From Rhabdophis nuchalis (Eukaryota; Chordata; Lepidosauria; Squamata; Natricidae), in contig CM077647.1 of NCBI GenBank assembly GCA_039707465.1, positions 172,110,663-172,174,662 of the forward strand: 64,000 nucleotides of DNA. The letters are read 5' to 3'. Below the pieces are notes generated by a model. It worked only from the letters and a program-made list of their open reading frames with translations, had not been told where the DNA came from and did not search any database. This document shows positions 1 to 64,000 of this stretch, piece after piece. The position numbers and the translations under genes were made by a program. The first letter of the stretch is position 1. Each line of letters starts with the position of its first letter.

Positions 1-659
1 GCGTACAGATGATATCCCACCCCAAAACCACGGATGATCTCACCCAGCGGCTTCATATATGTGTTGAACAGTAGGGGCGAGAGGACCGACCCCTGAGGAA
101 CCCCACATATGAGGGGCCTCGAGGCCGACCTCTGCCCCCCTGCCAACACATATTGCGACCGACCAGAGAGGTAGGACAAGAACCATCGCAAAACGGTGCC
201 TCCCAACCCCAACCCCCCCAGTCGGCACAATAGGATACCATGGTCGATGGTATCAAAAGCCGCTGAGAGGTCTAATAGGACTAGGATAGAGGAATATCCT
301 CTATCCTGCGCCCTCCAGAGATCATCAACCAATGCGACCAATGCCGTCTCGGTGCTGTGCCCGGGTCGGAAGCCGGACTGGCGCGGGTCTAGATAATCAA
401 CTTCCTCCAAGTGTCGCAGAAACTGTTGAGCCACCACACTCTCAACAACCTTCACTAAAAAGTGGAGGTTGGAGATGGGACGATAGTTCTCTAATAATGC
501 TGGATCCAGGGATGGCTTCTTGAGGAGGGGCCTCACTACCGCCTCTTTCAAGACGGTAGGCAAGGACCCCTCACTCAAAGATGCGTTGACAATGCCCTGG
601 AGCCAGCCTCGTGTCGTCTCCCAGGATGCCAGTACAAGCCAGGAGGGACACGGGTCCAA
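1..659 (-). mobile_element. L2-like LINE copy A, reverse-transcriptase segment (runs off left edge)
   Basis: On the minus strand this matches the first half of the RT domain of the better preserved element at 20337-23520 (compare with about 21840-22500). It includes the LDLSAAFDTIDHG region and the CGVPQGSVL region. The RT would be read toward position 1, so the rest of this copy lies outside the window. The element is cut at about 659, where a second L2-like copy has inserted, and resumes near 1817. No long open frame survives, so it is a dead copy. The L2/CR1-group assignment rests on protein motifs and the 3' hairpin type of sister copies. Confidence 0.85.
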
Positions 660-1816
660 TAGTTTAGTTTAGTTTAGTTTATTTACATTTATATCCCGCC
701 CTTCTCCGCGAAGGACCCAGGGCGGCACACAGGAAATTTAAAAAACATACAGAGTACAAAAATAAATACACAATTTAAAATATAAATTAAACCGTCTTAT
801 CCTATGCTAAAAACCCAATTTTAAAATACCCAATAAAACTATCTAAAAGTCCCCATGGGAGGTTAGGCTAGGCCGGCTTGTTGGAATAGGTATGTCTTTA
901 GACATTGGCGGAAGAGGCGGAGGTCGGTGATGGTGCGTAATTCGGGGGGTAGGTCGTTCCAAAGGGCTGGCCCCGCCACAGAGAAGGCTCTTCCCCTGGG
1001 TGTCGCCAGTTGGCATTGCCCGGCCGACGGCACCCTGAGAAGGCCCTCTCTGTGGGAGCGTAGCGGTCTAAGGGATGTATGGGGCAAGAGGCGGTCTCGC
1101 AGATAATTAGGCCCCGAGCCATGGAGCGCTTTAAAGATGGTCGTCAAGACCTTGAAGCGCACCCGAAAGACCACAGGAAGCCAATGCAGCTCGCGCAGGA
1201 TCGGTGTTATGTGGGAGCATATAGTGGCTCCAATAATCACCCGCGCGACTGCGTTTTGGACTAACTGTAGCTTTCGGGTGCACCTCAAGGGAAGTCCCAT
1301 GTAGAGAGCATTACAGTAGTCGAGTCTGGACGTCACGAGAACTGTGCGAAGGGCAGCCCGGTCCAGTAAGGGGCGCAATTGGCGCATCAGGCGTACCTGA
1401 TGAAACGCCCCCCTGGCCACGGCTGCCACATGGTCTTCCATGGACAGCCGGGGATCCAGGAGGACACCCAAATTGCGCGCCCTCTCCACGGGGGCCAGTG
1501 TTTTGCCCCCTATGGCCAGAGTTGGAATAATCTGGCTGAACCGGGGTGCCGGAGACCACAGCCACTCAGTCTTGGCAGGGTTGAGCTTGAGTTTGTTACC
1601 ACCCATCCAGATCCGTAAGGCCTCCAAACACCAGGACAGCACTTCGACGGCATCGTTGGGGTGGTCTGGGGTGGATATGTACAGCTGAGTATCATCAGCG
1701 TACAGATGGTACTCCACCCCAAAACCACGGATGATCTCACCCAGCGGCTTCATATATGTGTTGAAAAGGAGGGGCGAGAGGACCGACCCCTGAGGAACCC
1801 CACATACGAGGGGCCC
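660..1816 (-). mobile_element. L2-like LINE copy B, 5'-truncated, nested in copy A
   Basis: Reading on the minus strand, an open frame of about 317 codons (about 1816 to 863) covers RT motif B ([14 protein letters not shown]), motif C (YADDTQLY) and the LINE C-terminal region ([15 protein letters not shown] and later [10 protein letters not shown]). It ends in the usual QQAGLA. The 3'UTR (about 862-690) has the clade's CCCTGGGTCC / GGCGGGATATAAAT terminal hairpin, followed by a short tandem tail of TTTAG units (minus-strand CTAAA) at 662-685. The 5' truncation falls just upstream of motif B. The open frame suggests a fairly recent copy. Confidence 0.88.
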
Positions 1817-3042
1817 CACATACATGTGGTAGCCCTAAGTCTCTTTGACAACTTGTCCATATCCTCGGTGGTAACAAAATCAAACTCCTCCCAAGATGGT
1901 GTCACAAGAACAGCCTCGGCCCGCTCGGCTGGACCACTGTCGATGGAGGGTAGCTCGTTCCAAATCCGAGTAATTTTCTCCTGCAGATAAATCCCAAATT
2001 CCTCTGCTCGAGCCTGTAAAGGGGCTTTCCGCGGCCTCTGTTGAAGGAGGGAGCGGGTCACCCCAAACAGGGCGGCAGGGCAGTTATCTGCGGATGCAAT
2101 AAGAGTGGCACAATACTCACGTTTGGCCACTCTTATCGCCACTAAATAAGTCCTAATATGGTCTCTCACTAGTGTTCGGTCGGCTTCGGAGCGAGAAGAT
2201 CTCCATCTGCTCTCTAGGCGTCTCTTGTGGCGCTTCATCTCCCTAAGCCCCTCGGTAAACCAAGGAGCCCAGGTGGTTTGTCACCGCAAGAGAGGCCGCA
2301 AGGGCGCGACTTGGTCCAAGGCCCCCGTGGCCGCACTTAACCATGCGGCCACTAGGTCCTCAGTCGAGTCGCGGGGCAAGTCCACAGGAATTGGCCCAAG
2401 CTCCCTTTGGAACCTTATCGGGTCCATCAGGAGCCTGGGGCGGAACCATATAGGAATTTCCGGTTCCGCTTCTGCCTCCCCGCAGTGTGGTGCGGCGATC
2501 GGAAAGTCGAGCCGAAGGAGAGCGTGATCTGTCCATGACAGGGGTGTGATGACTAGATCCCCTATTCCCAGATCACTACTCCACTGTCCCGAGATGAAGA
2601 TTAGATCCAGGGTGTGTCCGCCCTCGTGGGTAGGGCCTACAACTACTTGGGTCAGGTCCATGGCTGTCATGGAAGCCATGAACTCCCGAGCTACCCCAGA
2701 GGTTTCGCCTGCTGATGGCAGGTTAAAGTCCCCCATGACTAAAAGTCTGGGGGTCTCAACCGCCGCCTCGGCTATCACCTCTAGGAGCTCGGGCAGGGCT
2801 GTTGTTGTATAGCGAGGAGCCAGGTATACAACTAACACGCCCAACTGCCTCCCTAGGCCCCACTTCACAAGGAGGAACTCGCACCTGGTCGTCTGAGGGA
2901 TCGTGGTCTCCTTTGGCTCAAGACCTTCCCTAACCATAATCGCCACCCCCCCACCCCTCCCTAGGGCCCTAGGCTGATGGAAAGCTCGGTATCCTGGTGG
3001 TCACATTTCTACGAGGGGATGTCCTCCCTCGTGGCCCAACAA
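1817..3042 (-). mobile_element. L2-like LINE copy A, endonuclease and linker segment
   Basis: This continues copy A upstream of the nested copy B. The minus strand encodes part of the AP-endonuclease domain in an open stretch from 2946 to 2281, with VMGDFNLPSAGE, GPTHEGGHTLDLIF and a SWTDHALLRLDF catalytic-type motif. A second stretch from 2238 to about 1817 encodes the EN-RT linker (MKRHKRRLESRWRSSR, LIASADNCPAALFGVTRSLL). A frame break separates the two, and the extreme N-terminus is missing. At 3042 the sequence switches into a Tc1-like relic. Confidence 0.85.
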
Positions 3043-3521
3043 ACCAGACAGAAATAGAAGTTACAGATGAGAGATTCAATAATTCCTCTGTAGAACTATA
3101 CAATCAGGGTGGGTCACTCTTAGGAGCTCAGCATGGAACTGTGATAGGAGGCCACCGGTGCAACAAATCCAGTCGTGACATTTCCTCGCTCCTAAATACT
3201 CCACAGTCAACTGTCAGTTGTATTATAAGAATGTGGAAGTGTTTAGGAATGACAGAAACACAGCCACGAAGGGGTAGGCCACGTAAACTGACGGAGCGGG
3301 GTCAGAGGATGCTGAGACGCCTAGTGTGAAGAGGTCGCCAACGTTCTGCAGAGTCAGTCGCTACAGACCTCCAAACTTCATGTGGCCTTCAGATTAGCTG
3401 AAGAACAGTGCATAGTGGACCAACGTCATATTGAACCCTTTGGATTAGGAATGGGATGTCACTTACTGTAAATTCATATGTGAGTAAAGGCAGGTGAGCG
3501 AATACTTTTGGCAATATAGTG
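3043..3521 (+). mobile_element. Tc1/mariner-type DNA transposon relic
   Basis: A short frame to 3329 reads like the N-terminal helix-turn-helix of Tc1 transposases (SRDISSLLNTPQSTVSCIIR, then the GRPRKLTERGQR hook). Just downstream come SAESVATDLQTS remnants. The catalytic DDE half is absent. The right end (AATACTTTTGGCAATATAGTG then TA, 3501-3522) is the kind of terminus and TA target expected of Tc1 elements. The left terminus is missing where the L2-like copy abuts. It is an internally deleted, non-coding fossil. Confidence 0.75.
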
Positions 3522-4437
3522 TATCTCTAGAAATGGCATGTCGACCTTTTGTACAAAACAAAGCACTGAAAAAGGGAAGGTTTTACACATTCTCTTTTTT
3601 TTAAAAAATGTATTATAAAAAAGAAAACGGAAAAAAGGACATTAACAAGACAAAACTACATAGATAGATTCACCCCCTATTTGTATACAGTTACAAAGTA
3701 ACATCATATATCATCTTACTACATTTCCAGTTATTTCTGTCTATCTATGTCTTACATTTATTAATCCTTAGTTCTTTATAGTTGTTATTTTATTTACTAT
3801 TTATGTATCTGCACTGTGCCTTTTTCCCCTATCGCTTATCCCGTAATCTTTTTGCCTCTATCCATTCGTACCATTTTCCCCAACTTTGGTAAAATACTGT
3901 TTCTTATCTATCTTTTAAGAATATATGTTAATCTATCACATTCAGCACACCAGAAGATTTTGTTGATAATTAGTTGGTCTGATGGTAGTTCCTTCCCTTT
4001 CCAAAACTGCGCGTATACTATTCTAGCTGCAGTGGTAATGTGTATAAAAAGATACCAGTATTTCCTCCTTATGCCACCGGGGTTTATCCCCAGTAAATAA
4101 ACCTCTGGTTTTAGTTGAAAAGTAACTCCCATGATTTCCATAAACCAATCTTTTATCTTACGCATTCACTTTCTGCAGTCGAAAAGGAACAGGAATTAGA
4201 CCATCCATAAAAGAGTTACAGAGTTTATCCTTGTTGGTGTGTGTCCCCAGAGGACCTCCTAACTTGTACTGGCACTTGAAGTTTGCCTCCAAAATGAGGT
4301 CAGCCTTGAGTATATTCTCGCTGTGGTGCATGATACTCATGGGAAACTGAAGGCAAATATCCTTGGAGATTGTATCCCAAGTTCCTGAGGAGAATCCATA
4401 AATAAAATTTATATGATGCAATCTGCTATATGTTCTT
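3522..4437 (+). promoter_or_regulatory. Conserved OR upstream block (OR1 unit), split by an L1
   Basis: Sequence at 3522-3597 and 4158-4437 is homologous to blocks before the other OR leader exons (38440-38610, 46380-46654, 56940-57240). Shared words include TATCCTTG..TGTGT.TCC.AGAGGACCTCCT and GGGAAACTGAAGGCAAATATCCTTGGAGA. The block breaks off at 4437 inside TGATGCAATCTGCTATATG, where a CR1 fragment starts, and resumes at 6468. The function as promoter and leader is inferred from conserved position before OR exons; no experimental support is available. Confidence 0.55.
3598..4157 (-). mobile_element. L1 LINE 3' fragment (ORF2 C-terminus)
   Basis: The minus strand encodes an L1 ORF2 C-terminal piece (LKPEVYLLGINPG, ARIVYAQFWKGKELPSDQL, CAECDRLTYIL) followed by a T/A-rich 3'UTR and an oligo(T) stretch at 3595-3602, i.e. 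a poly(A) tail on the minus strand. Near-matching flanks, TTACACATTCTCTTT at 3583-3597 and TTACGCATTCACTTT at 4158-4172 (13 of 15 identical), look like an aged target-site duplication. It is inserted in the OR upstream block. Confidence 0.8.
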
Positions 4438-4706
4438 AGCAGTGTTTCAATATTTGAGGGGCTACCATGAAGAAGAGTGAGTTCTCCAAAGCATCTGAAG
4501 GCAGGATAAGAAGCAATGGATGGAAATTAATCAGGGACAGAACCAACCTAAACAATAAGGAGAAATTTCCTGACAGTCAGAACAATTAATCAGTGGAATG
4601 GCTTATTTTCAGAAATTGTGAGTGCTCCAACACTGGAAGTTTTTAATAAGAGACTGGTAAATATTTGTCTGAAATGATATAGAGTCTCCTGCTTGAGCCT
4701 GCAAAG
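4438..4706 (+). mobile_element. CR1 LINE 3' fragment
   Basis: This resembles the CR1 ORF2 C-terminal and 3' region repeated many times in this window: AAGCAATGGATGGAAATTAA, then GAGAAATTTCCTGACAGTCA, then GTGCTCCAACACTGGAAGTT, then GTCTCCTGCTTGAGC. It interrupts the OR1 leader block. Its tail matches the separate CR1 tail at 6335-6467. Confidence 0.75.
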
Positions 4707-4904
4707 GTAAGCGAACAGCGAATGGGGGAGAATCCACTGTGCCACACAATTCAGATTAGCTAGAAAGCAGGAAATCCTGCTTTCTGGCTAATATAAATCG
4801 CGCATCGCAGCTGATAGTTGGAAATACCAGTTCACCCGAACCGGTAGCATTTTTACTACTGGTCCGGGCAAACCAGTCCGAACTGGTAGCATTTCACCCC
4901 TGAT
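4707..4904. mobile_element. hAT-like MITE fragment
   Basis: The segment carries repeated ACCGGT / AACTGGTAGCATTT words and ends in TTTCACCCCTG, the terminus of a non-autonomous hAT-like repeat common in snake DNA. A related terminus occurs near 35520-35752 (GGTAGTATCCCACCCCTG). A short palindrome, GCAGGAAATCCTGC, lies at 4777-4790. The left end is unclear. Confidence 0.4.
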
Positions 4905-4967
4905 GTGATCCCCTTTTGTGACCTTTAGACAATGGTGAAGCCAGATTGTGCAGTGATTCACTTAACT

Positions 4968-4968
<1 letters not shown>

Positions 4969-5026
<58 letters not shown>

Positions 5027-5080
5027 TTAATTTCTATCCCGCTCTCTCTCCCCAAGGGGACTCGAGGCGGGTCTGTGGTG
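4969..5080 (-). repeat. (AAT)n microsatellite on an L2-like 3' end
   Basis: About 18 AAT/ATA units at 4969-5025 run directly into TTTCTATCCCGCTCTCTC and CCCAAGGGGACTCGAGGCGGG. That is the minus-strand 3' hairpin of an L2-like LINE. The microsatellite is therefore probably the expanded tail of a very short LINE insertion. Confidence 0.6.
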
Positions 5081-5333
5081 AGAAAGGTTGTAAAATGGGG
5101 CAAATCTCACTTAACAAATATTTCATTTAGCAACATAAATTTGAGGCTTAATTTTGGTTGTAAATCAAGAACTACCTGTATTATTTTTTCCCCAAAACTT
5201 TCTTATACTTGACACAGTAGCAAGTTATATTTATTCAAAAATAGGCACAACATTACTATGAATACGTACTCAATGTTACACCCAAATGTATTTTATTTAC
5301 ACATGGGTAGCTCTTAGATCTTTTCCCACATCT

Positions 5334-6194
5334 AAGAGCTACCCATGCGTAAAGGGACTCGTTAGTAAGATATATAAGATTATAAACTTTGATGGAAATC
5401 CACAAATGGTAATGAAGACGAATTGGGAGGAAGAGCTTAAGATTAAAATATTAGACTTGGATTGGAATGTGAATTGGAAAAGTCGAATTATGAGGATTAT
5501 GTCTATAAGGATTAAAGAGCACAACTTTAAGGTAGTTTGGAAATGGTATTGGACTCCATTAAGGTTATCATTGATGGATAAAAAAATCAGCAATAAATGT
5601 TGGAGATGTAATATGGAAGTGGGAACTTATGAACACATGTGGTATAAATGTGGAAAAATTAAAAAGTTTTGGCAACAATTGGAGGAAATGATGTTTGAAA
5701 TGATGAAGAAAAGAATAACTTTGAGATCAGAATCTATATTACTATTGATAATTAAGGAATTAGAATTAACAAAATATGAGAAAGAATTGATTAGAATTAT
5801 GATTATAATGGGTAGAATTATAATAGCAAGATACTGGAAAATAGAGGTAAATATTAAAATAGAAGAGTGGTATTGTGAAATGTGGAAATTAGCTTTAAAT
5901 GATAAAATGACATGTGATATTAAATTTAGAGAGGGGGTCTATAAAAAAGACATTTTCTGGAAGATTTGGAACCCATTTGTGGACTATGCACTTAGAACTT
6001 TGGATGCCTCGACACCTGTACCCAGAGAACGCGGATTTTGGAGATCTTAAAGACAATTGAAGATATCCGGAGAACTAACTCTTCCTTTCGTTTTGTATAG
6101 CACTGGGTGGACTATTGTAAAAAAAAAAAGAAAGTAAATTTTATGTTTATATGTATAACTTGTGGAAAATTATAATAAAAATTTAAAAAAAAAA
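5334..6194 (+). mobile_element. 5'-truncated L1 LINE (ORF2 C-terminus)
   Basis: An open frame to 6050 encodes the L1 ORF2 C-terminal region: GLVSKIYKIINFDGN, then a CX2CX8HX4C zinc-knuckle-like motif (CWRCNMEVGTYEHMWYKC), then a hydrophobic LIRIMIIMGRIIIARYWK stretch. A 3'UTR with AATAAAAATTT and an oligo(A) tail follows. Exact 18-bp target-site duplications, AGATCTTTTCCCACATCT, lie at 5316-5333 and 6195-6212. The perfect duplication and the open frame point to a young insertion. There is an unusual inverted repeat at its 5' junction (see findings). Confidence 0.92.
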
Positions 6195-6334
6195 AGATCT
6201 TTTCCCACATCTTTCCCCATCTATAGATGAGAATTGTGGAGGATGGCGCTCAATAGTTGGAGCGACAGGTTGGGAAAGCCGCTTTACTCTTATACAAGAG
6301 TCTGGAAATAAGCATTGACTGACAATAAAAAGAA

Positions 6335-6467
6335 GTTTTGAGTGCTCCAACACTAGAAGTTTTTAATAAGAGACTGGTAAATATTTGTCTGAAATCATAT
6401 AGAATCTCCTGCTTGAGCAGGGGTTTGGACGAGAAGACCTCCCAGTTCCCTTCTAATGCTGTTACGC
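6335..6467 (+). mobile_element. CR1 LINE 3' end fragment
   Basis: TGCTCCAACACTAGAAG, then TTTTTAATAAGAGACTGG, then GTTTGGACGAGAAGACCTCCCAG, nearly identical to the CR1 tail at 4625-4705. Its right edge meets the resumed OR leader block near 6468. Confidence 0.7.
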
Positions 6468-6654
6468 TGTTATTCTCTTTAAATGTTAAGGGAAATATTT
6501 CCCAAGAAGTCTATCGTTTCACCTTCAACATATGATGTATTCTTTCTTATTCTTCATTCAGTGCATTGTTTCAAAACACTGTCTTCATAAACGGATGGAG
6601 AGATGGAGTGAAAAGTACTTGGAGAAGAAAGTAGAGACGGAAGAACATATCAAG
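6468..6654 (+). ncRNA. Candidate OR1 leader (5'UTR) exon with splice donor
   Basis: The sequence is homologous to leader exons at about 23900-24092, 39215-39406, 49100-49296 and 57270-57444. Shared order: AAATATTTCCCAAGAAGTCTA, a CTGTCTTCATAAACGGATGG-type segment, CTTGGAGAAGA, then GAAGAACATATCAAG followed by GTAAGA. The GT donor at 6655-6656 fits the consensus AAG|GTAAG. It is best read as the untranslated first exon of OR1, with the coding exon acceptor near 9750. Transcription is inferred, not shown. Confidence 0.5.
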
Positions 6655-6916
6655 GTAAGATTTTTTTTTATTGTGTAGAAAGAGCACATGGAATGAATTT
6701 CATTGAAGATAGAGAAGAAAAGATAGAGAAGACTTCTGTACATTCATGTCCACAGAGAGAGAAACATCTTTCAGCTGTTGTATTTCTACAGATTTTTATT
6801 TATTTTATTTACCTATACCTCATTTAGCACATACACCCATCCATTCCAACACACTCACATAAAGGAACATTTGGTGTTTATATTTCTATATACCTTTTAT
6901 TACTTACATATGTATG

Positions 6917-7322
6917 TGTTAGGAATGTAATTCGAATGTTGGGTTGGCAATATATAAACCATGATAGCAATACTGTCTCTGCAACTTTAACTACTGCAGT
7001 AAATGTGATTGGCTACTGTTTCCTCAATCGGCTATAAGAGGGAGCCAGAATCATTGTTAGATGCGGATTGTTAGATGATGGCTGTTGTGTATGTCGAGTA
7101 TTGATCAGCGTGGATAATTGTGAGTTGTGCAACTGTTAGCCAACTTTGGGTACTGAACTGCTTATATGAGCTGTGTATGAAGAGGTTTCTATACCTTATT
7201 TTTCTACGGAAGTAAACACATATTTGTTTTGCAATTCAGTATCTGTGACTGCTAGTGTGGGTGTTCAGCAACATCTCTCTCGCTACGGTTCGCTGCACGC
7301 TTTCGGTATACAAACAGGGATT
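6917..7322 (+). other. Insertion in OR1 intron, possible solo LTR
   Basis: Flanking intron resembles other OR introns, but 6917-7322 does not. It begins TGTTAGGAATG and ends near GGTATACA, and contains a TATA-like GCTATAAGAGGG and AAGTAAACACA. TG...CA ends and these signals suit a solo LTR. I could not find a convincing target duplication, so the call is weak. Confidence 0.3.
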
Positions 7323-7375
7323 TCCCTAGCAATGTGCATTAGCTAAATTATTCCATCATAGGTCCTAGTTCGTTT

Positions 7376-7945
7376 GTTTATCAGATTTTTATTATTTTTT
7401 CCATCTATAACAACTTACAATCATCACATTAACATTGTTGGGTCATCATACCTGTGAATATCAATCGTATATTGCTTCTACATTTATATACATTCATCTG
7501 CAGTTCCATACACTTCTCTATTGTTTCTTGGCTAGACTAACTTTATTTCTGTTATGCAACCATTTATACCAATTATCCCAAATTTCATAGAATTCAGACT
7601 TTTCTTTGTCCTTTAATCTTCATGTTAACGTGTCCATTTCTGCACAATCTAGGATTTTCTGAATCACCAATTCATCTGGGGGAATATTACTCTGTTTCCA
7701 ACATTGGGCAAACGTTATTCTGGCTATCATCAACAGGTGTATTAGTATATATTTAATTTTCTTTCTATATTTCCCCTTGGTTATTCCCAGCAGAAAGAGT
7801 TCCGGTTTATATTCTATTTGTTCCTCTGTAATTTGTTGTATCCATTTCCAAATTTTAATCCAATACTTTTGAGTTTTTGGGCAGGTCCACCACATATGAT
7901 AGAAAGCCCCTCGGATTCATGTTCGGATACATTTTGGCCAATCTC
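7376..7945 (-). mobile_element. L1 LINE 3' fragment (ORF2 C-terminus)
   Basis: The minus-strand frame from 7895 to 7620 reads MWWTCPKTQKYWIKIWKWIQ, then PELFLLGITKG, ARITFAQCW and CAEMDTLT, the conserved end of L1 ORF2. A frame break separates it from an upstream WPKCIRT/RGAFYHMWW remnant near 7900-7945. The 3' side runs into T-rich sequence at 7384-7400. It lies in the OR1 intron. Confidence 0.8.
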
Positions 7946-8617
7946 CTAGTTCTCAGGGTATAGGGACATGCTCAAACCATCCAGAGGAAAAAAGGAGAAT
8001 ATTCTGAGCAGGATAATGGATTAAGTCCATCCTTCACTGCTGAAGCCTTGACTTTTTATTTCCACAATGGATTGGGTGTGTGAGTATGGAAATGTTAACT
8101 TGTGTTTTTTCATAGAAGGAGAAGAACAAGATCATCTGTGGACAGTAAAGAGAAAGAAATAGAGCTAAGCTATTTTTTTACAACCATCTTTATTGCTGGA
8201 TTCTCTTGAGTGGTTATAAATTCATCCCATTGTTTCTAACAGGTGAGTTAATATTCTTCTTTTCTTGAGGATCTCAGATGATTTTCCTATTTACTGCACA
8301 ACATAATCTTCCCATAATTTCATTCACCTCTTTTCTCTTCATTTCCTCTCATTTGTTATCTATAATCTATAGATCTATAAATGTTCTTCTTTCTCAACAT
8401 TTTTCTATCACACTCTGTAAGTTGTGTTTTAATCTTTTGTTGATCCTCTGTAGAGGATCAACAAAGAATCTCTGCATACTTCTAGCTATACAATTTGGGA
8501 TGAACTCCGTTTGAATGGTGTGAGAGTAGGAATGGATTTCCAGAGGAAAAATTGCAAACTACAGGGACCAAGAGTACTACTCAGTTGACCATGAGGACAG
8601 AGATAAACCTCTAAGTG
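7946..8617. other. OR1 intron, no gene recognised
   Basis: A/T-rich intronic sequence. A short reverse palindrome-like pair, TTGTTGATCCTCTGTAGAGGATCAACAA, sits at 8437-8464. I see no coding homology. Confidence 0.4.
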
Positions 8618-8810
8618 CTTCAACGACCCTCTAAAAGGATGCAAATAATCAGTTGTCTGCAAGGAATATAAATCCTTCCATTCCCCACTATCCTGTCAGA
8701 GCTGAAGAAGCTTCTTGGATGAGAAGCAAAATGTCTTCAAAAAAAACAAAAACAAAAAACAAGCAAGTCCAGTTTTCTCCTGAATAAGCACCTCAATGGA
8801 AAAACAGAAT
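8618..8810 (+). repeat. Foldback-type interspersed repeat end
   Basis: It carries GAAGAAGCTTCTTGGATGAG followed by AAGCAAAATGTCTTC. These words recur at 19437-19590, 36742-36830 and 38280-38370 in both orientations. They belong to a repeat with inverted arms; the class is unknown. Confidence 0.45.
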
Positions 8811-9402
8811 AAATTGAATAAATAGAATAAATAATGCCTATCACTTTAGGATAAAATATGAGTAGGAACAGATAAAATACAGTAAGAAATCAGAATAGGG
8901 AAGTAAGAGATGACTTAGAAGATGCTGTTGTTAAAAGTTTAGACATATCTTTTGCTGATCCCTTCTTTAAACAACTAACAAAGTTGTGTAATGTTTCTGC
9001 TCAGAAATATGTCATTCCAGATTTCCTGTTCCCATTGTAATTTATGCCAAAATATTTCACCTCATGAAATAAGTTCCAAAAAAAAAAAATGTGAGTACAT
9101 ATTAAGAATCCTCAAATGACCAAATCTAATTTTCCAACAGAGGCAAATTTCACACAGGGCACTAAACTCTAACAAAGTTTCTTTGTTTCTGGCTCCATGC
9201 TTGTGGGATTCAAGGGATGGGCATTTAAAAATCATAACTGGTATTCAATTTATTTATTTGAAATTAACTGCCATAGCTTTGCACAACATTGCTTGGCCTG
9301 GTGCCAAAGCCCAGTCTTGAATTCTCTTGGCTGAAATCATAATGGCAGTGTCTCAATAATGGTGTTTTGAAATCTTGATTCAATGAAGATTCCATATTTT
9401 CT
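8811..9402. other. 3' part of the OR1 intron, no separate gene recognised
   Basis: This is A/T-rich sequence between the foldback repeat and the coding exon. Its last ~50 bases (AATCTTGATTCAATGAAGATTCCATATTTTCTC) are conserved before OR3 and OR4, so this is authentic OR intron 3' end with its polypyrimidine tract. Confidence 0.5.
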
Positions 9403-9417
9403 CTCTTTGTAACACAA

Positions 9418-9750
9418 GTAAAGGAGTCCCTGTGGATTTTACTCGGCTAATAGTTGCCACATTTAGGGGGTGGTGCTCATCTCCGTTTCAAGGCCATTAA
9501 GCCAACGCTGTCCAAAGACATTTCTGTGGTCAAGTGACCAGCATAATCTCACTGGAACACTGTTACCTTCCCACCAAAGTGGTACCTATTTACCTACTTG
9601 CATTTGCATGCTTTCAAACTGCTAGGTTGGAAGGAGCTGGGGCAAGGATGGGAGCTGATCTCGTTGTGTGACCCTTGGGTCTCGGACCTGGGCTTCTGGC
9701 TTTCCACCTGGCCAGCTCAGCATCTTAACCACTGAGCCGCCCTGCCGCCC
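9418..9750 (-). mobile_element. Sauria-type SINE at the OR1 splice acceptor
   Basis: On the minus strand it begins with a tRNA-like head (GGCTCAGTGGTTAAGATGCTG, 9742 downward) and contains the GGTGGGAAGGTAACAG and GGAGATGAGCACC words typical of squamate Sauria SINEs. It ends near AGGGACTCCTTTAC. Perfect 15-bp target duplications, CTCTTTGTAACACAA, lie at 9403-9417 and 9751-9765. The duplicated target is the OR coding exon acceptor region, only a few bases before the ATG. Confidence 0.88.
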
Positions 9751-10614
9751 CTCTTTGTAACACAAAGGAACATGGGTGTGACCAATTGCACAAGAGCGTC
9801 TGGATTCATCCTTGTTGGACTGCCAAGTGTATTGGGAATGGAGAGTGTCATGTATGCCAGCGTCTTTCTGCTTTATCTCCTTTGCCTGATGGGCAATGGG
9901 CTCATCATTATAATGGTAAGCATGGATCGAAATCTTCAGAAACCCATGTATTTCTTCCTTAGCAACCTTTCTTTAATTGACATTGGGCACACCACAGCCT
10001 TCATCCCTAAGTTGTTGGCCAATTACATCTCTGCCACAAATTCCATCTGTTTTTATTGCTGCATCCTACAGATGTGCTTCTATTTCCTTTTTGGGGTGAC
10101 TGAATTTTTTGTCATCACTTTGATCTCCTTGGACAGATACTTAGCCATTTGCCATCCTTTGAGATACACCACCATCATGACTTCTAGGGTCTGCCTTCAC
10201 CTTGCTATCACCGCCTGGTTTGTAGGGTTTTTCTCCATTCTTTATCAGGTGATCATGATCGCCCACCTACCCTACTGCGCCTCCAACATTATCGATCACT
10301 TCTTTTGTGATGCTGGACCTGTGTTGCAGATTGCGGGAGGGGATATAGATATCATTGAAGTTCTCGGCTTCCTCATCACTATGCTGGTGGTGATGTCCTC
10401 CTTGCTCTTCACCCTCATTTCCTACCTCTTCATCATCTGCACCGTTCTCCGAATGCCTTCAACCACCAGTCAACAGAGGGCTTTTTCTATCTGTGCTTCC
10501 CACTTGATTGTAGTCTGCATTTTCTACGGATCCGTCTTTTTTGTCTACCTAAGGCCGACGGTCAAGAACTCTTCCTTCGGCTTCCGGTTCCGGCTCCGAC
10601 GGCGACGGGCGAAC

Positions 10615-10800
10615 TTAGGGTTCGCTCGCCGCTTTGATCCTTTTCCTGGCCCCCCACGGGGGCGAGAAGCCCCTTGTTTGGGGCTTCTCCCGTAAAGCCG
10701 GCTCGACAGGGAAGCCCCCCCCCGCGGCAGCGGGGAGAGCGACCCTGCTCCTCGGCTTAGGTGGAAGAGGACATGCTGCGGGGGGTCTTCCCTTCGCCAA
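10615..10800 (-). other. Antisense ORF in the 5' leader of the HAL1-like element, copy 1
   Basis: A 61-codon minus-strand frame begins MAKGRPPAACPLPPKP and is Pro/Arg/Ala-rich. The corresponding frame in the second copy (starting at 27766 on the + strand) begins MAKEKPPAACPPPPKP, with the start codon and frame kept. The position, antisense and in the 5' leader, recalls primate L1 ORF0, but no homology to it is claimed. Conservation may simply reflect shared descent of G+C-rich DNA. Confidence 0.35.
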
Positions 10801-11440
10801 AGGTTGGCGGCACCATTTAATTCTATGAAGAGAGAAGATCGGAAGAGTCGGGAGGCTTTTCGGGACCTCAGCTGCGAGCGGAGAGTGAGCGTTTAAAACT
10901 TTTCTTTTTGTGTACTGTCAGCCGGGCTGAAAGGGACTGGAGGGGGGTGTTTGTTTCCAAAAACCCCCCCTTGGACTAAAAGCGGCACTTGGAAATGCCT
11001 CGTTGCGAGGAATCGGAAACTTTAAATCTGGATGGTCTCTAACAAGGGAAAGTACTTTGCGGCTTGTTTGCAATTATGTCTCGAGGTCTGGCTGAAACAG
11101 TTTCTTTTTTGCTTTTTAACCGCTTTCTCCCTCGGGCTCTGAGTTTGGGCGGAAAATGGCTTCTCTTTGTCCCCGACTGACTATGACCTATGGAAAATTA
11201 CCAGTGTCTCTTTGCGATTTGGACTTCCTCTAATTATTGATGAAGAATTTTCTTTTTTTGGATTTGTGTTTTCCTTTCTGGATTGCCTTCGTTATTATAC
11301 CTATGGAGTTGGAAAAGTGTTTCTCTGTTGGCTTCTGAATTTTGCAGCTGTACAACTTTGAGGACTTTGGACTCCTGATCTGCCTTACCAGCCCCACCCT
11401 AAAAACGCCATTTTACTGGCACGGATATTAACAGCTAAAC

Positions 11441-12277
11441 ATGGCACAAGAAGCAACGCTCGCAAGCCTTGAACAAAGAATGACTGCCCTTGAAACTGTT
11501 ATACAAAATTTGGTATCAGAAATTAAGGCTCAGAGGGCAGAAAATGTCAACTTTAAAAAGGAACTATTGGACACTCGAAAACAAGTGCTTGAGAATACAC
11601 AGAAGAATGAAGAATTGAAAGGGGGGCTGGAGGGGGCTAAGGGAGAGATTAAAAATGTTTCTAATGAGGTTGTGGAAATAAATGCGCATGTGACTAGGAT
11701 TGATTTGGAAAGGATGACATATTTTTTGAGATTCCAGAATGTTTCTGAGATGGATGGTGAATGTCTCCCTGATCTTATGAGTACAATTATTGCAGACTAT
11801 TTACATAAACCCAAAGATGAGATCAGAGGGGACATTGACCTAGTCTACAGAATAAATTCTGCATATGCTAGGATGAATGAAGTACCCAGAGAGATACATG
11901 TAAAATTTGTTAGAAGGTCAACCAGAGAGGAAATCTTGAAGGTGCAAAGAGGGAGTCCTATGATTTACCAACAAAAGGAGATTACCATCTTGAAGCAGAT
12001 TCCAAGAAAAGTTAGAGAAGCCAGAAGGAAATTTTCCTTCTTGTCTAAAACATTGTTTGATCATGGGATCTGGTTCAAGTGGGTGATACCCGAAGGGATG
12101 CTGGTGTTCTGGGAAGGAGGTAGAGTAAAGATTAAAACAGTTGCTGAGGCGGAAGCCTTTCTTAAAAAACATTCCTCTGTCCTGGGAGAAGATCCAGGGG
12201 GGGGCAGGGGGAGCCATGGCCCCGCCCGCTGGGGGCCCGGGGGAGAAGGGGGAAGATACAATTGCCAAGAGACTTAG
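11441..12277 (+). CDS. L1-type ORF1 protein (RNA-binding chaperone), copy 1
   Basis: The protein has 278 residues. Residues about 5-95 are heptad-like and charged (LASLEQRMTALETVIQNLV, then KKELLDTRKQVLENTQ), which predicts a coiled coil as in L1 ORF1p trimers. Residues about 95-190 (MTYFLRFQNVSE, then IIADYLHKP, YRINSAYAR, REIHVKFVRRSTREEIL) fit the RRM-like Transposase_22 domain. Residues about 190-250 (REARRKFSFLSKTLFDHGIW, then VFWEGGRVKIKT) fit the C-terminal domain. The last ~25 residues are Gly-rich and differ from copy 2 by frame in a G-run. Over the first ~250 residues the two copies are roughly 88% identical by eye. The ATG at 11441 is shared by both copies. The family role is nucleic-acid binding in retrotransposon RNPs. 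Confidence 0.85.
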   Translation: MAQEATLASLEQRMTALETVIQNLVSEIKAQRAENVNFKKELLDTRKQVLENTQKNEELKGGLEGAKGEIKNVSNEVVEINAHVTRIDLERMTYFLRFQNVSEMDGECLPDLMSTIIADYLHKPKDEIRGDIDLVYRINSAYARMNEVPREIHVKFVRRSTREEILKVQRGSPMIYQQKEITILKQIPRKVREARRKFSFLSKTLFDHGIWFKWVIPEGMLVFWEGGRVKIKTVAEAEAFLKKHSSVLGEDPGGGRGSHGPARWGPGGEGGRYNCQET

Positions 12278-12727
12278 ATCTAAAAAATAACTTTGCCCTT
12301 GTTTTTCTTTTGAGTAATATTGTATGATATTTGTAATCTGGATTTTTGCAATTGACTGACAGTATATAACTGAAAAATTTAGGAATATGTACTTGCTCCC
12401 AGCTTGTAGTGTTATGTGAAATGTTTCTTTTTTTTCTTTTTAATAATGTAATTTGAGGTTCCGGAGGAGCCGACGACTTTGACGTGACCACTCTCAAAAT
12501 TTCTATGTAACCCTTACCCTACCCCACAAAAAATGTAAACTCAATAAAACTTTTTCAATATAAAAAAAAAGAACTCTTCCTTCGGTGTCATCAAGTCTGT
12601 TTCTGTGGTGAATGCCATCGTTGCTCCCGTGCTGAATCCTTTCATTTACACCATTAGGAACAAGGAAGTGAAAGGAGCTGTGTGCAAAGCATTAAGAAAA
12701 ATGAGTCCAGCTTTTTCAAAACCATAG

Positions 12728-12989
12728 ACCTCGTTGGAGAAGCAATCCTATGCTTCAAGACGAGGATTTGGGGCAGGGGTGCTATCCATCAAAGATATTA
12801 TACCATTATTTTTCCTCGCCCAATTCAAGGTCTTTATAAGAAGAAGCAGCTGAACACCCATTGCCTACTATTTCTTTTTATTAAAGAGTTCTTCATTTTT
12901 ATTTCTCATGTTTACATTCACAAACACACATTCTCACAGATATTGTTAACATTATGTGTTGCCTTTTAACATTTATGACAAATTCATTT
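12728..12989. other. OR1 3' flank
   Basis: A/T-rich sequence following the OR1 stop. It contains TTTTTATTAAAG but no clear poly(A) signal of its own that I can assign, and no gene. Confidence 0.35.
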
Positions 12990-13047
12990 CTCCGCCTGAC
13001 TTTAAAAATATAATCGAGGTTGCTTTCCTACGATCCTATATTCATCT

Positions 13048-13310
13048 TGTTTTACAACCAACCTACTTCTCCTTCCCTCTTCTTTCCTTCTACCTTCCCT
13101 TCTTCTCTACTTTCTTCTTCCCTCCTTTCCTTTCTTTTTTCTTCTTCCCCTACCTCTCCCCCACTCCTCTCCACTTCTTCCCCTTCCTGCCCTCTCTCCT
13201 ACTCTTACTACCCCTCCTATTCTTCCTCTCTTTTCCTTTTCTTCTTTCCCCTCTTCTCCTCTCCTCTTCTTAACTTTCCCTCTCTTCCTCTCTTCCTTCC
13301 CTCCTTCCAT
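13048..13310 (+). repeat. Polypyrimidine (CT-rich) tract
   Basis: About 260 bases are almost purely C and T on the + strand, in irregular CTTCC/TCTTC blocks. Frames through it are low-complexity Ser/Leu/Phe/Pro and are not credible proteins. It could be an expanded tail or a potential triplex-forming tract. Confidence 0.7.
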
Positions 13311-13479
13311 TGTTGTGTTTACATATTTTCCTCTTCAATCCGGTGTGTTATCGGGATGGCACTCGAGCAAACCCAGTTCTGTATTTACATAACAATCTTA
13401 AGTTCCCTCTTCCTCATTTTATTTTCCATTGTAATAGTTCCATGTATATCATCTTTTAAACATATATTTGTATATTAAT

Positions 13480-13920
13480 GTTTTTCTATTTCCCCCCTCT
13501 TTCTCCCTCCTTCATTTAATAGTGTGTCATCTGAATAATTTGATCTATCTTCTTTTATTCATATTCCTTTTCTAACCAATCACAAAATCACCCCCATGTC
13601 TTGAAGTACACTGATTCCTCTTTATCCTTTATTCTCAATGTTAACCTATTCATTTCTGCACAGTCTAACATTTTCTTTATTTTCTCTCCTTCTGAAGGGA
13701 TTTTGTCTGCTTTCCAATTTTGTGCAAATGCAATCCTACATGTATGATCAAATATGTGTCTTCTTTACCATAGTTCTCTGGTAAGATATCCAATAAAAAT
13801 ATCTCTAGTCTCAACTCTATATGTTGGTGCAGCATTTTCTTTAACCATGTTTGTAACTTAACCCAATAATTCTTTGCTTCCATGCATGTCCACCACATGT
13901 GGTAATATGCCATTGCCTAG
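13480..13920 (-). mobile_element. L1 LINE 3' fragment (ORF2 C-terminus)
   Basis: The minus-strand frame from 13913 reads AYYHMWWTCMEAKNYWVKLQ, then IELRLEIFLLDIL, an L1 ORF2 C-terminal piece. Frame breaks follow, with CAEMN/LTL-like remnants near 13620-13660. The copy is degenerate. Confidence 0.72.
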
Positions 13921-14364
13921 TATTTAAAACTGTGATGTGTTATAATAACATCCATTGTTTTGATCACAGTTGAACCCCAAGAAGGTTTTGTGAATGCTTC
14001 ATTCACAAGGAAAAATATCAGCTTTTCTTACAAATCTGTAATGGCAGCAATATTAATCTACTCTATGAGTTTCTTTGTTTTGCTATTTGATCTTGGGAAT
14101 CAATTGCAAGCTTTAGATTTCCTAGTGTTGTTTATTGAAGAAGGATCATTTGAACCAGAGGAGAACGTACAAGATATTAATTGGAAAAATGGCAAAAGAT
14201 GAGTTTTGGTGCCTACAGTGGTTCGGTATATTTTTCAAATGACAATTTTGGACCAAAGAATCATGACCTGACTGGAAAAGTGACTTTCTAAAGCATTTGG
14301 TCTTCTCCATATTTCATTCAAATATGGAGCTTCAGATCCTTTTGATTTTGAATTTGATAGGGAA
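13921..14364. other. Intergenic sequence, nothing assigned
   Basis: A short open stretch at 13960-14202 has no recognisable domain and A/T-rich composition like its surroundings. I do not call it a gene. Confidence 0.3.
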
Positions 14365-14598
14365 GCAATAGCAATAGCACTTATATACTGCTTTACAGTG
14401 CTTTACAGCTCTCTCTAAGTGGTTTACAGAGTAAGCATATTTCCCCCAACAATTTGGGTCCTCATTTAACCCACCTTGGAAGGATTGAAGGCTGAGTCAA
14501 CCTTGAGCCTGGAGGGATTCGAACTCCCAATTTGCAGGCAGCTGGCAGTCAGCAGAAGTAGCCTGCAGTACTGCACTCTAACCACTGTGCTACCGGTT
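14365..14598 (-). mobile_element. tRNA-derived SINE, CAATAG-tail type
   Basis: On the minus strand: a head with GGTTAGAGTGCAGTACTGCAG, then GGTTGACTCAGCCTTCAATCC, then GTAAACCACTTAGAGAGAGC, and a tail of GCTATTGCT repeats. This is the same family as 33059-33256 (minus) and 60050-60196 (plus, internally deleted). The A/B-box-like head suggests tRNA ancestry. Confidence 0.78.
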
Positions 14599-14604
14599 TC
14601 AGGG

Positions 14605-14985
14605 ACTGGGGATGTCTAGTTTAATGAAAAGAAGGACGTGGTGACATGATAGCCACGCTCCGATATCTCAGGAGCTGCCACAAAAATGAGGGAGTCAAGC
14701 TATTCTCCAAAGCACCTGAGGGTAGAACAAGAATCATTTGGTGGAAACTAATCAAGAAGAGAAGCAACTTAGAACTGAGGAGAAATTTCCTGACAGTTAG
14801 AACAATGAATCAGTGGAACAGAAATTGCCTCCAGAAGTTGTAAATGTTCCAATCCTGTAGGTTTTTAAGATGATGTTGGATAACCATTTGTCTGAAGTGG
14901 TGTAAGGTTTCCTGCCTAAGCAGGGGGTTGGAGTAGAAAACATCCTAGGTCCCTTCCAACTCTGTTATTCCATTCTATGATATTC
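14605..14985 (+). mobile_element. CR1 LINE 3' end
   Basis: It reads GTCTAGTTTAATGAAAAGAAGG, then CCTGAGGGTAGAACAAGAATC, GAGAAATTTCCTGACAGTTA, and the end GGTCCCTTCCAACTCTGTTATTCCATTC. This fits the CR1 ORF2 C-terminus plus its short 3'UTR. The 5' end is truncated, as usual for CR1. Confidence 0.8.
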
Positions 14986-15832
14986 CTGAATTATCCCAAA
15001 TCTCATAGAACAGGACTTTGTTGAGAAGTTAGGAAAAAACAACACAATCCATTTGCAATGATAATGTGGAGGTATTCTTTGACAACCGTACTTTTGCAAA
15101 GGTGGAGAAAGCAGTGGGCAATAGGGTAGGTTACACATTTTTTGTTATTTTCTTATGCACTTATGTGATGATCCTATGCTAAAAGTATTGTAGAAGAGCT
15201 ACTGTGCTCTAATACTATAGGGATAAATTAAGCAATATAGTCAATGAACCCTGATCGCCCATTTAGAATTATATCTTTTGAATACAATTCAGTCTTGATT
15301 AGGTAACTATGGATGAAGATTGGCATGTGAGATAGTCCATACCAGTTAGGTTATTGAGTTTATCATAACTTATTGACTCTGTATCGTGACATCTATATAA
15401 ATAAAAATGTAAAATAGTTTGTACGAATCCACTAATCTCAAAAACTACTGGGCCGATTTACACCAAACTTTCACACAATGTAGACAAGGACTTCCGATAA
15501 TAGAATAGCTAATCATTTTGTGCCTAGCACGCGTGTGTTGTGTACAAATTACACACAAAAATGTACCCACTGAAATGTGTGTTAACATCCCTGTAGCCAC
15601 GCCCATCAAACTGCTTTTCAACTGTCAGTGTTGGAAGAGGACTCATACGGCGGCCTCTTGGGGCCAAAAAGGTACAGAGGATAGCAAACTCCCAAGTGGC
15701 CCATAGAGGGGGGGGGAGAAATTCTGCTCAGGACTGTTCTCTGAGGTAAAAAAACGGAGGCAGGCAGCTGCTTTAAACTGTTTAATATGAACTGAACCAA
15801 ACTGTAACAAAGAATCACCCATCTGACAGCAA

Positions 15833-16200
15833 ATACAGTTTAATGAAAAGAAGGACTAGGGAAGACATGATAGCAGCCTTCCAATATCTCAGGGGTTGCC
15901 CCAAAGAAGAGAGGAGTCAAGCTATTCACCAAGGCACATGAGGGCAGAACAAGAAGCAATGGGTGGAAACTAATCAAGGAGAGAAGCAACCTAGAACTGA
16001 GGGCAAATTTCCTGGCAGTGAGAACTATTAACCAGAGGAACATCTTGCCACCAGAAGTTATGGATGCCCCAACACTGAAGAGAGAAGAGATTGGAAAACC
16101 ATTTGTCTGAAACGGCATAGGGTCTCCTGCTTGAGCAGTGGGGTTGGACTAGATGACCTCCAAGGTCCCTTCCAGCTCTGCTATTGTATTATTGTATTAC
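15833..16200 (+). mobile_element. CR1 LINE 3' end inside the Helitron
   Basis: It reads ACAGTTTAATGAAAAGAAGG, then CTAGAACTGAGGGCAAATTTCC, then GGACTAGATGACCTCCAAGG, TCCCTTCCAGCTCTGCTATT and (ATTGT) tail units near 16185-16200. It is a 5'-truncated copy. Confidence 0.8.
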
Positions 16201-16239
16201 AGTAGGTAGGTAGATAGGGGAATAGAGAGAAAGGGAGAA

Positions 16240-16925
16240 ATACAGTTTAATAAAAGAGGGACTAGGGGAGACAGGATAGCAGCCTTCCAATATCTCAGGG
16301 GTTGCCACAAAGAAGAGGGAGTCAAGCTATTCTCCAAGGCACCTGGGGGCAGGACAAGAAGATATGGGTGGAAACTAATCAAGGAGAGAAGCAACTTAGA
16401 ACTGAGGAGAAATTTCCTGACAGTTAGAACAATTAATCAGTGGAACAACTTGCCTCCAGAAGTTGTGAATGCCCCAACACTGGAAGTCTTCAAGAAGATG
16501 TTGGATAGCCATTAGTCTGAAATGGTATAGGGCAGTGATGGCTAACCTTTTTTGGCTCACGTGCCAAAGCAGGGGGAGTGCAGGGGCGATGTGCACAGGT
16601 GTGACACATCCATAATGCTATGTGCATGAGCCCCTGCATTTGGCATGCTTTTTACGTCATCCCCAGGCTCCAGAGGGTTTATAGGAGCCTGGGGAGGGTG
16701 AAAACAGCCTTCCCCCACCTCCAGAGGGCAAAAAATGGCCTCAAAAGAAGGCCTAAATCAGCTGGCCAGGGCACACATACAAACTGAAGCTGACAGGGCA
16801 ATGCCTCGAGTGGCCTAAGAAATGGTTCCGTGTGCCACCTGTGGCACCCGTGCCATAGGTTCGCCATCATGGGTATAGGGCTTCCTGCCTAGCAGGGAGT
16901 TGGACTAGATGACCCCCAAGGGATA
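16240..16925 (+). mobile_element. CR1 LINE 3' end, interrupted by a hAT MITE
   Basis: CR1 sequence runs from ACAGTTTAATAAAAGAGGGA to AATGGTATAGGG (16532). It resumes after the MITE at 16873 as GTATAGGGCTTCCTGCC, then GGACTAGATGACCCCCAAGG. It then dissolves into the minisatellite. This lies within the Helitron. Confidence 0.78.
16533..16872. mobile_element. hAT-type MITE (340 bp)
   Basis: The termini are imperfect inverted repeats: CAGTGATGGCTAACCT at the left, and AGGTTCGCCATCATG near the right end. The 8-bp target duplication GTATAGGG is at 16525-16532 and 16873-16880. The sequence is non-coding. Related ends occur near 19940-19978 and 34723-34815. Confidence 0.8.
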
Positions 16926-16944
16926 GATAGAGAGGCAGAAATAA

Positions 16945-17011
16945 GGTAGGTAGGTAGGTAGGTAGGTAGGTAGGTAGGTAGGTAGGTGGATAGATAGATA
17001 GATAGATAGAT

Positions 17012-17046
<35 letters not shown>

Positions 17047-17850
17047 GACGGTAGGTAGGTAGGTAGGTAGGTAGGTAGGTAGGTAGGTAGGTAGGTAGGG
17101 GGAGAAAGGAAGAAATATAGTAGGTAGGTAGGTAGGTAGGTACATAGGTAGGGGGATGGATAGATAGATAGGGAGAAATACAGTAGATAGGTAGGTAGAG
17201 GGATAGACAGAGAGGGAGAAATACAGTAGGTAGGCAGGTAGGTGGATAGGGGGATAGATAGAGAGGGAGAAATACAGTAGGTAGGTAGGTGGAGGGAGAA
17301 AGCAAGAAATACAATAGGTAGGTAAGTAGAGGGATAGACAGAGAGGGAGAAATACGGTAGGTAGGTAGGTGTATAGATAGCGAGAAATACGGTAGGTAGG
17401 TAGGTAGAGGGATAGAGGGGGGGAAATACAGTAGGTAGGTAGATAGAGGGAAAAAGAAAGAAATACAGTAGGTAGGTAGGTAGGTAGAGGGATAGACAGA
17501 CAGGGATTAATACAGTAGGTAGGTAGGTAGAGGGATAGAGGGGGGGAAATACAGTAGGTAGGTAGGTAGAGGGATAGAGGGGGGAAATACAGTAGGTAGG
17601 TAGGTAGAGGGATAGAAAGAGAGGGAGAAATACAGTAGGTAGGCAGGTAGGTAGATAGGGGGATAGATAGAGAGGGAGAAATATAGTAGGTAGGTATGTA
17701 GGTAGCTAGGTAGGTAGAGGGATAGAGAGGGGGAAATACAATAGGTAAGTAGGTAGGTAGAGGGAGAAAGAAAGAAATACAGTAGGTAGGTAGGTAGAGG
17801 GATAGACAGATAGAGAGAGAGAGAAAAATACAGTAGGTAGGTAGGTTGGG
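16945..17850 (+). repeat. GTAG/TAGG minisatellite inside the Helitron
   Basis: About 20 irregular copies of a 35-45 bp compound unit are present: several GTAG units followed by AGGGATAGAGAGGGAGAAATACA. A pure TAGATAGA/GAAA stretch lies at 16986-17046. The same compound unit, in fewer copies, occurs in the sister Helitrons (31553-31797 minus, 50560-50636 plus). It is therefore intrinsic to this element family and has expanded here. Confidence 0.85.
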
Positions 17851-18166
17851 GCTTATATGGTGGTTGGGTGTATGTGTGCAGGTGTAGATCTACACACAGA
17901 TTGGTTGGCCATTTAACCAGACTGGGCCACAGCAATGCGTGGCCGGGTATAGCTAGTGTTCAATAAAATCTGTTGTCTGAGCTGCTTCCTTAGATTGGAA
18001 TTCTTGAATATGCTGTTCACTAAAATGATGTGGTACATTGGTTGACGTGTTGGGCTAGGAATAGAAACACACAGGATCATGGCCTCCTTTGTCATAGCAG
18101 CTCATAGGTGACCTGACAATGAACAGTTCTTATAGGGAAATATTGGAGGGATATCAAGGTGAGAAG

Positions 18167-18720
18167 TGTTATGGCCTGCCAGCAGAGTTGGCAGCAGATT
18201 CAGACAATTAGGAGGTTGGGGGAGGAACATGGGCCAGTCCTGGAGCCTGGGGAAGGCTCTGACGAGGGCTCTGCCTCAGAGGCAGACATGGGGCCAGGGC
18301 CATCTGACAGTTATCATCTGCCTTTGGGAGTCGGAGATGAGTGGGGCAGAAGAACAGCTGGAGCCTGTTCCCAGTGTGCACATAAACAGAGCTGCAAGGA
18401 GAAGAGAACAGCTAAAGAACAAGGGTCGACTTGAAAGGGAGGCCACAGGTGAACAGTGAATGGCCCCTCCCATGGAAAATAAAAGAGGAGCGAAAGGGGA
18501 GTGGAGCTTGCAGGAGACAATTGATTCATTCCTGCATTCTTGCCAAGTATCGCGGGCATCTGAAAGATATTGGCCTGGCCACTCTCCAAACCTGATAAAG
18601 ATGGGTAATGGTGAACTGTCTTGAAAGACTGTGGTCCAGGACTTTGCTGGAGAAGTACTCACTGTAAATTAAATAAAAGGGGTTTGTGGGGACGAGGACT
18701 CGGATGCTGGGGAAACCTAG
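18167..18720 (+). mobile_element. Probable solo LTR
   Basis: It starts TGTTATGGCCTGCCAGCAG and has an acidic Glu/Ser/Asp-rich short frame near the start (GEGSDEGSASEADMGPGPSD). An AATAAAAG polyadenylation-type signal lies at about 18673, with a G/T-rich region after it. The layout resembles the minus-strand repeats ending at about 33035 and 42735, which begin TGTGGCCCAGCAGG. The right end is blurred by an L2-like fragment. No retroviral coding sequence was seen. Confidence 0.45.
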
Positions 18721-18736
18721 GTCAGAGGCTTCTCAT

Positions 18737-19180
18737 CCTGCCCCATAAATCCCTTCGACCGATTCGCTCGCACAGAGAGGGACTTCTCCGGGTGACGTCC
18801 ACTAGGCAATGCCAGCGGGCGACACTCAAGGGAAGGGCCTTCTCTGTCGCAGGCCCTATCCTATGGAACGACCTACCCCCCGACCTCAGAACAACTCCGG
18901 ACCTCCGCTCCTTCAGCCGAAAGCTCAAAACCTATTTCTTCCAGCAGGCCGGCCTGGCCTAATCTATCTTTCCTGCCTCCAGTCTGTATATTTAAATTTT
19001 TAATTGGGTTTTAGTGTTTTAGGATTTTAGGTTTTAGCGCAGGGTTATAGTAGTTTAATCTGATTTTAGGTATTTATATTGTTTTATGTTTGTATGTTTT
19101 ATAATTCCCTGTGCACCGCCCCGAGTCCCTTCGGGGACAGGGAGCGGTATATAAATAAAATTTGATTTGATTTGATTTGA
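18737..19180 (+). mobile_element. L2-like LINE 3' end
   Basis: It encodes the last ~75 residues of the LINE protein ([20 protein letters not shown], then WNDLPPDLRTTPDLRSF, ending QQAGLA at about 18960). The 3'UTR hairpin CCCCGAGTCCCTTCGGGGA lies near 19120-19138, and the tail is (TTTGA)n at 19161-19180. Confidence 0.88.
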
Positions 19181-19436
19181 GAGCAAGAAGAAGAAAGTAA
19201 TTCTTAGCATTCTTGTCCTTCTATTCCCTGAGAAGTATCATTTAAACACCGAGCAGTGTATCTGCAGGATTTTCCCAATGTTACAAATGCACAAACTTTC
19301 TGTTAGAAGAACAAATGAGAATCAGATGGAGTGGAGAAATCCAAAAATCAGAAAACAGAAGAAGAGGCGTACAGAAAGAGGTTTTCTAGATCAGAGTCGG
19401 ATGGTGAATCTTGAGCCCTAAACCACAAGTTGTTGT

Positions 19437-19590
19437 TTTTTTCTCGAGGCAACTGGACTTTCTTGTTTTTCTTTGAAGATGTTTCACTTCTCATCCAAGG
19501 AGCTTCTTCAGCTCATCTTGGGCGAGAAGCAAAACATCTTCAAAGAAAACCAAGAAAGTCTAGTTAACTCTTTAAAAAAAAAAGACTGGG
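19437..19590. repeat. Foldback repeat with inverted arms
   Basis: The left arm (GGCAACTGGACTTTCTTG, then TCTTTGAAGATGTTTC) and the right arm (AACATCTTCAAAGAAAACCA, then GAAAGTCTAGTT) are imperfect inverted repeats around a short centre near 19510. Related pieces lie at 8618-8810, 36742-36830 and 38280-38370. Confidence 0.6.
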
Positions 19591-19639
19591 GAATCTCCAT
19601 AACTTGACCCATAAAAAGGATTCTTCTATGTGTAACACT

Positions 19640-19978
19640 TTCAAGCCTATGTATGTTACCATTTTTGTATACGACCCATTTTGGGACTGGAAAGGCTCCT
19701 GCACCAATCGGGAAGTCAAAACTTGGGGGCACTGCATGAGGCCAAAAATTGCAATGCAAGCAACCCCCTGTGCATGCACACCTCTCCCATGCATGAGTAC
19801 CACCCCTGTGCATGTACATGCATATCCTCTGCATGTGCCCCGCCCCATATACATACACAGCAGAGACCCGAAGACCAGCTGGCTGATGGGAGGCGCATGC
19901 ATATGTGCAGTAGAGCTGGGCTGGCATGATGGCTGGTGTGCAGAGAGGGCTCCGTGTGCTATAGGTTCGTCATCACAA
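19640..19978. mobile_element. hAT MITE fragment (same terminus as 16533-16872)
   Basis: It ends CTATAGGTTCGTCATCACAATG, matching the right terminus of the 340-bp MITE. The interior is CATG/TGCA-rich with several ATGCAT words. The left end is not defined. Confidence 0.45.
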
Positions 19979-20336
19979 TGCTAAGACCACCTCCACCAAC
20001 ACTGACAGGACAACCCACCTGTAGAGATAGAGGAAAGGTTGCAAAGAGGCAAGCGCAGCACACTGCCATGACTTAGTAGCTGTTTACCTCAGATGTCTAT
20101 GAGCTCACCTAATTAGCAGCACCAGGCACTGCCAGGAACTATCAAGATATGTGAGACTTTGCCCTGGCTGGGATGTTCTTGAAAGATTGACAAGGAGAAT
20201 AAACCAATGATATAGCTGCTGTTGCTATATGCTCTTTGCTTTGCTTGATAAAACTGTATAAAAAGCAATAAACTCTGCGAAGGCGGATGGACATTTTGGA
20301 TGAACCCTGCTATGACTGGTTAGTCATAGACTGGTA
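19979..20336. other. Unassigned sequence before the long L2-like LINE
   Basis: It contains TATAAAAAGCAATAAACTC near 20256-20274 and could be an LTR-type repeat or part of the LINE 5' leader. I could not decide between them. Confidence 0.25.
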
Positions 20337-20348
20337 CGAGTCGTCCCG

Positions 20349-20789
20349 GTGGAGGGCACTTCTATTCAGAAGGTCGTGGGGAGAGGCAGGTCCGAGGGGA
20401 GACAATTCCCATCCTCCCGGTTGAGGGCACAGAACCGTTGGTTGCAAACGGTGAAGTGCCACAACCCCCGCAGGCTAGGTGGTCAGGGAGTACAGAGCCA
20501 GGGCCTGCGGCTGATGTTTTGCAATGCCAGGTCCGTGGTCAACAAAGCCCCCCTCGTCCATGACCTTGTGTCAGAGGGGGAGCCGGACCTGGCAGGAATA
20601 GCGGAGGCCTGGTTGGGCCACGAGGGTGGACTCCCCCTCGTTGAAATGTGCCCACCAGGTTACCGTGCTTTTCATCAGCCCCGGGCCCTAGGCAGGGGTG
20701 GTGGGGTAGCGGTTATTGTAAAGGAAGGTCTTGAGCCGAGAGAGACCATTGTGCCACAGACCACCGGTTGTGAGTCCCTCTGTGTGTAA
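20349..20789 (+). CDS. L2-like LINE endonuclease N-terminal part (frameshifted)
   Basis: The frame encodes about 140 residues. Residues about 58-146 match the start of LINE AP-endonucleases: LMFCNARSVVNKAPLVHDLV, then PDLAGIAEAWLGHEGG, PPGYRAFHQPRALGRGGGVA. The usual ETWL is EAWL here. Compared with the copy at 62385, the sequence around 20776-20786 has one extra base, which ends this frame and places the rest of the endonuclease in the next one. The start ATG is tentative; the first ~55 residues show no domain. The enzyme nicks target DNA for target-primed reverse transcription. Confidence 0.7.
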   Translation: MEGTSIQKVVGRGRSEGRQFPSSRLRAQNRWLQTVKCHNPRRLGGQGVQSQGLRLMFCNARSVVNKAPLVHDLVSEGEPDLAGIAEAWLGHEGGLPLVEMCPPGYRAFHQPRALGRGGGVAVIVKEGLEPRETIVPQTTGCESLCV

Positions 20790-20790
20790 G

Positions 20791-23319
20791 TGGGGCCTAG
20801 GGAGGCAGTTGGGCTTGCTGGTTGTATACCTGGCTCCCCGCTATGTAGCAGCAGCCCTGCCCGAGCTCCTGGAGGTGATCGCTACGGTGGCAGTTGAGAC
20901 CCCCAGACTTTTAGTCATGGGGGACTTTAATCTGCCATCGGTGGGCGAATCATCCGAGGTAGCTCGGGAGTTCATGGCTTCCATGACGGCCATGGACCTG
21001 ACCCAATTAATTCAAGGCCCCACTCACGAGGGTGGACATACGCCAGATCTCATCTTTGTCTCTGGCCAATGGAAGAGTGATCTGGGTACAGGGGATATAG
21101 TCATCACGCCCTTGTCATGGTCAGATCACTCACTTCTCCGGCTCGACTTTCCAACCGCTACTCCCCTCTGCGGGGAGGCGGAACCTGAGTCATCAATTTG
21201 GTTCCGCCCCAGGCGCCTGATGGACCCTGATGGGTTCCAGGCGGCGCTTGGGCCACTTCCTGTACCCCTGATCCGCGCCCCGATGGATGACCTCGTGGCC
21301 GCATGGGATAGTGCGGCCGCGGGAGCCTTGGATCGGGTCGCGCCCTTGCGGCCTCTCTTGTGGCAGCGAGCCACCCTGGCTCCTTGGTTTACCGAGGAGC
21401 TGAGGGTGATGAAACGCCACAAGAGATGCCTAGAGAGAAGATGGAGGTCTACCCGATCTGAATGTGACCAGACACAGGTAAGAGCCCATTTACGGACTTA
21501 CATTGTGGTGCTGAGAGTGGCCAAACGTCATCATTGTGCCACTCTCATAGCATCCGCAGATAACCGCCCTGCCGCCCTGCTTAGGGTGACCCGCTCCCTC
21601 CTTCAACAGAGGGTGCGGGAAGCCCCATTACAGGGTAGAGCAGAGGAATTTGTGATTTATCTGCAGGAGAAAATGGCTCAGATACAGAACGAGTTAGCCC
21701 CCATTGATGGCCCAGTGGGATTGCACGAGACAGATCTTGTTTGGGAGCAGTTTGACTCTGTTACTTCCGAGGATATGGACAGGCTACGTGGGCGACTGCG
21801 AGCCACCACATGTTTATTGGACCCGTGTCCCCCTTGGCTTGTACTGGCATCCTGGGAGGTGACACGAGGCTGGCTCCAAGAGGTTGTCAACGCTTCCTTA
21901 AGTGAGGGTTCCTTGCCTGCCTCCCTAAAAGAGGCTATGTTGAGGCCCCTCCTTAAGAAGCCCTCTTTGGATCCAGCTTTACTAACCAACTATCGTCCAG
22001 TCTCCAACCTTCCCTTTCTGGCGAAGGTTGTTGAGAGTGTGGTGGCACAACAGTTTCCCCGTCACCTGGAGGAAGTTGATTATCTAAATTCGCGCCAGTC
22101 CGGCTTTCGGCCCGGACATAGCACCGAGACGGCATTGGTCGCATTGGTTGATGATCTCTGGAGGGCCAGAGATGGGGGTTGTTCCTCCATCCTGGTCCGA
22201 TTAGACCTCTCGGCGGCTTTCGATACCATCGACCATGGTATTTTATTGCATCGGCTGGGGGGATTGGGGGTGGGAGGCACCGTTTTACGCTGGTTCTCCT
22301 CCTACCTCTCTGGCCAATCGCAATTTGTGTTGACAGGAGAGCAGAGGTCGACCTCGAGACCCCTCACATGTGGGGTGCCTCAGGGGTCGGTCCTCTCGCC
22401 TCTCCTGTTCAACACATATATGAAGCCGCTGGGTGAGATCATCCGTGGTTTTGGGGTAGAGTATCACCTCTACGCTGATGATACACAGCTGTATATATCT
22501 ACCCCAAACCACCCCAACGATGCCGTAGCGGTGATGTGCCAGTGCCTGGAAGCCGTGTGGATCTGGATGGGAAGTAACGGACTCAGGCTCAACCCGACCA
22601 AGACCGAGTGGCTGTGGTTTCCGGCTGCCCGATTCAACCATCTGATTCCATCGCTGGCCATAGGGGGCGAACATCTTGCCCCTGTGGATGGGGCGCGCAA
22701 CTTGGGTGTCCCCCTGGATACCCGGCTGTCCATGGAAGATCAAGTGACAGCCGTGGCCAGGAGGGCGTTTTACCAGGTCCGCCTGGTACGCCAGTTGCGC
22801 CCCCTATTGGATCGGGATGCCCTTCGCACAGTCACTCATGCTCTCGTGACATCCCGACTGGACTATTGTAACTCTCTCTACATGGGGCTCCCCTTGAGGT
22901 GCACCCGGAGACTTCAGCTGGTCCAGAATGCAGCCGCGCGAGCAATAATGGGAACCGCAAGGTTTACCCACGTAACACCTCTCTTGTGCGAGCTGCACTG
23001 GCTGCCTGTCGTCTTCCGGGTGCGCTTCAAGGTGCTAGTTGTCATCTTTAAAGCGCTCCATGGCTCGGGACCTAGCTATCTGCGGGATCGGATCCTGCCC
23101 CATACATCCTCACGGCCGATTCGCTCCCACAGAGAGGGACTTCTCCGGGTGCCGTCCACTAGACTTTGTCAGCGGGCGACGCCCAGGGGAAGGGCTCTCT
23201 CTGTGGCGCGCCCAGCCCTCTGGAACGACCTTCCCCCTGACATTAGAACAACCACAGACCTCCGCTCCTTCCGTCTAAAATTAAAAACACATCTTTTCTG
23301 CTTGGCCGGCCTAGGGTAG
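20791..23319 (+). CDS. L2-like LINE polyprotein: endonuclease C-terminal part plus reverse transcriptase
   Basis: About 842 codons without a stop. The genuine homology starts at WGLGRQLGLLVVYLAPRY, immediately after the frameshift; anything upstream in this frame is an artefact. Order: endonuclease (VMGDFNLPSVGES, GPTHEGGHTPDLIF, SWSDHSLLRLDF), basic linker (MKRHKRCLERRWRSTR), and RT with LDLSAAFDTIDHG (motif A), [14 protein letters not shown] (motif B) and YADDTQLY (motif C). The conserved C-terminal region follows ([24 protein letters not shown]), ending in LAGLG. All RT catalytic residues I can identify are intact. A single base change in the 5' part would explain the broken frame, so the copy is young but probably dead. 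Confidence 0.85.
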   Translation, partial: WGLGRQLGLLVVYLAPRYVAAALPELLEVIATVAVETPRLLVMGDFNLPSVGESSEVAREFMASMTAMDLTQLIQGPTHEGGHTPDLIFVSGQWKSDLGTGDIVITPLSWSDHSLLRLDFPTATPLCGEAEPESSIWFRPRRLMDPDGFQAALGPLPVPLIRAPMDDLVAAWDSAAAGALDRVAPLRPLLWQRATLAPWFTEELRVMKRHKRCLERRWRSTRSECDQTQVRAHLRTYIVVLRVAKRHHCATLIASADNRPAALLRVTRSLLQQRVREAPLQGRAEEFVIYLQEKMAQIQNELAPIDGPVGLHETDLVWEQFDSVTSEDMDRLRGRLRATTCLLDPCPPWLVLASWEVTRGWLQEVVNASLSEGSLPASLKEAMLRPLLKKPSLDPALLTNYRPVSNLPFLAKVVESVVAQQFPRHLEEVDYLNSRQSGFRPGHSTETALVALVDDLWRARDGGCSSILVRLDLSAAFDTIDHGILLHRLGGLGVGGTVLRWFSSYLSGQSQFVLTGEQRSTSRPLTCGVPQGSVLSPLLFNTYMKPLGEIIRGFGVEYHLYADDTQLYISTPNHPNDAVAVMCQCLEAVWIWMGSNGLRLNPTKTEWLWFPAARFNHLIPSLAIGGEHLAPVDGARNLGVPLDTRLSMEDQVTAVARRAFYQVRLVRQLRPLLDRDALRTVTHALVTSRLDYCNSLYMGLPLRCTRRLQLVQNAAARAIMGTARFTHVTPLLCELHWLPVVFRVRFKVLVVIFKALHGSGPSYLRDRILPHTSSRPIRSHREGLLRVPSTRLCQRATPRGRALSVARPALWNDLPPDIRTTTDLRSFRLKLKTHLFCLAGLG

Positions 23320-23485
23320 TCTCTTTTATTATGGGATTTTAGTAATTTAAATTGGGAATTTTAGCGCAGGGTTAATTGTTTAATTTGCCTTTTAGTTATT
23401 TATGTATATTTATTGTATTGTATTTTTAACTTCCCTGTGCACCGCTCCGAGTCCCCCCGGGGAGAGGGAACAGTCTATAAATTAA

Positions 23486-23522
<37 letters not shown>

Positions 23523-23539
23523 TCTGAATTCATCACCCA

Positions 23540-23650
23540 CCAAAATATAAATTGACAGCTTACAGCACTCCTTACTAGCACTGATGATGTTACCTAGTTT
23601 GGGTAACGAAATGTCTGCAAGAAAAAAAGCAAGCTCAGAGAGCTCCCAGG
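23540..23650. repeat. Foldback MITE-like repeat fragment
   Basis: It carries ACTGATGATGTTACCTAGTT, then GGGTAACGAAATGTCTGCAA. The same words recur at 29065-29215 (where both arms are present) and 43165-43260. It is non-coding. Confidence 0.5.
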
Positions 23651-23739
23651 ACCCCCCACTAAGTGTTACATCAGAAAAGGTATTGCATTTTCCTTTTTGT
23701 TTAGTTGTTGCGGGAGTGTGAATTGGGTTAACTCTAAAT

Positions 23740-24092
23740 GAGTTGCAGTTTATCCTTGCTTGATTGCTTCCAGAGGACCTCCAGAAGATGTCAGCCTTGA
23801 GTTTATTCCAGGTATTGCGCTTGGATCCTCAAGGGAAATTAAAGGCAAATATCCTTGGAGATTGTCTCCCAAGCTTCTGTCGAGAATCACTAAGTAAACT
23901 TTCCATGATGCAATCCGCTGTATGTTTTTTAAATGTCAAAGAAAATATTTCTCAAGAAGTCTACCATCTCCCCTTCGACACATGAGGTATCCTTTTCTGT
24001 GGTTCTTCAAGACACAGTCTTGATGAATGAATAGAGCGATGAAGAGAAAGGCACTTGGAGAAGACAAGTGAAGGAAGGAAGAACAAGTCAAG
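23740..24092 (+). ncRNA. Candidate OR leader block and 5'UTR exon with donor (a)
   Basis: It is homologous to the OR1, OR3, OR4 and OR5 upstream blocks (CCAGAGGACCTCCAG, AAAGGCAAATATCCTTGGAG, TGATGCAATCCGCTGTATG, CACAGTCTTGATGAATGAA, GAACAAGTCAAG). The donor is AAG|GTAAAG at 24093. It may serve OR2 (6.1 kb downstream) or be left from a lost OR. Confidence 0.5.
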
Positions 24093-24245
24093 GTAAAGGT
24101 GGAGAGATCTTTAAGTCTATGTTTTATAGAACAAATACCTGGAACAGAATTTCACTGCAGAAGTAGCTATGACTTCCTCCCATAATAACATATAGGCATA
24201 CCCATATCCACACACAGAGAAAAAACCATCTTGATGTTTATATTT

Positions 24246-24560
24246 CTAGAGACCTTTCTTTACTTATATCTCACTTAGCAAAATTATGCTATTATAGACC
24301 ATGGTTTTTATGGCAGAGAGGGATACAGGAAAACTATTCCCCGCTCTGACCCACATAAAAAAAACCCGAAGGGGAAGACTCTCTGCAGCAACACAAGCAT
24401 TCATTGAGCGTATCTGTCCCAGGGGCCATAGTTTGAGGACCCCGGATTTAGTGCAATATAAAAATTGCAAATATTTTTTTTTTCTGAAGACCACCAAAAT
24501 GTTCTCGTGAACCAACAGTGGTCCATAGACCACCAGTTGGTGACTACTGCCATAATGAAT
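24246..24560. other. Intronic insertion, possibly hAT-derived
   Basis: It carries CCAGGGGCCATAGTTTGAGGACCCC and TGGTCCATAGACCACCAG. These resemble words of hAT-Charlie type repeats, but I cannot define both ends. Confidence 0.25.
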
Positions 24561-24689
24561 CATTCCCTGAAAATATTTGCATGATTAATAACAGAAGGTT
24601 CCAGATCTTGGAATAGAGGTTAGTAGTTGACGCCAATAAAGAATTGAGCATTGAGTTTTTTCTTCTGTTCAATTCATAAAATTTTATGC

Positions 24690-24933
24690 ACAAAGGCTGG
24701 ATACTCATGGGAAATTAGAGAGACACAGGATTGTCTGCCAATGTACTGCAGGAAATGAGCGAGTTTTCTATGATGGAATCTTTGGGATCTGTTTTAAATG
24801 CTAAGGGCAGTATTTTTTTAAAAAAGTAAATTGGATTTTCTCAATGGCAGACTGTGCTGCTGTCCTTGGGCACATCAGTGACTGGTTTAATACTGGGAGA
24901 GGATAGAAGAACACATGAAGAAGACATGAACAG
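24690..24933 (+). ncRNA. Candidate OR leader exon with donor (b)
   Basis: It reads GATACTCATGGGAAATTAGAG, then TCTATGATGGAATCTTTGGG, and ends AAGACATGAACAG|GTAAGG with the GT at 24934. It is a more diverged member of the leader-exon family, only 840 bp after donor (a). Two leader exons before one OR imply an extra duplicated or lost OR unit. Confidence 0.4.
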
Positions 24934-25014
24934 GTAAGGAACGATTCATGAAAAACTAAAAACAAGTTGCAGAGAGGTCTATGTATTTTGCTTGGGTATG
25001 GCTAGTCTAGAGAG

Positions 25015-25795
25015 AATGGAATGGAATGGAATGGAATGGAATGGAATGGAATGGAATGGAATGGAATGGAATGGAATAGAATAGAATAGAATAGAACAGA
25101 ACAGAACAGAACAGAACAGAACAGAATAGAATAGAATAGAATAGAATAGAATTCTTTGTTGGTCAAGTGTGATCATTGGACACAGAAGGAATTTGTCTTT
25201 GGTGCATATGCTCTCAGTGTACATAAAAAGACAAGATATATTCATCAAGAATCATCAGGAACAGCATTTAATGATAGTCATAGGGTACAAATAAGCCATC
25301 AGGAAACAATCAATATCAATATAAATTTTAAGGATACAAGCAACAAAGTTACAGTCCTGCAGTCATAAGTTGGAGGAGATGGGTGATAGGAACGATGAGA
25401 AGACTAATACTGTGTTTCCCCCAAAATAAGACAGGGTCTTATTTTCTTTTGACTTCTGAAATAAGCGCTTGGTCTTATTTTTGGGGAAGTCTTATTATTT
25501 TTGAGGTGCAGGAGGTGGCGAGCATGATCACCTCATGGCTGCTGCTATGTTGCAATATTTTCAGGGAGGGCTTATTATCAGGGGAGGTCTTATTTTCAGG
25601 GAAACAGGGTAGTAATAGTAAAACAGCCTTAGTGAGTAGTTTGACAGTGTTGAAAGAATTATTTGTTTAGAAGAGTGATGGCATTTGGGGGGGGGAAACT
25701 GTTCTTGTGTCTAATTGTCTTGGTGTGCAGTGCTCTATACCAGCGTTTTGAGGGTAGGAGTTGAAACAATTTATGTCCAGGACTAGGAGTGACAT
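25015..25795 (-). mobile_element. CR1/L3-like snake LINE 3' end with pentanucleotide tail
   Basis: A pentanucleotide array at 25015-25160 (GGAAT, then AGAAT, then AGAAC, then AGAAT) adjoins ATTCTTTGTTGGTCAAGTGTG, then GTGCATATGCTCTCAGTGTA, and further on GTTCTTGTGTCTAATTGTC. The same 3' end occurs in the + orientation at 59695-59810 with a (TTCTA)n tail. The array is thus the extended LINE tail. A MITE interrupts it at 25410-25609. Confidence 0.7.
25410..25609. mobile_element. Small MITE with TGTTTCCC termini
   Basis: The left end CTGTGTTTCCCCCAAAATAAGAC and the right end GTCTTATTTTCAGGGAAACAGGG form imperfect inverted repeats. The flanks TAATAC and TAGTAATA could hide a TA-type target. The internal GTCTTATTTT word is repeated. 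It is non-coding. Confidence 0.6.
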
Positions 25796-26316
25796 AATAG
25801 CAATGTTACAATATTTGTGGGGCTGTCATTAAGAAGAGTGGGGTGGTTCAATCTATATTCCAAAGCACCTGAAGACAGGACAAGAAGAAATAAATACATC
25901 AAGGAGAGATCCAACCTAAAAGGAGACATTCTCTGACAGTTAATCAATAGAACAGCTTGCCTGCAGAAGTTGTGTGTGCTCCATCAATGGAGGTTTTTTG
26001 TTTTTTGTTTTTTTTTATATTGAAAAAGTTTTATTGGTTTTACAGTTTTTCAATAGGATAGGGTAAGGGATACAAAGAAATTTTGAGAGCATTCACGTCA
26101 AAGTCGTCGGCCCTACCGGGACATCAAAATAGATCATTAATAAAAAACATTTTCCAAACACTACAAAGTAAAAGCAAGTACATATTTCTAAGTTCTCAGT
26201 TCTATGCTGTCAGTCATTTACAAAAATCCAGATGCACATGTTATATTATACAATATTATTCAAAAAATCAAGGCAAAGTTATTTTTTAGATCTAAGTCTC
26301 TTGGCAATTGTATCTT

Positions 26317-27126
26317 CTATCTCTCCTTCCAGGCCCCCAGCGGGCGGGGCCGTGGCCCCCCTGCCCCTCCTGGATCTTCCCCCAGGACAGAGGAATGTTT
26401 TTTTAAAAAGGCTTCCGCCTCAACAACTGTTTTAATCCTCACTCTTCCTCCTTCCCAGAACACCAGCATCCCTTCGGGCATCACCCACCTAAACCAGATC
26501 CCGTGGTCAAACAATTTTTTGGACAAGAAGGAAAATTTCCTTCTTGCTTCTCTAATCTTTCTTGGGATCTGCTTTAGGATAGCAACCTCCTTTTGTTGGT
26601 AAATTAACGGACCTCCTCTTTGCACTTTCAAGATTTCCTCTCTGGTTGACCTTCTAACAAATTTAACATGTATCTCTCTGGGTACTTCATTTATCCTGGC
26701 ATATGCAGAGTTAATTCTGTAGGCTAGATCAATGTCCCCCCTGATCTCATCCTTAGGTTTATGTAGATAGTCTGCTATAATTGTGCTCATGAGTTCAGGG
26801 AGACATTCACCAGTTTCCTCAGAAACATTCTGAAATCTCAAAAAATATGTCATCCTTTCCATATCAATCCTAGACACATGCCCATTTATTTCCACAACCT
26901 CATTAGTAACATTTTTAATCTCTCCCTTAGCCCCCGCCAGCCCCCCTTCCAATTCTTCATTCTTCTGTGTGTTCTCCAGCACTTGTTTCCGTGTGTCCAA
27001 TAATTCCTTTTTAAAGTTGATATTTTCTGCCCTCTGGGCCTTGATTTCTTGTACCAAAGTTTGTATAACAGATTCAAGAGAGGCCATCCTTAGTTCTAAA
27101 CTTGCCAGTGCTGATTCTTGTGCCAT
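26317..27126 (-). CDS. L1-type ORF1 protein, copy 2
   Basis: The protein has 269 residues: coiled-coil N-terminal third (LASLELRMASLESVIQTLV, KKELLDTRKQVLENTQ), RRM-like middle (MTYFLRFQNVSE, IIADYLHKPKDEIRGDIDL, REIHVKFVRRSTREEIL), and C-terminal domain (REARRKFSFLSKKLFDHGIW, VFWEGGRVRIKT). Compared with copy 1, about 30 substitutions occur over the first ~250 residues, many conservative, with no internal stop or indel until the Gly-rich tail. Open frames in both copies at this divergence suggest selection on ORF1 in the source lineage. The family role is an RNA chaperone in retrotransposon particles. Confidence 0.85.
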   Translation of the reverse strand: MAQESALASLELRMASLESVIQTLVQEIKAQRAENINFKKELLDTRKQVLENTQKNEELEGGLAGAKGEIKNVTNEVVEINGHVSRIDMERMTYFLRFQNVSEETGECLPELMSTIIADYLHKPKDEIRGDIDLAYRINSAYARINEVPREIHVKFVRRSTREEILKVQRGGPLIYQQKEVAILKQIPRKIREARRKFSFLSKKLFDHGIWFRWVMPEGMLVFWEGGRVRIKTVVEAEAFLKKHSSVLGEDPGGAGGPRPRPLGAWKER

Positions 27127-27765
27127 GGTTAGCTGTTAAAGTCAGTGCCACTAAAATGGCGTTTTTTGGGTGGGGCTGTTGAGGCAAGTCAGGAGCCAAA
27201 AGTTCAGTTCAGGGTTGTAAAGTTCAGGAACCAAGAGAGAAACAATTTTCCAAGTCAATAAGTATAATAACGAAGGCACTCCAGAAAAGAGATCACAAAT
27301 CCCAAAAAAAATTCTTCTTTATTAACCAGAGGGAGTCCAAATCACAAAGAGACGCTGGAAATTTTCCATAAGTAAAATAGTCATTCAGGGACAAAGAGAA
27401 GCCATTTTCCACCGCCCAGACTCAGAGCCAGAAGGCGAGAGTGGTAAAAAAAAAATGTTTCAAATCAGCCAGACATTTGATACATTGTTTCAAAGACAAA
27501 CTGCAGACCACTTTCCCTTGTTTCAAAGAGTCCAGATTAAAGATATCCGCTTCCTCGCAGCGAGGAGCCATTCTTAAGTGCCGCTTTAGTCCGAGGGGGG
27601 GTTTAACAAGCAAACACCCCCCTCCAAGTTCTTTCAGCCCAGGCTGACAGCAGGAAAAAAAATGTTTAAAACCACTCACTTTCACCCTCGCAGCCGAAGC
27701 CCCGGGAAGCCTTCCGACTCAGACGGCCAGCTCTCTTCATATTTTCAGAACGATACCGCCCGCCA

Positions 27766-27986
27766 TTGGCGAAGGAAAAACCCCCCGCAGCATGTCCTCC
27801 TCCACCTAAGCCGAAGACAAGGGTCGCTTCCCAGCTGCCGCTGGGGGAGGACGACCCAGGCAAGCCGGCTTTACGGGAGACCCCCAAAAACGGGGCGTCT
27901 CGCCCCCGTGGGGGGGCAGGAAAAGAAACAAAGCGGCGAGCGAGCCCTAGGCTCGCCCGTCGCCGCTGGAGCTGGAACCGGAAGTC
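27766..27986 (+). other. Antisense ORF in the 5' leader of HAL1-like copy 2
   Basis: The frame starts MAKEKPPAACPPPPKP and stays open past the element boundary into flanking CR1 DNA, stopping at 28044. About the first 70 residues lie inside the element and align with the antisense ORF of copy 1 (10800-10615). It is rich in Pro, Arg and Ala. No function is known to me. Confidence 0.35.
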
Positions 27987-28329
27987 CCATCAATGGAGGT
28001 TAATTGGGCTCACTATTATAAAATTTCTCCTTCATTCCAATTAACCAGGGGAATAGCTTGCCTTCAGATGTTGTGGGTGCTTTATTACTGGAGTTTCTAA
28101 AGAAGACACTAGACAGTCACTTGTCTGAAATGGTATACGGCCTCCTGGATGAGCAGGGGGATCAACTAGAAGACCTCCAAGGTCCATTCTAACTGTATTC
28201 TGATTCTGATTCTGATTCTGCTTTTTTTCCCCCTTCATTAGTTTTCATCCATTGTTTCTTGTCCTGCCCTTTGGTGCTTTGGAAAATAAGTTGTATTCGT
28301 ATTTATTGTATTTATTAGTTTGTTAAACA

Positions 28330-29000
28330 TGCACGGTCACTCAAGCGCTCATCACCTCCCGCCTGGACTACTGCAATGCTCTCTACATGGGGCTCCCCTT
28401 GAGGTGCACCCGGAGGCTCCAACTAGTCCAGAATGCGGCCGCGCGGGGGATCCTGGGAGTGTCTCGATACTCCCATGTAACACCTCCCCTGCGCGAGCTG
28501 CATTGGCTGCCTGTGGCCTTCCGGGTGCGCTTCAAGGTGTTAGTAACCATCTTTAAAGCGCTCCATGGCACGGGACCTGGCTACTTGCAGGACCGCCTCC
28601 TACCACAAACCTCCCTTAGACTTGTCCGCTCCCACAGAGTGGGCCTCCTCAGGGTGCCATCCGCTGGACAATGCCAACGGGTGGCCCCCAGGGGAAGAGC
28701 CTTCTCTGTGGCAGGGCCTGCCCTCTGGAATGACCTACTCCCAGACCTTCGTACCATCACAGACCTACGCCTCTTCCGCCGGGCATTAAAGACACATCTA
28801 TTTCATGAGGCCGGCCTGGCTTAGTTTTTTAATGGTTATAGTTTTAATTGATTTTAACCCTTTCCTAAATTTTTAGCACAGACCTTATTTAATTCATTTT
28901 TAACTGTTTGTACTGTATTGTATTATATTTTTATATTTCTGTGCACCACCCTGAGTCCCTTCGGGGAGATAGGGTGGTATATAAATTTGACAAATAAAAA
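28330..29000 (+). mobile_element. L2-like LINE 3' end
   Basis: The frame at 28387-28824 encodes the C-terminal region ([42 protein letters not shown]). The 3'UTR hairpin CCCTGAGTCCCTTCGGGGA is near 28949-28967, and an AAATA-type tail follows. It is 5'-truncated and fairly intact. Confidence 0.88.
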
Positions 29001-29059
29001 ATAAATAAATAACAAATAAAACATGTACAAGGTAGCAGAGTGCAACTTTAATCAGGGAT

Positions 29060-29215
29060 CCTTGGTGCTTTCTGGGCTGGGTTATCTTATTGTAGATGTT
29101 TCATTATCCAAACTAGTTAACATCAGCAGTGCTAGGATTTGATGATGTTGACTAGTTTGGATAATGACACATCTACAAGAAAACAACTAAGCTCAGAGAG
29201 CAATAAGGACCCCTC
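29060..29215. repeat. Foldback MITE-like repeat with both arms
   Basis: The left arm (GTAGATGTTTCATTATCCAAAC then TAGTTAACATCA) is an imperfect reverse complement of the right arm (TGATGTTGACTAGTTTGGAT then AATGACACATCTAC). The loop is short, near 29120-29140. Confidence 0.6.
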
Positions 29216-29429
29216 ATTTCAGCCTGTGCTATAAATATTTTCATTTATTGTCAAATTTCACTTTCTAGGCAAGGATAATAAGTGTTCCAGGGACTTATCA
29301 AATGCCCCCCCCCCCTTCCTCAAAAGACACCTAGGAAAGACAGACAAAATAGCCTTCTTTGTATCAGCTCCCACTTTCTGGAAGTAGGAACAGGTCCCAC
29401 AATACGGCAATCCTGCAAACAATTCAATT

Positions 29430-30005
29430 ATATTTGTATTTATTGGTTTGTCAAATATGTACAAGATAGCAGGTATAAATATAAACACGGACATGAATAA
29501 AAGAAATGAATGCAAATAAATAGGGACAGTAGGACAGGGATGGTAGGCACGCTGGTGCATTTGTTTACACCACCTTTACGGACCTCTTAGGAATGAGGTG
29601 AGGTCCATGGTAGACAGTTTAAGGTTGAAGCTATGGAGGTTTGAGGATGTAACAACAGAGTCAGCTAGAGTAATCCTGGCGTTGATCACTCTGTTGTTGA
29701 AGCTGTATTTTCTGCAATAGAATTTGGAGTGGTTTACCTTGAATTTGTACCAATTGTTTGCACGTGCATTATTGAGGTTGAAGCTGAAGAAGTCATCGAT
29801 GGGTAAGACATTGTAACAGACAATTTTGTTTACTGTGTATAGATCATACCTCGGTGGGTACAGTTCCAGATTGTCCAAGTCCACATTTTTGAGCCTGGTG
29901 GCAGAGGGAATTCTATTGTGAGTAGAGGAGAGGAGCACTCTTCTTGTGAAGTACCTCTGAACCCACTCAATCGTATTAATGATCCCATCCTCTTTCTGGC
30001 AAGAT
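29430..30005 (-). mobile_element. LINE RT C-terminal fragment (CR1/Rex-like, family uncertain)
   Basis: The minus-strand frame from 30010 to 29576 reads WVQRYFTRRVLLSS, then LELYPPRYDLYTVNKIVCYN, CRKYSFNNRVINARITL, SNLHSFNLKLSTM. This is the LINE C-terminal pattern of CR1-superfamily proteins. A second, shorter copy is at 31948-32432. It abuts the duplicated OR2 segment. Confidence 0.6.
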
Positions 30006-30161
30006 CTCATATCTCATATATCTCATCTCTGGTTAGAAAACAGAGACTTTTTCATCGCACACCTTTATTAACAAAGCTATACCACAAGAAATAAGAAACA
30101 GAAATATAGCAAGAGGTTGACTCAATTCAAATTCTGATTGCTTTGGTAGGTAAAGGGAAGG

Positions 30162-31127
30162 ATGGATTTGACCAACTGCACAAGACCTGAATATTTTCTC
30201 CTGGTTGGATTGTCCACATTTGGGACTATGGAAAGCATGATGTACACCAGTGTCTTTTTGGTCTACCTCCTGAGCCTGATGGGCAATGGGCTCATCATTA
30301 TGATGGTAATCATGGACCGCCACCTCCAAAAGCCCATGTATTTCTTCCTTAGCAACCTTTCTTTCACAGACATTGGACACACCACATCCATCATACCCAA
30401 GCTGTTGTTCAATTACCTCTCTGCTACAAACACCATCTGTTTTTATTGTTGCGTAATTCAGTTGTGCTTCTATTTTCTTGTCGGCGTCACCGAATTTTTC
30501 ATCATCACTTTGATATCTTTGGACAGATATGTGGCCATTTGCCATCCTTTGAGATACACCACCATCATGACTTCAGGGGTCTGCCTCAAACTGGCAATAG
30601 GAGCTTGGCTTGGAGGTTTTACCTCCATCATTTGTCAAGTAGTCCTCATTGCTAACTTACCCTACTGCACCTCCAATGTTATCAATCATTTCTTTTGTGA
30701 TGTTGGACCCGTGTTGCAGATTTCTGGAGGAGACACACGCATCATTGAAACCCTTGGTTTCCTAGTTTCTGTGGTGGTGATCATGTTCTCCTTGCTTTTC
30801 ACCCTAGTTTCTTACTTCTTCATCATCTTCACCATTATTCGAATGCCTTCAACCTCCAGACAGCAGAGGGCCTTTTCTACCTGTGCTTCACACCTGATTG
30901 TAGTTTTCATTTTGTACAGCTCCGTCTTTTTCGTCTACCTGAGGCCAACAGTCAAGAACTCTTCCTTCAAGGTGATGAAGGTGGTCTCCGTTGTCTACAC
31001 GATGATCAACCCTGTGCTCAATCCTTTCATCTACACCATTAGGAACAATGAAGTGAAAGAGGCTGTTCAGAAAATGATAGCCAGAAAGGTTCCAGCACTC
31101 TCCTGTGGTAAAAGGAACAGGAGTTGA
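30162..31127 (+). CDS. Olfactory receptor OR2 (intact, class II type)
   Basis: A 321-residue seven-transmembrane odorant receptor, expected at the ciliary or plasma membrane of chemosensory neurons and coupled to G(olf) by family knowledge. Seen: N-terminal sequon NCT (residues 5-7); TM1 about 28-50 with GNGLI; PMYFFLSNLS at 58-67 (TM2); SLDRYVAICHPLRY at 119-132; TM4 141-160; Cys169 and Cys179 in the second extracellular loop; TM5 197-224; RAFSTCASHL at 236-245 (TM6); NPFIYTIRN at 287-295 (TM7); Lys/Arg-rich tail. The ATG follows a plausible acceptor TTTGGTAG at about 30151. No lesions. It differs from OR5 at about 24 positions without indels. The ligand is unknown. Confidence 0.93.
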   Translation: MDLTNCTRPEYFLLVGLSTFGTMESMMYTSVFLVYLLSLMGNGLIIMMVIMDRHLQKPMYFFLSNLSFTDIGHTTSIIPKLLFNYLSATNTICFYCCVIQLCFYFLVGVTEFFIITLISLDRYVAICHPLRYTTIMTSGVCLKLAIGAWLGGFTSIICQVVLIANLPYCTSNVINHFFCDVGPVLQISGGDTRIIETLGFLVSVVVIMFSLLFTLVSYFFIIFTIIRMPSTSRQQRAFSTCASHLIVVFILYSSVFFVYLRPTVKNSSFKVMKVVSVVYTMINPVLNPFIYTIRNNEVKEAVQKMIARKVPALSCGKRNRS

Positions 31128-31432
31128 TCCCATTTTCATGAAAATTTCCTGAAGACAAAACAAAATCTAAACTCTAAGTTCTAACTTTATATCTCTTTTG
31201 AAGGGCTCTTCTATTTGTATGCTTTCCTTCCAGTTGGGGGAAATGCCAGAAATAGGAATCAATATTGTTGAAATATTTCACCATGCCTGTCATAATAAAG
31301 GAAGTGATAAATAATATCCAGGTGGAAGGCAGCAAGTTGTTTTCTGCTTGATGGAAGCTTTGTTCAGGAGAATCCATAAACACTGTAGAAGATAAAGTTA
31401 GGTACTTTCAATCATTTGTTTTTATTCATTTA
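31128..31432 (+). other. OR2 3' flank
   Basis: It is homologous to the OR5 flank for the first 150 bases (to about 31277 / 59453). Bases 31181-31432 recur, inverted and at equal length (252 bp), at 50729-50980 attached to a Helitron. A weak poly(A)-type CATAATAAAGG occurs at 31290. Confidence 0.6.
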
Positions 31433-31946
31433 CTAGCCGTTCCTGGCCATAAGTTGCTGTGGCCCAGTCTGGTTAAATGGCCAACAAATCTGTGTGTAGA
31501 TCTACATCTGCACACACAAACATGTACACACAACCACCATATAACACCCAACCTACCTACCTACTCCCTTTCTCCCTCTATCCACCCACCCACCTACCTA
31601 CCTACCTACCTACCTACCTAATGTATTTCTCCCTCTCTCTATCCCTCTACCTACCTACCTACCTACCTACCTACCTATATACCTACCTACTGTATTTCTT
31701 CCTCTCCCTCTCTATCCCTCTACCTACCTACTGTATTTCTCCCTCTCGCTATCCACCTACCTACCTACCTACCATATTTCTCCCTCTTTCTCTCTCTCAG
31801 GTGTGACATCTACACAATCTATACATATATATCATTGGTGCTGTACTTGAAAGGAATGTTGTGTGAAAATTTAGAAGCGATCGGTGCAGTACTTTCGGAG
31901 ATTAGCATTTTTGAACAAACTCTTGTTACATTTTTATTCATATAGA
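31433..31946 (-). mobile_element. Helitron-like element (514 bp) beside OR2
   Basis: On the minus strand it runs from TCTATATGAATAAAAATG (ending at 31946, preceded by A) to CTAG (31433-31436, followed by T). A hairpin GGCCA...TGGCC lies near the 3' end. The interior has the CCTA/CTAC compound minisatellite (31553-31797). It is the same family as 15392-17956. Confidence 0.8.
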
Positions 31947-31947
31947 T

Positions 31948-32432
31948 TTATTTAGTTTGCCCAACATGTACGAGATAACAGGTATAAGTATAAGCATGGG
32001 CATGAACACTGGAAATGGGTACGGATAAATGGGGACAATAGGAGAGGGATGATAGGCACGCTGGTGCGTTTATGCTCACACCCCTAAAAACCTCTTAGAA
32101 AATGGGTGAGGTCCACACTAGACCGTTCAAGGTTAAAGTTATGGGGGTTTTGAGGATGTAACAATGGAGTCGGGTAGAGCATTCCAGGTGTTGACCATTA
32201 TATTTCTGATCTCCTACTTTCGGCAATCGAGTTTGGAGTGTTTTAACTTTAGTTTGCATCTATTGTTTGCCCATGTATTATTGCGGTTGAAGGTTAAGTA
32301 GTCATTGACAGGTAGGATGTTGTAGTAGACAATTTTGTGTACTATGCTTAGGTCAGGCCATAGGCTAAAAGGGAATTTTTGGTCTAGTGATTCATGTGTT
32401 GAACTAGGAATGGGATCCCAGATTCTGACCAA
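31948..32432 (-). mobile_element. LINE RT C-terminal fragment, second copy (CR1/Rex-like)
   Basis: It matches 29430-30005 (GCACGCTGGTGCGTTTATGC, GGATGTAACAATGGAGTCGG, GTTTGGAGTGTTTTAACTTT). The encoded piece is SIVHKIVYYNILPVNDYLTF, with breaks elsewhere. Confidence 0.6.
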
Positions 32433-32489
32433 TCCTTATTGACGTGTATTCCCCAAGATTCAACCTTCTCCTTCCAACCTCCATCACTC

Positions 32490-33036
32490 AGTGCTATTGT
32501 CGGGGAAAAGGGGGGAGAAAATTCCTGATACATTCTCTTGCAGTCTTAGAGAAAAGTCAGGATAGATATCTGTTCTGCCCCCACAGATGGACACACACAC
32601 ACAAGCTTGGTTATTTGCCACTATCTCCTTGGCTGCGAGACTGGACTCACATAACAGAGACAAAGAATTACAGACGCGTCTGACCAGAATTTCCAAGGAG
32701 GAGTTATGAATGTTGTTTCCTGCAAATGACCCCTCCCCACAGCCTTCCTTATCAACTCTTTTGGGGGGGTCCACTCATCAACCAGCTGATTCCAGTTCAG
32801 GGCCTCCGAGCTTGCCTCTTACGTAACTGTTGCTTCCTTTTCTCAGCCATGCGTAATCTAGCATCAGGGACAACTGTCCCTGATCCTCCCCACTGCTCCA
32901 TGACCCAGGCGCCTCCTGGTGGCCCACCAGACTCTCTGCTTCCTCAAGGTCTCCCTCCTCCTCCAGGGCAGACTCATAGGACTCCTCACTAGAAGAGTCC
33001 ATCAGCAGCTCATCCGGAGCCTGCTGGGCCACAGCA
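32490..33036 (-). mobile_element. Probable solo LTR with acidic short ORF
   Basis: The minus strand starts TGTGGCCCAGCAGGCTCC at about 33032. An 84-codon acidic frame (33032-32778) reads MAQQAPDELLMDSSSEESYE and resembles the frame of the repeat at 42735. The terminal part contains CA repeats and Cys-rich fragments. Strand and ends are inferred from the family resemblance. No gag or pol was seen. Confidence 0.45.
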
Positions 33037-33058
33037 GATATCTAGCAAAGAAAGAAAG

Positions 33059-33256
33059 ATAGCAATAGCACTTACACTTACAGCCCTCTCTAATTGGTTT
33101 TACAGAGTCAGCATATGGCCCCCAACAATTTGGGTCTTCATTTTACCAACCACGGAAGTGTGGAAGGCTGAGTCAACCTTGAGCCGGGAAGGCAGCTGGC
33201 AGGCAGCAGAAGTAGCCTGCAGGACCGCACTCTAACCACTGCACCACTGTGGCTCA
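33059..33256 (-). mobile_element. tRNA-derived SINE, CAATAG-tail type
   Basis: Minus strand: GAGCCACAGTGGTGCAGTGG head, GGTTGACTCAGCCTTCCAC, then TGTAAAACCAATTAGAGAGG, and a GCTATTGCTATC tail. It is a slightly deleted copy of the 14365-14598 family. Confidence 0.78.
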
Positions 33257-33571
33257 TATCGCTCATTCTTTTCTCTCATCCTTCATAGTCTAGTACCACT
33301 GTCTTGTATTGTACAATGTATATAAGATGTCTCTATAAAATGAATACCCTTTGTTTAATTTGCATAGCAAATGCATCAATTGCTATGTGACATTTATGAT
33401 GACAGCAAATGGAAGCCAAAAATTGGTGAGAATTGGAGTGGAAGAAGCAGAAGGCCAACATTGATTCTTGCAATCCCAAAGCTCACATTGCTAAGCACAA
33501 GCACAATCTTGAGATCTGATGCTGCCTTTTTCCTCTTCTCCTGTTTATTTCAATTAACTTCTCCAATCTGA

Positions 33572-33575
33572 TGTC

Positions 33576-33663
<88 letters not shown>

Positions 33664-33736
33664 CTATCAATCTCTAACCTCTCATCTGTCTGCCTATCTT
33701 TCTGTCTGTCTGCTGGCCTGCCCATCCATCCATCCA

Positions 33737-33816
<80 letters not shown>

Positions 33817-33915
33817 CCTCTCCCTCTGTGTGTGTGTGTGTCTGCCTGCCTGCCTGTCTGCCCATCCATCTCTATCTAAAATCTCTCTCTCTCTCCCTGT
33901 CTTTCATGTGCCTGC

Positions 33916-34004
<89 letters not shown>

Positions 34005-34050
34005 ATACATATACATATACATATACATATACGTGTGTGTGTGTGTGTGT
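33572..34050 (+). repeat. Compound microsatellite array
   Basis: Successive blocks are (TCTA)n at 33574-33660, CATC units, (CT)n at 33741-33814, (GT)n, CTGC/CTGT, a second (TCTA)n at 33917-34003, ATATAC units and (GT)n to about 34050. Frames through it are repeat artefacts. It directly adjoins an L2-like 3' end. Confidence 0.9.
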
Positions 34051-34722
34051 CTCGGGGCGGTGCACAGGAAGTTAAAAAACACATACAACACAACCATCAA
34101 TAAATATTAAAACCAAATTAAATAATGCTCACCCTGTGCTAAAAGTCTTAAAATCTTAAAAACTATTTCCCCCTAAAAACCAAATTAAAAAAGTTTAAGC
34201 TTCTGACTACAGGCTAGATGGCCAGATGGAAAAAGTAGGCCTTAAACTTTTGGCGGAAGGAGCGGCGATCCGTGGTAGTTCTAAGTTCGGGGTGTAGGTC
34301 GTTCCAGAGGGTTGGGCCTGCCACAGAGAAGGCCCTTCCCCTGGGCGTCGCCCGCTGGCATTGCCTAGTGGACAGCACCCGGAGAAGTCCCTCTCTGTGG
34401 GAGTGAATCGGCCGAAGGGATGTATGGGATAGGATACGATCCAGCAGATAACTAGGCCCCGTGCCATGGAGCGCTTTAAAGATGGTAATCAGCACCTTGA
34501 AGTGCACCCGAAAGGCCACAGGCAGCCAGTGCAGCTCGCGCAGGAGCGGTGTTATGTGGGAATGCCTAGAGGCTCCCAAAATTGCCTGCGTGGCCACGTT
34601 CTGAACTAGTTGTAGCCTTTCGGTGTACCTCAAGGGGAGCCCCATGTAGAGAGCGTTACAGTAGTCCAGACGGGATGTCACAAGCGCATGAGTGACTGTG
34701 CGAAGGGCATCCCGGTCCAACA
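34051..34722 (-). mobile_element. L2-like LINE 3' end
   Basis: The minus-strand frame (about 34722 to 34214) encodes [40 protein letters not shown] and TLWNDLHPELRTTTD. The 3'UTR reaches GGGGCGGTGCACAGGAAGTT at 34054-34073. Part of the 3' hairpin has been lost at the (GT)n junction. Confidence 0.85.
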
Positions 34723-34815
34723 TAGCATTATGAGTGTGGCACGCCCATGCACGATCCCCCTGCGGTCGCCCCGCTTTTGGCACGCAAGCCAAAAAAGGTT
34801 AGCCATCACTGTTCT
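34723..34815. mobile_element. hAT MITE end
   Basis: It contains GCCAAAAAAGGTTAGCCATCACTG at its right, the reverse complement of the left terminus of the MITE at 16533. The other end is cut by the L2-like fragment. Confidence 0.6.
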
Positions 34816-36741
34816 AGGAAAGGCTTTTCATCCAGTAGGGGTCAGTGGACCGAGTACCTAGGCCACGTGGCAAACAAACCTTATATAGGGGGTCGGTGGG
34901 GCTGCTGGGGCAGAAGCAAAGTGCCAAGTGTCCGGAAGTGAACCAGTGAACCAGTGAGCGAGTGAGCAGGCGAGTGGACAAACAGGCAATTGGGTGACTG
35001 GGTGAGGGCAGGGCCACCAGGGATTTTTACCCCCCAGTTCAGAAAACTGGGCTGAACTGGGAGGATTTCTCCCCTGCCTCGAAGCAGTGCCATAGGTGCC
35101 GCCATCTTATTTTCTGCTTCAGTGCATGCGCAGAACAATTTTAGTTGTACTGTGCATTCATGCACGGCACGTCCTTGAGTAAACCGGCAGTAATCGATGC
35201 TGGAATCCACCCCTGGATGGGACATTCCACATCTGTGGTGGGGAGTATCCCTGGGTGGCCTTGGATGTGGCCACTTCCAATGATAACAGCTGAGGGGGAG
35301 CACACCATGGAGGTACCAGCCAGTCTTTTGCCAGGGGGGACATTCATGGCTGTATCCAGGGGTTTCAGCAGGCTGCATTTACCCTTGTTCACTCCTTACC
35401 ATTGATGTTGGAATTGCCTTGAGGATGGTATCCAAGATACCAAAAAATGTCCACCTTCTTTAGGTTATCCCCATTGATTTGAAGTGATCCGGGGTGGTGA
35501 CAGTCGTTAAGCAGTTGTGGGATTCTACCGGTTCAGTCTGGTTTGGGCAAACCAGTAGCTCCGAAGATTAGCTGAGAAAGAACCAGTTCGCTTCGACCTT
35601 CAGGTGGGCCAATCCACCCATCCCTGGGCCATGTGTGGATTACCGCACATCAGCTGTTTTCCTGTGAATTGTGCATGCACGCAGCGTGCGCCAGGCACAT
35701 CAGCGCGTTCAGCGAACTAGTTGTTAAACTGGTAGTATCCCACCCCTGTCTCCAAGTACTTGAAGAAAACACATAGAACCTGGAAAATGGTAGGAGTGGA
35801 GAATGGGGGGGGGGAGGGTTTTGGAGCATAGTCAAATTGTGAATCTTGAGCTCTAAAATTGAAGCTTATATGGTGTGATATTTTCAAGTCTATGTATGCT
35901 AACATCTTATTGACCATCTCAATTGTCTTATTCTGTCCATTCTACATCTGACATTTTATGACCATTCTACTCTTGAGCAATATTCCACTGCCACACAGAA
36001 TATCATAAGATACCAGAAGAGGACTCTTGGGTCATTGTGTTCAATCTCCTACCCTGATTTTGGTTTGAGAATCAAAAAGTGAAGTATCTTAAATAGATAT
36101 TGAAAAAGTCATCTGCACATAAATATAACTACTCAAGAAAAGATCTCCATCTTCAGTGCAGATTAATTAAGTGCCAAGCCAGTCTCCTTCGGTAACCAAG
36201 AAAGAAGCCACTCAACTCCATGAATTGTAGAATTAAGAGTGCTTTTACTGGTTATGAAAAGATAGCAGCAAAGTAAAGCAAGGTCTGAAGCAGAAGCACA
36301 CAAAATCATACATATCAACATATGTCCAACCCCCTCCCCCCAACAACCCCCATCTCATTGTCTAATCTGCAAATCCCTCAGGTTTTCATGTGGGTTGCAT
36401 CTCCAAGAAGCATCATCAGGTTGGTATGCAGGACGGTTGGCCTTGATCATCTCGAAACCCCAACCATCAACATGCGCAGTAGATGGTGAGAACAAAACTC
36501 TCCTGCACCAATTAATCCCCTCCTAAATACCATGGCCCCTCTCCCCATTTCAATGGTAGCTGAAAGCGAGCAGCAAAGCAGAGGCTGACATCAAGGGAAA
36601 GTGAGATTGGGATATAAGACTGAATGCTTCTTGATCACATACAATGAATGACAAAATTATCTATTGCACATCATTGGATGATAACATCCCAGTGTAAAAT
36701 ATCTATGGAGATTCTCAGTCTCCAGGGCATGGTTGCCTCAA
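34816..36741. other. Intergenic region with repeat relics, no gene recognised
   Basis: Open frames here are short and unsupported. ACCGGTTCAGTCTGG, then CCAGTAGC and GGTAGTATCCCACCCCTG (35538-35752) look like a hAT-like MITE related to 4707-4904. GGGG runs occur at 35806-35816. I see nothing else firm. Confidence 0.35.
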
Positions 36742-36830
36742 AGGTGCTTTTTCAAGAGGCCACTGGACTTTCTGGTTTTTCCTGGAAGATGTTTTGCTTC
36801 CCATTCAAGAAGCTTCTTCAGCTCTGGCTG
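36742..36830. repeat. Foldback repeat arm
   Basis: It carries GGCCACTGGACTTTCTGG, then GGAAGATGTTTTGCTTCCC, then AAGAAGCTTCTTCAGCTC, one arm of the repeat seen whole at 19437-19590. Confidence 0.55.
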
Positions 36831-36962
36831 GATGGTGGGGAATGGAAATTTGAACAGCCCTATCTCAACAGACACAACTGTGTTATGACATAGTTTCTAT
36901 CCTTGGGTTGTCAGACTCTTAAACACAATCACAATCACTCCATGTACAAGCAGAAACTTATG

Positions 36963-36989
36963 ATTAGTCTCCCTCCCTCCCTCCCTCCC

Positions 36990-37053
<64 letters not shown>

Positions 37054-37170
37054 GCATAGGGATTATTCTTTATGCTATTTATGTTGTTTGTATTTTTGTC
37101 ATTGATTGCACCAGTGAGGCTAAAATCAATTTTGTTGCATACATTATGTACAATGACAATAAAGGCTATT
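36963..37170 (+). repeat. (CCCT)n/(CTTT)n microsatellite and LINE-like end
   Basis: CCCT units at 36970-36990 pass into about 15 CTTT units to 37052. GTACAATGACAATAAAGGC at 37147-37165 resembles a LINE 3' terminus also seen inverted near 58112-58140. Confidence 0.6.
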
Positions 37171-37671
37171 CAATGACATCATCGACAAAATCCATTTGTA
37201 TTGTACAAATGGATTTTTTTTTAAAAAAAAATACAGTGAAAAATGATAGTAATATAAAAGAGAAGCACATCTGGTAAATATAATTTCCTAAACAACACCT
37301 GAATGATTAGTTGCACAATATGGATTTGCATAGCATTAGTAATTTTTGCAGTTTATAATATTTTACAGTTCCACCCCAAGTAATAATAATTCTGGAGTCT
37401 TTTAATGTTTAAATACAAATGTATTCCATTAATTAAAATTAATGGCCACAGCTAAATGAACATTCTGGTACTGTGACTGAATAAAAGTATAAATTATATT
37501 CCTTCCTATTTCTCCTTCTTTCTGTGAACGAATATATTTTTCATTTCCTTTTGGATGCCATTAATAATTCCTCCATTCGGAAACAATTGAACTTTCAAAA
37601 TGTCAACCACTGTGACTATGTTTGTTTCCATAAAACTCTGTAAAATGGGGTCTTATTGTCCACACAAATAA
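37171..37671. other. Intergenic sequence, nothing assigned
   Basis: A/T-rich. An inverted repeat CAAAATCCATTTGTATTGTACAAATGGATTTT lies at 37187-37218 (perfect short hairpin). No gene is recognised. Confidence 0.35.
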
Positions 37672-37958
37672 AAACTCCAAAGCACCTGAGGGCAGAACAA
37701 GAAGCAATGTGTGGAAACTAATCAAGGAGAGAAGCAACTTAGAACTGAGGAGAAATTTCCTGACAGTTAGGACAATTAATCAGGGGAACAGCTGGCCTCC
37801 AGAAATTGTGAATGCCCCAATACTGGAAGTCTTTAAGAAGATGTTGGATAGCCATTTGTCTGAAACGGTATAGGGCTTCCTGCCTAGGCAGGGAGTTGGA
37901 CTAGATGACCTCCAAGGTCCCTTCCAACTCTGCTATTGTTTTATTGTACAATATACAA
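37672..37958 (+). mobile_element. CR1 LINE 3' end
   Basis: It carries CCTGAGGGCAGAACAAGAAG, GAGAAATTTCCTGACAGTTA, AAGATGTTGGATAGCCATTT, and the end CAAGGTCCCTTCCAACTCTG with an ATTGT tail. The copy is well preserved. Confidence 0.82.
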
Positions 37959-38009
37959 CACAGTCCTTTCAATAGTTCCAAGAAGGCTCTATACCCATTT
38001 GCAGCACTC

Positions 38010-38370
38010 AGATGACCCAGATAAAACTCCAGGTGGCCTCAACAACTCTCCAAAGTAATGCAAACCACCAGCTATCTCCAAGGAGTATACATTCTTCCAT
38101 TCGGGAAGAATGTATACTTCACAAAGGATTATTATTTAATAGCTTTTTAATATGGGTATTTATATGTATGTTTTGGTTTTAAATTGCCTGTGCGCCGCCC
38201 TGGGTCCTTTTAGGAGAAGGGCGGGGTATAAATTGGATTAATAAATAAATAAATAAATAAATTCCCCACCTTCCAACCAGAGTTGAAGAAGCTTCTTGGA
38301 TGAGAAGCAAAAGGTCTTTAAAGGAAAACCAAAATTTCCAGTTGCCTCTTTAAAAAGCATCTTTGGGACT
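38010..38370. repeat. Foldback repeat interrupted by an L2-like 3' end
   Basis: Bases 38280-38370 (GTTGAAGAAGCTTCTTGGATGAGAAGC, AGTTGCCTCTT) are a foldback-repeat arm, and 38010-38110 has its other flank. Between them, 38125-38265 is an L2-like terminus (GCCGCCCTGGGTCCTTTTAGG, GGGCGGGGTATAAAT) with an (AAAT)n tail. ATTCTTCCATTCGGGAAGAAT sits at 38091-38111. Confidence 0.6.
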
Positions 38371-38611
38371 ATATAAAAGACTCTATTTCTGGGAGTGGCA
38401 CTTGGACATTGATTTAAAAAAGAACTGTGCATGAATCATGCTGATTCCAAATTATCTGTTCTGGCCATAATCTATTTATACTTATGGGAACTGAGAGACA
38501 AATATATTTCTAGAAATGATATTTCAACCTTCTGTTCAAAATTAAGTGAAAGCAGAGTTTATCCTTGTTGTGTACCTTCAGAGGGCCTCTTATTTTGCAT
38601 TGGCACTTGAC
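38371..38611 (+). promoter_or_regulatory. Conserved OR upstream block (OR3 unit), distal part
   Basis: It shares GACTCTATTTCTGGGA.TGGCACTTGGAC, ATTTCTAGAAATGATAT and TTTATCCTTGTTGTGTACCTTCAGAGGGCCTCTT with the OR1, OR4 and OR5 units. CR1 (38612-39085) separates it from the leader exon. Confidence 0.5.
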
Positions 38612-39085
38612 ATCAATACAATACAATACAATACAATAGCAGAGTTGAAAGGGACCTTGGAGGTCTTCTAGTCCAACCCCCTGCCTAGGCAGGAACCTTA
38701 TCCCATTTCAAACAAATGGCTATCCAACATCTTCTTAAAGACTTCCAGTGTTGGGACATTCACAACTTCTGGAGGCAAGCTGATCAATTGTTCTAACTGT
38801 CAGGAAATTTCTCCTCAGTTCTAAATTGCTTCTCTCCTTGATTAGTTTCCACCCATTGCTTCTTGTTCTGCCCTCAGATGCTTTGGAGAATAGTTTGACC
38901 CCCTCTTCTTTGGGGCAACCCTTGAGATTTTGGAACACTGCTATCATGTCTCCCCTAGTCCTTCTTTCTATTAAACTGGACATACCCAGTTCCTGCAACC
39001 GTTCCTCATATGTTTTAGCCTCCAGTCCCCTAATCATAGTTGTTGCTCTTCTCTGTACTCTTTCTAGAGTCTCCAAACATCATTC
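38612..39085 (-). mobile_element. CR1 LINE 3' end with ATACA tail
   Basis: An (AATAC)n tail (38612-38636) precedes AGAGTTGAAAGGGACCTTGG. The minus strand encodes a CR1 ORF2 C-terminus (VQRRATTMIRGLEAKTYEER, LQELGMSSLIERRTRGDMIA, KLIKERSNLELRRNFLTVRT). Confidence 0.88.
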
Positions 39086-39406
39086 CAAGGCCCATGAGTT
39101 TTGTGCATATTTTAGATGCGCTGCATGGATACTCATGAGAAATTAAAAGCAACTATCCATAGAGACTGTTATCCATGCTTCTGTAGAGAAGAAGTAAATA
39201 AACCTTCTGTGATGCAATCTGCTAGATACACTTTAAATGTTATTGAAAAGATTTCTCAAGGAGTCTACCATTTTCCTCTGAACACCTGATGCAACGTTTT
39301 CTATGGTTCTTGAAAACATTGTCTTCATAAGTGGATGGAAAGATGGGGTGATGGATACTGTACTTGGAGAAGACAAGGCAGGTAATGAAGTAAGAACAAA
39401 ATGAAG
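39086..39406 (+). ncRNA. Candidate OR3 leader exon with donor
   Basis: It carries GATACTCATGAGAAATTAAAAG, TGATGCAATCTGCTAGATAC, ATTTCTCAAGGAGTCTACC, CATTGTCTTCATAAGTGGATGG and ACTTGGAGAAGACAAGGCAG. The last bases AATGAAG precede the donor GTAAGC at 39407. The acceptor is at 40795-40796, giving an intron of about 1.4 kb. Strongly similar to 49000-49296 (OR4). Confidence 0.55.
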
Positions 39407-39416
39407 GTAAGCAACA

Positions 39417-39935
39417 AAGATGTTTAGGGGACTGAAGGCTAAAACATATAAAGAACAATTGCGGGAATTGGGTATGTCTACTTTGATGAAAAGAAGGACG
39501 AGAGGTGAAATGATATCAGTATTACAATATCTCAGAGGCTGCCATAAAGAAGGGAAGCTATTCTCCAAAGTACCTGAGGGTAAGACAAGAAGCAATGGGT
39601 AGAAACTAATCAGGGAGAGAAGCAATTTAGAACTAAGGAGAAATTTTCTGACACTTAGAACAATCAATCCGTGGAACAACTTGCCTCCAGAAGTGAATGC
39701 TCCAACACTGGAAGTTTTTAAGAAGATGTTGGATCTTCCAATATCTTTGTCTGAAATGGTATAGGGCTTTCTGCCTAAGTAAGGTGTTGGACTAGAAGAC
39801 CACCAAAATCCCTTCCAACTCTGTTATTCTATTCTGTTCTGTTCTGTTCTGTTCTGTTCTGTTCTACTCTACTCTACTCTACTCTACTCTACTCTACTCT
39901 ACTCTACTCTACTCTACTCTACTCTACTCTAGTGT
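39417..39935 (+). mobile_element. CR1 LINE 3' end with pentanucleotide tail
   Basis: It reads GTTTAGGGGACTGAAGGCTA to CTTCCAACTCTGTTATTCT (the encoded LRELGMSTLMKRRTRGEMIS is a CR1 ORF2 piece). A tail follows of TTCTG units (39830-39865) turning into CTACT units (39866-39930). It begins 10 bases after the OR3 leader-exon donor. Confidence 0.85.
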
Positions 39936-40254
39936 ACAGAGATCTTTATGTCCATGATCTATAAAAGCAGAGCAGTATGTTCCTGTAAAAATAACCATGA
40001 CTTCCTAGCATCTACACACATCCACACACACATCCACCACCATCCACACACAAAGAGAAACACCTTGGCTTTTATATTTCTGTAGTCCTTTATCTACTTT
40101 CATCTTTCTATCACAGCCCATGTTTTGGGTTCCTCTCTTCTTTAGATAGTTAACAGATGTCAACAAAGTCCCTGCATGGGTGTATGGAACTTTTAACAAA
40201 TCCCAGGTTCTAATTTCTATCAAAATATTTCAGCCCTTCCTATCTCATACTATC

Positions 40255-40375
40255 TCATCTCATTTCATCATCTTATCCTATCCTGTCACCTTGTCTTATC
40301 TTGTCCTGTCCTATCCTATCCCATCCCATCCCATCCCATCTCACCTCACCTTTCATCTTATCTTATCTTCCGTCA
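40255..40375 (+). repeat. CATCC/TATCC pentanucleotide-like tract
   Basis: Irregular TCATC, TATCC and CATCC units. A shorter version (CCTATCCCATCCCTTCCC) recurs at 40602-40620. It marks the joint of a tandem duplication (see findings). Confidence 0.7.
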
Positions 40376-40525
40376 GCTACTATATCTACACACAGCTTTT
40401 GATATCTTGATGTTAAAATTAACTCTGGTGTTCCTTCTGTTGAATTCATAATACTAGTTTCTGAAATAGAATTTTACAAATTTGGCAAAATCTTGATTCT
40501 ATATTTTCTTTTTTTGTAACGTGAG

Positions 40526-40601
40526 TTTGACCAATTGTACAAGAACAACTGAATTTATTCTTGCTGGGCTGCCACACATTACAGGAATGGAAACCGTGAT
40601 G
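40526..40601 (+). pseudogene. Truncated OR N-terminal copy (about 25 codons)
   Basis: It encodes TNCTRTTEFILAGLPHITGM, nearly the same as OR3 residues 2-21, and then breaks off at GTGATG followed by CCTATCCC. The ATG position reads TTG and the acceptor TAACAG reads TAACGT. It is a partial tandem duplicate of the OR3 intron end plus first codons, and cannot make a receptor. Confidence 0.85.
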
Positions 40602-40822
40602 TCCTATCCCATCCCTTCCCATTTTACCTCCTTATCATCTTATCTTCTGTCAGCTACTATAACTACACATACCTCTTGATATCTTGATGTTAAAATTAAC
40701 TCTTGTGTTCCCTCTGTTGAACTCCTAATAAGACTTTAAAAATTTGGCTAAATCTTGAGTCAATGAAGATTCCATGTTTTCTCTTTTTTGTAACAGAAGA
40801 AGAACATGAACAGAAGAAGAAC

Positions 40823-41758
40823 ATGACCAATTGTACAAGAACAGCTGAATTTATTCATTCTGGACTTCCACACATTACAGGAATGGAAAGGGTGATGTAT
40901 GCCAGTGTCTTTCTGCTCTATCTCCTGTGTCTAATGGGTAACGGGCTCATCATTATGATGGTAATTGTGGACCACCATCTGCAGAAGCCCATGTATTTCT
41001 TCCTTAGCAACCTTTCTTTCAAAGACATCGGGCACACCACAACTTTCATACCCAAGCTGTTGCTCAACTATGTCACCTCCAACAATTCCATCTGTTTCTA
41101 TTGCTGCGTGATACAGTTGTGCTTCTACTTCTTTTTTGGAGTCATTGAATTTTTCATTATCACTTTGATCTCCTTGGACAGGTACGTGGCCATTTGCCAT
41201 CCTTTGAGACACTCCGCTATCATGACGTCATGGGTCTGCCTTAAACTGGCAATAGCAGCCTGGCTTGGCGGGTTTTTCTCCATAGTTTTTCAGGTGGTGA
41301 TGATCGCAAACTTGCCCTACTGCACTTCCAACGTTATCAATCATTTCTATTGCGATGTTGGACCCGTGCTGAAGATCGCAGGAGGAGATACTCAACTCAT
41401 CGAAGCCCTCGGCTTTCTTGTTGCTGTGGTTGTGGTTGTGTCCTCTTTGGTTTTCACCCTCATTTCTTACTTCTTCATCATCTGCACCATTCTTCGAATG
41501 CCTTCAGCCTCCAGTCAGCAGAAGGCCTTTTCCACCTGTGCTTCACATCTGGTTGTCGTCAGCTTTTTGTACGGGTCAGTCTTTTTCGTCTACTTAAGAC
41601 CGACTATCAAGAACTCTTCCTTCAGTATGACAAAATATGTCTCCATAGTGTATACTTTCATCACACCTGTGCTCAATCCTTTCATCTACAGCATTAGGAA
41701 CAATGAAGTGAAAGATTCTGTAAGCAGACTGATTGGAAGAAAAGTTTCAAGTCTCTGA
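40823..41758 (+). CDS. Olfactory receptor OR3 (intact, class II type)
   Basis: A 311-residue receptor if it starts at the ATG at 40823 (MTNCTRTAEFIHSGL). The upstream in-frame ATG at 40763 lies before the conserved acceptor TTTTTTGTAACAG (AG at 40795-40796) and would not be in the spliced mRNA. Seen: NCT sequon, GNGLIIMMVI (TM1), PMYFFLSNLS (TM2), LISLDRYVAICHPLR (TM3 end), KAFSTCASHL (TM6) and NPFIYSIRN (TM7). No lesion is visible. A tiny upstream frame starting at 40809 (MNRRRT) overlaps the start codon by its TGA, which could lower initiation. Role by family: odorant detection. The ligand is unknown. Confidence 0.93.
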   Translation: MTNCTRTAEFIHSGLPHITGMERVMYASVFLLYLLCLMGNGLIIMMVIVDHHLQKPMYFFLSNLSFKDIGHTTTFIPKLLLNYVTSNNSICFYCCVIQLCFYFFFGVIEFFIITLISLDRYVAICHPLRHSAIMTSWVCLKLAIAAWLGGFFSIVFQVVMIANLPYCTSNVINHFYCDVGPVLKIAGGDTQLIEALGFLVAVVVVVSSLVFTLISYFFIICTILRMPSASSQQKAFSTCASHLVVVSFLYGSVFFVYLRPTIKNSSFSMTKYVSIVYTFITPVLNPFIYSIRNNEVKDSVSRLIGRKVSSL

Positions 41759-42089
41759 AATCTTTCATTATATCCAACCCGAAACACTTTGTTAAAAGAA
41801 ATGGGAAGTGATTCCATTTCCCAACACATTTCTTGTTTATGAAACATAAACCTCATTTGTTCTGCATGGGTGTGCTCCTTCAAGTTGTGACATTCCAGAA
41901 ATATCAATCATAATTCTGATAGTTTGTGTTGCCTATGATAACAAAAATGTAACAGTAAATAATATTCAAGTGGGAATCAACATTTTGTTGTTGTTGTTGT
42001 TTGTTTTATGGAAACTTTGTTCAAAAGCCTGTGTAAGATAAAATTAGGTACCCATGAAGAATTGGGTTCCAGAGCAGAACATATGACTG
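41759..42089 (+). other. OR3 3' flank
   Basis: A/T-rich. Parts (TGACATTCCAGAAATATCAATC, GTGTAAGATAAAATTAGGTA) are diverged relatives of the OR2 flank at 31240-31400. A (TTG)n run sits at 41986-42002. No gene. Confidence 0.4.
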
Positions 42090-42735
42090 GGATGGCATCA
42101 ACTGTGTTTTTCAGGGTCATGGTTGGGGAGACCAGGTAGGAGCATACTGGTTCTCCTTCATGTCCCAGCATTGTTCAGTGTTCTCTCCGAGGCCTTCACA
42201 TAGACAAGAACACAGGGTTGGCTGTTGGCCACTGTTAATTGAGCAAGATAACAATTCCTTTGGCTGAGAACCCAGAACATTCACATCACAAGCTTAACTC
42301 TGCAGCAACCTTTCACACAGACCTTCAAAACTCCTTCACAGAACAGGCACGAGCTGAATTCACAGACAGACACTCATGGCTCCTTTGCGAACTGTTGTTT
42401 CCTACAAATGTCCCCTCCCATAGCCTCACCTATAAGCTCTCTTGGGAGGAGCCAATCAACAACCACCTGGTGCTTAATCATCATCCAGCCTACGGAGTTG
42501 CTGCCTCCACCTTTTAGCTCTTCTCACTCTTGCATCATGGACAAACTGTCTTTGATCCTCCCCACTGCTCCATGACTTAGGCACTTTCTGGTGGCCAACC
42601 AGCCACTCTAGTTTCTGTTCTGACTCTGAACACCCCCCCCCCGGGTCTTCCTCAGCTTCCAGGGCAGACTCATATTGTTCCTCGCTATCAGAGTCCATCA
42701 GCAGCTCAGCCGGTTCCTGCTGGGCCACAACAGTT
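42090..42735 (-). mobile_element. Probable solo LTR with acidic short ORF
   Basis: The minus strand starts TGTTGTGGCCCAGCAGGAAC near 42735. The 84-codon frame at 42728-42474 begins MAQQEPAELLMDSDSEEQYE, related to the frame in the 32490-33036 repeat. The left boundary is uncertain. No coding domains of a retrovirus or retrotransposon were recognised. Confidence 0.45.
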
Positions 42736-43286
42736 CAGTATGATCAATCCTGGTCTCCATCTGACCACCAAATGGTCTGAGAGTGAATGGATTGGGCATA
42801 ACTTTTCATACATATACACCTCCTTTTTTATGATAGTTTCAATTGATGTTCAAAATTTGCGTGAGGAAAGTGGGTGTGGACATCTTTCAGTTTGGAACAG
42901 GTAATATCCAACTACATATTTCAAACCCTGGACCAACCAAGTGACTCCGTCAAGGTCATGTCCCAGTTGAGATCTGAAGGAGGAAGAATGGGCTGAGATT
43001 CAGTCCTAGAAAGACCCATGGCTGGAGATATTTGGACTTTATTGTCCAAATATTTTGTTCATTCAGAATGGGATTGCGTTTCCATTCTGGGGCTGGTGAA
43101 CAAATTCTATTTACTATTTTGTTTTGAAATATTTTGAATATTTTGAAGCATTAGTAAGCAATTTGTTCTGAAGACTCCTTGGTGTTCTCTGTCCTTGGTT
43201 GTTTTCTTGCAAATGTTTCAATATCCAAGCAAGGTAACTTTATCAGTGTTAGTATTTGTTTCTTCACAATACTGAGAGTATCACAA
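42736..43286. other. Intergenic sequence with a foldback-repeat arm
   Basis: TTGGTTGTTTTCTTGCAAATG, then TTCAATATCCAAGCAAGGTAA (43195-43230) is an arm of the repeat seen at 29060-29215. An inverted TTATTGTCCAAATA-type pair is near 43025-43050. No gene. Confidence 0.35.
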
Positions 43287-43707
43287 ATCAAATGTCAGGC
43301 CTGCAACCATCTTTTCTTTTGGATCTTTGGCCTGCTACACTTTCTATTATTCTACTATGCATTTTCTATTGTGGGAAAATGGGAGGGAGGATTGTACATA
43401 ACAGGAGTTACATACTAGGTAGCCATAACAAAATTCTTTCTAGAAAGCCAAGGTCATCCTTTGCCTCTGCACCTCTGCACCTGGCCAGAACTGGATGGGT
43501 GGAGTCTGCCTTCATGGCAGTGGAAGATTGGGCCATGTGATGGGCTTGGGGGTATTGGGTGCAAGATCTTGAACTTTCAACTAGGTGGGGGGAAACAGGA
43601 AGCTTTCAGATTCGGGTTTTCCCCGATGTGCCAATATGGCTCTCTTTATAAATGGGAACTTTGAGCAATACTTTGCCTTGGACTCTGATTTACTTTTGGA
43701 TGCTATT
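43287..43707 (+). repeat. Unclassified ~420-bp interspersed repeat, copy 1
   Basis: It is nearly co-linear with 51088-51495: AGGCCTGCAACCATCTTTTC, then TCTATTGTGGGAAAATGGGA, CTAGAAAGCCAAGGTCATCC, GTGATGGGCTTGGGGGT, GATTTACTTTTGGATGCT. The frames are not conserved. It may be a solo LTR or non-autonomous element. Confidence 0.6.
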
Positions 43708-44082
43708 TGGAATGCTGACATCAAGACTGTGGTTGGGGGGTTCCATCCCAGTTGAGATGTTAAGCTTATAATCATGAATTGACATTGTATCATGATGTGT
43801 TTCAATAAAGTCTTTTTTTAACCTTTTCCTTGGGATGCTGGACACTACCACGGAAAACTGCTATGGTTGAAAAGTTGGGTTGGGAATGGAGTGGCTCAGA
43901 TTCAAGTCCCCCTTAATCCTGAGAGCTCATGAGTGATCATTGGTTTGTCACATCCCATACAGAGAACATATCTTGTTAGGAAATGTTGGAGGCATAACAA
44001 TCTGAGAGGAAGAAAACACAACATACTTGTCCTATTTCCTAAGTATTTACATGTAGGGGAGCATATACTGTATGCAGAGCTT
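43708..44082. other. Intergenic sequence, nothing assigned
   Basis: It contains TTCAATAAAGTCTTTTTTTAA at 43800-43820, which reads like a 3' end with a poly(A) signal, possibly the terminus of the preceding repeat. No gene. Confidence 0.3.
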
Positions 44083-44446
44083 TCCAAAGAACATAAGAAC
44101 AGCCTTGCTGGAACAGGCCACAGCCCATCTGGTCCAGCATTCTGTCTCACACAGTGGCTCACCATTTGCTTCAGGGTCTTCACAAGCAGATGTCTTCACC
44201 TGCTTATGATTCCCTGCAACTGGCATTGAGAAATATCCTGCCTATCTCTCCAACCCGGAGGGTGTCCTTAGGCATCCATAATGATAGCCATGGATACCCT
44301 TGTTCTCCATGAACTCGTCTAATCCTTTCTTAAAGGTGTCGAGGCTGACAGCTGTCACCACTTCTTCTGGCAGGGAGTTCCATCTGGGTGAAAAAGTACT
44401 TCCTCTTATTTGTTTGAGGTCTATCTTCCAAATGTTACAAATGTTG
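44083..44446 (-). mobile_element. Retroelement 3' fragment, family uncertain
   Basis: AGAACATAAGAACAGCCTTGC, CTGGTCCAGCATTCTGTCTC and AACTCGTCTAATCCTTTCTT are words of a dispersed reptile LINE 3' region that I recognise only generally. It has no open frame. Confidence 0.4.
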
Positions 44447-44461
44447 CATGGACTTTATTTC

Positions 44462-45460
44462 TTTTTTTAAATTGAATCTTTATTAATATTTACAATATAA
44501 AACCACACACTCAACAAAAATGGGGTAAGAGTAGCTGGGAAAAACATACCTAAACATACCGAGGAAATGTCTAGTCCCCTAAATTGAAAATTAAGTTCAT
44601 CCCAGACTAATTTATCAGTTATTGCTTACAGCTATACGGGAGTGTTTGTCTCAAATTTTCTATGATCTTATGTTGTTTATTCCTTAGTAGTTCCCTTGGT
44701 ATTCATTAGTCTCCTACTATACCATGAATACCATCTATTCCAACTTTTGAAGAAGGTCGAATCTTGTCTATCTTTTAGAATATATGTTAGTTTATCAGAT
44801 TCTGCGCAATTAATTTTTTTTGTTATAATTAGCTGCTCTGGCGGTAGGTTATTGTCTTTCCAATATTGTGCAATAGCCATCCTGGTTGCTGTTACTATAT
44901 GGGAGAAAAGATACCAATCTTGGTTTTCAATTTCATTTGGTTTTATGCCTAGTAGATAAAGGTCGGGTTTGAGTGGAAAATTCACGCCTGTTATTTCCAA
45001 AAGCCAAATTTGTATTTTTTCCCCAGAGTTGGGTAATTATTGGGCAAGTCCACCATTGGTGAAAGAACGTAGCCCTGGCTGTCTTGCATTTCCAACATCT
45101 GTCTGATGAGTTCGGAAACATATTTGCAATTTGGGCAGGTGCTAAATACCACCTGTATAAGATTTTATATAAGTTTTCCTTAAATGAGGAAGCCAGAGTC
45201 ATTTTCATAGTTTTACTCCAGATCGTTTGTCATTCCTCTAATTGAATATTCCTCCCTATGTTCCTCTCCCAGGCAATCATGGCGTCTTCGATTATCTCTT
45301 CTCCAACATGTCGCTGCAAGCAGCAGGTTGTAGGCCTTAGAAATAAATTTTGTTGGTGTTCCCCAAAGAATTTTACCTATATCTTGGTTTTTTGTGTATA
45401 TCCCAAATTCCTGTTTGTCTTTATTCAATTTAGATTGCGCCTGGGCATATGACCACCAGT
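44462..45460 (-). mobile_element. 5'-truncated L1 LINE (ORF2 C-terminus)
   Basis: Exact 15-bp target duplications CATGGACTTTATTTC lie at 44447-44461 and 45461-45475. The minus strand encodes PTKFISKAYNLLLAATCWRR, a zinc-knuckle-like CWKCKTARATFFHQWWTC, then PDLYLLGIKPN, AIAQYWKDNNLPPEQLIITK. Frames are broken in two places. The 3'UTR has AATAAAGATTC and a T-rich (poly(A)) end at 44462-44469. Confidence 0.92.
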
Positions 45461-45475
45461 CATGGACTTTATTTC

Positions 45476-46039
45476 CATGAGGAGAAGAAATGGAACAAAG
45501 AAAATGGTAAGACTGAAGAACAGGAAAGAATGTCGTGAAGCAGAATCAAATTGTGAACCTTGACCCATAAAATCCTTGCATACCGCAACTTTTCCAACTC
45601 CCTGTATGCTTTTACCCCAAAGTTAAACCACAGAGACACACACTGAGCAATGTGGTATCTGCAGTACAATGCAGTGTGCAAATCTGTACATTGGGGAAAC
45701 AAAACAACCACTTCATAAATGCATGGCACAACATAGGAGAACAAAACCATCAGGACTAGATTCATCAATCCATCTGCATTTAAGCAAAGGCCACTCTTTA
45801 AAAGACAGCAAAGTCCACATTTTGGACAGAGAGGAGTTAAGCTAAGACAGAGAAGTTAAGCTCAGCCATGCCCAAGTTTCTTGCTGTCTCCTTGTTGCTC
45901 ACACAGCAAATACTCTTTCAATTTCCAAACAGACCTCATTGGCTGATTTAGTTGCTATGCCTATTCACTGGCTGGCCTTGTTACCATGTCTCTGCCAGTC
46001 ATGAATTCTCATACACACTGACAGACCCAGTAATATATA
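45476..46039. other. Intergenic sequence, nothing assigned
   Basis: Mixed composition. A short minus frame (45768-45469) has no domain that I recognise. CACACTGACAGACCC lies just before the SINE. Confidence 0.3.
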
Positions 46040-46385
46040 CAGGTAAAGGTTCCCCTCGCACATATGTGCTAGTTGTTTCCAACTCTAGGGGGTGGCGCTC
46101 ATCTCCATTTCAAAGCCAAAGAGCTAGCACTGTTCAAAGACGTTTCCATGGTCATGTGGCTGACATGACTAAATGTCAAAGGCACATGGAATGCTGTAAC
46201 CTTCCCACCAAGGTGGTCTCTATTTTTCTACTTGCACTTTTACATTCTTTCGAACTTCTAGGTTGGCAGAAGCTGGGACAAGTAATGGGAGCTCACTCAG
46301 TTTCACAGTGCCAGGGATTCGAACTGCTGAACTGCCTAACTTTCTGATCAACAAGCTCAGTGTCTGAGCTACTGATCCACCACGT
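46040..46385 (-). mobile_element. Sauria-type SINE, near full length
   Basis: On the minus strand: head GTGGATCAGTAGCTCAGACAC, TCGAATCCCTGGCACTGTG, then GGTGGGAAGGTTACAGCATTC, CACATGACCATGGAAACGTC, GAAATGGAGATGAGCGCCAC, and the end CGAGGGGAACCTTTACC. Same family as 9418-9750 and 60556-60688. Confidence 0.9.
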
Positions 46386-46654
46386 CCCATTATTAATATA
46401 TACTAAAATCTATTTCTTGGAAGTTAGTTCAAAGAGACCCCTAATCTAGTCTGCACAAAATTTACATTTGTAAATTGAGAGACCATTTCATTCTTCTGTG
46501 CAAGACAAAGCATTGCCTCAATGAAGGTTTTACACTTTTTTTGCAGTTAAACAAGAATGGGAATTACATCATTTATTTTTTAAAAAAATGCTTAAAAATT
46601 TATCCTTGTTGGTGTGTCTCCAAAGGACCTCCTATATTGGGGGTGCCCCTTGTC
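46386..46654 (+). promoter_or_regulatory. Conserved OR upstream block (OR4 unit), distal part
   Basis: ATTGAGAGACCATTTCATTCTTCTGTGCAAGACAAAGC and ATTTATCCTTGTTGGTGTGTCTCCAAAGGACCTCCTA match the OR1 (3522-4260) and OR3 blocks. Later insertions (hAT, CR1, L2 end) separate it from the leader exon at 48986. Confidence 0.5.
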
Positions 46655-46662
46655 ATTTAGCA

Positions 46663-47197
46663 CAGGGGTCCCCAACCCCTGGTCCGTGGACCGGTGCCAG
46701 TCCGCGGCTTCATAAGAACCGGGCCGTAGGGCCGGAGAGGAGGAGGAGGGAGCAGCCCCCTGGGCAGAGGATGGCCGAGAGCACCTCCAACAGCTCTTTC
46801 CGACGGCCACCGTGGCGCACTTTCCGGGGCTTCCCAGAGGGGCCAGCATGTCAGTGAGGAGGTTACGGCTGCCTCATCCCGGGCGGGCGGGCGGAGGACC
46901 CGAGCTGCGGCTACCTTAAGCACCATCCGGGAGCGCATGCCAACCTCTCTTCCAGCCGCATGTGGCGCCCGGATGGCCTCGGCGACACTTAAGGTAGCAG
47001 CAGCTCGGGTCCTCCGTCCGCTCACTCGCCCGTTGCGGGATAACCTCCCCTCTGCTGCTTGGGGGGGCGGAGGGAGAGAATGACAGACACACAGAGCGAC
47101 AGACTTAGAGAGGCAGAAATAGAGAGAGAGAGGGAGAGAGGTAATCACACACACACACACAGAGTGACAGAGGTGGGTGGAGGGAGAAGAGCGACAG

Positions 47198-47260
<63 letters not shown>

Positions 47261-47360
47261 GAGAAAGAGAAAGAAAGAAAAATAGAAAAAGATGAATGGT
47301 GGGAGGGAGGGAGTGAAGAAAGAAGGGGAGGGAGGAGGAAGGGAGGGGTGAAAGAAGGAA

Positions 47361-47406
<46 letters not shown>

Positions 47407-48044
47407 AGGAAGGAAGGAAGGAAGGAAGGAAAGGGATGGAGGGTAGGAGGGAGGGAAGGAGGGAAGGAAAGGGAGGGAGGGAAGGAGGGAAGGAAGGAAG
47501 GAAGGAAGGAAGGAAGGAAAGGGATGGAGGGTAGGAGGGAGGGAAGGAAGGAAGGAAGGAAGGAAGGAAGGAAAGGGATGGAGGGTAGAAGGGAGGGAAG
47601 GAGGGAAGGAAGGAAGGAAGGAAGGAAAGGGATGGAGGGTAGGAGGGAGGGAGGGAGGGAGGGAAGGAAGGAAGGAAGGAAGGAAGGAAGGAAGGAAGGA
47701 AAGGGATGGAGGGTAGGAGGGAGGGAAGGAAGGAAGGAAGGAAAGGGATGGAGGGTAGGAGGGAGGGAAGGAAGGAAGGGAGGAAGGGGGAGGGAGGCAA
47801 TGGAAGGAAGGAAGGAAAGGAAAGGAAATAATCTATTTTCCTATTTCCTTCCACCTCAAGCTACCTTTTTGGTTAACCAGGTTAAAGATCTATTTTTCTC
47901 CCAGTGGTCATTTCAAAGGAATCACATCCTCTGAGTCATTTCCTCGATTCAAACCAGCATCCCAAAGAGTCATGGGCTGCCTTTATATATACCGAGTGCC
48001 CATAACTCAATTTTTACCATCTTCAGAAGACCAAAGACCAGCCA

Positions 48045-48111
<67 letters not shown>

Positions 48112-48469
48112 ACTTATGACCACAATTGAGCCCAAAATTTTGGTTGCTAAGCATTAAGTGAGTTTCATCACATTTTCCAACTTGCCCACGCCCACCGGGT
48201 CACATGACAACTGAGCAACTCCCATAAAACAGGCCACACCTTTTGGCTCTCAAAAGAAATTTCAGTAGTGGTACTGTTGATATTTGGCTCTATTGACTAA
48301 TAGGTTTGCCCATCACTGCCCTAGAAGACCAAGTGAGCTGACTCCCCCCTCCCCACGTGCGCATGCGCCTCCTGTTCCCCCTCCCCCCTCTTCCTCTAGG
48401 CCAGCCGGTCTGCAGAAGTTTCTTTAAAATGAAACCGGTCCCTGGTGCAAAAAAGGTTGGGGACCCCTG
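46663..48469. mobile_element. hAT-type non-autonomous transposon (1.8 kb) with purine arrays
   Basis: Perfect 15-bp inverted termini: CAGGGGTCCCCAACC at 46663 and GGTTGGGGACCCCTG ending at 48469. The 8-bp target duplication ATTTAGCA is at 46655-46662 and 48470-48477. The interior has a G+C-rich region (46740-47050), (GA)n (47203-47255), GAAA/GGAA arrays to 47830 and a second (AAAG)n at 48051-48111. No transposase was recognised. Length is mainly due to repeat growth. Confidence 0.9.
47200..47830 (+). repeat. Polypurine microsatellite arrays inside the hAT element
   Basis: Successive blocks are (GA)n, AAAGAAAG, then GGAAGGAA interrupted by GGGATGGAGGGTAGGAGGGA. The last 20-mer recurs about six times, so the array is a minisatellite as well as a microsatellite. 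Long Arg/Glu/Lys or Pro/Ser frames here are artefacts. Confidence 0.9.
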
Positions 48470-48485
48470 ATTTAGCAGACAAGAG

Positions 48486-48775
48486 ATTAACAGAGTTGGA
48501 AGGGACCTTGTAGTTCATCTAGTCCAACCTCCCACCTAAGCAGGAGACCCTGACAAATGGCACTCCAATCTCTTCTTGAAAGTGATGAAGCCCCCACATC
48601 TTCTGAAGGCAATTTCTCTTCCATTGGTGGATTGCTCTCACTGTCAGAAAACTTCTCCTTATTTCCAGGCTGAATCTCTCCTTGTTCAGTTTCCATCCAT
48701 TATTCCTTGTCTGGCCTTTAGGTGCTTTGGAGAATAGCTTGACCCCCCTTTCCTCTCTGTGGTAGCCCACAGATT
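48486..48775 (-). mobile_element. CR1 LINE 3' end
   Basis: AACAGAGTTGGAAGGGACCTTG, CCTTGTCTGGCCTTTAGGTG and a minus-strand frame KAPKGQTRNNGWKLNKERF identify a CR1 ORF2 C-terminus. Confidence 0.8.
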
Positions 48776-48794
48776 AAATTAGATTTGATTCAAA

Positions 48795-48985
48795 GCATAT
48801 TTATTTATTTTATTTTATTTTATTTACATTTATATCCCGCCCTTCTCCGCAGGGGACCCAGGGCGGCGCACAGGAAATTTAAAAAACATACAAAATACAA
48901 TAAATACACAATTTAAAATACAAATTAAACCATCTTATCCTATGCTAAAAACCCAATTTTAAAATACCCGATTTAAAACTATCTA
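48795..48985 (-). mobile_element. L2-like LINE 3' end
   Basis: A (TTTAT)n tail, then ATATCCCGCCCTTCTCCGCAGG, GGACCCAGGGCGGCGCACAG, closely matching 690-840 (copy B). It is only the 3'UTR. Confidence 0.85.
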
Positions 48986-49296
48986 TCAGCCCTGAGTATA
49001 TTCTAGAGACACTGCCTAGATACCCATGAGAAATTAGAGGCAAATATCCATAGAGACCATTTTCCAAGCTTCTGTAGAGAAGAAGTATGTAAACTTTATA
49101 TGATGCAATCTGCTAGATGCTCTTTAAATATTAATGAAAATATTTCTCAAGAAGTCTACCATTTTCTTCTGAACACCTGATGCAACATTTTCTATGGTTG
49201 TTGAAAACATTGTCTTCATAAGTGGATGGAATGATGGAGTGAAGGGTATTGCACTTGGAGAAGACAAGGCAGATAACAAGGTAAGAACAAGTCAAG
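48986..49296 (+). ncRNA. Candidate OR4 leader exon with donor
   Basis: It matches the OR3 leader almost throughout (TGAGTATATTCTAGAGACACTG, TGATGCAATCTGCTAGATGC, CAAGAAGTCTACCATTTTC, CATTGTCTTCATAAGTGGATGG). It ends GAACAAGTCAAG before the donor GTAAGC at 49297. An alternative donor, AACAAG|GTAAGA, is at 49281. The acceptor of OR4 is at 53615-53616. Confidence 0.55.
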
Positions 49297-50307
49297 GTAA
49301 GCACGGAAAGATCTTTTGGTCCATGATTTATAAAACCAGGACAAGGAACAGAATGTCACTGAAAAAATAACTAGGACTTCCTAGCATATATACACATCTA
49401 CGCGCAAGCACAGAAAGGAACATCTTAGCTTTTATATCCCTCTATAAAATATTCCTATATAAATTCCCTTTATTTACTTTCATATTTCTATCACACCACA
49501 TATTTTGTTTTTCAGTATTTTACGCCTCTTTTCTTTAGATAATTAACAAGGCAAAGAAGATTCCTGCCTGGGTGTATGGAACACATGTCGATTCAGAATT
49601 CCCAAGTTCTCAAGTTCTAATTTATATCAACATATTTCAATGGTAAGCTATATCTTGCAAAAATGTCGTTATATTTTTAAGATTTTCCAAACAAGATTTT
49701 CAACAGTGACAAATTTCGCACATGACACTAATTTCAAATAGTGTTTCTCTTTAAAAAAAAAAATTATTTTGATTTTTTCCCCCAATATAAACGTACAGTG
49801 TATTGACGGGGTCAAGTCTTATTTTTAAACAACGTTAACAATAATAACGCAAATGGTATGTGGAGTTCTAATCTTCAAACTTCAACAATACTAGTCTCAT
49901 TTCATATTCCTTTTACATTTTTCCATTAATTCATTTAAGCATGAATAACATTTCTTTGTATTAGTTCTCCTTTAACAAATGTTATCATTCAATATTTTAA
50001 AAATCACCCATTATTACACCATAGCAACCATATTTCAAATGTGTGGGATTACTAATAACACCAATTATTAAGAATATTCAATCCATCACAGGAGTGTATC
50101 TCAAAGTCCCCACCATTTCTAATCCTTGGTACCTTAAATTCACAATATATTTTAACACATGGTTAAAATCAATAACACAGTTAAATTACCTAAGGCCAGG
50201 TTTCCTCATCATGGCAACTTATAACAACATGCCAATGCTTTATGAGTTGACACCTAACCTTAAATTACCATCTATTAATTTGAACTTATTGTGGTTATAT
50301 TTTCTTA
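49297..50307. other. OR4 intron, proximal part
   Basis: Up to about 49645 it parallels the OR3 intron (39935-40230: ATGACTTCCTAGCAT, TGGGTGTATGGAAC, AAGTTCTAATTTATATCAACATATTTCA). Beyond that it is A/T-rich sequence without recognised genes. Confidence 0.45.
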
Positions 50308-50728
50308 TCTATATAAATAAAAATGTAACAAGAGTTTGTTAAAAACCGCTAATCTCTGAAAGTACTGCACCGATTGCTTCCAAATTTTCACACGTTTCTT
50401 TGAAATACAGCACCAATGATATATATATAGATTGTGTAGATGTCACACCTGTGACAGGTACATGCAACAGAAATGTAAAAAATTATTTAAAAGGTAGGTA
50501 GATGGATACAGAGAGAGCAGTGGGCCACAGGTATTATGTCATCCTTTATGACAAGATGGTAGGTAGGTAGGTAGGTAGGTAGGTAGGTAGGTAGGTAGAG
50601 GGATAGAAAGAGGGAGAAATACAGTAGGTAGGTAGGTTGGGGGTTATATGGTGGTTGTGTGTACGTGTTTGTGTGTGCAGGTGTAGATCTATGCACAGAT
50701 TGGCTGGCCATTTAACCAGACTGGCTAG
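50308..50728 (+). mobile_element. Helitron-like element in the OR4 intron
   Basis: It starts TCTATATAAATAAAAATG after A (50307) and reaches CTAG (50725-50728) before T. The interior has the GTAG-type compound minisatellite. The 3' hairpin present in the sisters is deleted here (CCAGACTGG joins CTAG directly). The 252 bp that follow match OR2's 3' flank (see findings). Confidence 0.78.
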
Positions 50729-50980
50729 TAAATAAATAAAAACAAATGATTGAAAGTACCTAACATTATATTCTACTGTGTTTATGGATTTTCCTGAACA
50801 AAGCTTCCATCAAGCAGAAAACAACTTGTTGCCATCCACCTGGATATTGCTCATCACTTCCTTTATTATGACAGGCATGGTGAAATATTTCAACAATATT
50901 GATTCCTATTGCTGACATTTCCCCCAACTGGAAGGAACGCATACAAATAGAAGAGCCCTTCAAAAGAGACATAAGGTTAG
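50729..50980 (-). other. Displaced copy of the OR2 3' flank
   Basis: It is the inverted equivalent of 31181-31432, with the same length (252 bp) and high identity (CTTCCATCAAGCAGAAAACAACTTGTTG, ATTATGACAGGCATGGTGAAATATTTC, CCAACTGGAAGGAACGCATAC). No OR coding sequence accompanies it. It starts exactly at the Helitron 3' end and stops after ...GGTTAG, before T. Confidence 0.85.
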
Positions 50981-51087
50981 TCAAATATGTGTTTTTAATT
51001 TCATCTGCTGTAGGTACTCGTAACCTGTTTCTTTGTTGTGTAAATTCACTCTTGTGTTCTCCATGTTGAAGTCATAACACGAGTTTC

Positions 51088-51500
51088 AGGCCTGCAGCCA
51101 TCTTTTCTTTTGGATCTTTGGCCTGCCACACCTTCTATTATTCTACTATGCATTTTCTATTGTGGGAAAATGGGAGAGGGGATTGTAAGGAGTTGCATAC
51201 TATGTAGCCATAGCAACATTCTTTCTAGACAGCCAAGGTCATCTTTTGTCTTTGCACCTCTGCATCTGACTGAAACTGGATGGGTGGAACTGCCAGCATG
51301 ACAGTGGAAGATTGGACCATGTGATGGGCTTGTGGGTGTGGAGGCAAGATCTTGAACTTTCAGCTAGGTGGGGAAAACTGGGAAGCTTTCAGATTAGGGT
51401 TTTCCCAGATGTGCCAACATGGCTCTCTTAATAAATTGAAACTTTGAGCAATACTTTTCCTTGGACTCTGATTTACTTTTGGATGCTGTTTGGAACCCTA
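51088..51500 (+). repeat. Unclassified ~420-bp interspersed repeat, copy 2
   Basis: It is co-linear with 43287-43707. It interrupts the OR4 intron inside ACTAGTTTCTGAAAGAGGATG (compare 53370-53392). AGTTTC at both edges may be a short target duplication. Confidence 0.6.
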
Positions 51501-51603
51501 AGAAATAGTTTCTGAAAGAGGATGTTACAAATTTGGCTAAATCTTGAGTCAATGAAGATTCCATGTTTTCTCCATTTCGGTGGCGTTATTTGAATACCCA
51601 TCC

Positions 51604-53155
51604 AAAAAGAAAGAGACGGCAGTGAGGCCCCTCCTCAAGAAGCCGTCCCTGGACCCAGCTTTATTAGAGAACTATCGTCCAGTCTCCAACCTTCACTTTC
51701 TGGTGAAGGTTGTTGAGAGTTTGGTGGCACAACAGTTTCTGCGACACCTGGAGGAAGTTGATTATCTAGACCCGCGCCAGTCCGACTTCCAACCCGGTCA
51801 AAGTACCGAGACGGCATTGGTCGCGTTGGTTGATGATCTCTGGAGGGCGCGGGATAGAGGTTATTCCTCTATCCTAGTCCTGTTAGACCTCTCGGCGGCT
51901 TTTGATACCATCGACCATGGTATCCTATTGCACCGACTGGGGGGGGGGTTGGGGCTGGGAGGCACCGTTTTGCGGTGGTTCTCGTCCTACCTCTCTGGTC
52001 GGTCGCAATATGTGTTGACGGGAGGGCAGAGGTCGACCTCGAGACCCCCCTTATGTGGGGTTCCTCAGGGGTCGGTCCTCTCGCCCCTCCTGCTTAACAC
52101 ATATATGAAGCTGCTGGGTGAGATCATCCGTGGTTTTGGGGTGGAGTACCATCTGTACACTGACGACACTCAGCTGTACATATCCACCCCGGACCACCCC
52201 AACGATGCCGCCGAAGTGCTGTCCCGGTGTTTGGAAGCCGTACGGATCTGGATGGGTGGCAACAAACTCAAGCTCAACCCTGCCAAGACTGAGTGGCTGT
52301 GGTTTCCGGCACCCCGGTTCAGCCAGATTACTCCAACTCTCGCCATTGGGGGCGAAACACTGGCCCCCGTGGAGAGGGCGCGCATGTGACGGCCGTGGCC
52401 AGGGGGGTGTTTCATCAGGTACGCCTGATGCGCCAATTGCGCCCCTTACTGGACCGGGCTGCCCTTCGCACAGTCACTCAAGCTCTTGTGACGTCCCGTC
52501 TCGGCTACTGTAATGCTCTCTACATGGGGCTTCCCTTGAGGTGCACTCGAAAGCTACAGCTAGTCCAAAACGCAGCCGCGCGGGTAATTACGGGAGCCAC
52601 CAGAAGCTCCCATATAACACCAATCCTGCGCGAGCTGCATTGGCTTCCTGTGGTCTTTCGGGTGCGCTTCAAGGTTCTGACGACCATCTTTAAAGCGCTC
52701 CATGGCTCGGGGCCTAGTTATATGCGAGACCGTCTCCTGCCCCATACATCCCTTAGACAGATACGCTCCACAGAGAGGGCCTTCTCAGGGTGCCGTCAGC
52801 CGGACAATGCCGACTGGCGACACCCAGGGAAAGAGCCTTCCCTGCCCTTTGGAACGACCTACCCCCTGAACTCCGGACCATCACCGACCTCCGCCTCTTC
52901 CGCCAATGTCTAAAGACATACTTTTTTCATCAAGCCGGCCTAGCCTAACCTCCCATGGGGACTTTTAGAAAAGTTTTAAATTGGGTTTTTAATAATTGGT
53001 TTTAGCATAGGATCGGGATTATTTAATATATATTTTAAATTATTTATCTATTTTCTATTTTGTATATCTTTTAAATCTCCTGTGCGCCGTCCTGGGTCCT
53101 CTGCGGAGAAGGGCGGGATATAAATGTAATAAAATAAAATAAATAAATAAAAGAC
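51604..53155 (+). mobile_element. L2-like LINE, RT to 3' end (copy G)
   Basis: The first frame (51619-52389) encodes RT with LDLSAAFDTIDHGILLHRL and [14 protein letters not shown]. Motif C reads YTDDTQLY, not YADD. A deletion of about 55 bp near 52385, relative to copy B, shifts the frame. The second frame (about 52383-52913) gives the C-terminal region with a further short loss near 52835. The 3'UTR has CCGTCCTGGGTCCTCTGCGG and GGCGGGATATAAAT, then an (AAATA)n-like tail to 53155. It is dead. Confidence 0.88.
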
Positions 53156-53324
53156 TTCATTGTTTGTTTAAGATCTTGGAATCTTGTGCTTATTTATATC
53201 AAATAGTGTTTGTTTGATTGTGGCCTCATATGGTATCAGTAATGGGCCTCTAGTCATCATAACAGATAATCAAATACACATATTTAATTTCAGCAACGGT
53301 AGGTACACGTAACCTTTGTTTCTT

Positions 53325-53605
53325 TGATGTGTAAATTCACTGTTGTGTTCTCCATGTTGAAGTCATCACACTAGTTTCTGAAAGAGGATGTTAAAATAAT
53401 GAAAATGAAAATAATGAAGTCTTGTGGATGGGTATTCAAATAATGCAACCGAAATGGAGAAAACATGGAATCTTCATTGACTCATTGAGTTGATGTGTAA
53501 ATTCACTGTTGTGTTCTCCATGTTGAAGTCATAACACTAGTTTCTGAAAGAGTATGTTACAAATTTGGCTAAATCCTGAGTCAATGAAGATTCCATATTT
53601 TCTCT
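53325..53605 (+). other. Rearranged distal OR4 intron (direct and inverted copies)
   Basis: A block GATGTGTAAATTCACTGTTG... CTAGTTTCTGAAAGAG occurs twice (53329-53392 and 53492-53556). Between them, 53426-53484 is the reverse complement of 51545-51603. The final part leads to the true acceptor TCTCTCTTTGTAACAG (AG at 53615-53616). Confidence 0.75.
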
Positions 53606-53625
53606 CTTTGTAACAGAAGAGGAAG

Positions 53626-54567
53626 ATGAATGTGACCAATTGCAGAAGAACAACTGAATTTATTCTGGTTGGATTGCCAGTGATTGTAGGAATGGAAAGG
53701 ATGGTGTATGCTGGTGTCTTTCTTCTCTATCTGTTGTGCCTGATGGGCAACGGGCTCATCATTATGATGGTAATCAAGGACCACCATCTCCAGAAGCCCA
53801 TGTATTTCTTCCTTAGCAACCTTTCCTTCAAAGACATCGGACACACCACAACCTTCATACCCAAGCTGTTGTTCAATTATGCCTCTTCCAACAATTCCAT
53901 CTGTTTCTATTGTTGTTTAATACAATTTTTCTTCTATTTCCTTTTTGGAATCACTGAATTTTTCATCATCACTTTGATATCGTTGGATAGATATTTAGCC
54001 ATTTGCCACCCTTTGAGACATGCCACTATCATGCATTCAAGGATCTGCCTTAAGCTGTCAATATTAGCCTGGTTTGGGGGATTTTCGGCCATGGTTTGCT
54101 TTGTCGTGATGACTGCAAACTTGCCTTACTGCACTTCCAACATTATCAATCATTACTTTTGTGATGTTGGACCCATGTTGAAGACTGCAGGAGGAGATTC
54201 AAGTCTTATTGAACTCCTTGTCTTCCTCCTTGTTGCGGTCTTGATAATGTCCTCCCTGGTTTTCACCCTCATTTCTTACCTCTTCATCCTCTGCACCATT
54301 CTTCGAATGCCTTCAACCTCCAGTCAGCAGAAGGCCTTTTCGACCTGTGCTTCCCATCTGGTTGTGGTCACCATTCTGTACGGATCGGTCTTTTTTGTCT
54401 ACTTAAGACCTACTGTCAAAAATTCTTATTTCAGTACGATGAAGTCCGTCTCCATATTGTACACCATGATCACTCCTATGCTCAATCCATTCATCTACAC
54501 CATCAGGAACAATGAAATGAAGGATTCTGTACGCAGAATACTAGGAAGAAAAATTCTAGATCCATGA
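53626..54567 (+). CDS. Olfactory receptor OR4 (intact, class II type)
   Basis: A 313-residue receptor whose ATG lies 10 bases after the AG acceptor at 53615-53616. Seen: sequon NCR is not glycosylatable, but NVT at residues 2-4 is a sequon; LMGNGLIIMMVI (TM1), PMYFFLSNLS (TM2), LISLDRYLAICHPLR (TM3 end), KAFSTCASHL (TM6) and NPFIYTIRN (TM7). Cys-rich FYCC begins TM3. No lesion. It is most similar to OR3 among the neighbours (shared KDHHLQKP-like loop, SNNSICFYCC, NNE.KDSV tail). The odorant ligand is unknown. Confidence 0.93.
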   Translation: MNVTNCRRTTEFILVGLPVIVGMERMVYAGVFLLYLLCLMGNGLIIMMVIKDHHLQKPMYFFLSNLSFKDIGHTTTFIPKLLFNYASSNNSICFYCCLIQFFFYFLFGITEFFIITLISLDRYLAICHPLRHATIMHSRICLKLSILAWFGGFSAMVCFVVMTANLPYCTSNIINHYFCDVGPMLKTAGGDSSLIELLVFLLVAVLIMSSLVFTLISYLFILCTILRMPSTSSQQKAFSTCASHLVVVTILYGSVFFVYLRPTVKNSYFSTMKSVSILYTMITPMLNPFIYTIRNNEMKDSVRRILGRKILDP

Positions 54568-54589
54568 AGCCTTTAAGTATATCGGGGAA

Positions 54590-54909
54590 AATAATCAACT
54601 ATACCATACAGTTAGAAAATTGGGAAAAATTATAAATTTTAAATTGACATTGTTGGCAATATCCAGAGAAAATTTATATCAAATGTTTTATTGTTGGCAT
54701 TTGCCCCCAGCAAGATTAGCCAAAATGTTTCCAAATAGATCAGAGGACTGTTGGAAATGTAAACAGAAGCTGGGAACATATTACCACATGTGGTGGACAT
54801 GCCCAGAAGTAAAGAAAAATTGGATAAGAATAAGAAAGTGGCTAGAGGAAATAACCAAACACCAAATAGAATTAAAACTGGAGCTCTTATTGTTAGGCAT
54901 ACTAGAATA
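54590..54909 (+). mobile_element. L1 LINE ORF2 C-terminal fragment
   Basis: The open frame 54620-54909 reads SRENLYQMFYCWHLPPARLA, then CWKCKQKLGTYYHMWWTC (CX2CX8HX4C), then IELKLELLLLGILE, where it is cut off by a pentanucleotide tract. There is no L1 3'UTR or tail. The upstream edge is 25 bp after the OR4 stop codon. Confidence 0.85.
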
Positions 54910-55147
54910 GGGTAGGATAGGATAAAGAATAAAGAACAGTGTAGTATAGTATAGTATAGTATAGTATAGTATAGTATAGTATAGTATAGTATAGTATAGT
55001 ATAGTATAGTATAGTATAGTATAGTATAGTATAAAATATGGCATAGGAAAGGATAGGATAGAATAGAATAGTGTTAGAAGGGACCTTGGAGGTCTTCTAG
55101 TCCAGCCCCCTGCTTATGCAGGAAACCCTATACCATTTGAGACAAAC
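54906..55147 (-). mobile_element. CR1 LINE 3' end with ATAGT tail
   Basis: A (TAGTA)n array (54943-55033) is flanked by ATAGG/ATAGA units, then GTTAGAAGGGACCTTGGAGG, GTCTTCTAGTCCAGCCCCCTG. This is the minus-strand CR1 terminus with an expanded tail. It abuts the cut L1 on its left. Confidence 0.82.
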
Positions 55148-56232
55148 ACCACGTACCTGGCTGCTGGGTGCATGGCAGCAGCCCTGCCCGAGCTGCTTGA
55201 CGTGATTGCCGGGGTGGCGGTTGGTATCCCTAGGCCAGGGGTCTGCAAAGTTTGCTCTTTTAAGACTGGTGGACTTCAACTCCCAGAATTCCCCAGCCAG
55301 CCTCGCTGGCTGGGGAATTCTGGGAGTTGAAGTCCACCAGTCTTAAAAGAGCAAACTTTGCAGACCCGTGCCCTAGGCTTATCGTCATGGGGGATTTCAA
55401 CCTGTCATCTGCTGGCGAAGCATCGGAGGTACCTCGGGAGTTCATGGCCTCCATTACAGCCATGAACCTGACCCAATTAGTTCAAGGCCCCACGCACATC
55501 GGGGGATACACCCTGGATTTGATTTTTGTCTCTGGTCAGTGGTTGAAGAATCTGGGAAGAGGGGATATAGCCATTGAACCCTTGTCATGGTCAGATCACT
55601 CACTTCTTTGGGTGGACTTCCAATCCACTACACCCCCACCCCCGCAGGGAGGCGGAACCCACTAGGTGGTTCCGCCCCAGGCACCTGATGGACCCTCATA
55701 GGCTCCTAACAGAGCTTGGGCCACTCCCTGAGGCTATGGCTCACGACTTGGCTGGAGAACTGGGGGCCGCATGGGACAGGGCGGTTGCTGGGGCTCTGGA
55801 CCGCGTCGTGCCTTTGCAGCCTCTGATCCGGTGCCGAACCCAGTTGGCTCCTTGGTTCTCTGAGAAGTTGAGAGAGATGAAGTGCTAGAAAAGACACCTA
55901 GAGAGCAGTTGGAGGGCTAGCCATTCCGAATCTGATCGGAGACTGGTGGGGTCTTATATCAAGACCTATCTAGTGCCCGGGAGGTTACACAAGGCTAGCT
56001 CCAGGGTATTATCAATGCTTCTTTGAGAGAGGGTTTCTTCCCCACCGCTTTGAAAGATCTGGTGGTGAGGCCCCTTCTCAAGAAGCCTTCCCTGGACCTG
56101 GCACTTTTGGCAAACTATCATCCAGTCTCCAACCTTCACTTTGTGGGAAAGGCTGTTGAGAGTGTGTTGGCACAACAGCTTCCCAGGTACCTGGATGAAG
56201 CGGTCTATCTTGATCCGTACCAGTCGGGTTTC
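55148..56232 (+). mobile_element. L2-like LINE endonuclease to early RT (degenerate)
   Basis: Homology starts with TACCTGGCTGCTGGGTGCAT (endonuclease). After the MITE at 55236-55370 it continues IVMGDFNLSSAGEASEVPR, GPTHIGGYTLDLIF, SWSDHSLLWVDF, FRPRHLMDPH, LREMKC then a stop. The RT start LLKKPSLDLALLANYHPVSN follows near 56080, and the match ends at YQSGF (56230). Several stops and a linker deletion near 55975 are present. Confidence 0.85.
55236..55370. mobile_element. Palindromic hAT-type MITE (135 bp)
   Basis: Two arms of about 60 bp are perfect or near-perfect reverse complements (GTCTGCAAAGTTTGCTCTTT ... GGCTGG, and back) around a CTCGCT centre near 55300. The termini are CAGGGGTCTGC and GCAGACCCGTG. 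The 8-bp target duplication CCCTAGGC is at 55228-55235 and 55371-55378. It sits inside the L2-like relic. Confidence 0.9.
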
Positions 56233-56320
56233 AGAGGGAAGATTGACCAACATTCAAATTGAAGGCAACTTTTGTGGGAAAGGAAGTGGAAGAAAGAATA
56301 ACAAAATAACAGAGTTATTC
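56233..56320 (+). mobile_element. CR1-associated repeat fragment
   Basis: GGGAAGATTGACCAACATTC, AACTTTTGTGGGAAAGGAAG and AATAACAGAGTT match 60692-60775, where the sequence continues into the CR1-like GGAAGGGACATTGGAGGTCATC. Confidence 0.6.
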
Positions 56321-56473
56321 CGTCGGTACGGAAGCCCCCCGCAGCCGCTCGTCCGGTAGGGAGTTAACCCAAACTCCCTGGACCCCCCTGGGGGGCCAGC
56401 TGAAAAAGCAAGCTGCAGGAGCGCCCGAAAGCACTTCTGTTGCCGTCGAGAACCGGAAATGAAGTCTCGGTCC
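56321..56473. other. Unassigned G+C-rich segment
   Basis: It contains CGGTACGGAAGCCCCCCGC, GGACCCCCCTGGGGGGCC and CGAGAACCGGAAATGAAGTC. It is unlike its A/T-rich neighbours and resembles a retroelement 5' leader in composition, but has no clear match here. Confidence 0.3.
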
Positions 56474-56543
56474 AGACATTTGTGAATGTGTAATACAGGA
56501 TTGAGATAAACAAATACCTGGGCAACATCAGGTTAACAGCTAG
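56474..56543 (+). mobile_element. Helitron 3' end (second family), truncated
   Basis: CAGACATTTGTGAATGTGTAATAC...CCTGGGCAACATCAGGTTAACAG then CTAG (56540-56543) before T. It matches the 3' end of the Helitron at 61634-62035. Confidence 0.6.
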
Positions 56544-57269
56544 TCAAGGATATGATTCGGGGCAGGTTGGTGATTCCATAGCAGTTGGATCATTAAGGTT
56601 ATCACAATGTACTGAGTTTATATTGTAATGTGTTTCCAATAAAGTTTACTTTCTAGATCTTTCTCCTTGAATTGCAATATTGGTGTACATAAAAGGAAGA
56701 GTTAACAATATACAGGAGACTCTATTTTTGGGAATGACACTTGGACTTTGGTCCAAATAAAACTAGGCATTAATTTTTTATTTATTTTTATTTATCAAAT
56801 GTATATACCATGCCTATCTCCCAATGGGACTCAGGGCGGTGCACAGGAAAGGAATAAAATGTAAAAACAATAAATACAGAATATTAAAAATGCATTAAAT
56901 TAAGAATCATGCTGTTTACCTGTATTCTGAGCATAATTTATGAATATTTATGGGAATTGAGAGACTAACATCTCTAGAAATGGTATCTCAATTGTCTGTA
57001 GAAACTGGAGCACTGAAGTTTATAAAACTTTCAATTTCTGCAATTGAAGAAGAATGGAAACTAGCCAAACCACAAAAAAGTTGCATAGTTTATAGTTGCT
57101 TTGCTTCCAGAGGACCTCCTAACATGGGATGAGCTTGAAGTTTTATCCAAAGGTTACCAGCCTCAAGTATATTCTAGTTACAGTGTTCAAATGCTCATGG
57201 GAAATTAAAGGCAAATATCCTTAGAGACTGCATTATAAGCTTTCGCAAAGAAGAAGAAAATCAACTTTC
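56544..57269 (+). promoter_or_regulatory. Conserved OR upstream block (OR5 unit)
   Basis: Bases 56544-56755 are shared with 62036-62242 (GGTGATTCCATA, GAGTTTATATTGTAATGTGTTT, AATAAAGTTTACTTTCTAGATC). An L2-like 3' terminus (minus) lies at 56777-56905. After it, ATCATGCTGTTTACC, GGGAATTGAGAGACTAAC and CCAGAGGACCTCCTAAC match the OR3 and OR1 blocks. Regulatory function is inferred from recurrence alone. Confidence 0.45.
56777..56905 (-). mobile_element. L2-like LINE 3' terminus
   Basis: ATCTCCCAATGGGACTCAGGGCGGTGCACAGGAAAGG preceded by ATTTTTATTTATC, the minus-strand 3' hairpin and tail of an L2-like LINE. Confidence 0.72.
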
Positions 57270-57444
57270 CATGATGCAATTTCTAGAGATTCTTTATATA
57301 TTAAGAAATTAATTTTTCATGAAGTCTGCCATTCCCCCCATTAAATAATGTTTCTGCAAAACTTTGTCTTGGTGAATGGATGGTGAGATGTAGCAGAAGC
57401 CACTTGATGAAGAAAAGGTGGTAATGAAGGAAGAAGAAGGCAAG
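57270..57444 (+). ncRNA. Candidate OR5 leader exon with donor
   Basis: Diverged leader: CATGATGCAATTTCTAGAG, TTCATGAAGTCTGCCATTC, ACTTTGTCTTGGTGAATGGATG, GGAAGAAGAAGGCAAG then GTAAGT at 57445 (strong donor). OR5 begins 0.9 kb downstream, behind TTTGGTAG. Confidence 0.5.
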
Positions 57445-57669
57445 GTAAGTGTGTGGAACTCTTTAGAATATAATAGAAGAACTTGATTGTCACTTTGATT
57501 TTACATTGATTGTCATACATTAAAAAGAAATTTTGTTGCTCAATGGGTCACCATCTCTAATGCACACTATATAAACTATATAAACATGACAAGATAAATA
57601 ATTACAACATTATTCATATGCCCACCTATATTATATGACACAGAGAAACATCACAATCTAGTTTTGGAT

Positions 57670-57985
57670 GTATGTATGTTATGGGGAGAAAATAGAATCT
57701 TGTGAGTTTACCAGACAGATGGCATAAGGAACAAAGCCGTTACAGAATCTGGTAGTCCTGCTAAAAATACTTGGAAACCCCTTCCCAGAGAGAAGCAAAA
57801 GAAAAAGACTGTTAAGTGGCAGTCTGGGGTCTCTAAAAATGCTTTGAACTCTAAGCACATAGTGCTTATGAGCAGTATCCTGATTAACAGGAAGCAAGTT
57901 TCCTATAATCTCTGCTGTCTTTACCACTCTCTCTATGGACTTTCTATCTAAAATCCAAAACTGCAAAATACCAAAAATGATCATT
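57670..57985 (-). mobile_element. LINE-derived 3' fragment, family uncertain
   Basis: AACAAAGCCGTTACAGAATCTGG, ACTTGGAAACCCCTTCCCAG and CTCTAAGCACATAGTGCTTATG resemble CR1/L3-like LINE sequence on the minus strand. No frame is intact. Confidence 0.4.
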
Positions 57986-58002
57986 TTACTTTTGTCTAGT
58001 AT

Positions 58003-58106
58003 TTAGATTTTAGGAAAAGCCAGAGACTTTATTCTTAATACTTTCCACACTGCTTCCATCACTTCATTGTTCCTAATAGTGTAAGTAAAAGGATTAATAA
58101 TAATAA
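58003..58106 (-). pseudogene. Antisense OR relic (TM7 and C-tail only)
   Basis: The minus strand encodes NPFTYTIRNNEVMEAVWKVL followed by RIKSLAFPKI and a stop at 58005-58003, i.e. TM7 end plus cytoplasmic tail of an OR. It is in the opposite orientation to every other OR here. Its upstream side is cut by a LINE-like terminus with (AAT)n at 58107-58118. The tail resembles OR1 more than OR5. Confidence 0.85.
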
Positions 58107-58338
58107 TAATCTTTATTGTCATTGTACTAAAATTACAATGAAATTGGAAATTAAGTATTAATGATCCTCTTTCAGGCAAGATCTCATATCTCATATATCT
58201 CATCTCTGGTTAGAAAACATAGATTTTTTCATAGCATACCTTTATTAACAAAGCTATGCCACAAGAAATAAGGACCAGAAATATAGCAAGAGGTTGACTC
58301 AATTCAAATTCTGATTGCTTTGGTAGGTAAAGGGGAGG

Positions 58339-59304
58339 ATGGATTTGACCAACTGCACAAGACCTGCCTATTTCCTCCTGGTTGGATTGTCCACATTTGG
58401 GACCATGGAAAGCATGATGTACGCCAGTGTCTTTCTCCTCTACCTCCTGAGTCTGATGGGCAACGGGCTCATCATTATGATGGTAATCGTGGACCGCCAT
58501 CTCCAAAAGCCCATGTATTTCTTCCTTAGCAATCTTTCCTTTATAGATATCGGACACACCACATCCTTCATACCCAAGCTGTTGCTCAATTACCTCTCTG
58601 CTAGCAATACCATCTGTTTTTACTGCTGCGTGATTCAGTTGTGCTTCTATTTTCTTTTCGGCGTCTCCGAATTTTTCATCATCACTTTGATATCCTTGGA
58701 CAGATACGTGGCCATTTGCCATCCTTTGAGATATACCACCATTATGACTTCAGGGGTCTGCCTCAAACTGGCAATAGGAGCCTGGCTAGGAGGTTTTACC
58801 TCCATCATTTGTCAGGTAGTCCTGGTTGCCAACTTACCCTACTGCGCTTCCAACATTATCAATCATTTCTTTTGTGATGCTGGACCTGTATTGAAGATTG
58901 CCGGTGGGGACACACACATCATTGAAACCCTTGGTTTCCTAGTTTCTGTGGTGGTGATCATGTCCTCCTTGCTTTTCACCCTTGTTTCTTACCTCTTCAT
59001 CATCTTCACCATCCTTCAAATGCCTTCAACCTCCAGACAGCAGAAGGCTTTTTCTACCTGTGCTTCACACCTGATTGTAGTTTTCATTTTGTACGGCTCG
59101 GTCTTTTTTGTCTACCTACGGCCGACAGTCAAGAACTCTTCCTTCAAGGTGATGAAGGTGGTCTCCGTTGTCTACACGATGATCACCCCTGTGCTCAACC
59201 CTTTCATCTACACCATTAGGAACAATGAAGTGAAAGAGGCTGTTCAGAAAATGATAGCCAGAAAGGTTCCAGCACTCTCCTGTGGTAAAAGGAACAGGAG
59301 TTGA
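58339..59304 (+). CDS. Olfactory receptor OR5 (intact, class II type)
   Basis: A 321-residue receptor, the closest paralogue of OR2: about 24 substitutions, no indels, and the last ~40 residues identical. Seen: NCT sequon at 5-7, GNGLIIMMVI (TM1), PMYFFLSNLS 58-67, SLDRYVAICHPLRY 119-132, KAFSTCASHL 236-245, NPFIYTIRN 287-295. Differences cluster in TM1-TM6 (for example residues 29, 34, 69, 77, 107, 180, 209, 218), where ligand contacts usually lie. The 5' flank (from about 58155) and the 3' flank (to 59453) are shared with OR2. No lesion. The ligand is unknown. Confidence 0.93.
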   Translation: MDLTNCTRPAYFLLVGLSTFGTMESMMYASVFLLYLLSLMGNGLIIMMVIVDRHLQKPMYFFLSNLSFIDIGHTTSFIPKLLLNYLSASNTICFYCCVIQLCFYFLFGVSEFFIITLISLDRYVAICHPLRYTTIMTSGVCLKLAIGAWLGGFTSIICQVVLVANLPYCASNIINHFFCDAGPVLKIAGGDTHIIETLGFLVSVVVIMSSLLFTLVSYLFIIFTILQMPSTSRQQKAFSTCASHLIVVFILYGSVFFVYLRPTVKNSSFKVMKVVSVVYTMITPVLNPFIYTIRNNEVKEAVQKMIARKVPALSCGKRNRS

Positions 59305-59453
59305 TCCCATTTTCAAGGAAATTTCCTGAAGACAGAACAAAATCTAAACTCTACGTTCTAACCTTATGTCCTTTTTGAAGGTCTCTTCTATTTGTATGCG
59401 TTCCTTCCAATTGGGGGAAATGCCAGAAAGAGGAATCAATATTGTTGAAATAT

Positions 59454-59690
59454 TTCAACTAGACACAAGGACAGTTTTCCCCCTGAATGCCACCACTCTG
59501 CTTAACAACTAATTCCCACAACACTGTCAATAATTTACTAAGACTGTATTACTATAATTCTTCTCTTCCCTCCTAGTATCTATCTCTCTCCACTTATGAC
59601 TATAACCACATTGCTTTTATCTTTCAATTTATATTGTGTTTATTTATTTCCTAGTATAATTTGATAGCTTACTAGTAACCTTGACTATCA
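59454..59690. other. Sequence after the OR5 duplicated segment
   Basis: GACACAAGGACAGTTTTCCC, then CTTAACAACTAATTCC is LINE-like (continuous with the next entry). There is no gene. The homology to the OR2 flank stops at about 59453. Confidence 0.4.
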
Positions 59691-59910
59691 CTAATTGTTG
59701 TATTATTTTATTCTTGATGAATGCATTTTATTCTTATGTACACTGAGAGCATTTGCACTAAAGACAAATTCCTTGTATGTCCAATCACAGTTGGCCAATA
59801 AAGAATTCTATTCTATTCTATTCTATTCTATTCTATTCTATTCTATTCTATTCTATTCCATCCCATCCCATCCCATCCCATCCCATCCCATCCCATCCCA
59901 TCCCATCCTA
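59691..59910 (+). mobile_element. CR1/L3-like snake LINE 3' end with pentanucleotide tail
   Basis: TTATGTACACTGAGAGCATTTG, AGACAAATTCCTTGTATGTCC and GGCCAATAAAGAATTCTATTC lead into (TTCTA)n (59806-59857) and then (CCCAT)n (59858-59907). It is the + strand counterpart of 25015-25795. Confidence 0.72.
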
Positions 59911-60049
59911 TTGTATATTGTGTGCTACCAAGAATTATTATAGAGTTGGGCAATTTTAGAAACTAAGTAACTAATTATATAAATAAATAAATACTTACTC
60001 ACCTTTTTTCCATAATATGCTTTTCTGATTTCTAGAATTTCACTTTAAG

Positions 60050-60196
60050 AGCTGTGGTGGTGCAGTGGTTAGTACGCAGTACTGCAAACGGACTCTGCTC
60101 ATAGCCAGGAGTTTGATCTTGACCAGGTCAAGGTTGACAATGTAAACCACTTAGAAAAAGCTGTAAAACGGTATATAAACTTGAATGATATTGCTA
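60050..60196 (+). mobile_element. tRNA-derived SINE, internally deleted
   Basis: GAGCTGTGGTGGTGCAGTGG, GTACTGCAAACGGACTCTGC, GTAAACCACTTAGAAAAAGC, GGTATATAAACTTG and GATATTGCTATT. Same family as 14365-14598, with the middle lost. Confidence 0.7.
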
Positions 60197-60555
60197 TTTT
60201 ACTACATTGTTTGCCTAAAGTAATATGTTTTCAAATGGTAGTTTTGAGAATATGAACCTAATTATTGCTGGGAATTGAATTCGAAGAAAGAGATGGCCAA
60301 CACATATTTATATTACATACATATAAAACAGTTTAAAAAAAACACGTTTTTACTATTTCCTTCTATACAACATTTCCACATCAGTATACATCCATTGTAT
60401 ATGCATTTCTCCCTCCTTGTTTCGATTTCTCTTTGTCTATACATATGATTCTAATGTTTTTTAAAAAATACATACTAATATATACATTCCTTAAATTAAA
60501 TCCTTCATTGTATGTCATTCCCATTTATACATGCTTGTTCATCTCTACATATACA

Positions 60556-60688
60556 TGCCAGCCACATGACCACAGAGAGGTTTTTGCACAGCACTGGCTC
60601 TTCAGCTTTGAAATGGAGATGAGCACTGCCCCCTAGATTCGGGAACGACTAGCACATATGTACAAGGGGAACCTTTACCTTTACGATA
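60556..60688 (+). mobile_element. Sauria-type SINE, 3' half
   Basis: GCCAGCCACATGACCACAGAG, GGAGATGAGCACTGCCCCC, GGGAACGACTAGCACATATG and the end GGGGAACCTTTACCTTTACG. Confidence 0.85.
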
Positions 60689-60691
60689 ACA

Positions 60692-60805
60692 AAGAGGGAA
60701 GACTGACCAACATTCAAATGGAAGGCAACTTTTGTGGGAATGGAACTGGAAAAAAGAATAACAGAATAACAGAGTTGGAAGGGACATTGGAGGTCATCTT
60801 ACAGT
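60692..60805 (+). mobile_element. CR1-type repeat fragment
   Basis: AGGGAAGACTGACCAACATTC, then AACAGAGTTGGAAGGGACATTGG. It shares its first part with 56233-56320. Confidence 0.6.
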
Positions 60806-61633
60806 ACTTACTCTCAATGGTCCGAGTTCCGGACCAAGAAAGTAAGGACACCAGTCGCTTTACCTTTCAAATGTTTATTTAACTGGAATCTTGGCACACC
60901 TTGAGCTCAGAAAGAATTTGCATCCCAGCTGCTTCTTATTGGCTGGAAACATGCCTTCCCCAGCTGGTCTAGATGTCTGGAATGCCAGCAAATGCTGTCA
61001 GCTGTTTTTCAGCTGTTTGTTGGCTTGTGCTGCTCTTGGGCTGATCCCATCCATCACTCTCTGCTGGCTTCTGGTGCATATCCTATGCCTCAGAGTCCCA
61101 CCACCCCCATAGGTCCCCTCCCCCCATGCATGGCAACTCCAAGATGGCATCACCATTTTGGGGGTTGACAGCTGGAGATGATCTCTGCTCTGGTGATTTG
61201 AGCCCTAGTATTGCATGGTGGGGTGAGCCCTCTGTCACTTGCCTCAGGTTCTGTCTCCTAGCAGTTCAAAAGCATGTTCTATGAGAGTGGATAAATAGGT
61301 ACCATTTTGGTGGAGAGACAAGCTGGTGCTTCATGTAGGCAGTTGGATTCCTTGTGACAGCTGTTTGTGAGACAGCTCTGGCAGAGATAGAAGACCTGCA
61401 AGAAAAGTCATTCCTCTTTCTTTTTGGCATCATATTAGCGCAACTTCCTGTGGCGTGCCTTGGAAAGCATTCAAGCATGTACCATGACAATGCTAATTAA
61501 ATTGGTAGCCAAACTACTACTCTGCATTAGGGTTGTAGTCTCCTAGGGTTGTAATAATGTCATACTCTAATAATAATCACGTACATAAACACTCAGATGA
61601 GGCCAGATTTGTTTCTTTTCCATCTCTAGGTAA
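60806..61633. other. Unassigned region, LTR-like start
   Basis: CCAGTCGCTTTACCTTTCAAATGTTTATTTAACTGG near 60851-60886 reads, on the minus strand, like an LTR end with AATAAACA. The following 250 bp are more G+C-rich. No coding domain was found. Confidence 0.25.
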
Positions 61634-62035
61634 TCTGTTTATATAAAAATGATGCTCTGTGTGTGTGTGTGAGTTCCAGCATAACTCTGGAATGCCTTGA
61701 CCAATTTCAAACAATCTTGGTACACAGATGACTTAATCTCTGAAAACAAATACTGTGAAGGTAAGACACCGCTAACAACCCTCGGGGTATATGCTCTGTT
61801 AAGATACAGCTTATTGTGCCTTAAAATGGCTTCTACTGTACTGCCTTATGATAACTTCCTCTGTACAGTACAGTGAAGTTGCCATGGTAATGGCTTCACA
61901 GTACTCCGCAAAAGGGCTCCCTCTGGTAAGCGGAAAAATCCAATATTATAAATTACATTTAGTCCGGACATTTGTGAATGCGTAATGCAGGATTGAGATA
62001 AGCAAATTCCTGGGCAACACCGGTTTCACAGCTAG
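61634..62035 (+). mobile_element. Helitron-like element, second family (402 bp)
   Basis: It begins TCTGTTTATATAAAAATG after A (61633) with a (GT)n and GAGTTCCAGCATAACTCTGG. It ends CCTGGGCAACACCGGTTTCACAG then CTAG (62032-62035). The truncated sister at 56474-56543 has T after CTAG; here it is A. No coding. Confidence 0.65.
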
Positions 62036-62242
62036 ACAAGGATAAGATTCGGTGTGGGTTGGTGATTCCATATCAATTGCATCATTAAGGCTATCACAAT
62101 TTACTGAGTTTATATTGTAATGTGTTTATAATAAAGTTTACTTTCTAGATCTTTCTCCTCGAATTGCAATACTTGTGTACATAAAAGGAAGAGTTAACAA
62201 TATATAGGAAACTCTATTTTTGGGGAATGACACTTGGACTTT
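62036..62242 (+). promoter_or_regulatory. OR upstream block copy (no OR in window)
   Basis: It is co-linear with 56544-56755 through GACACTTGGACTTT, where the L2-like LINE at 62243 interrupts. The rest of the unit probably lies beyond the right edge. Confidence 0.5.
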
Positions 62243-64000
62243 ATTAATCCTAAGAGGTGGGCTTAGCGCAGGCTCAGGGGATTCCTGTATAAATTTTTAA
62301 TCCGACTTTTAGGGGTTCCCAGGGAAGGGGGGTGGGGGGACCAATTAGGGGAATGACAAGAGAGAAGGCCGGCAATATGCGGAAATGAAAAGACGAAGGG
62401 GGATGGAGGGAGGGTCGGTCCCACTAGGGTATTTGCCATCAATACGGTCTTGGGGAGGGGCAGGGGCAGGGACGGTGGAAGGGGGGGATGGACACCATCA
62501 GTTGGAGCGTCGTGGCCGATGGTTACAGGTGATCATGCGCTCCAACTCCCCTTTCCTTCATCGCAGACTAGGTGAGCAAGAACCGCAGACCTGGGGCCTT
62601 GGACTGATGCTATGCAACGCCAGGTCCGTGGTACAAAAAGCCCCTCTCTTACATGACCTTGTGTTGGAGGGGGACCCGGACCTGATTGGCATTACGGAAA
62701 CCTGGTTGGGCCACGAGGGAGGACATCCCCTCGTAGAAATGTGCCCACCAGGATACCGAGCCTTCCATCAGCCCAGGGCCTTAGGGAGGGGTGGGGGAGT
62801 GGCGATCATGGTTAGGGAAGGTCTTGAGCCAAAGGAGACCACAGTCCCTCAGACGACCGGGTGTGAGTCCCTCCTTGTGAAGTGGGGCCTAGGGAGGCAG
62901 TTGGGCGTGTTAGTTGCATACCTGGCTCCTCGCTATACAACAACAGCCCTGCCCGCGCTGCTTGAGGTTATAGCCGGGGTGGCGGTTGAAACCCCCAGAC
63001 TTGTAGTCATGGGGGACATTAACCTGCCATCTGCAGGTGAGACCTCTGGTGTAGCTCGGGAGTCCATGGTTTCCATGACAGCCATGGACCTGACTCAGGT
63101 AGTTCTAGGCCCTACTCATGAGGGCGGACACACTTTGGATCTCATCTTCGTCTCGGGTCAGTGGAGTAGTGATCTGGGAGTAGGGGATTTAGTCATCACA
63201 CCCCTGTCATGGACAGATCATACTCTCCTTCGGCTCAACTTTCCGACCGCCACACCTCACTGTGAGGAGGTGGAACCAAACATCCCTATATGGTTCTGCC
63301 CCAGGCTCCTGATGGACCCGTTAAGGTTCCAGAAAGAGCTTGGGCCAATTCCTGCAGACTTGCTCTGCGACTCGGTTGAGGACCTAGTGACTGCATGGTT
63401 AAGTGCGGCCGCCGGGGCCTTGGACCGAGTCGCGCCCTTGCGGCCTCTCTTGCGGCGACGAACCACCTGGGCCCCTTGATTTACCGAGGAGCTCAGGGGG
63501 ATGAAACACCACAGGAGACGCCTAGAGAGCAGATGGAGATCATCTCGCTCTGAATCCGACCGAACACTAATAAGAGACCACATTAGGACTTATTTAGTGG
63601 CAATAAGGCTGGCCAAACGTGAATATTGTGCCACACTTATTGCATCCGCAGAAAACCGCCCTGCCGCCCTGTTTAAGGTAACCCACTCCCTCCTCCAACA
63701 GAGGCCGCGGGAAGCCTCTTTACAGGGTCGAGCAGAGGAATTTGGGATTTATCTGCAGGAGAAAATCACTCGGATTCGAAGCGAGTTACCCTCCATTGTC
63801 AATAGCCCTGTCGAGAGTGCCAAAGCAGCTCTTGAGACACCATTGTGGGAGGAGTTTGACTTTGTTACTATCAAAGATATGGACAAGCTGTCAAAGAGAC
63901 TCAGGGCCACCACATGTTTACTGGACCCGTGTCCCTCCTGGCTTGTACTGGAATCCTGGGAGACGACACGAGGCTGGCTTCAGGGCATTGTCAACGCATC
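62243..64000 (+). mobile_element. L2-like LINE, 5' part (copy J, runs off right edge)
   Basis: It has a 5' leader of about 140 bp, endonuclease, linker, and the start of the RT region (ATTCLLDPCPSWLVLESW near 63912-63960). It extends further 5' than copy C, so it may preserve the true element start. Only one stop codon was seen in the protein-coding part within the window. Confidence 0.88.
62385..63479 (+). CDS. L2-like LINE endonuclease ORF with one nonsense codon
   Basis: 364 residues. Residues about 65-285 form the AP-endonuclease: LMLCNARSVVQKAPLLHDLV, LIGITETWLGHEGG (intact ETWL), VVMGDINLPSAGE (usually GDFN), GPTHEGGHTLDLIF, SWTDHTLLRLNF. The frame ends at a TGA (63477-63479) where copy C has TGG (Trp). 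Beyond it the same frame continues (MKHHRRRLESRWRSSRS, LIASAENRPAALFKVTHSLL) to the window edge. The N-terminal ~60 residues are Gly/Arg-rich without a domain. The start ATG is uncertain. Confidence 0.82.
   Translation: MKRRRGMEGGSVPLGYLPSIRSWGGAGAGTVEGGDGHHQLERRGRWLQVIMRSNSPFLHRRLGEQEPQTWGLGLMLCNARSVVQKAPLLHDLVLEGDPDLIGITETWLGHEGGHPLVEMCPPGYRAFHQPRALGRGGGVAIMVREGLEPKETTVPQTTGCESLLVKWGLGRQLGVLVAYLAPRYTTTALPALLEVIAGVAVETPRLVVMGDINLPSAGETSGVARESMVSMTAMDLTQVVLGPTHEGGHTLDLIFVSGQWSSDLGVGDLVITPLSWTDHTLLRLNFPTATPHCEEVEPNIPIWFCPRLLMDPLRFQKELGPIPADLLCDSVEDLVTAWLSAAAGALDRVAPLRPLLRRRTTWAP

Follow-up and report, generated by a model that had tools for sequence, protein, structure and literature searches.

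Two elements without ORF2 in one window

Two similar elements, A and B, lie on opposite strands of a 64,000-nucleotide stretch of the Rhabdophis nuchalis genome (the window). The question raised by this locus is whether they are chance remnants of autonomous L1 elements or copies of a family that carries only ORF1 and spreads as a unit. A and B very probably belong to such an ORF1-only, L1-related (HAL1-like) family, with a unit of ~1.98 kb and very recent activity. The window also contained five olfactory-receptor frames (Pfam PF13853) and many LINE fragments, and nothing in it matched Rfam. The features discussed below are as follows.

10581..12568, + strand: element A, about 1.98 kb plus A tail (from the sequence, the alignment with B, and genome copies)
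10581..11440, + strand: 5' leader of A, with a CpG-rich first 400 bp and hairpins close to the 5' end
11441..12277, + strand: ORF1 of A as open, 278 amino acids; the conserved frame would stop at the TAA at 12290, with a one-base shift near the end
12291..12561, + strand: 3'UTR of A, with AATAAA at 12543-12548, then the A tail
10564..10580, + strand: left target duplication of A, 17 bp, within an olfactory-receptor gene; exact repeat of 12569-12585
12569..12585, + strand: right target duplication of A, its first As common to the tail
25996..27986, - strand: element B with A-rich tail (from the sequence, the alignment with A, and genome copies)
27127..27986, - strand: 5' leader of B (from the sequence)
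26317..27126, - strand: ORF1 of B as open, 269 amino acids; the conserved frame would stop at 26279, shifted near the end
27987..28001, - strand: left target duplication of B, 15 bp; exact repeat of 25981-25995
25981..25995, - strand: right target duplication of B; exact repeat of 27987-28001
5334..6194, + strand: copy of the genome's L1, truncated on its 5' side and retaining the ORF2 C terminus, 3'UTR, and A tail, with an 18-bp target duplication; kin of the likely helper, outside the A/B family

A and B shared their start, a single L1-type ORF1, a short 3'UTR with AATAAA, an A tail, and near-equal lengths, and in these respects, as in coordinates and orientation, the sequence agreed with the earlier note made from the letters of this stretch. 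The two were 83% identical over 2,020 aligned columns that start at CTTCCGG and run into the A tail, and the similarity ended at the element boundaries. Kimura two-parameter distances were 0.238 in the leader, 0.118 in the first 246 ORF1 codons, and 0.211 in the 3'UTR. Compared to the window's ORF2 fragment (5334-6194), which matches human L1 ORF2p, both elements had similarity at chance level only (E values of 1.0 and 2.5), and their 3'UTRs contained stops in all frames, in keeping with the note's claim that neither retains a trace of ORF2. The target duplications, for which it had given at least 15 bp, were exact repeats of 17 bp (A) and 15 bp (B). Insertion of A interrupts an olfactory-receptor gene (Pfam PF13853), in which 316 codons are open once the flanks are joined into the empty site.

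The leader of ~860 bp had been described as G+C rich, which applied to its first 400 bp (G+C content of 0.60 in A and 0.61 in B) and not to the whole (0.51 and 0.50, respectively, over about 860 bp). The ratio of observed to expected CpG in those first 400 bp was 0.84 (A) and 0.79 (B) versus 0.39 in the window. The first 140 bases folded better than shuffled sequences (z = -3.7 in A and -2.8 in B), with z scores of -1.2 and -2.3 for a second hairpin region. When the fold was compared across three sequences, which are few, by including an older related leader (L041), two-sided changes were found in 7 of 39 consensus pairs (6 clean and 1 with a broken row), and 9 of the 39 were broken in some row. 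At that locus, an L1 inserted in the opposite direction obscures what once followed the older leader.

Copies elsewhere in the genome

The window's own genome (1.92 Gb) was searched for copies of each element, and the best 40 of 6,480 first-look candidates (A) and the best 40 of 8,192 (B) were scored; both sets are lower bounds and lean toward young full-length copies. Among these, A-type places comprised the window copy and 39 others, all 39 at 99 to 100% identity; 38 matched at least 1,984 of 1,990 bases, and one matched 1,922. B-type places likewise comprised the window copy and 39 others, all at 95 to 98% identity, of which 38 matched at least 1,931 of 1,991 bases and one began at base 217; three additional rows of the B search were side pieces. 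Within the best 40 per type, nearly all copies shared the same 5' first base, and no place was longer than about 2.0 kb.

Twenty of the 39 further A-type places and one of the 39 B-type places (L069) were fetched with their flanks, which differed from copy to copy. Pairwise divergence among the 20 A-type copies and window A ranged from 0.003 to 0.018 (median, 0.006). The B-type copy encoded a 282-amino-acid ORF1 and had an 18-bp target duplication. The spread as a unit proposed in the earlier note was borne out by the 40 scored places per type, nearly all of full length, and by the different flanks and separate target duplications. That note had also held that both window copies would be chance deletions if most copies with these ends contained ORF2; an ORF2 of their own was found neither among the scored A- and B-type copies (best 40 of 6,480 and 8,192) nor among the 21 fetched ones. 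No autonomous parent with A/B ends was found among the best-scored candidates, where a rarer full L1 could be missed.

Target duplications were examined in both window elements and in 19 of the fetched A-type copies (21 rows in all); L028, whose 3' end was cut short, was left out. Exact repeats of 11 to 19 bp were present in 19 of the 21 rows and lacking in the other two (L018 and L026). Nick sites were counted in 18 rows, L022 being left out for a repeat that was mostly A. Position -2 was T in 16 rows, position -1 was C or T in all 18, and positions +1 and +2 were each A in 17, giving the top-strand pattern TY/AA. The marks of the L1 machinery, namely, an A tail, long target duplications, and a T-rich nick, were all present.

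ORF1 protein and selection

Over the first 246 codons, ORF1 was open and in register in A and B, and the two proteins differed at 30 positions. Both window frames were shifted before the conserved end ..EDTIAKRLRSKK, with different offsets (1 in A and 2 in B); the shifts sit in a G-rich stretch, and the last conserved residues are lost in both. The conserved end was found in the relative P0001 and in 16 of the 20 fetched A-type copies, which encode 282 amino acids compared with 278 in window A and 269 in window B. The earlier description of both frames as open thus held for the ORF1 body and failed at the C-terminal end. The other four fetched A-type copies comprised two with early stops (L010 and L027) and two with window A's 278-amino-acid form (L020 and L026), a form that reflects either common descent or repeated slippage.

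Neither Pfam nor PDB gave an L1 match when searched by sequence with the ORF1 of either element. ORF1 was assigned to the L1 type on the basis of its protein relatives, a predicted fold like that of human L1 ORF1p, and a weak blastp match of A to the genome's own L1 ORF1 (E = 1.3e-7 in a 17-sequence set). The domains expected of the L1 type (coiled coil, RRM, and C-terminal domain) were found in the ORF1 proteins of A and B. All 8 species-named sequences among 13 protein relatives came from snakes (Ahaetulla, Erythrolamprus, Pseudonaja, Pituophis, and Micrurus), and no relatives were found in three scans of viral contigs or one scan of bacterial and archaeal genome contigs.

Between the subfamilies, purifying selection acts on ORF1. 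Over the first 246 codons, 38 differing codons were synonymous and 30 were not; dN was 0.064 to 0.067 and dS was 0.25 to 0.36 (three methods). The A-B dN/dS ratio was 0.13 to 0.25 across methods and stretches, and over a shorter stretch, it was 0.13 or 0.24 depending on the method. When 80 differences were placed at random in 3,000 trials, the minimum number of nonsynonymous steps was 40, versus 36 observed. An older copy (L066) differed from A and B by a dN of 0.18 to 0.20 and a dS of >2, which is near saturation, for a ratio of about 0.08 (NG86). With these ratios, the suggestion in the note that selection keeps ORF1 was upheld. Among 21 young A-type rows, private ORF1 changes were 7 synonymous, 11 nonsynonymous, and 2 stop, and the 2 shared changes were both nonsynonymous. 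No selection was visible within these 21 rows; the changes fit neutral drift after insertion, with selection visible only between subfamilies.

Neutral decay was simulated under assumed indel rates of 0.05 to 0.15 per substitution, and the 316-codon olfactory-receptor frame stayed intact with a chance of about 5% or less at 0.02 to 0.04 substitutions per site. The ORF1 bodies of the two elements had a chance of about 5% of staying intact at 0.03 (indel rate of 0.1). Because these frames are still intact, most of the UTR distance of 0.21 to 0.24 arose in the source lineages, with ORF1 under selection meanwhile.

Older copies and the genome's own L1

Two older relatives (L065 and L066) were found by chance in stretches fetched around L1 copies. 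In both, the end of ORF1 (..TIAKRLRSQK, stop) runs directly into the 3'UTR without an ORF2 of its own. The 3'UTR of L065 aligned well with A and B as far as AATAAA; that of L066 aligned weakly, and its locus stops short of the tail. Blastn identity was 71 to 83% for L065 and 71 to 73% for L066. A third copy (L034; 79 to 81%) had the same order of ORF1 and 3'UTR, with an L1 fragment nested in the 3'UTR, and the three together spanned 70 to 83% identity. These copies show that the lack of ORF2 in the family is old. The family holds two young subfamilies (A and B) as well as older members, and no copy scored or fetched has an ORF2 of its own.

The possibility that L034 has an ORF2 of its own was dismissed, since a 5'-truncated L1 with its own A tail sits inside the older copy's 3'UTR. 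This nested fragment matched the L1 of L060 at 98.8% identity; as a search for its target duplication found none, a target deletion was assumed. Another locus (L062) had a different ORF1 type, which was split by an L1, with another repeat after it.

In total, 149 L1 ORF2 places were scored in the genome. Ten of them lay in open frames of 1,259 to 1,261 amino acids, and a 9.5-kb stretch was read for each. A complete L1 measures about 5.85 kb; both of its ORFs were open in 3 of the 10 (L059, L060, and L064). A tails were readable, as were target duplications in L063 and L067. The genome's L1 resembles A and B in its L1-type ORF1, A tail, and target duplications and differs in its 1,261-amino-acid ORF2, its longer ORF1 (345 to 352 amino acids; 21 to 23% identical to that of A), and its 5' and 3' ends, which are unrelated to those of A and B. 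A blastn comparison at an E value of 1e-3 did not match the L1 bodies to either element, the sole matches being the older copies beside the L1s of L065 and L066. This L1 is likely the natural supplier of the ORF2 protein, which it would provide in trans.

Alternative origins

One alternative is that each copy arose by splicing or internal deletion from an autonomous L1 that shares these ends and also carries ORF2. L1 transcripts can undergo splicing, and the scored sets favor the short form, so that an ORF2-bearing parent could be missed. Against this origin, the same passage from ORF1 to 3'UTR occurs in A, B, and the older copies (70 to 83% identity), so the splice or deletion would need to have happened repeatedly at a single position across a long period. 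In addition, the ends of the intact L1 that was found are unrelated and its ORF1 is very distant, and the absence of any place beyond about 2.0 kb among the best 40 of 6,480 and 8,192 also counts against it; this origin is improbable. Slightly less probable again is an origin as processed retrocopies from a host gene that was domesticated from an L1 ORF1, like L1TD1 in mammals, even though the mRNA of such a gene would likewise yield ORF1-only copies, A tails, target duplications, and a conserved frame. It would have to accommodate two sources, A and B, with UTRs about 20% apart and both recently active, as well as a CpG-rich leader and a 5' first base common to nearly all scored copies. A single segmental duplication bearing one deletion scar, which the earlier note had named as a possible explanation and for which the spacing of only 14 kb within one window speaks, is refuted: homology between A and B ends at the element ends, the flanks differ, the target duplications are separate, and many copies lie elsewhere.

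The best reading is a lasting, recently active family that would be mobilized in trans by L1. The CpG-rich leader would act as a promoter, and the ORF1 protein would bind its own RNA; the L1 ORF2 protein, acting in trans, would nick T-rich target DNA and copy the element RNA starting at the A tail. Somewhat better than even is the fuller proposal of an ORF1-only snake lineage with a strongly selected ORF1 of its own and at least two recently active subfamilies besides older ones, which outlived its autonomous parent and lives on the ORF2 protein of a distant L1. Under that proposal, because the ends of the helper L1 are unrelated and its ORF1 is only 21 to 23% identical, ORF1 would be kept for a role on its own RNA.

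Relation to known elements

The closest known kind is mammalian HAL1 (half-L1), described as nonautonomous L1 derivatives that encode only the ORF1 protein and that originated several times independently (PMC5753468); rat HAL1 is reported to retain the internal promoter upon insertion (PMC8535693). The A/B family likewise encodes only an L1-type ORF1; it differs in that its host is not a mammal and its ORF1 reaches no Pfam L1 model. Since mammalian HAL1s had several independent origins, the family is most reasonably viewed as one more independent origin and not as a descendant. Anolis L1AC1-15 elements are reported to have 5'UTRs of 800 to 1,500 bp (PMC5389967), comparable in length to the 860-bp A/B leader; they are full L1s of 5.2 to 6.8 kb, unlike A and B. 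L1TD1 of mammals is an L1-derived gene kept by selection (PMC4161310), and as a host gene, it contrasts with a dispersed mobile family.

ORF1-only L1 derivatives have been described from mammals in the papers cited (PMC5753468 and PMC8535693). No report of such elements in squamates was found among the titles and abstracts listed from the open-access literature searched, so novelty in print stays provisional; a word search of a review of snake repeats found none of the terms ORF1, L1 LINE, and L1 elements.

Full-length, leader-bearing insertions of this family have spread through a snake genome, and in the window, such an insertion disrupts an olfactory-receptor gene. A recently active case outside mammals, having two young subfamilies and a very distant L1 as its only visible helper, would allow a test of why an element that borrows ORF2 keeps ORF1 under selection, and the A/B family would also allow a test of whether the ORF1 protein acts in cis.

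Receptor genes and other retroelements in the window

Insertion A (ORF1-only, L1-related) splits an olfactory-receptor gene and is its sole break; when the flanks were joined, as at the empty site, 316 open codons were recovered. Further receptor frames, a long, putatively CR1-type reverse transcriptase frame, and pieces related to the latter were also annotated in the window.

Features of the window
9772-10580 and 12586-12724: olfactory-receptor gene, split by insertion A
30162, 40763, 53626, and 58339: four further receptor frames
20731-23319: 862-aa frame in which Pfam PF00078, a reverse transcriptase domain, was identified
863-2946, 28387-28824, 34214-34792, 51580-52913, and 62385-63479: pieces related to the 862-aa frame
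12469-12487 (in A) and 26093-26111 (in B): 3'UTR block GCCGACGACTTTGACGTGA

At 5300-5350, the 5' junction of the 5'-truncated L1 fragment contains a short inverted copy of target sequence that lies immediately upstream: the bases past the left target duplication are the reverse complement of nearby target. This copy looks like filler produced during insertion. The alignment of the frame of the fragment to other L1 copies begins only at residue 22.

Relatives of A and B elsewhere in the genome

The genome search with B returned a 98% B-type copy directly adjoining a second piece (87%) on the same strand (G000:C8:45663169-45666654), a pair that may be either a tandem arrangement or two insertions. 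An older leader at locus L041 (661-1320), akin to the A and B leaders (approximately 65% over 190 bases) and with hairpins matching theirs, is interrupted by an oppositely oriented L1. At locus L062 (reverse complement, 2400-2830, 3670-4300, and 8540-8740), an L1 splits fragments that belong to a further L1-type ORF1 family of snakes (relatives P0008 and P0012).

The 3'UTR block is identical between A and B and, by alignment, almost identical in L065, an older relative without its own ORF2, and its surroundings are divergent among the three copies. The block is possibly a functional RNA element.
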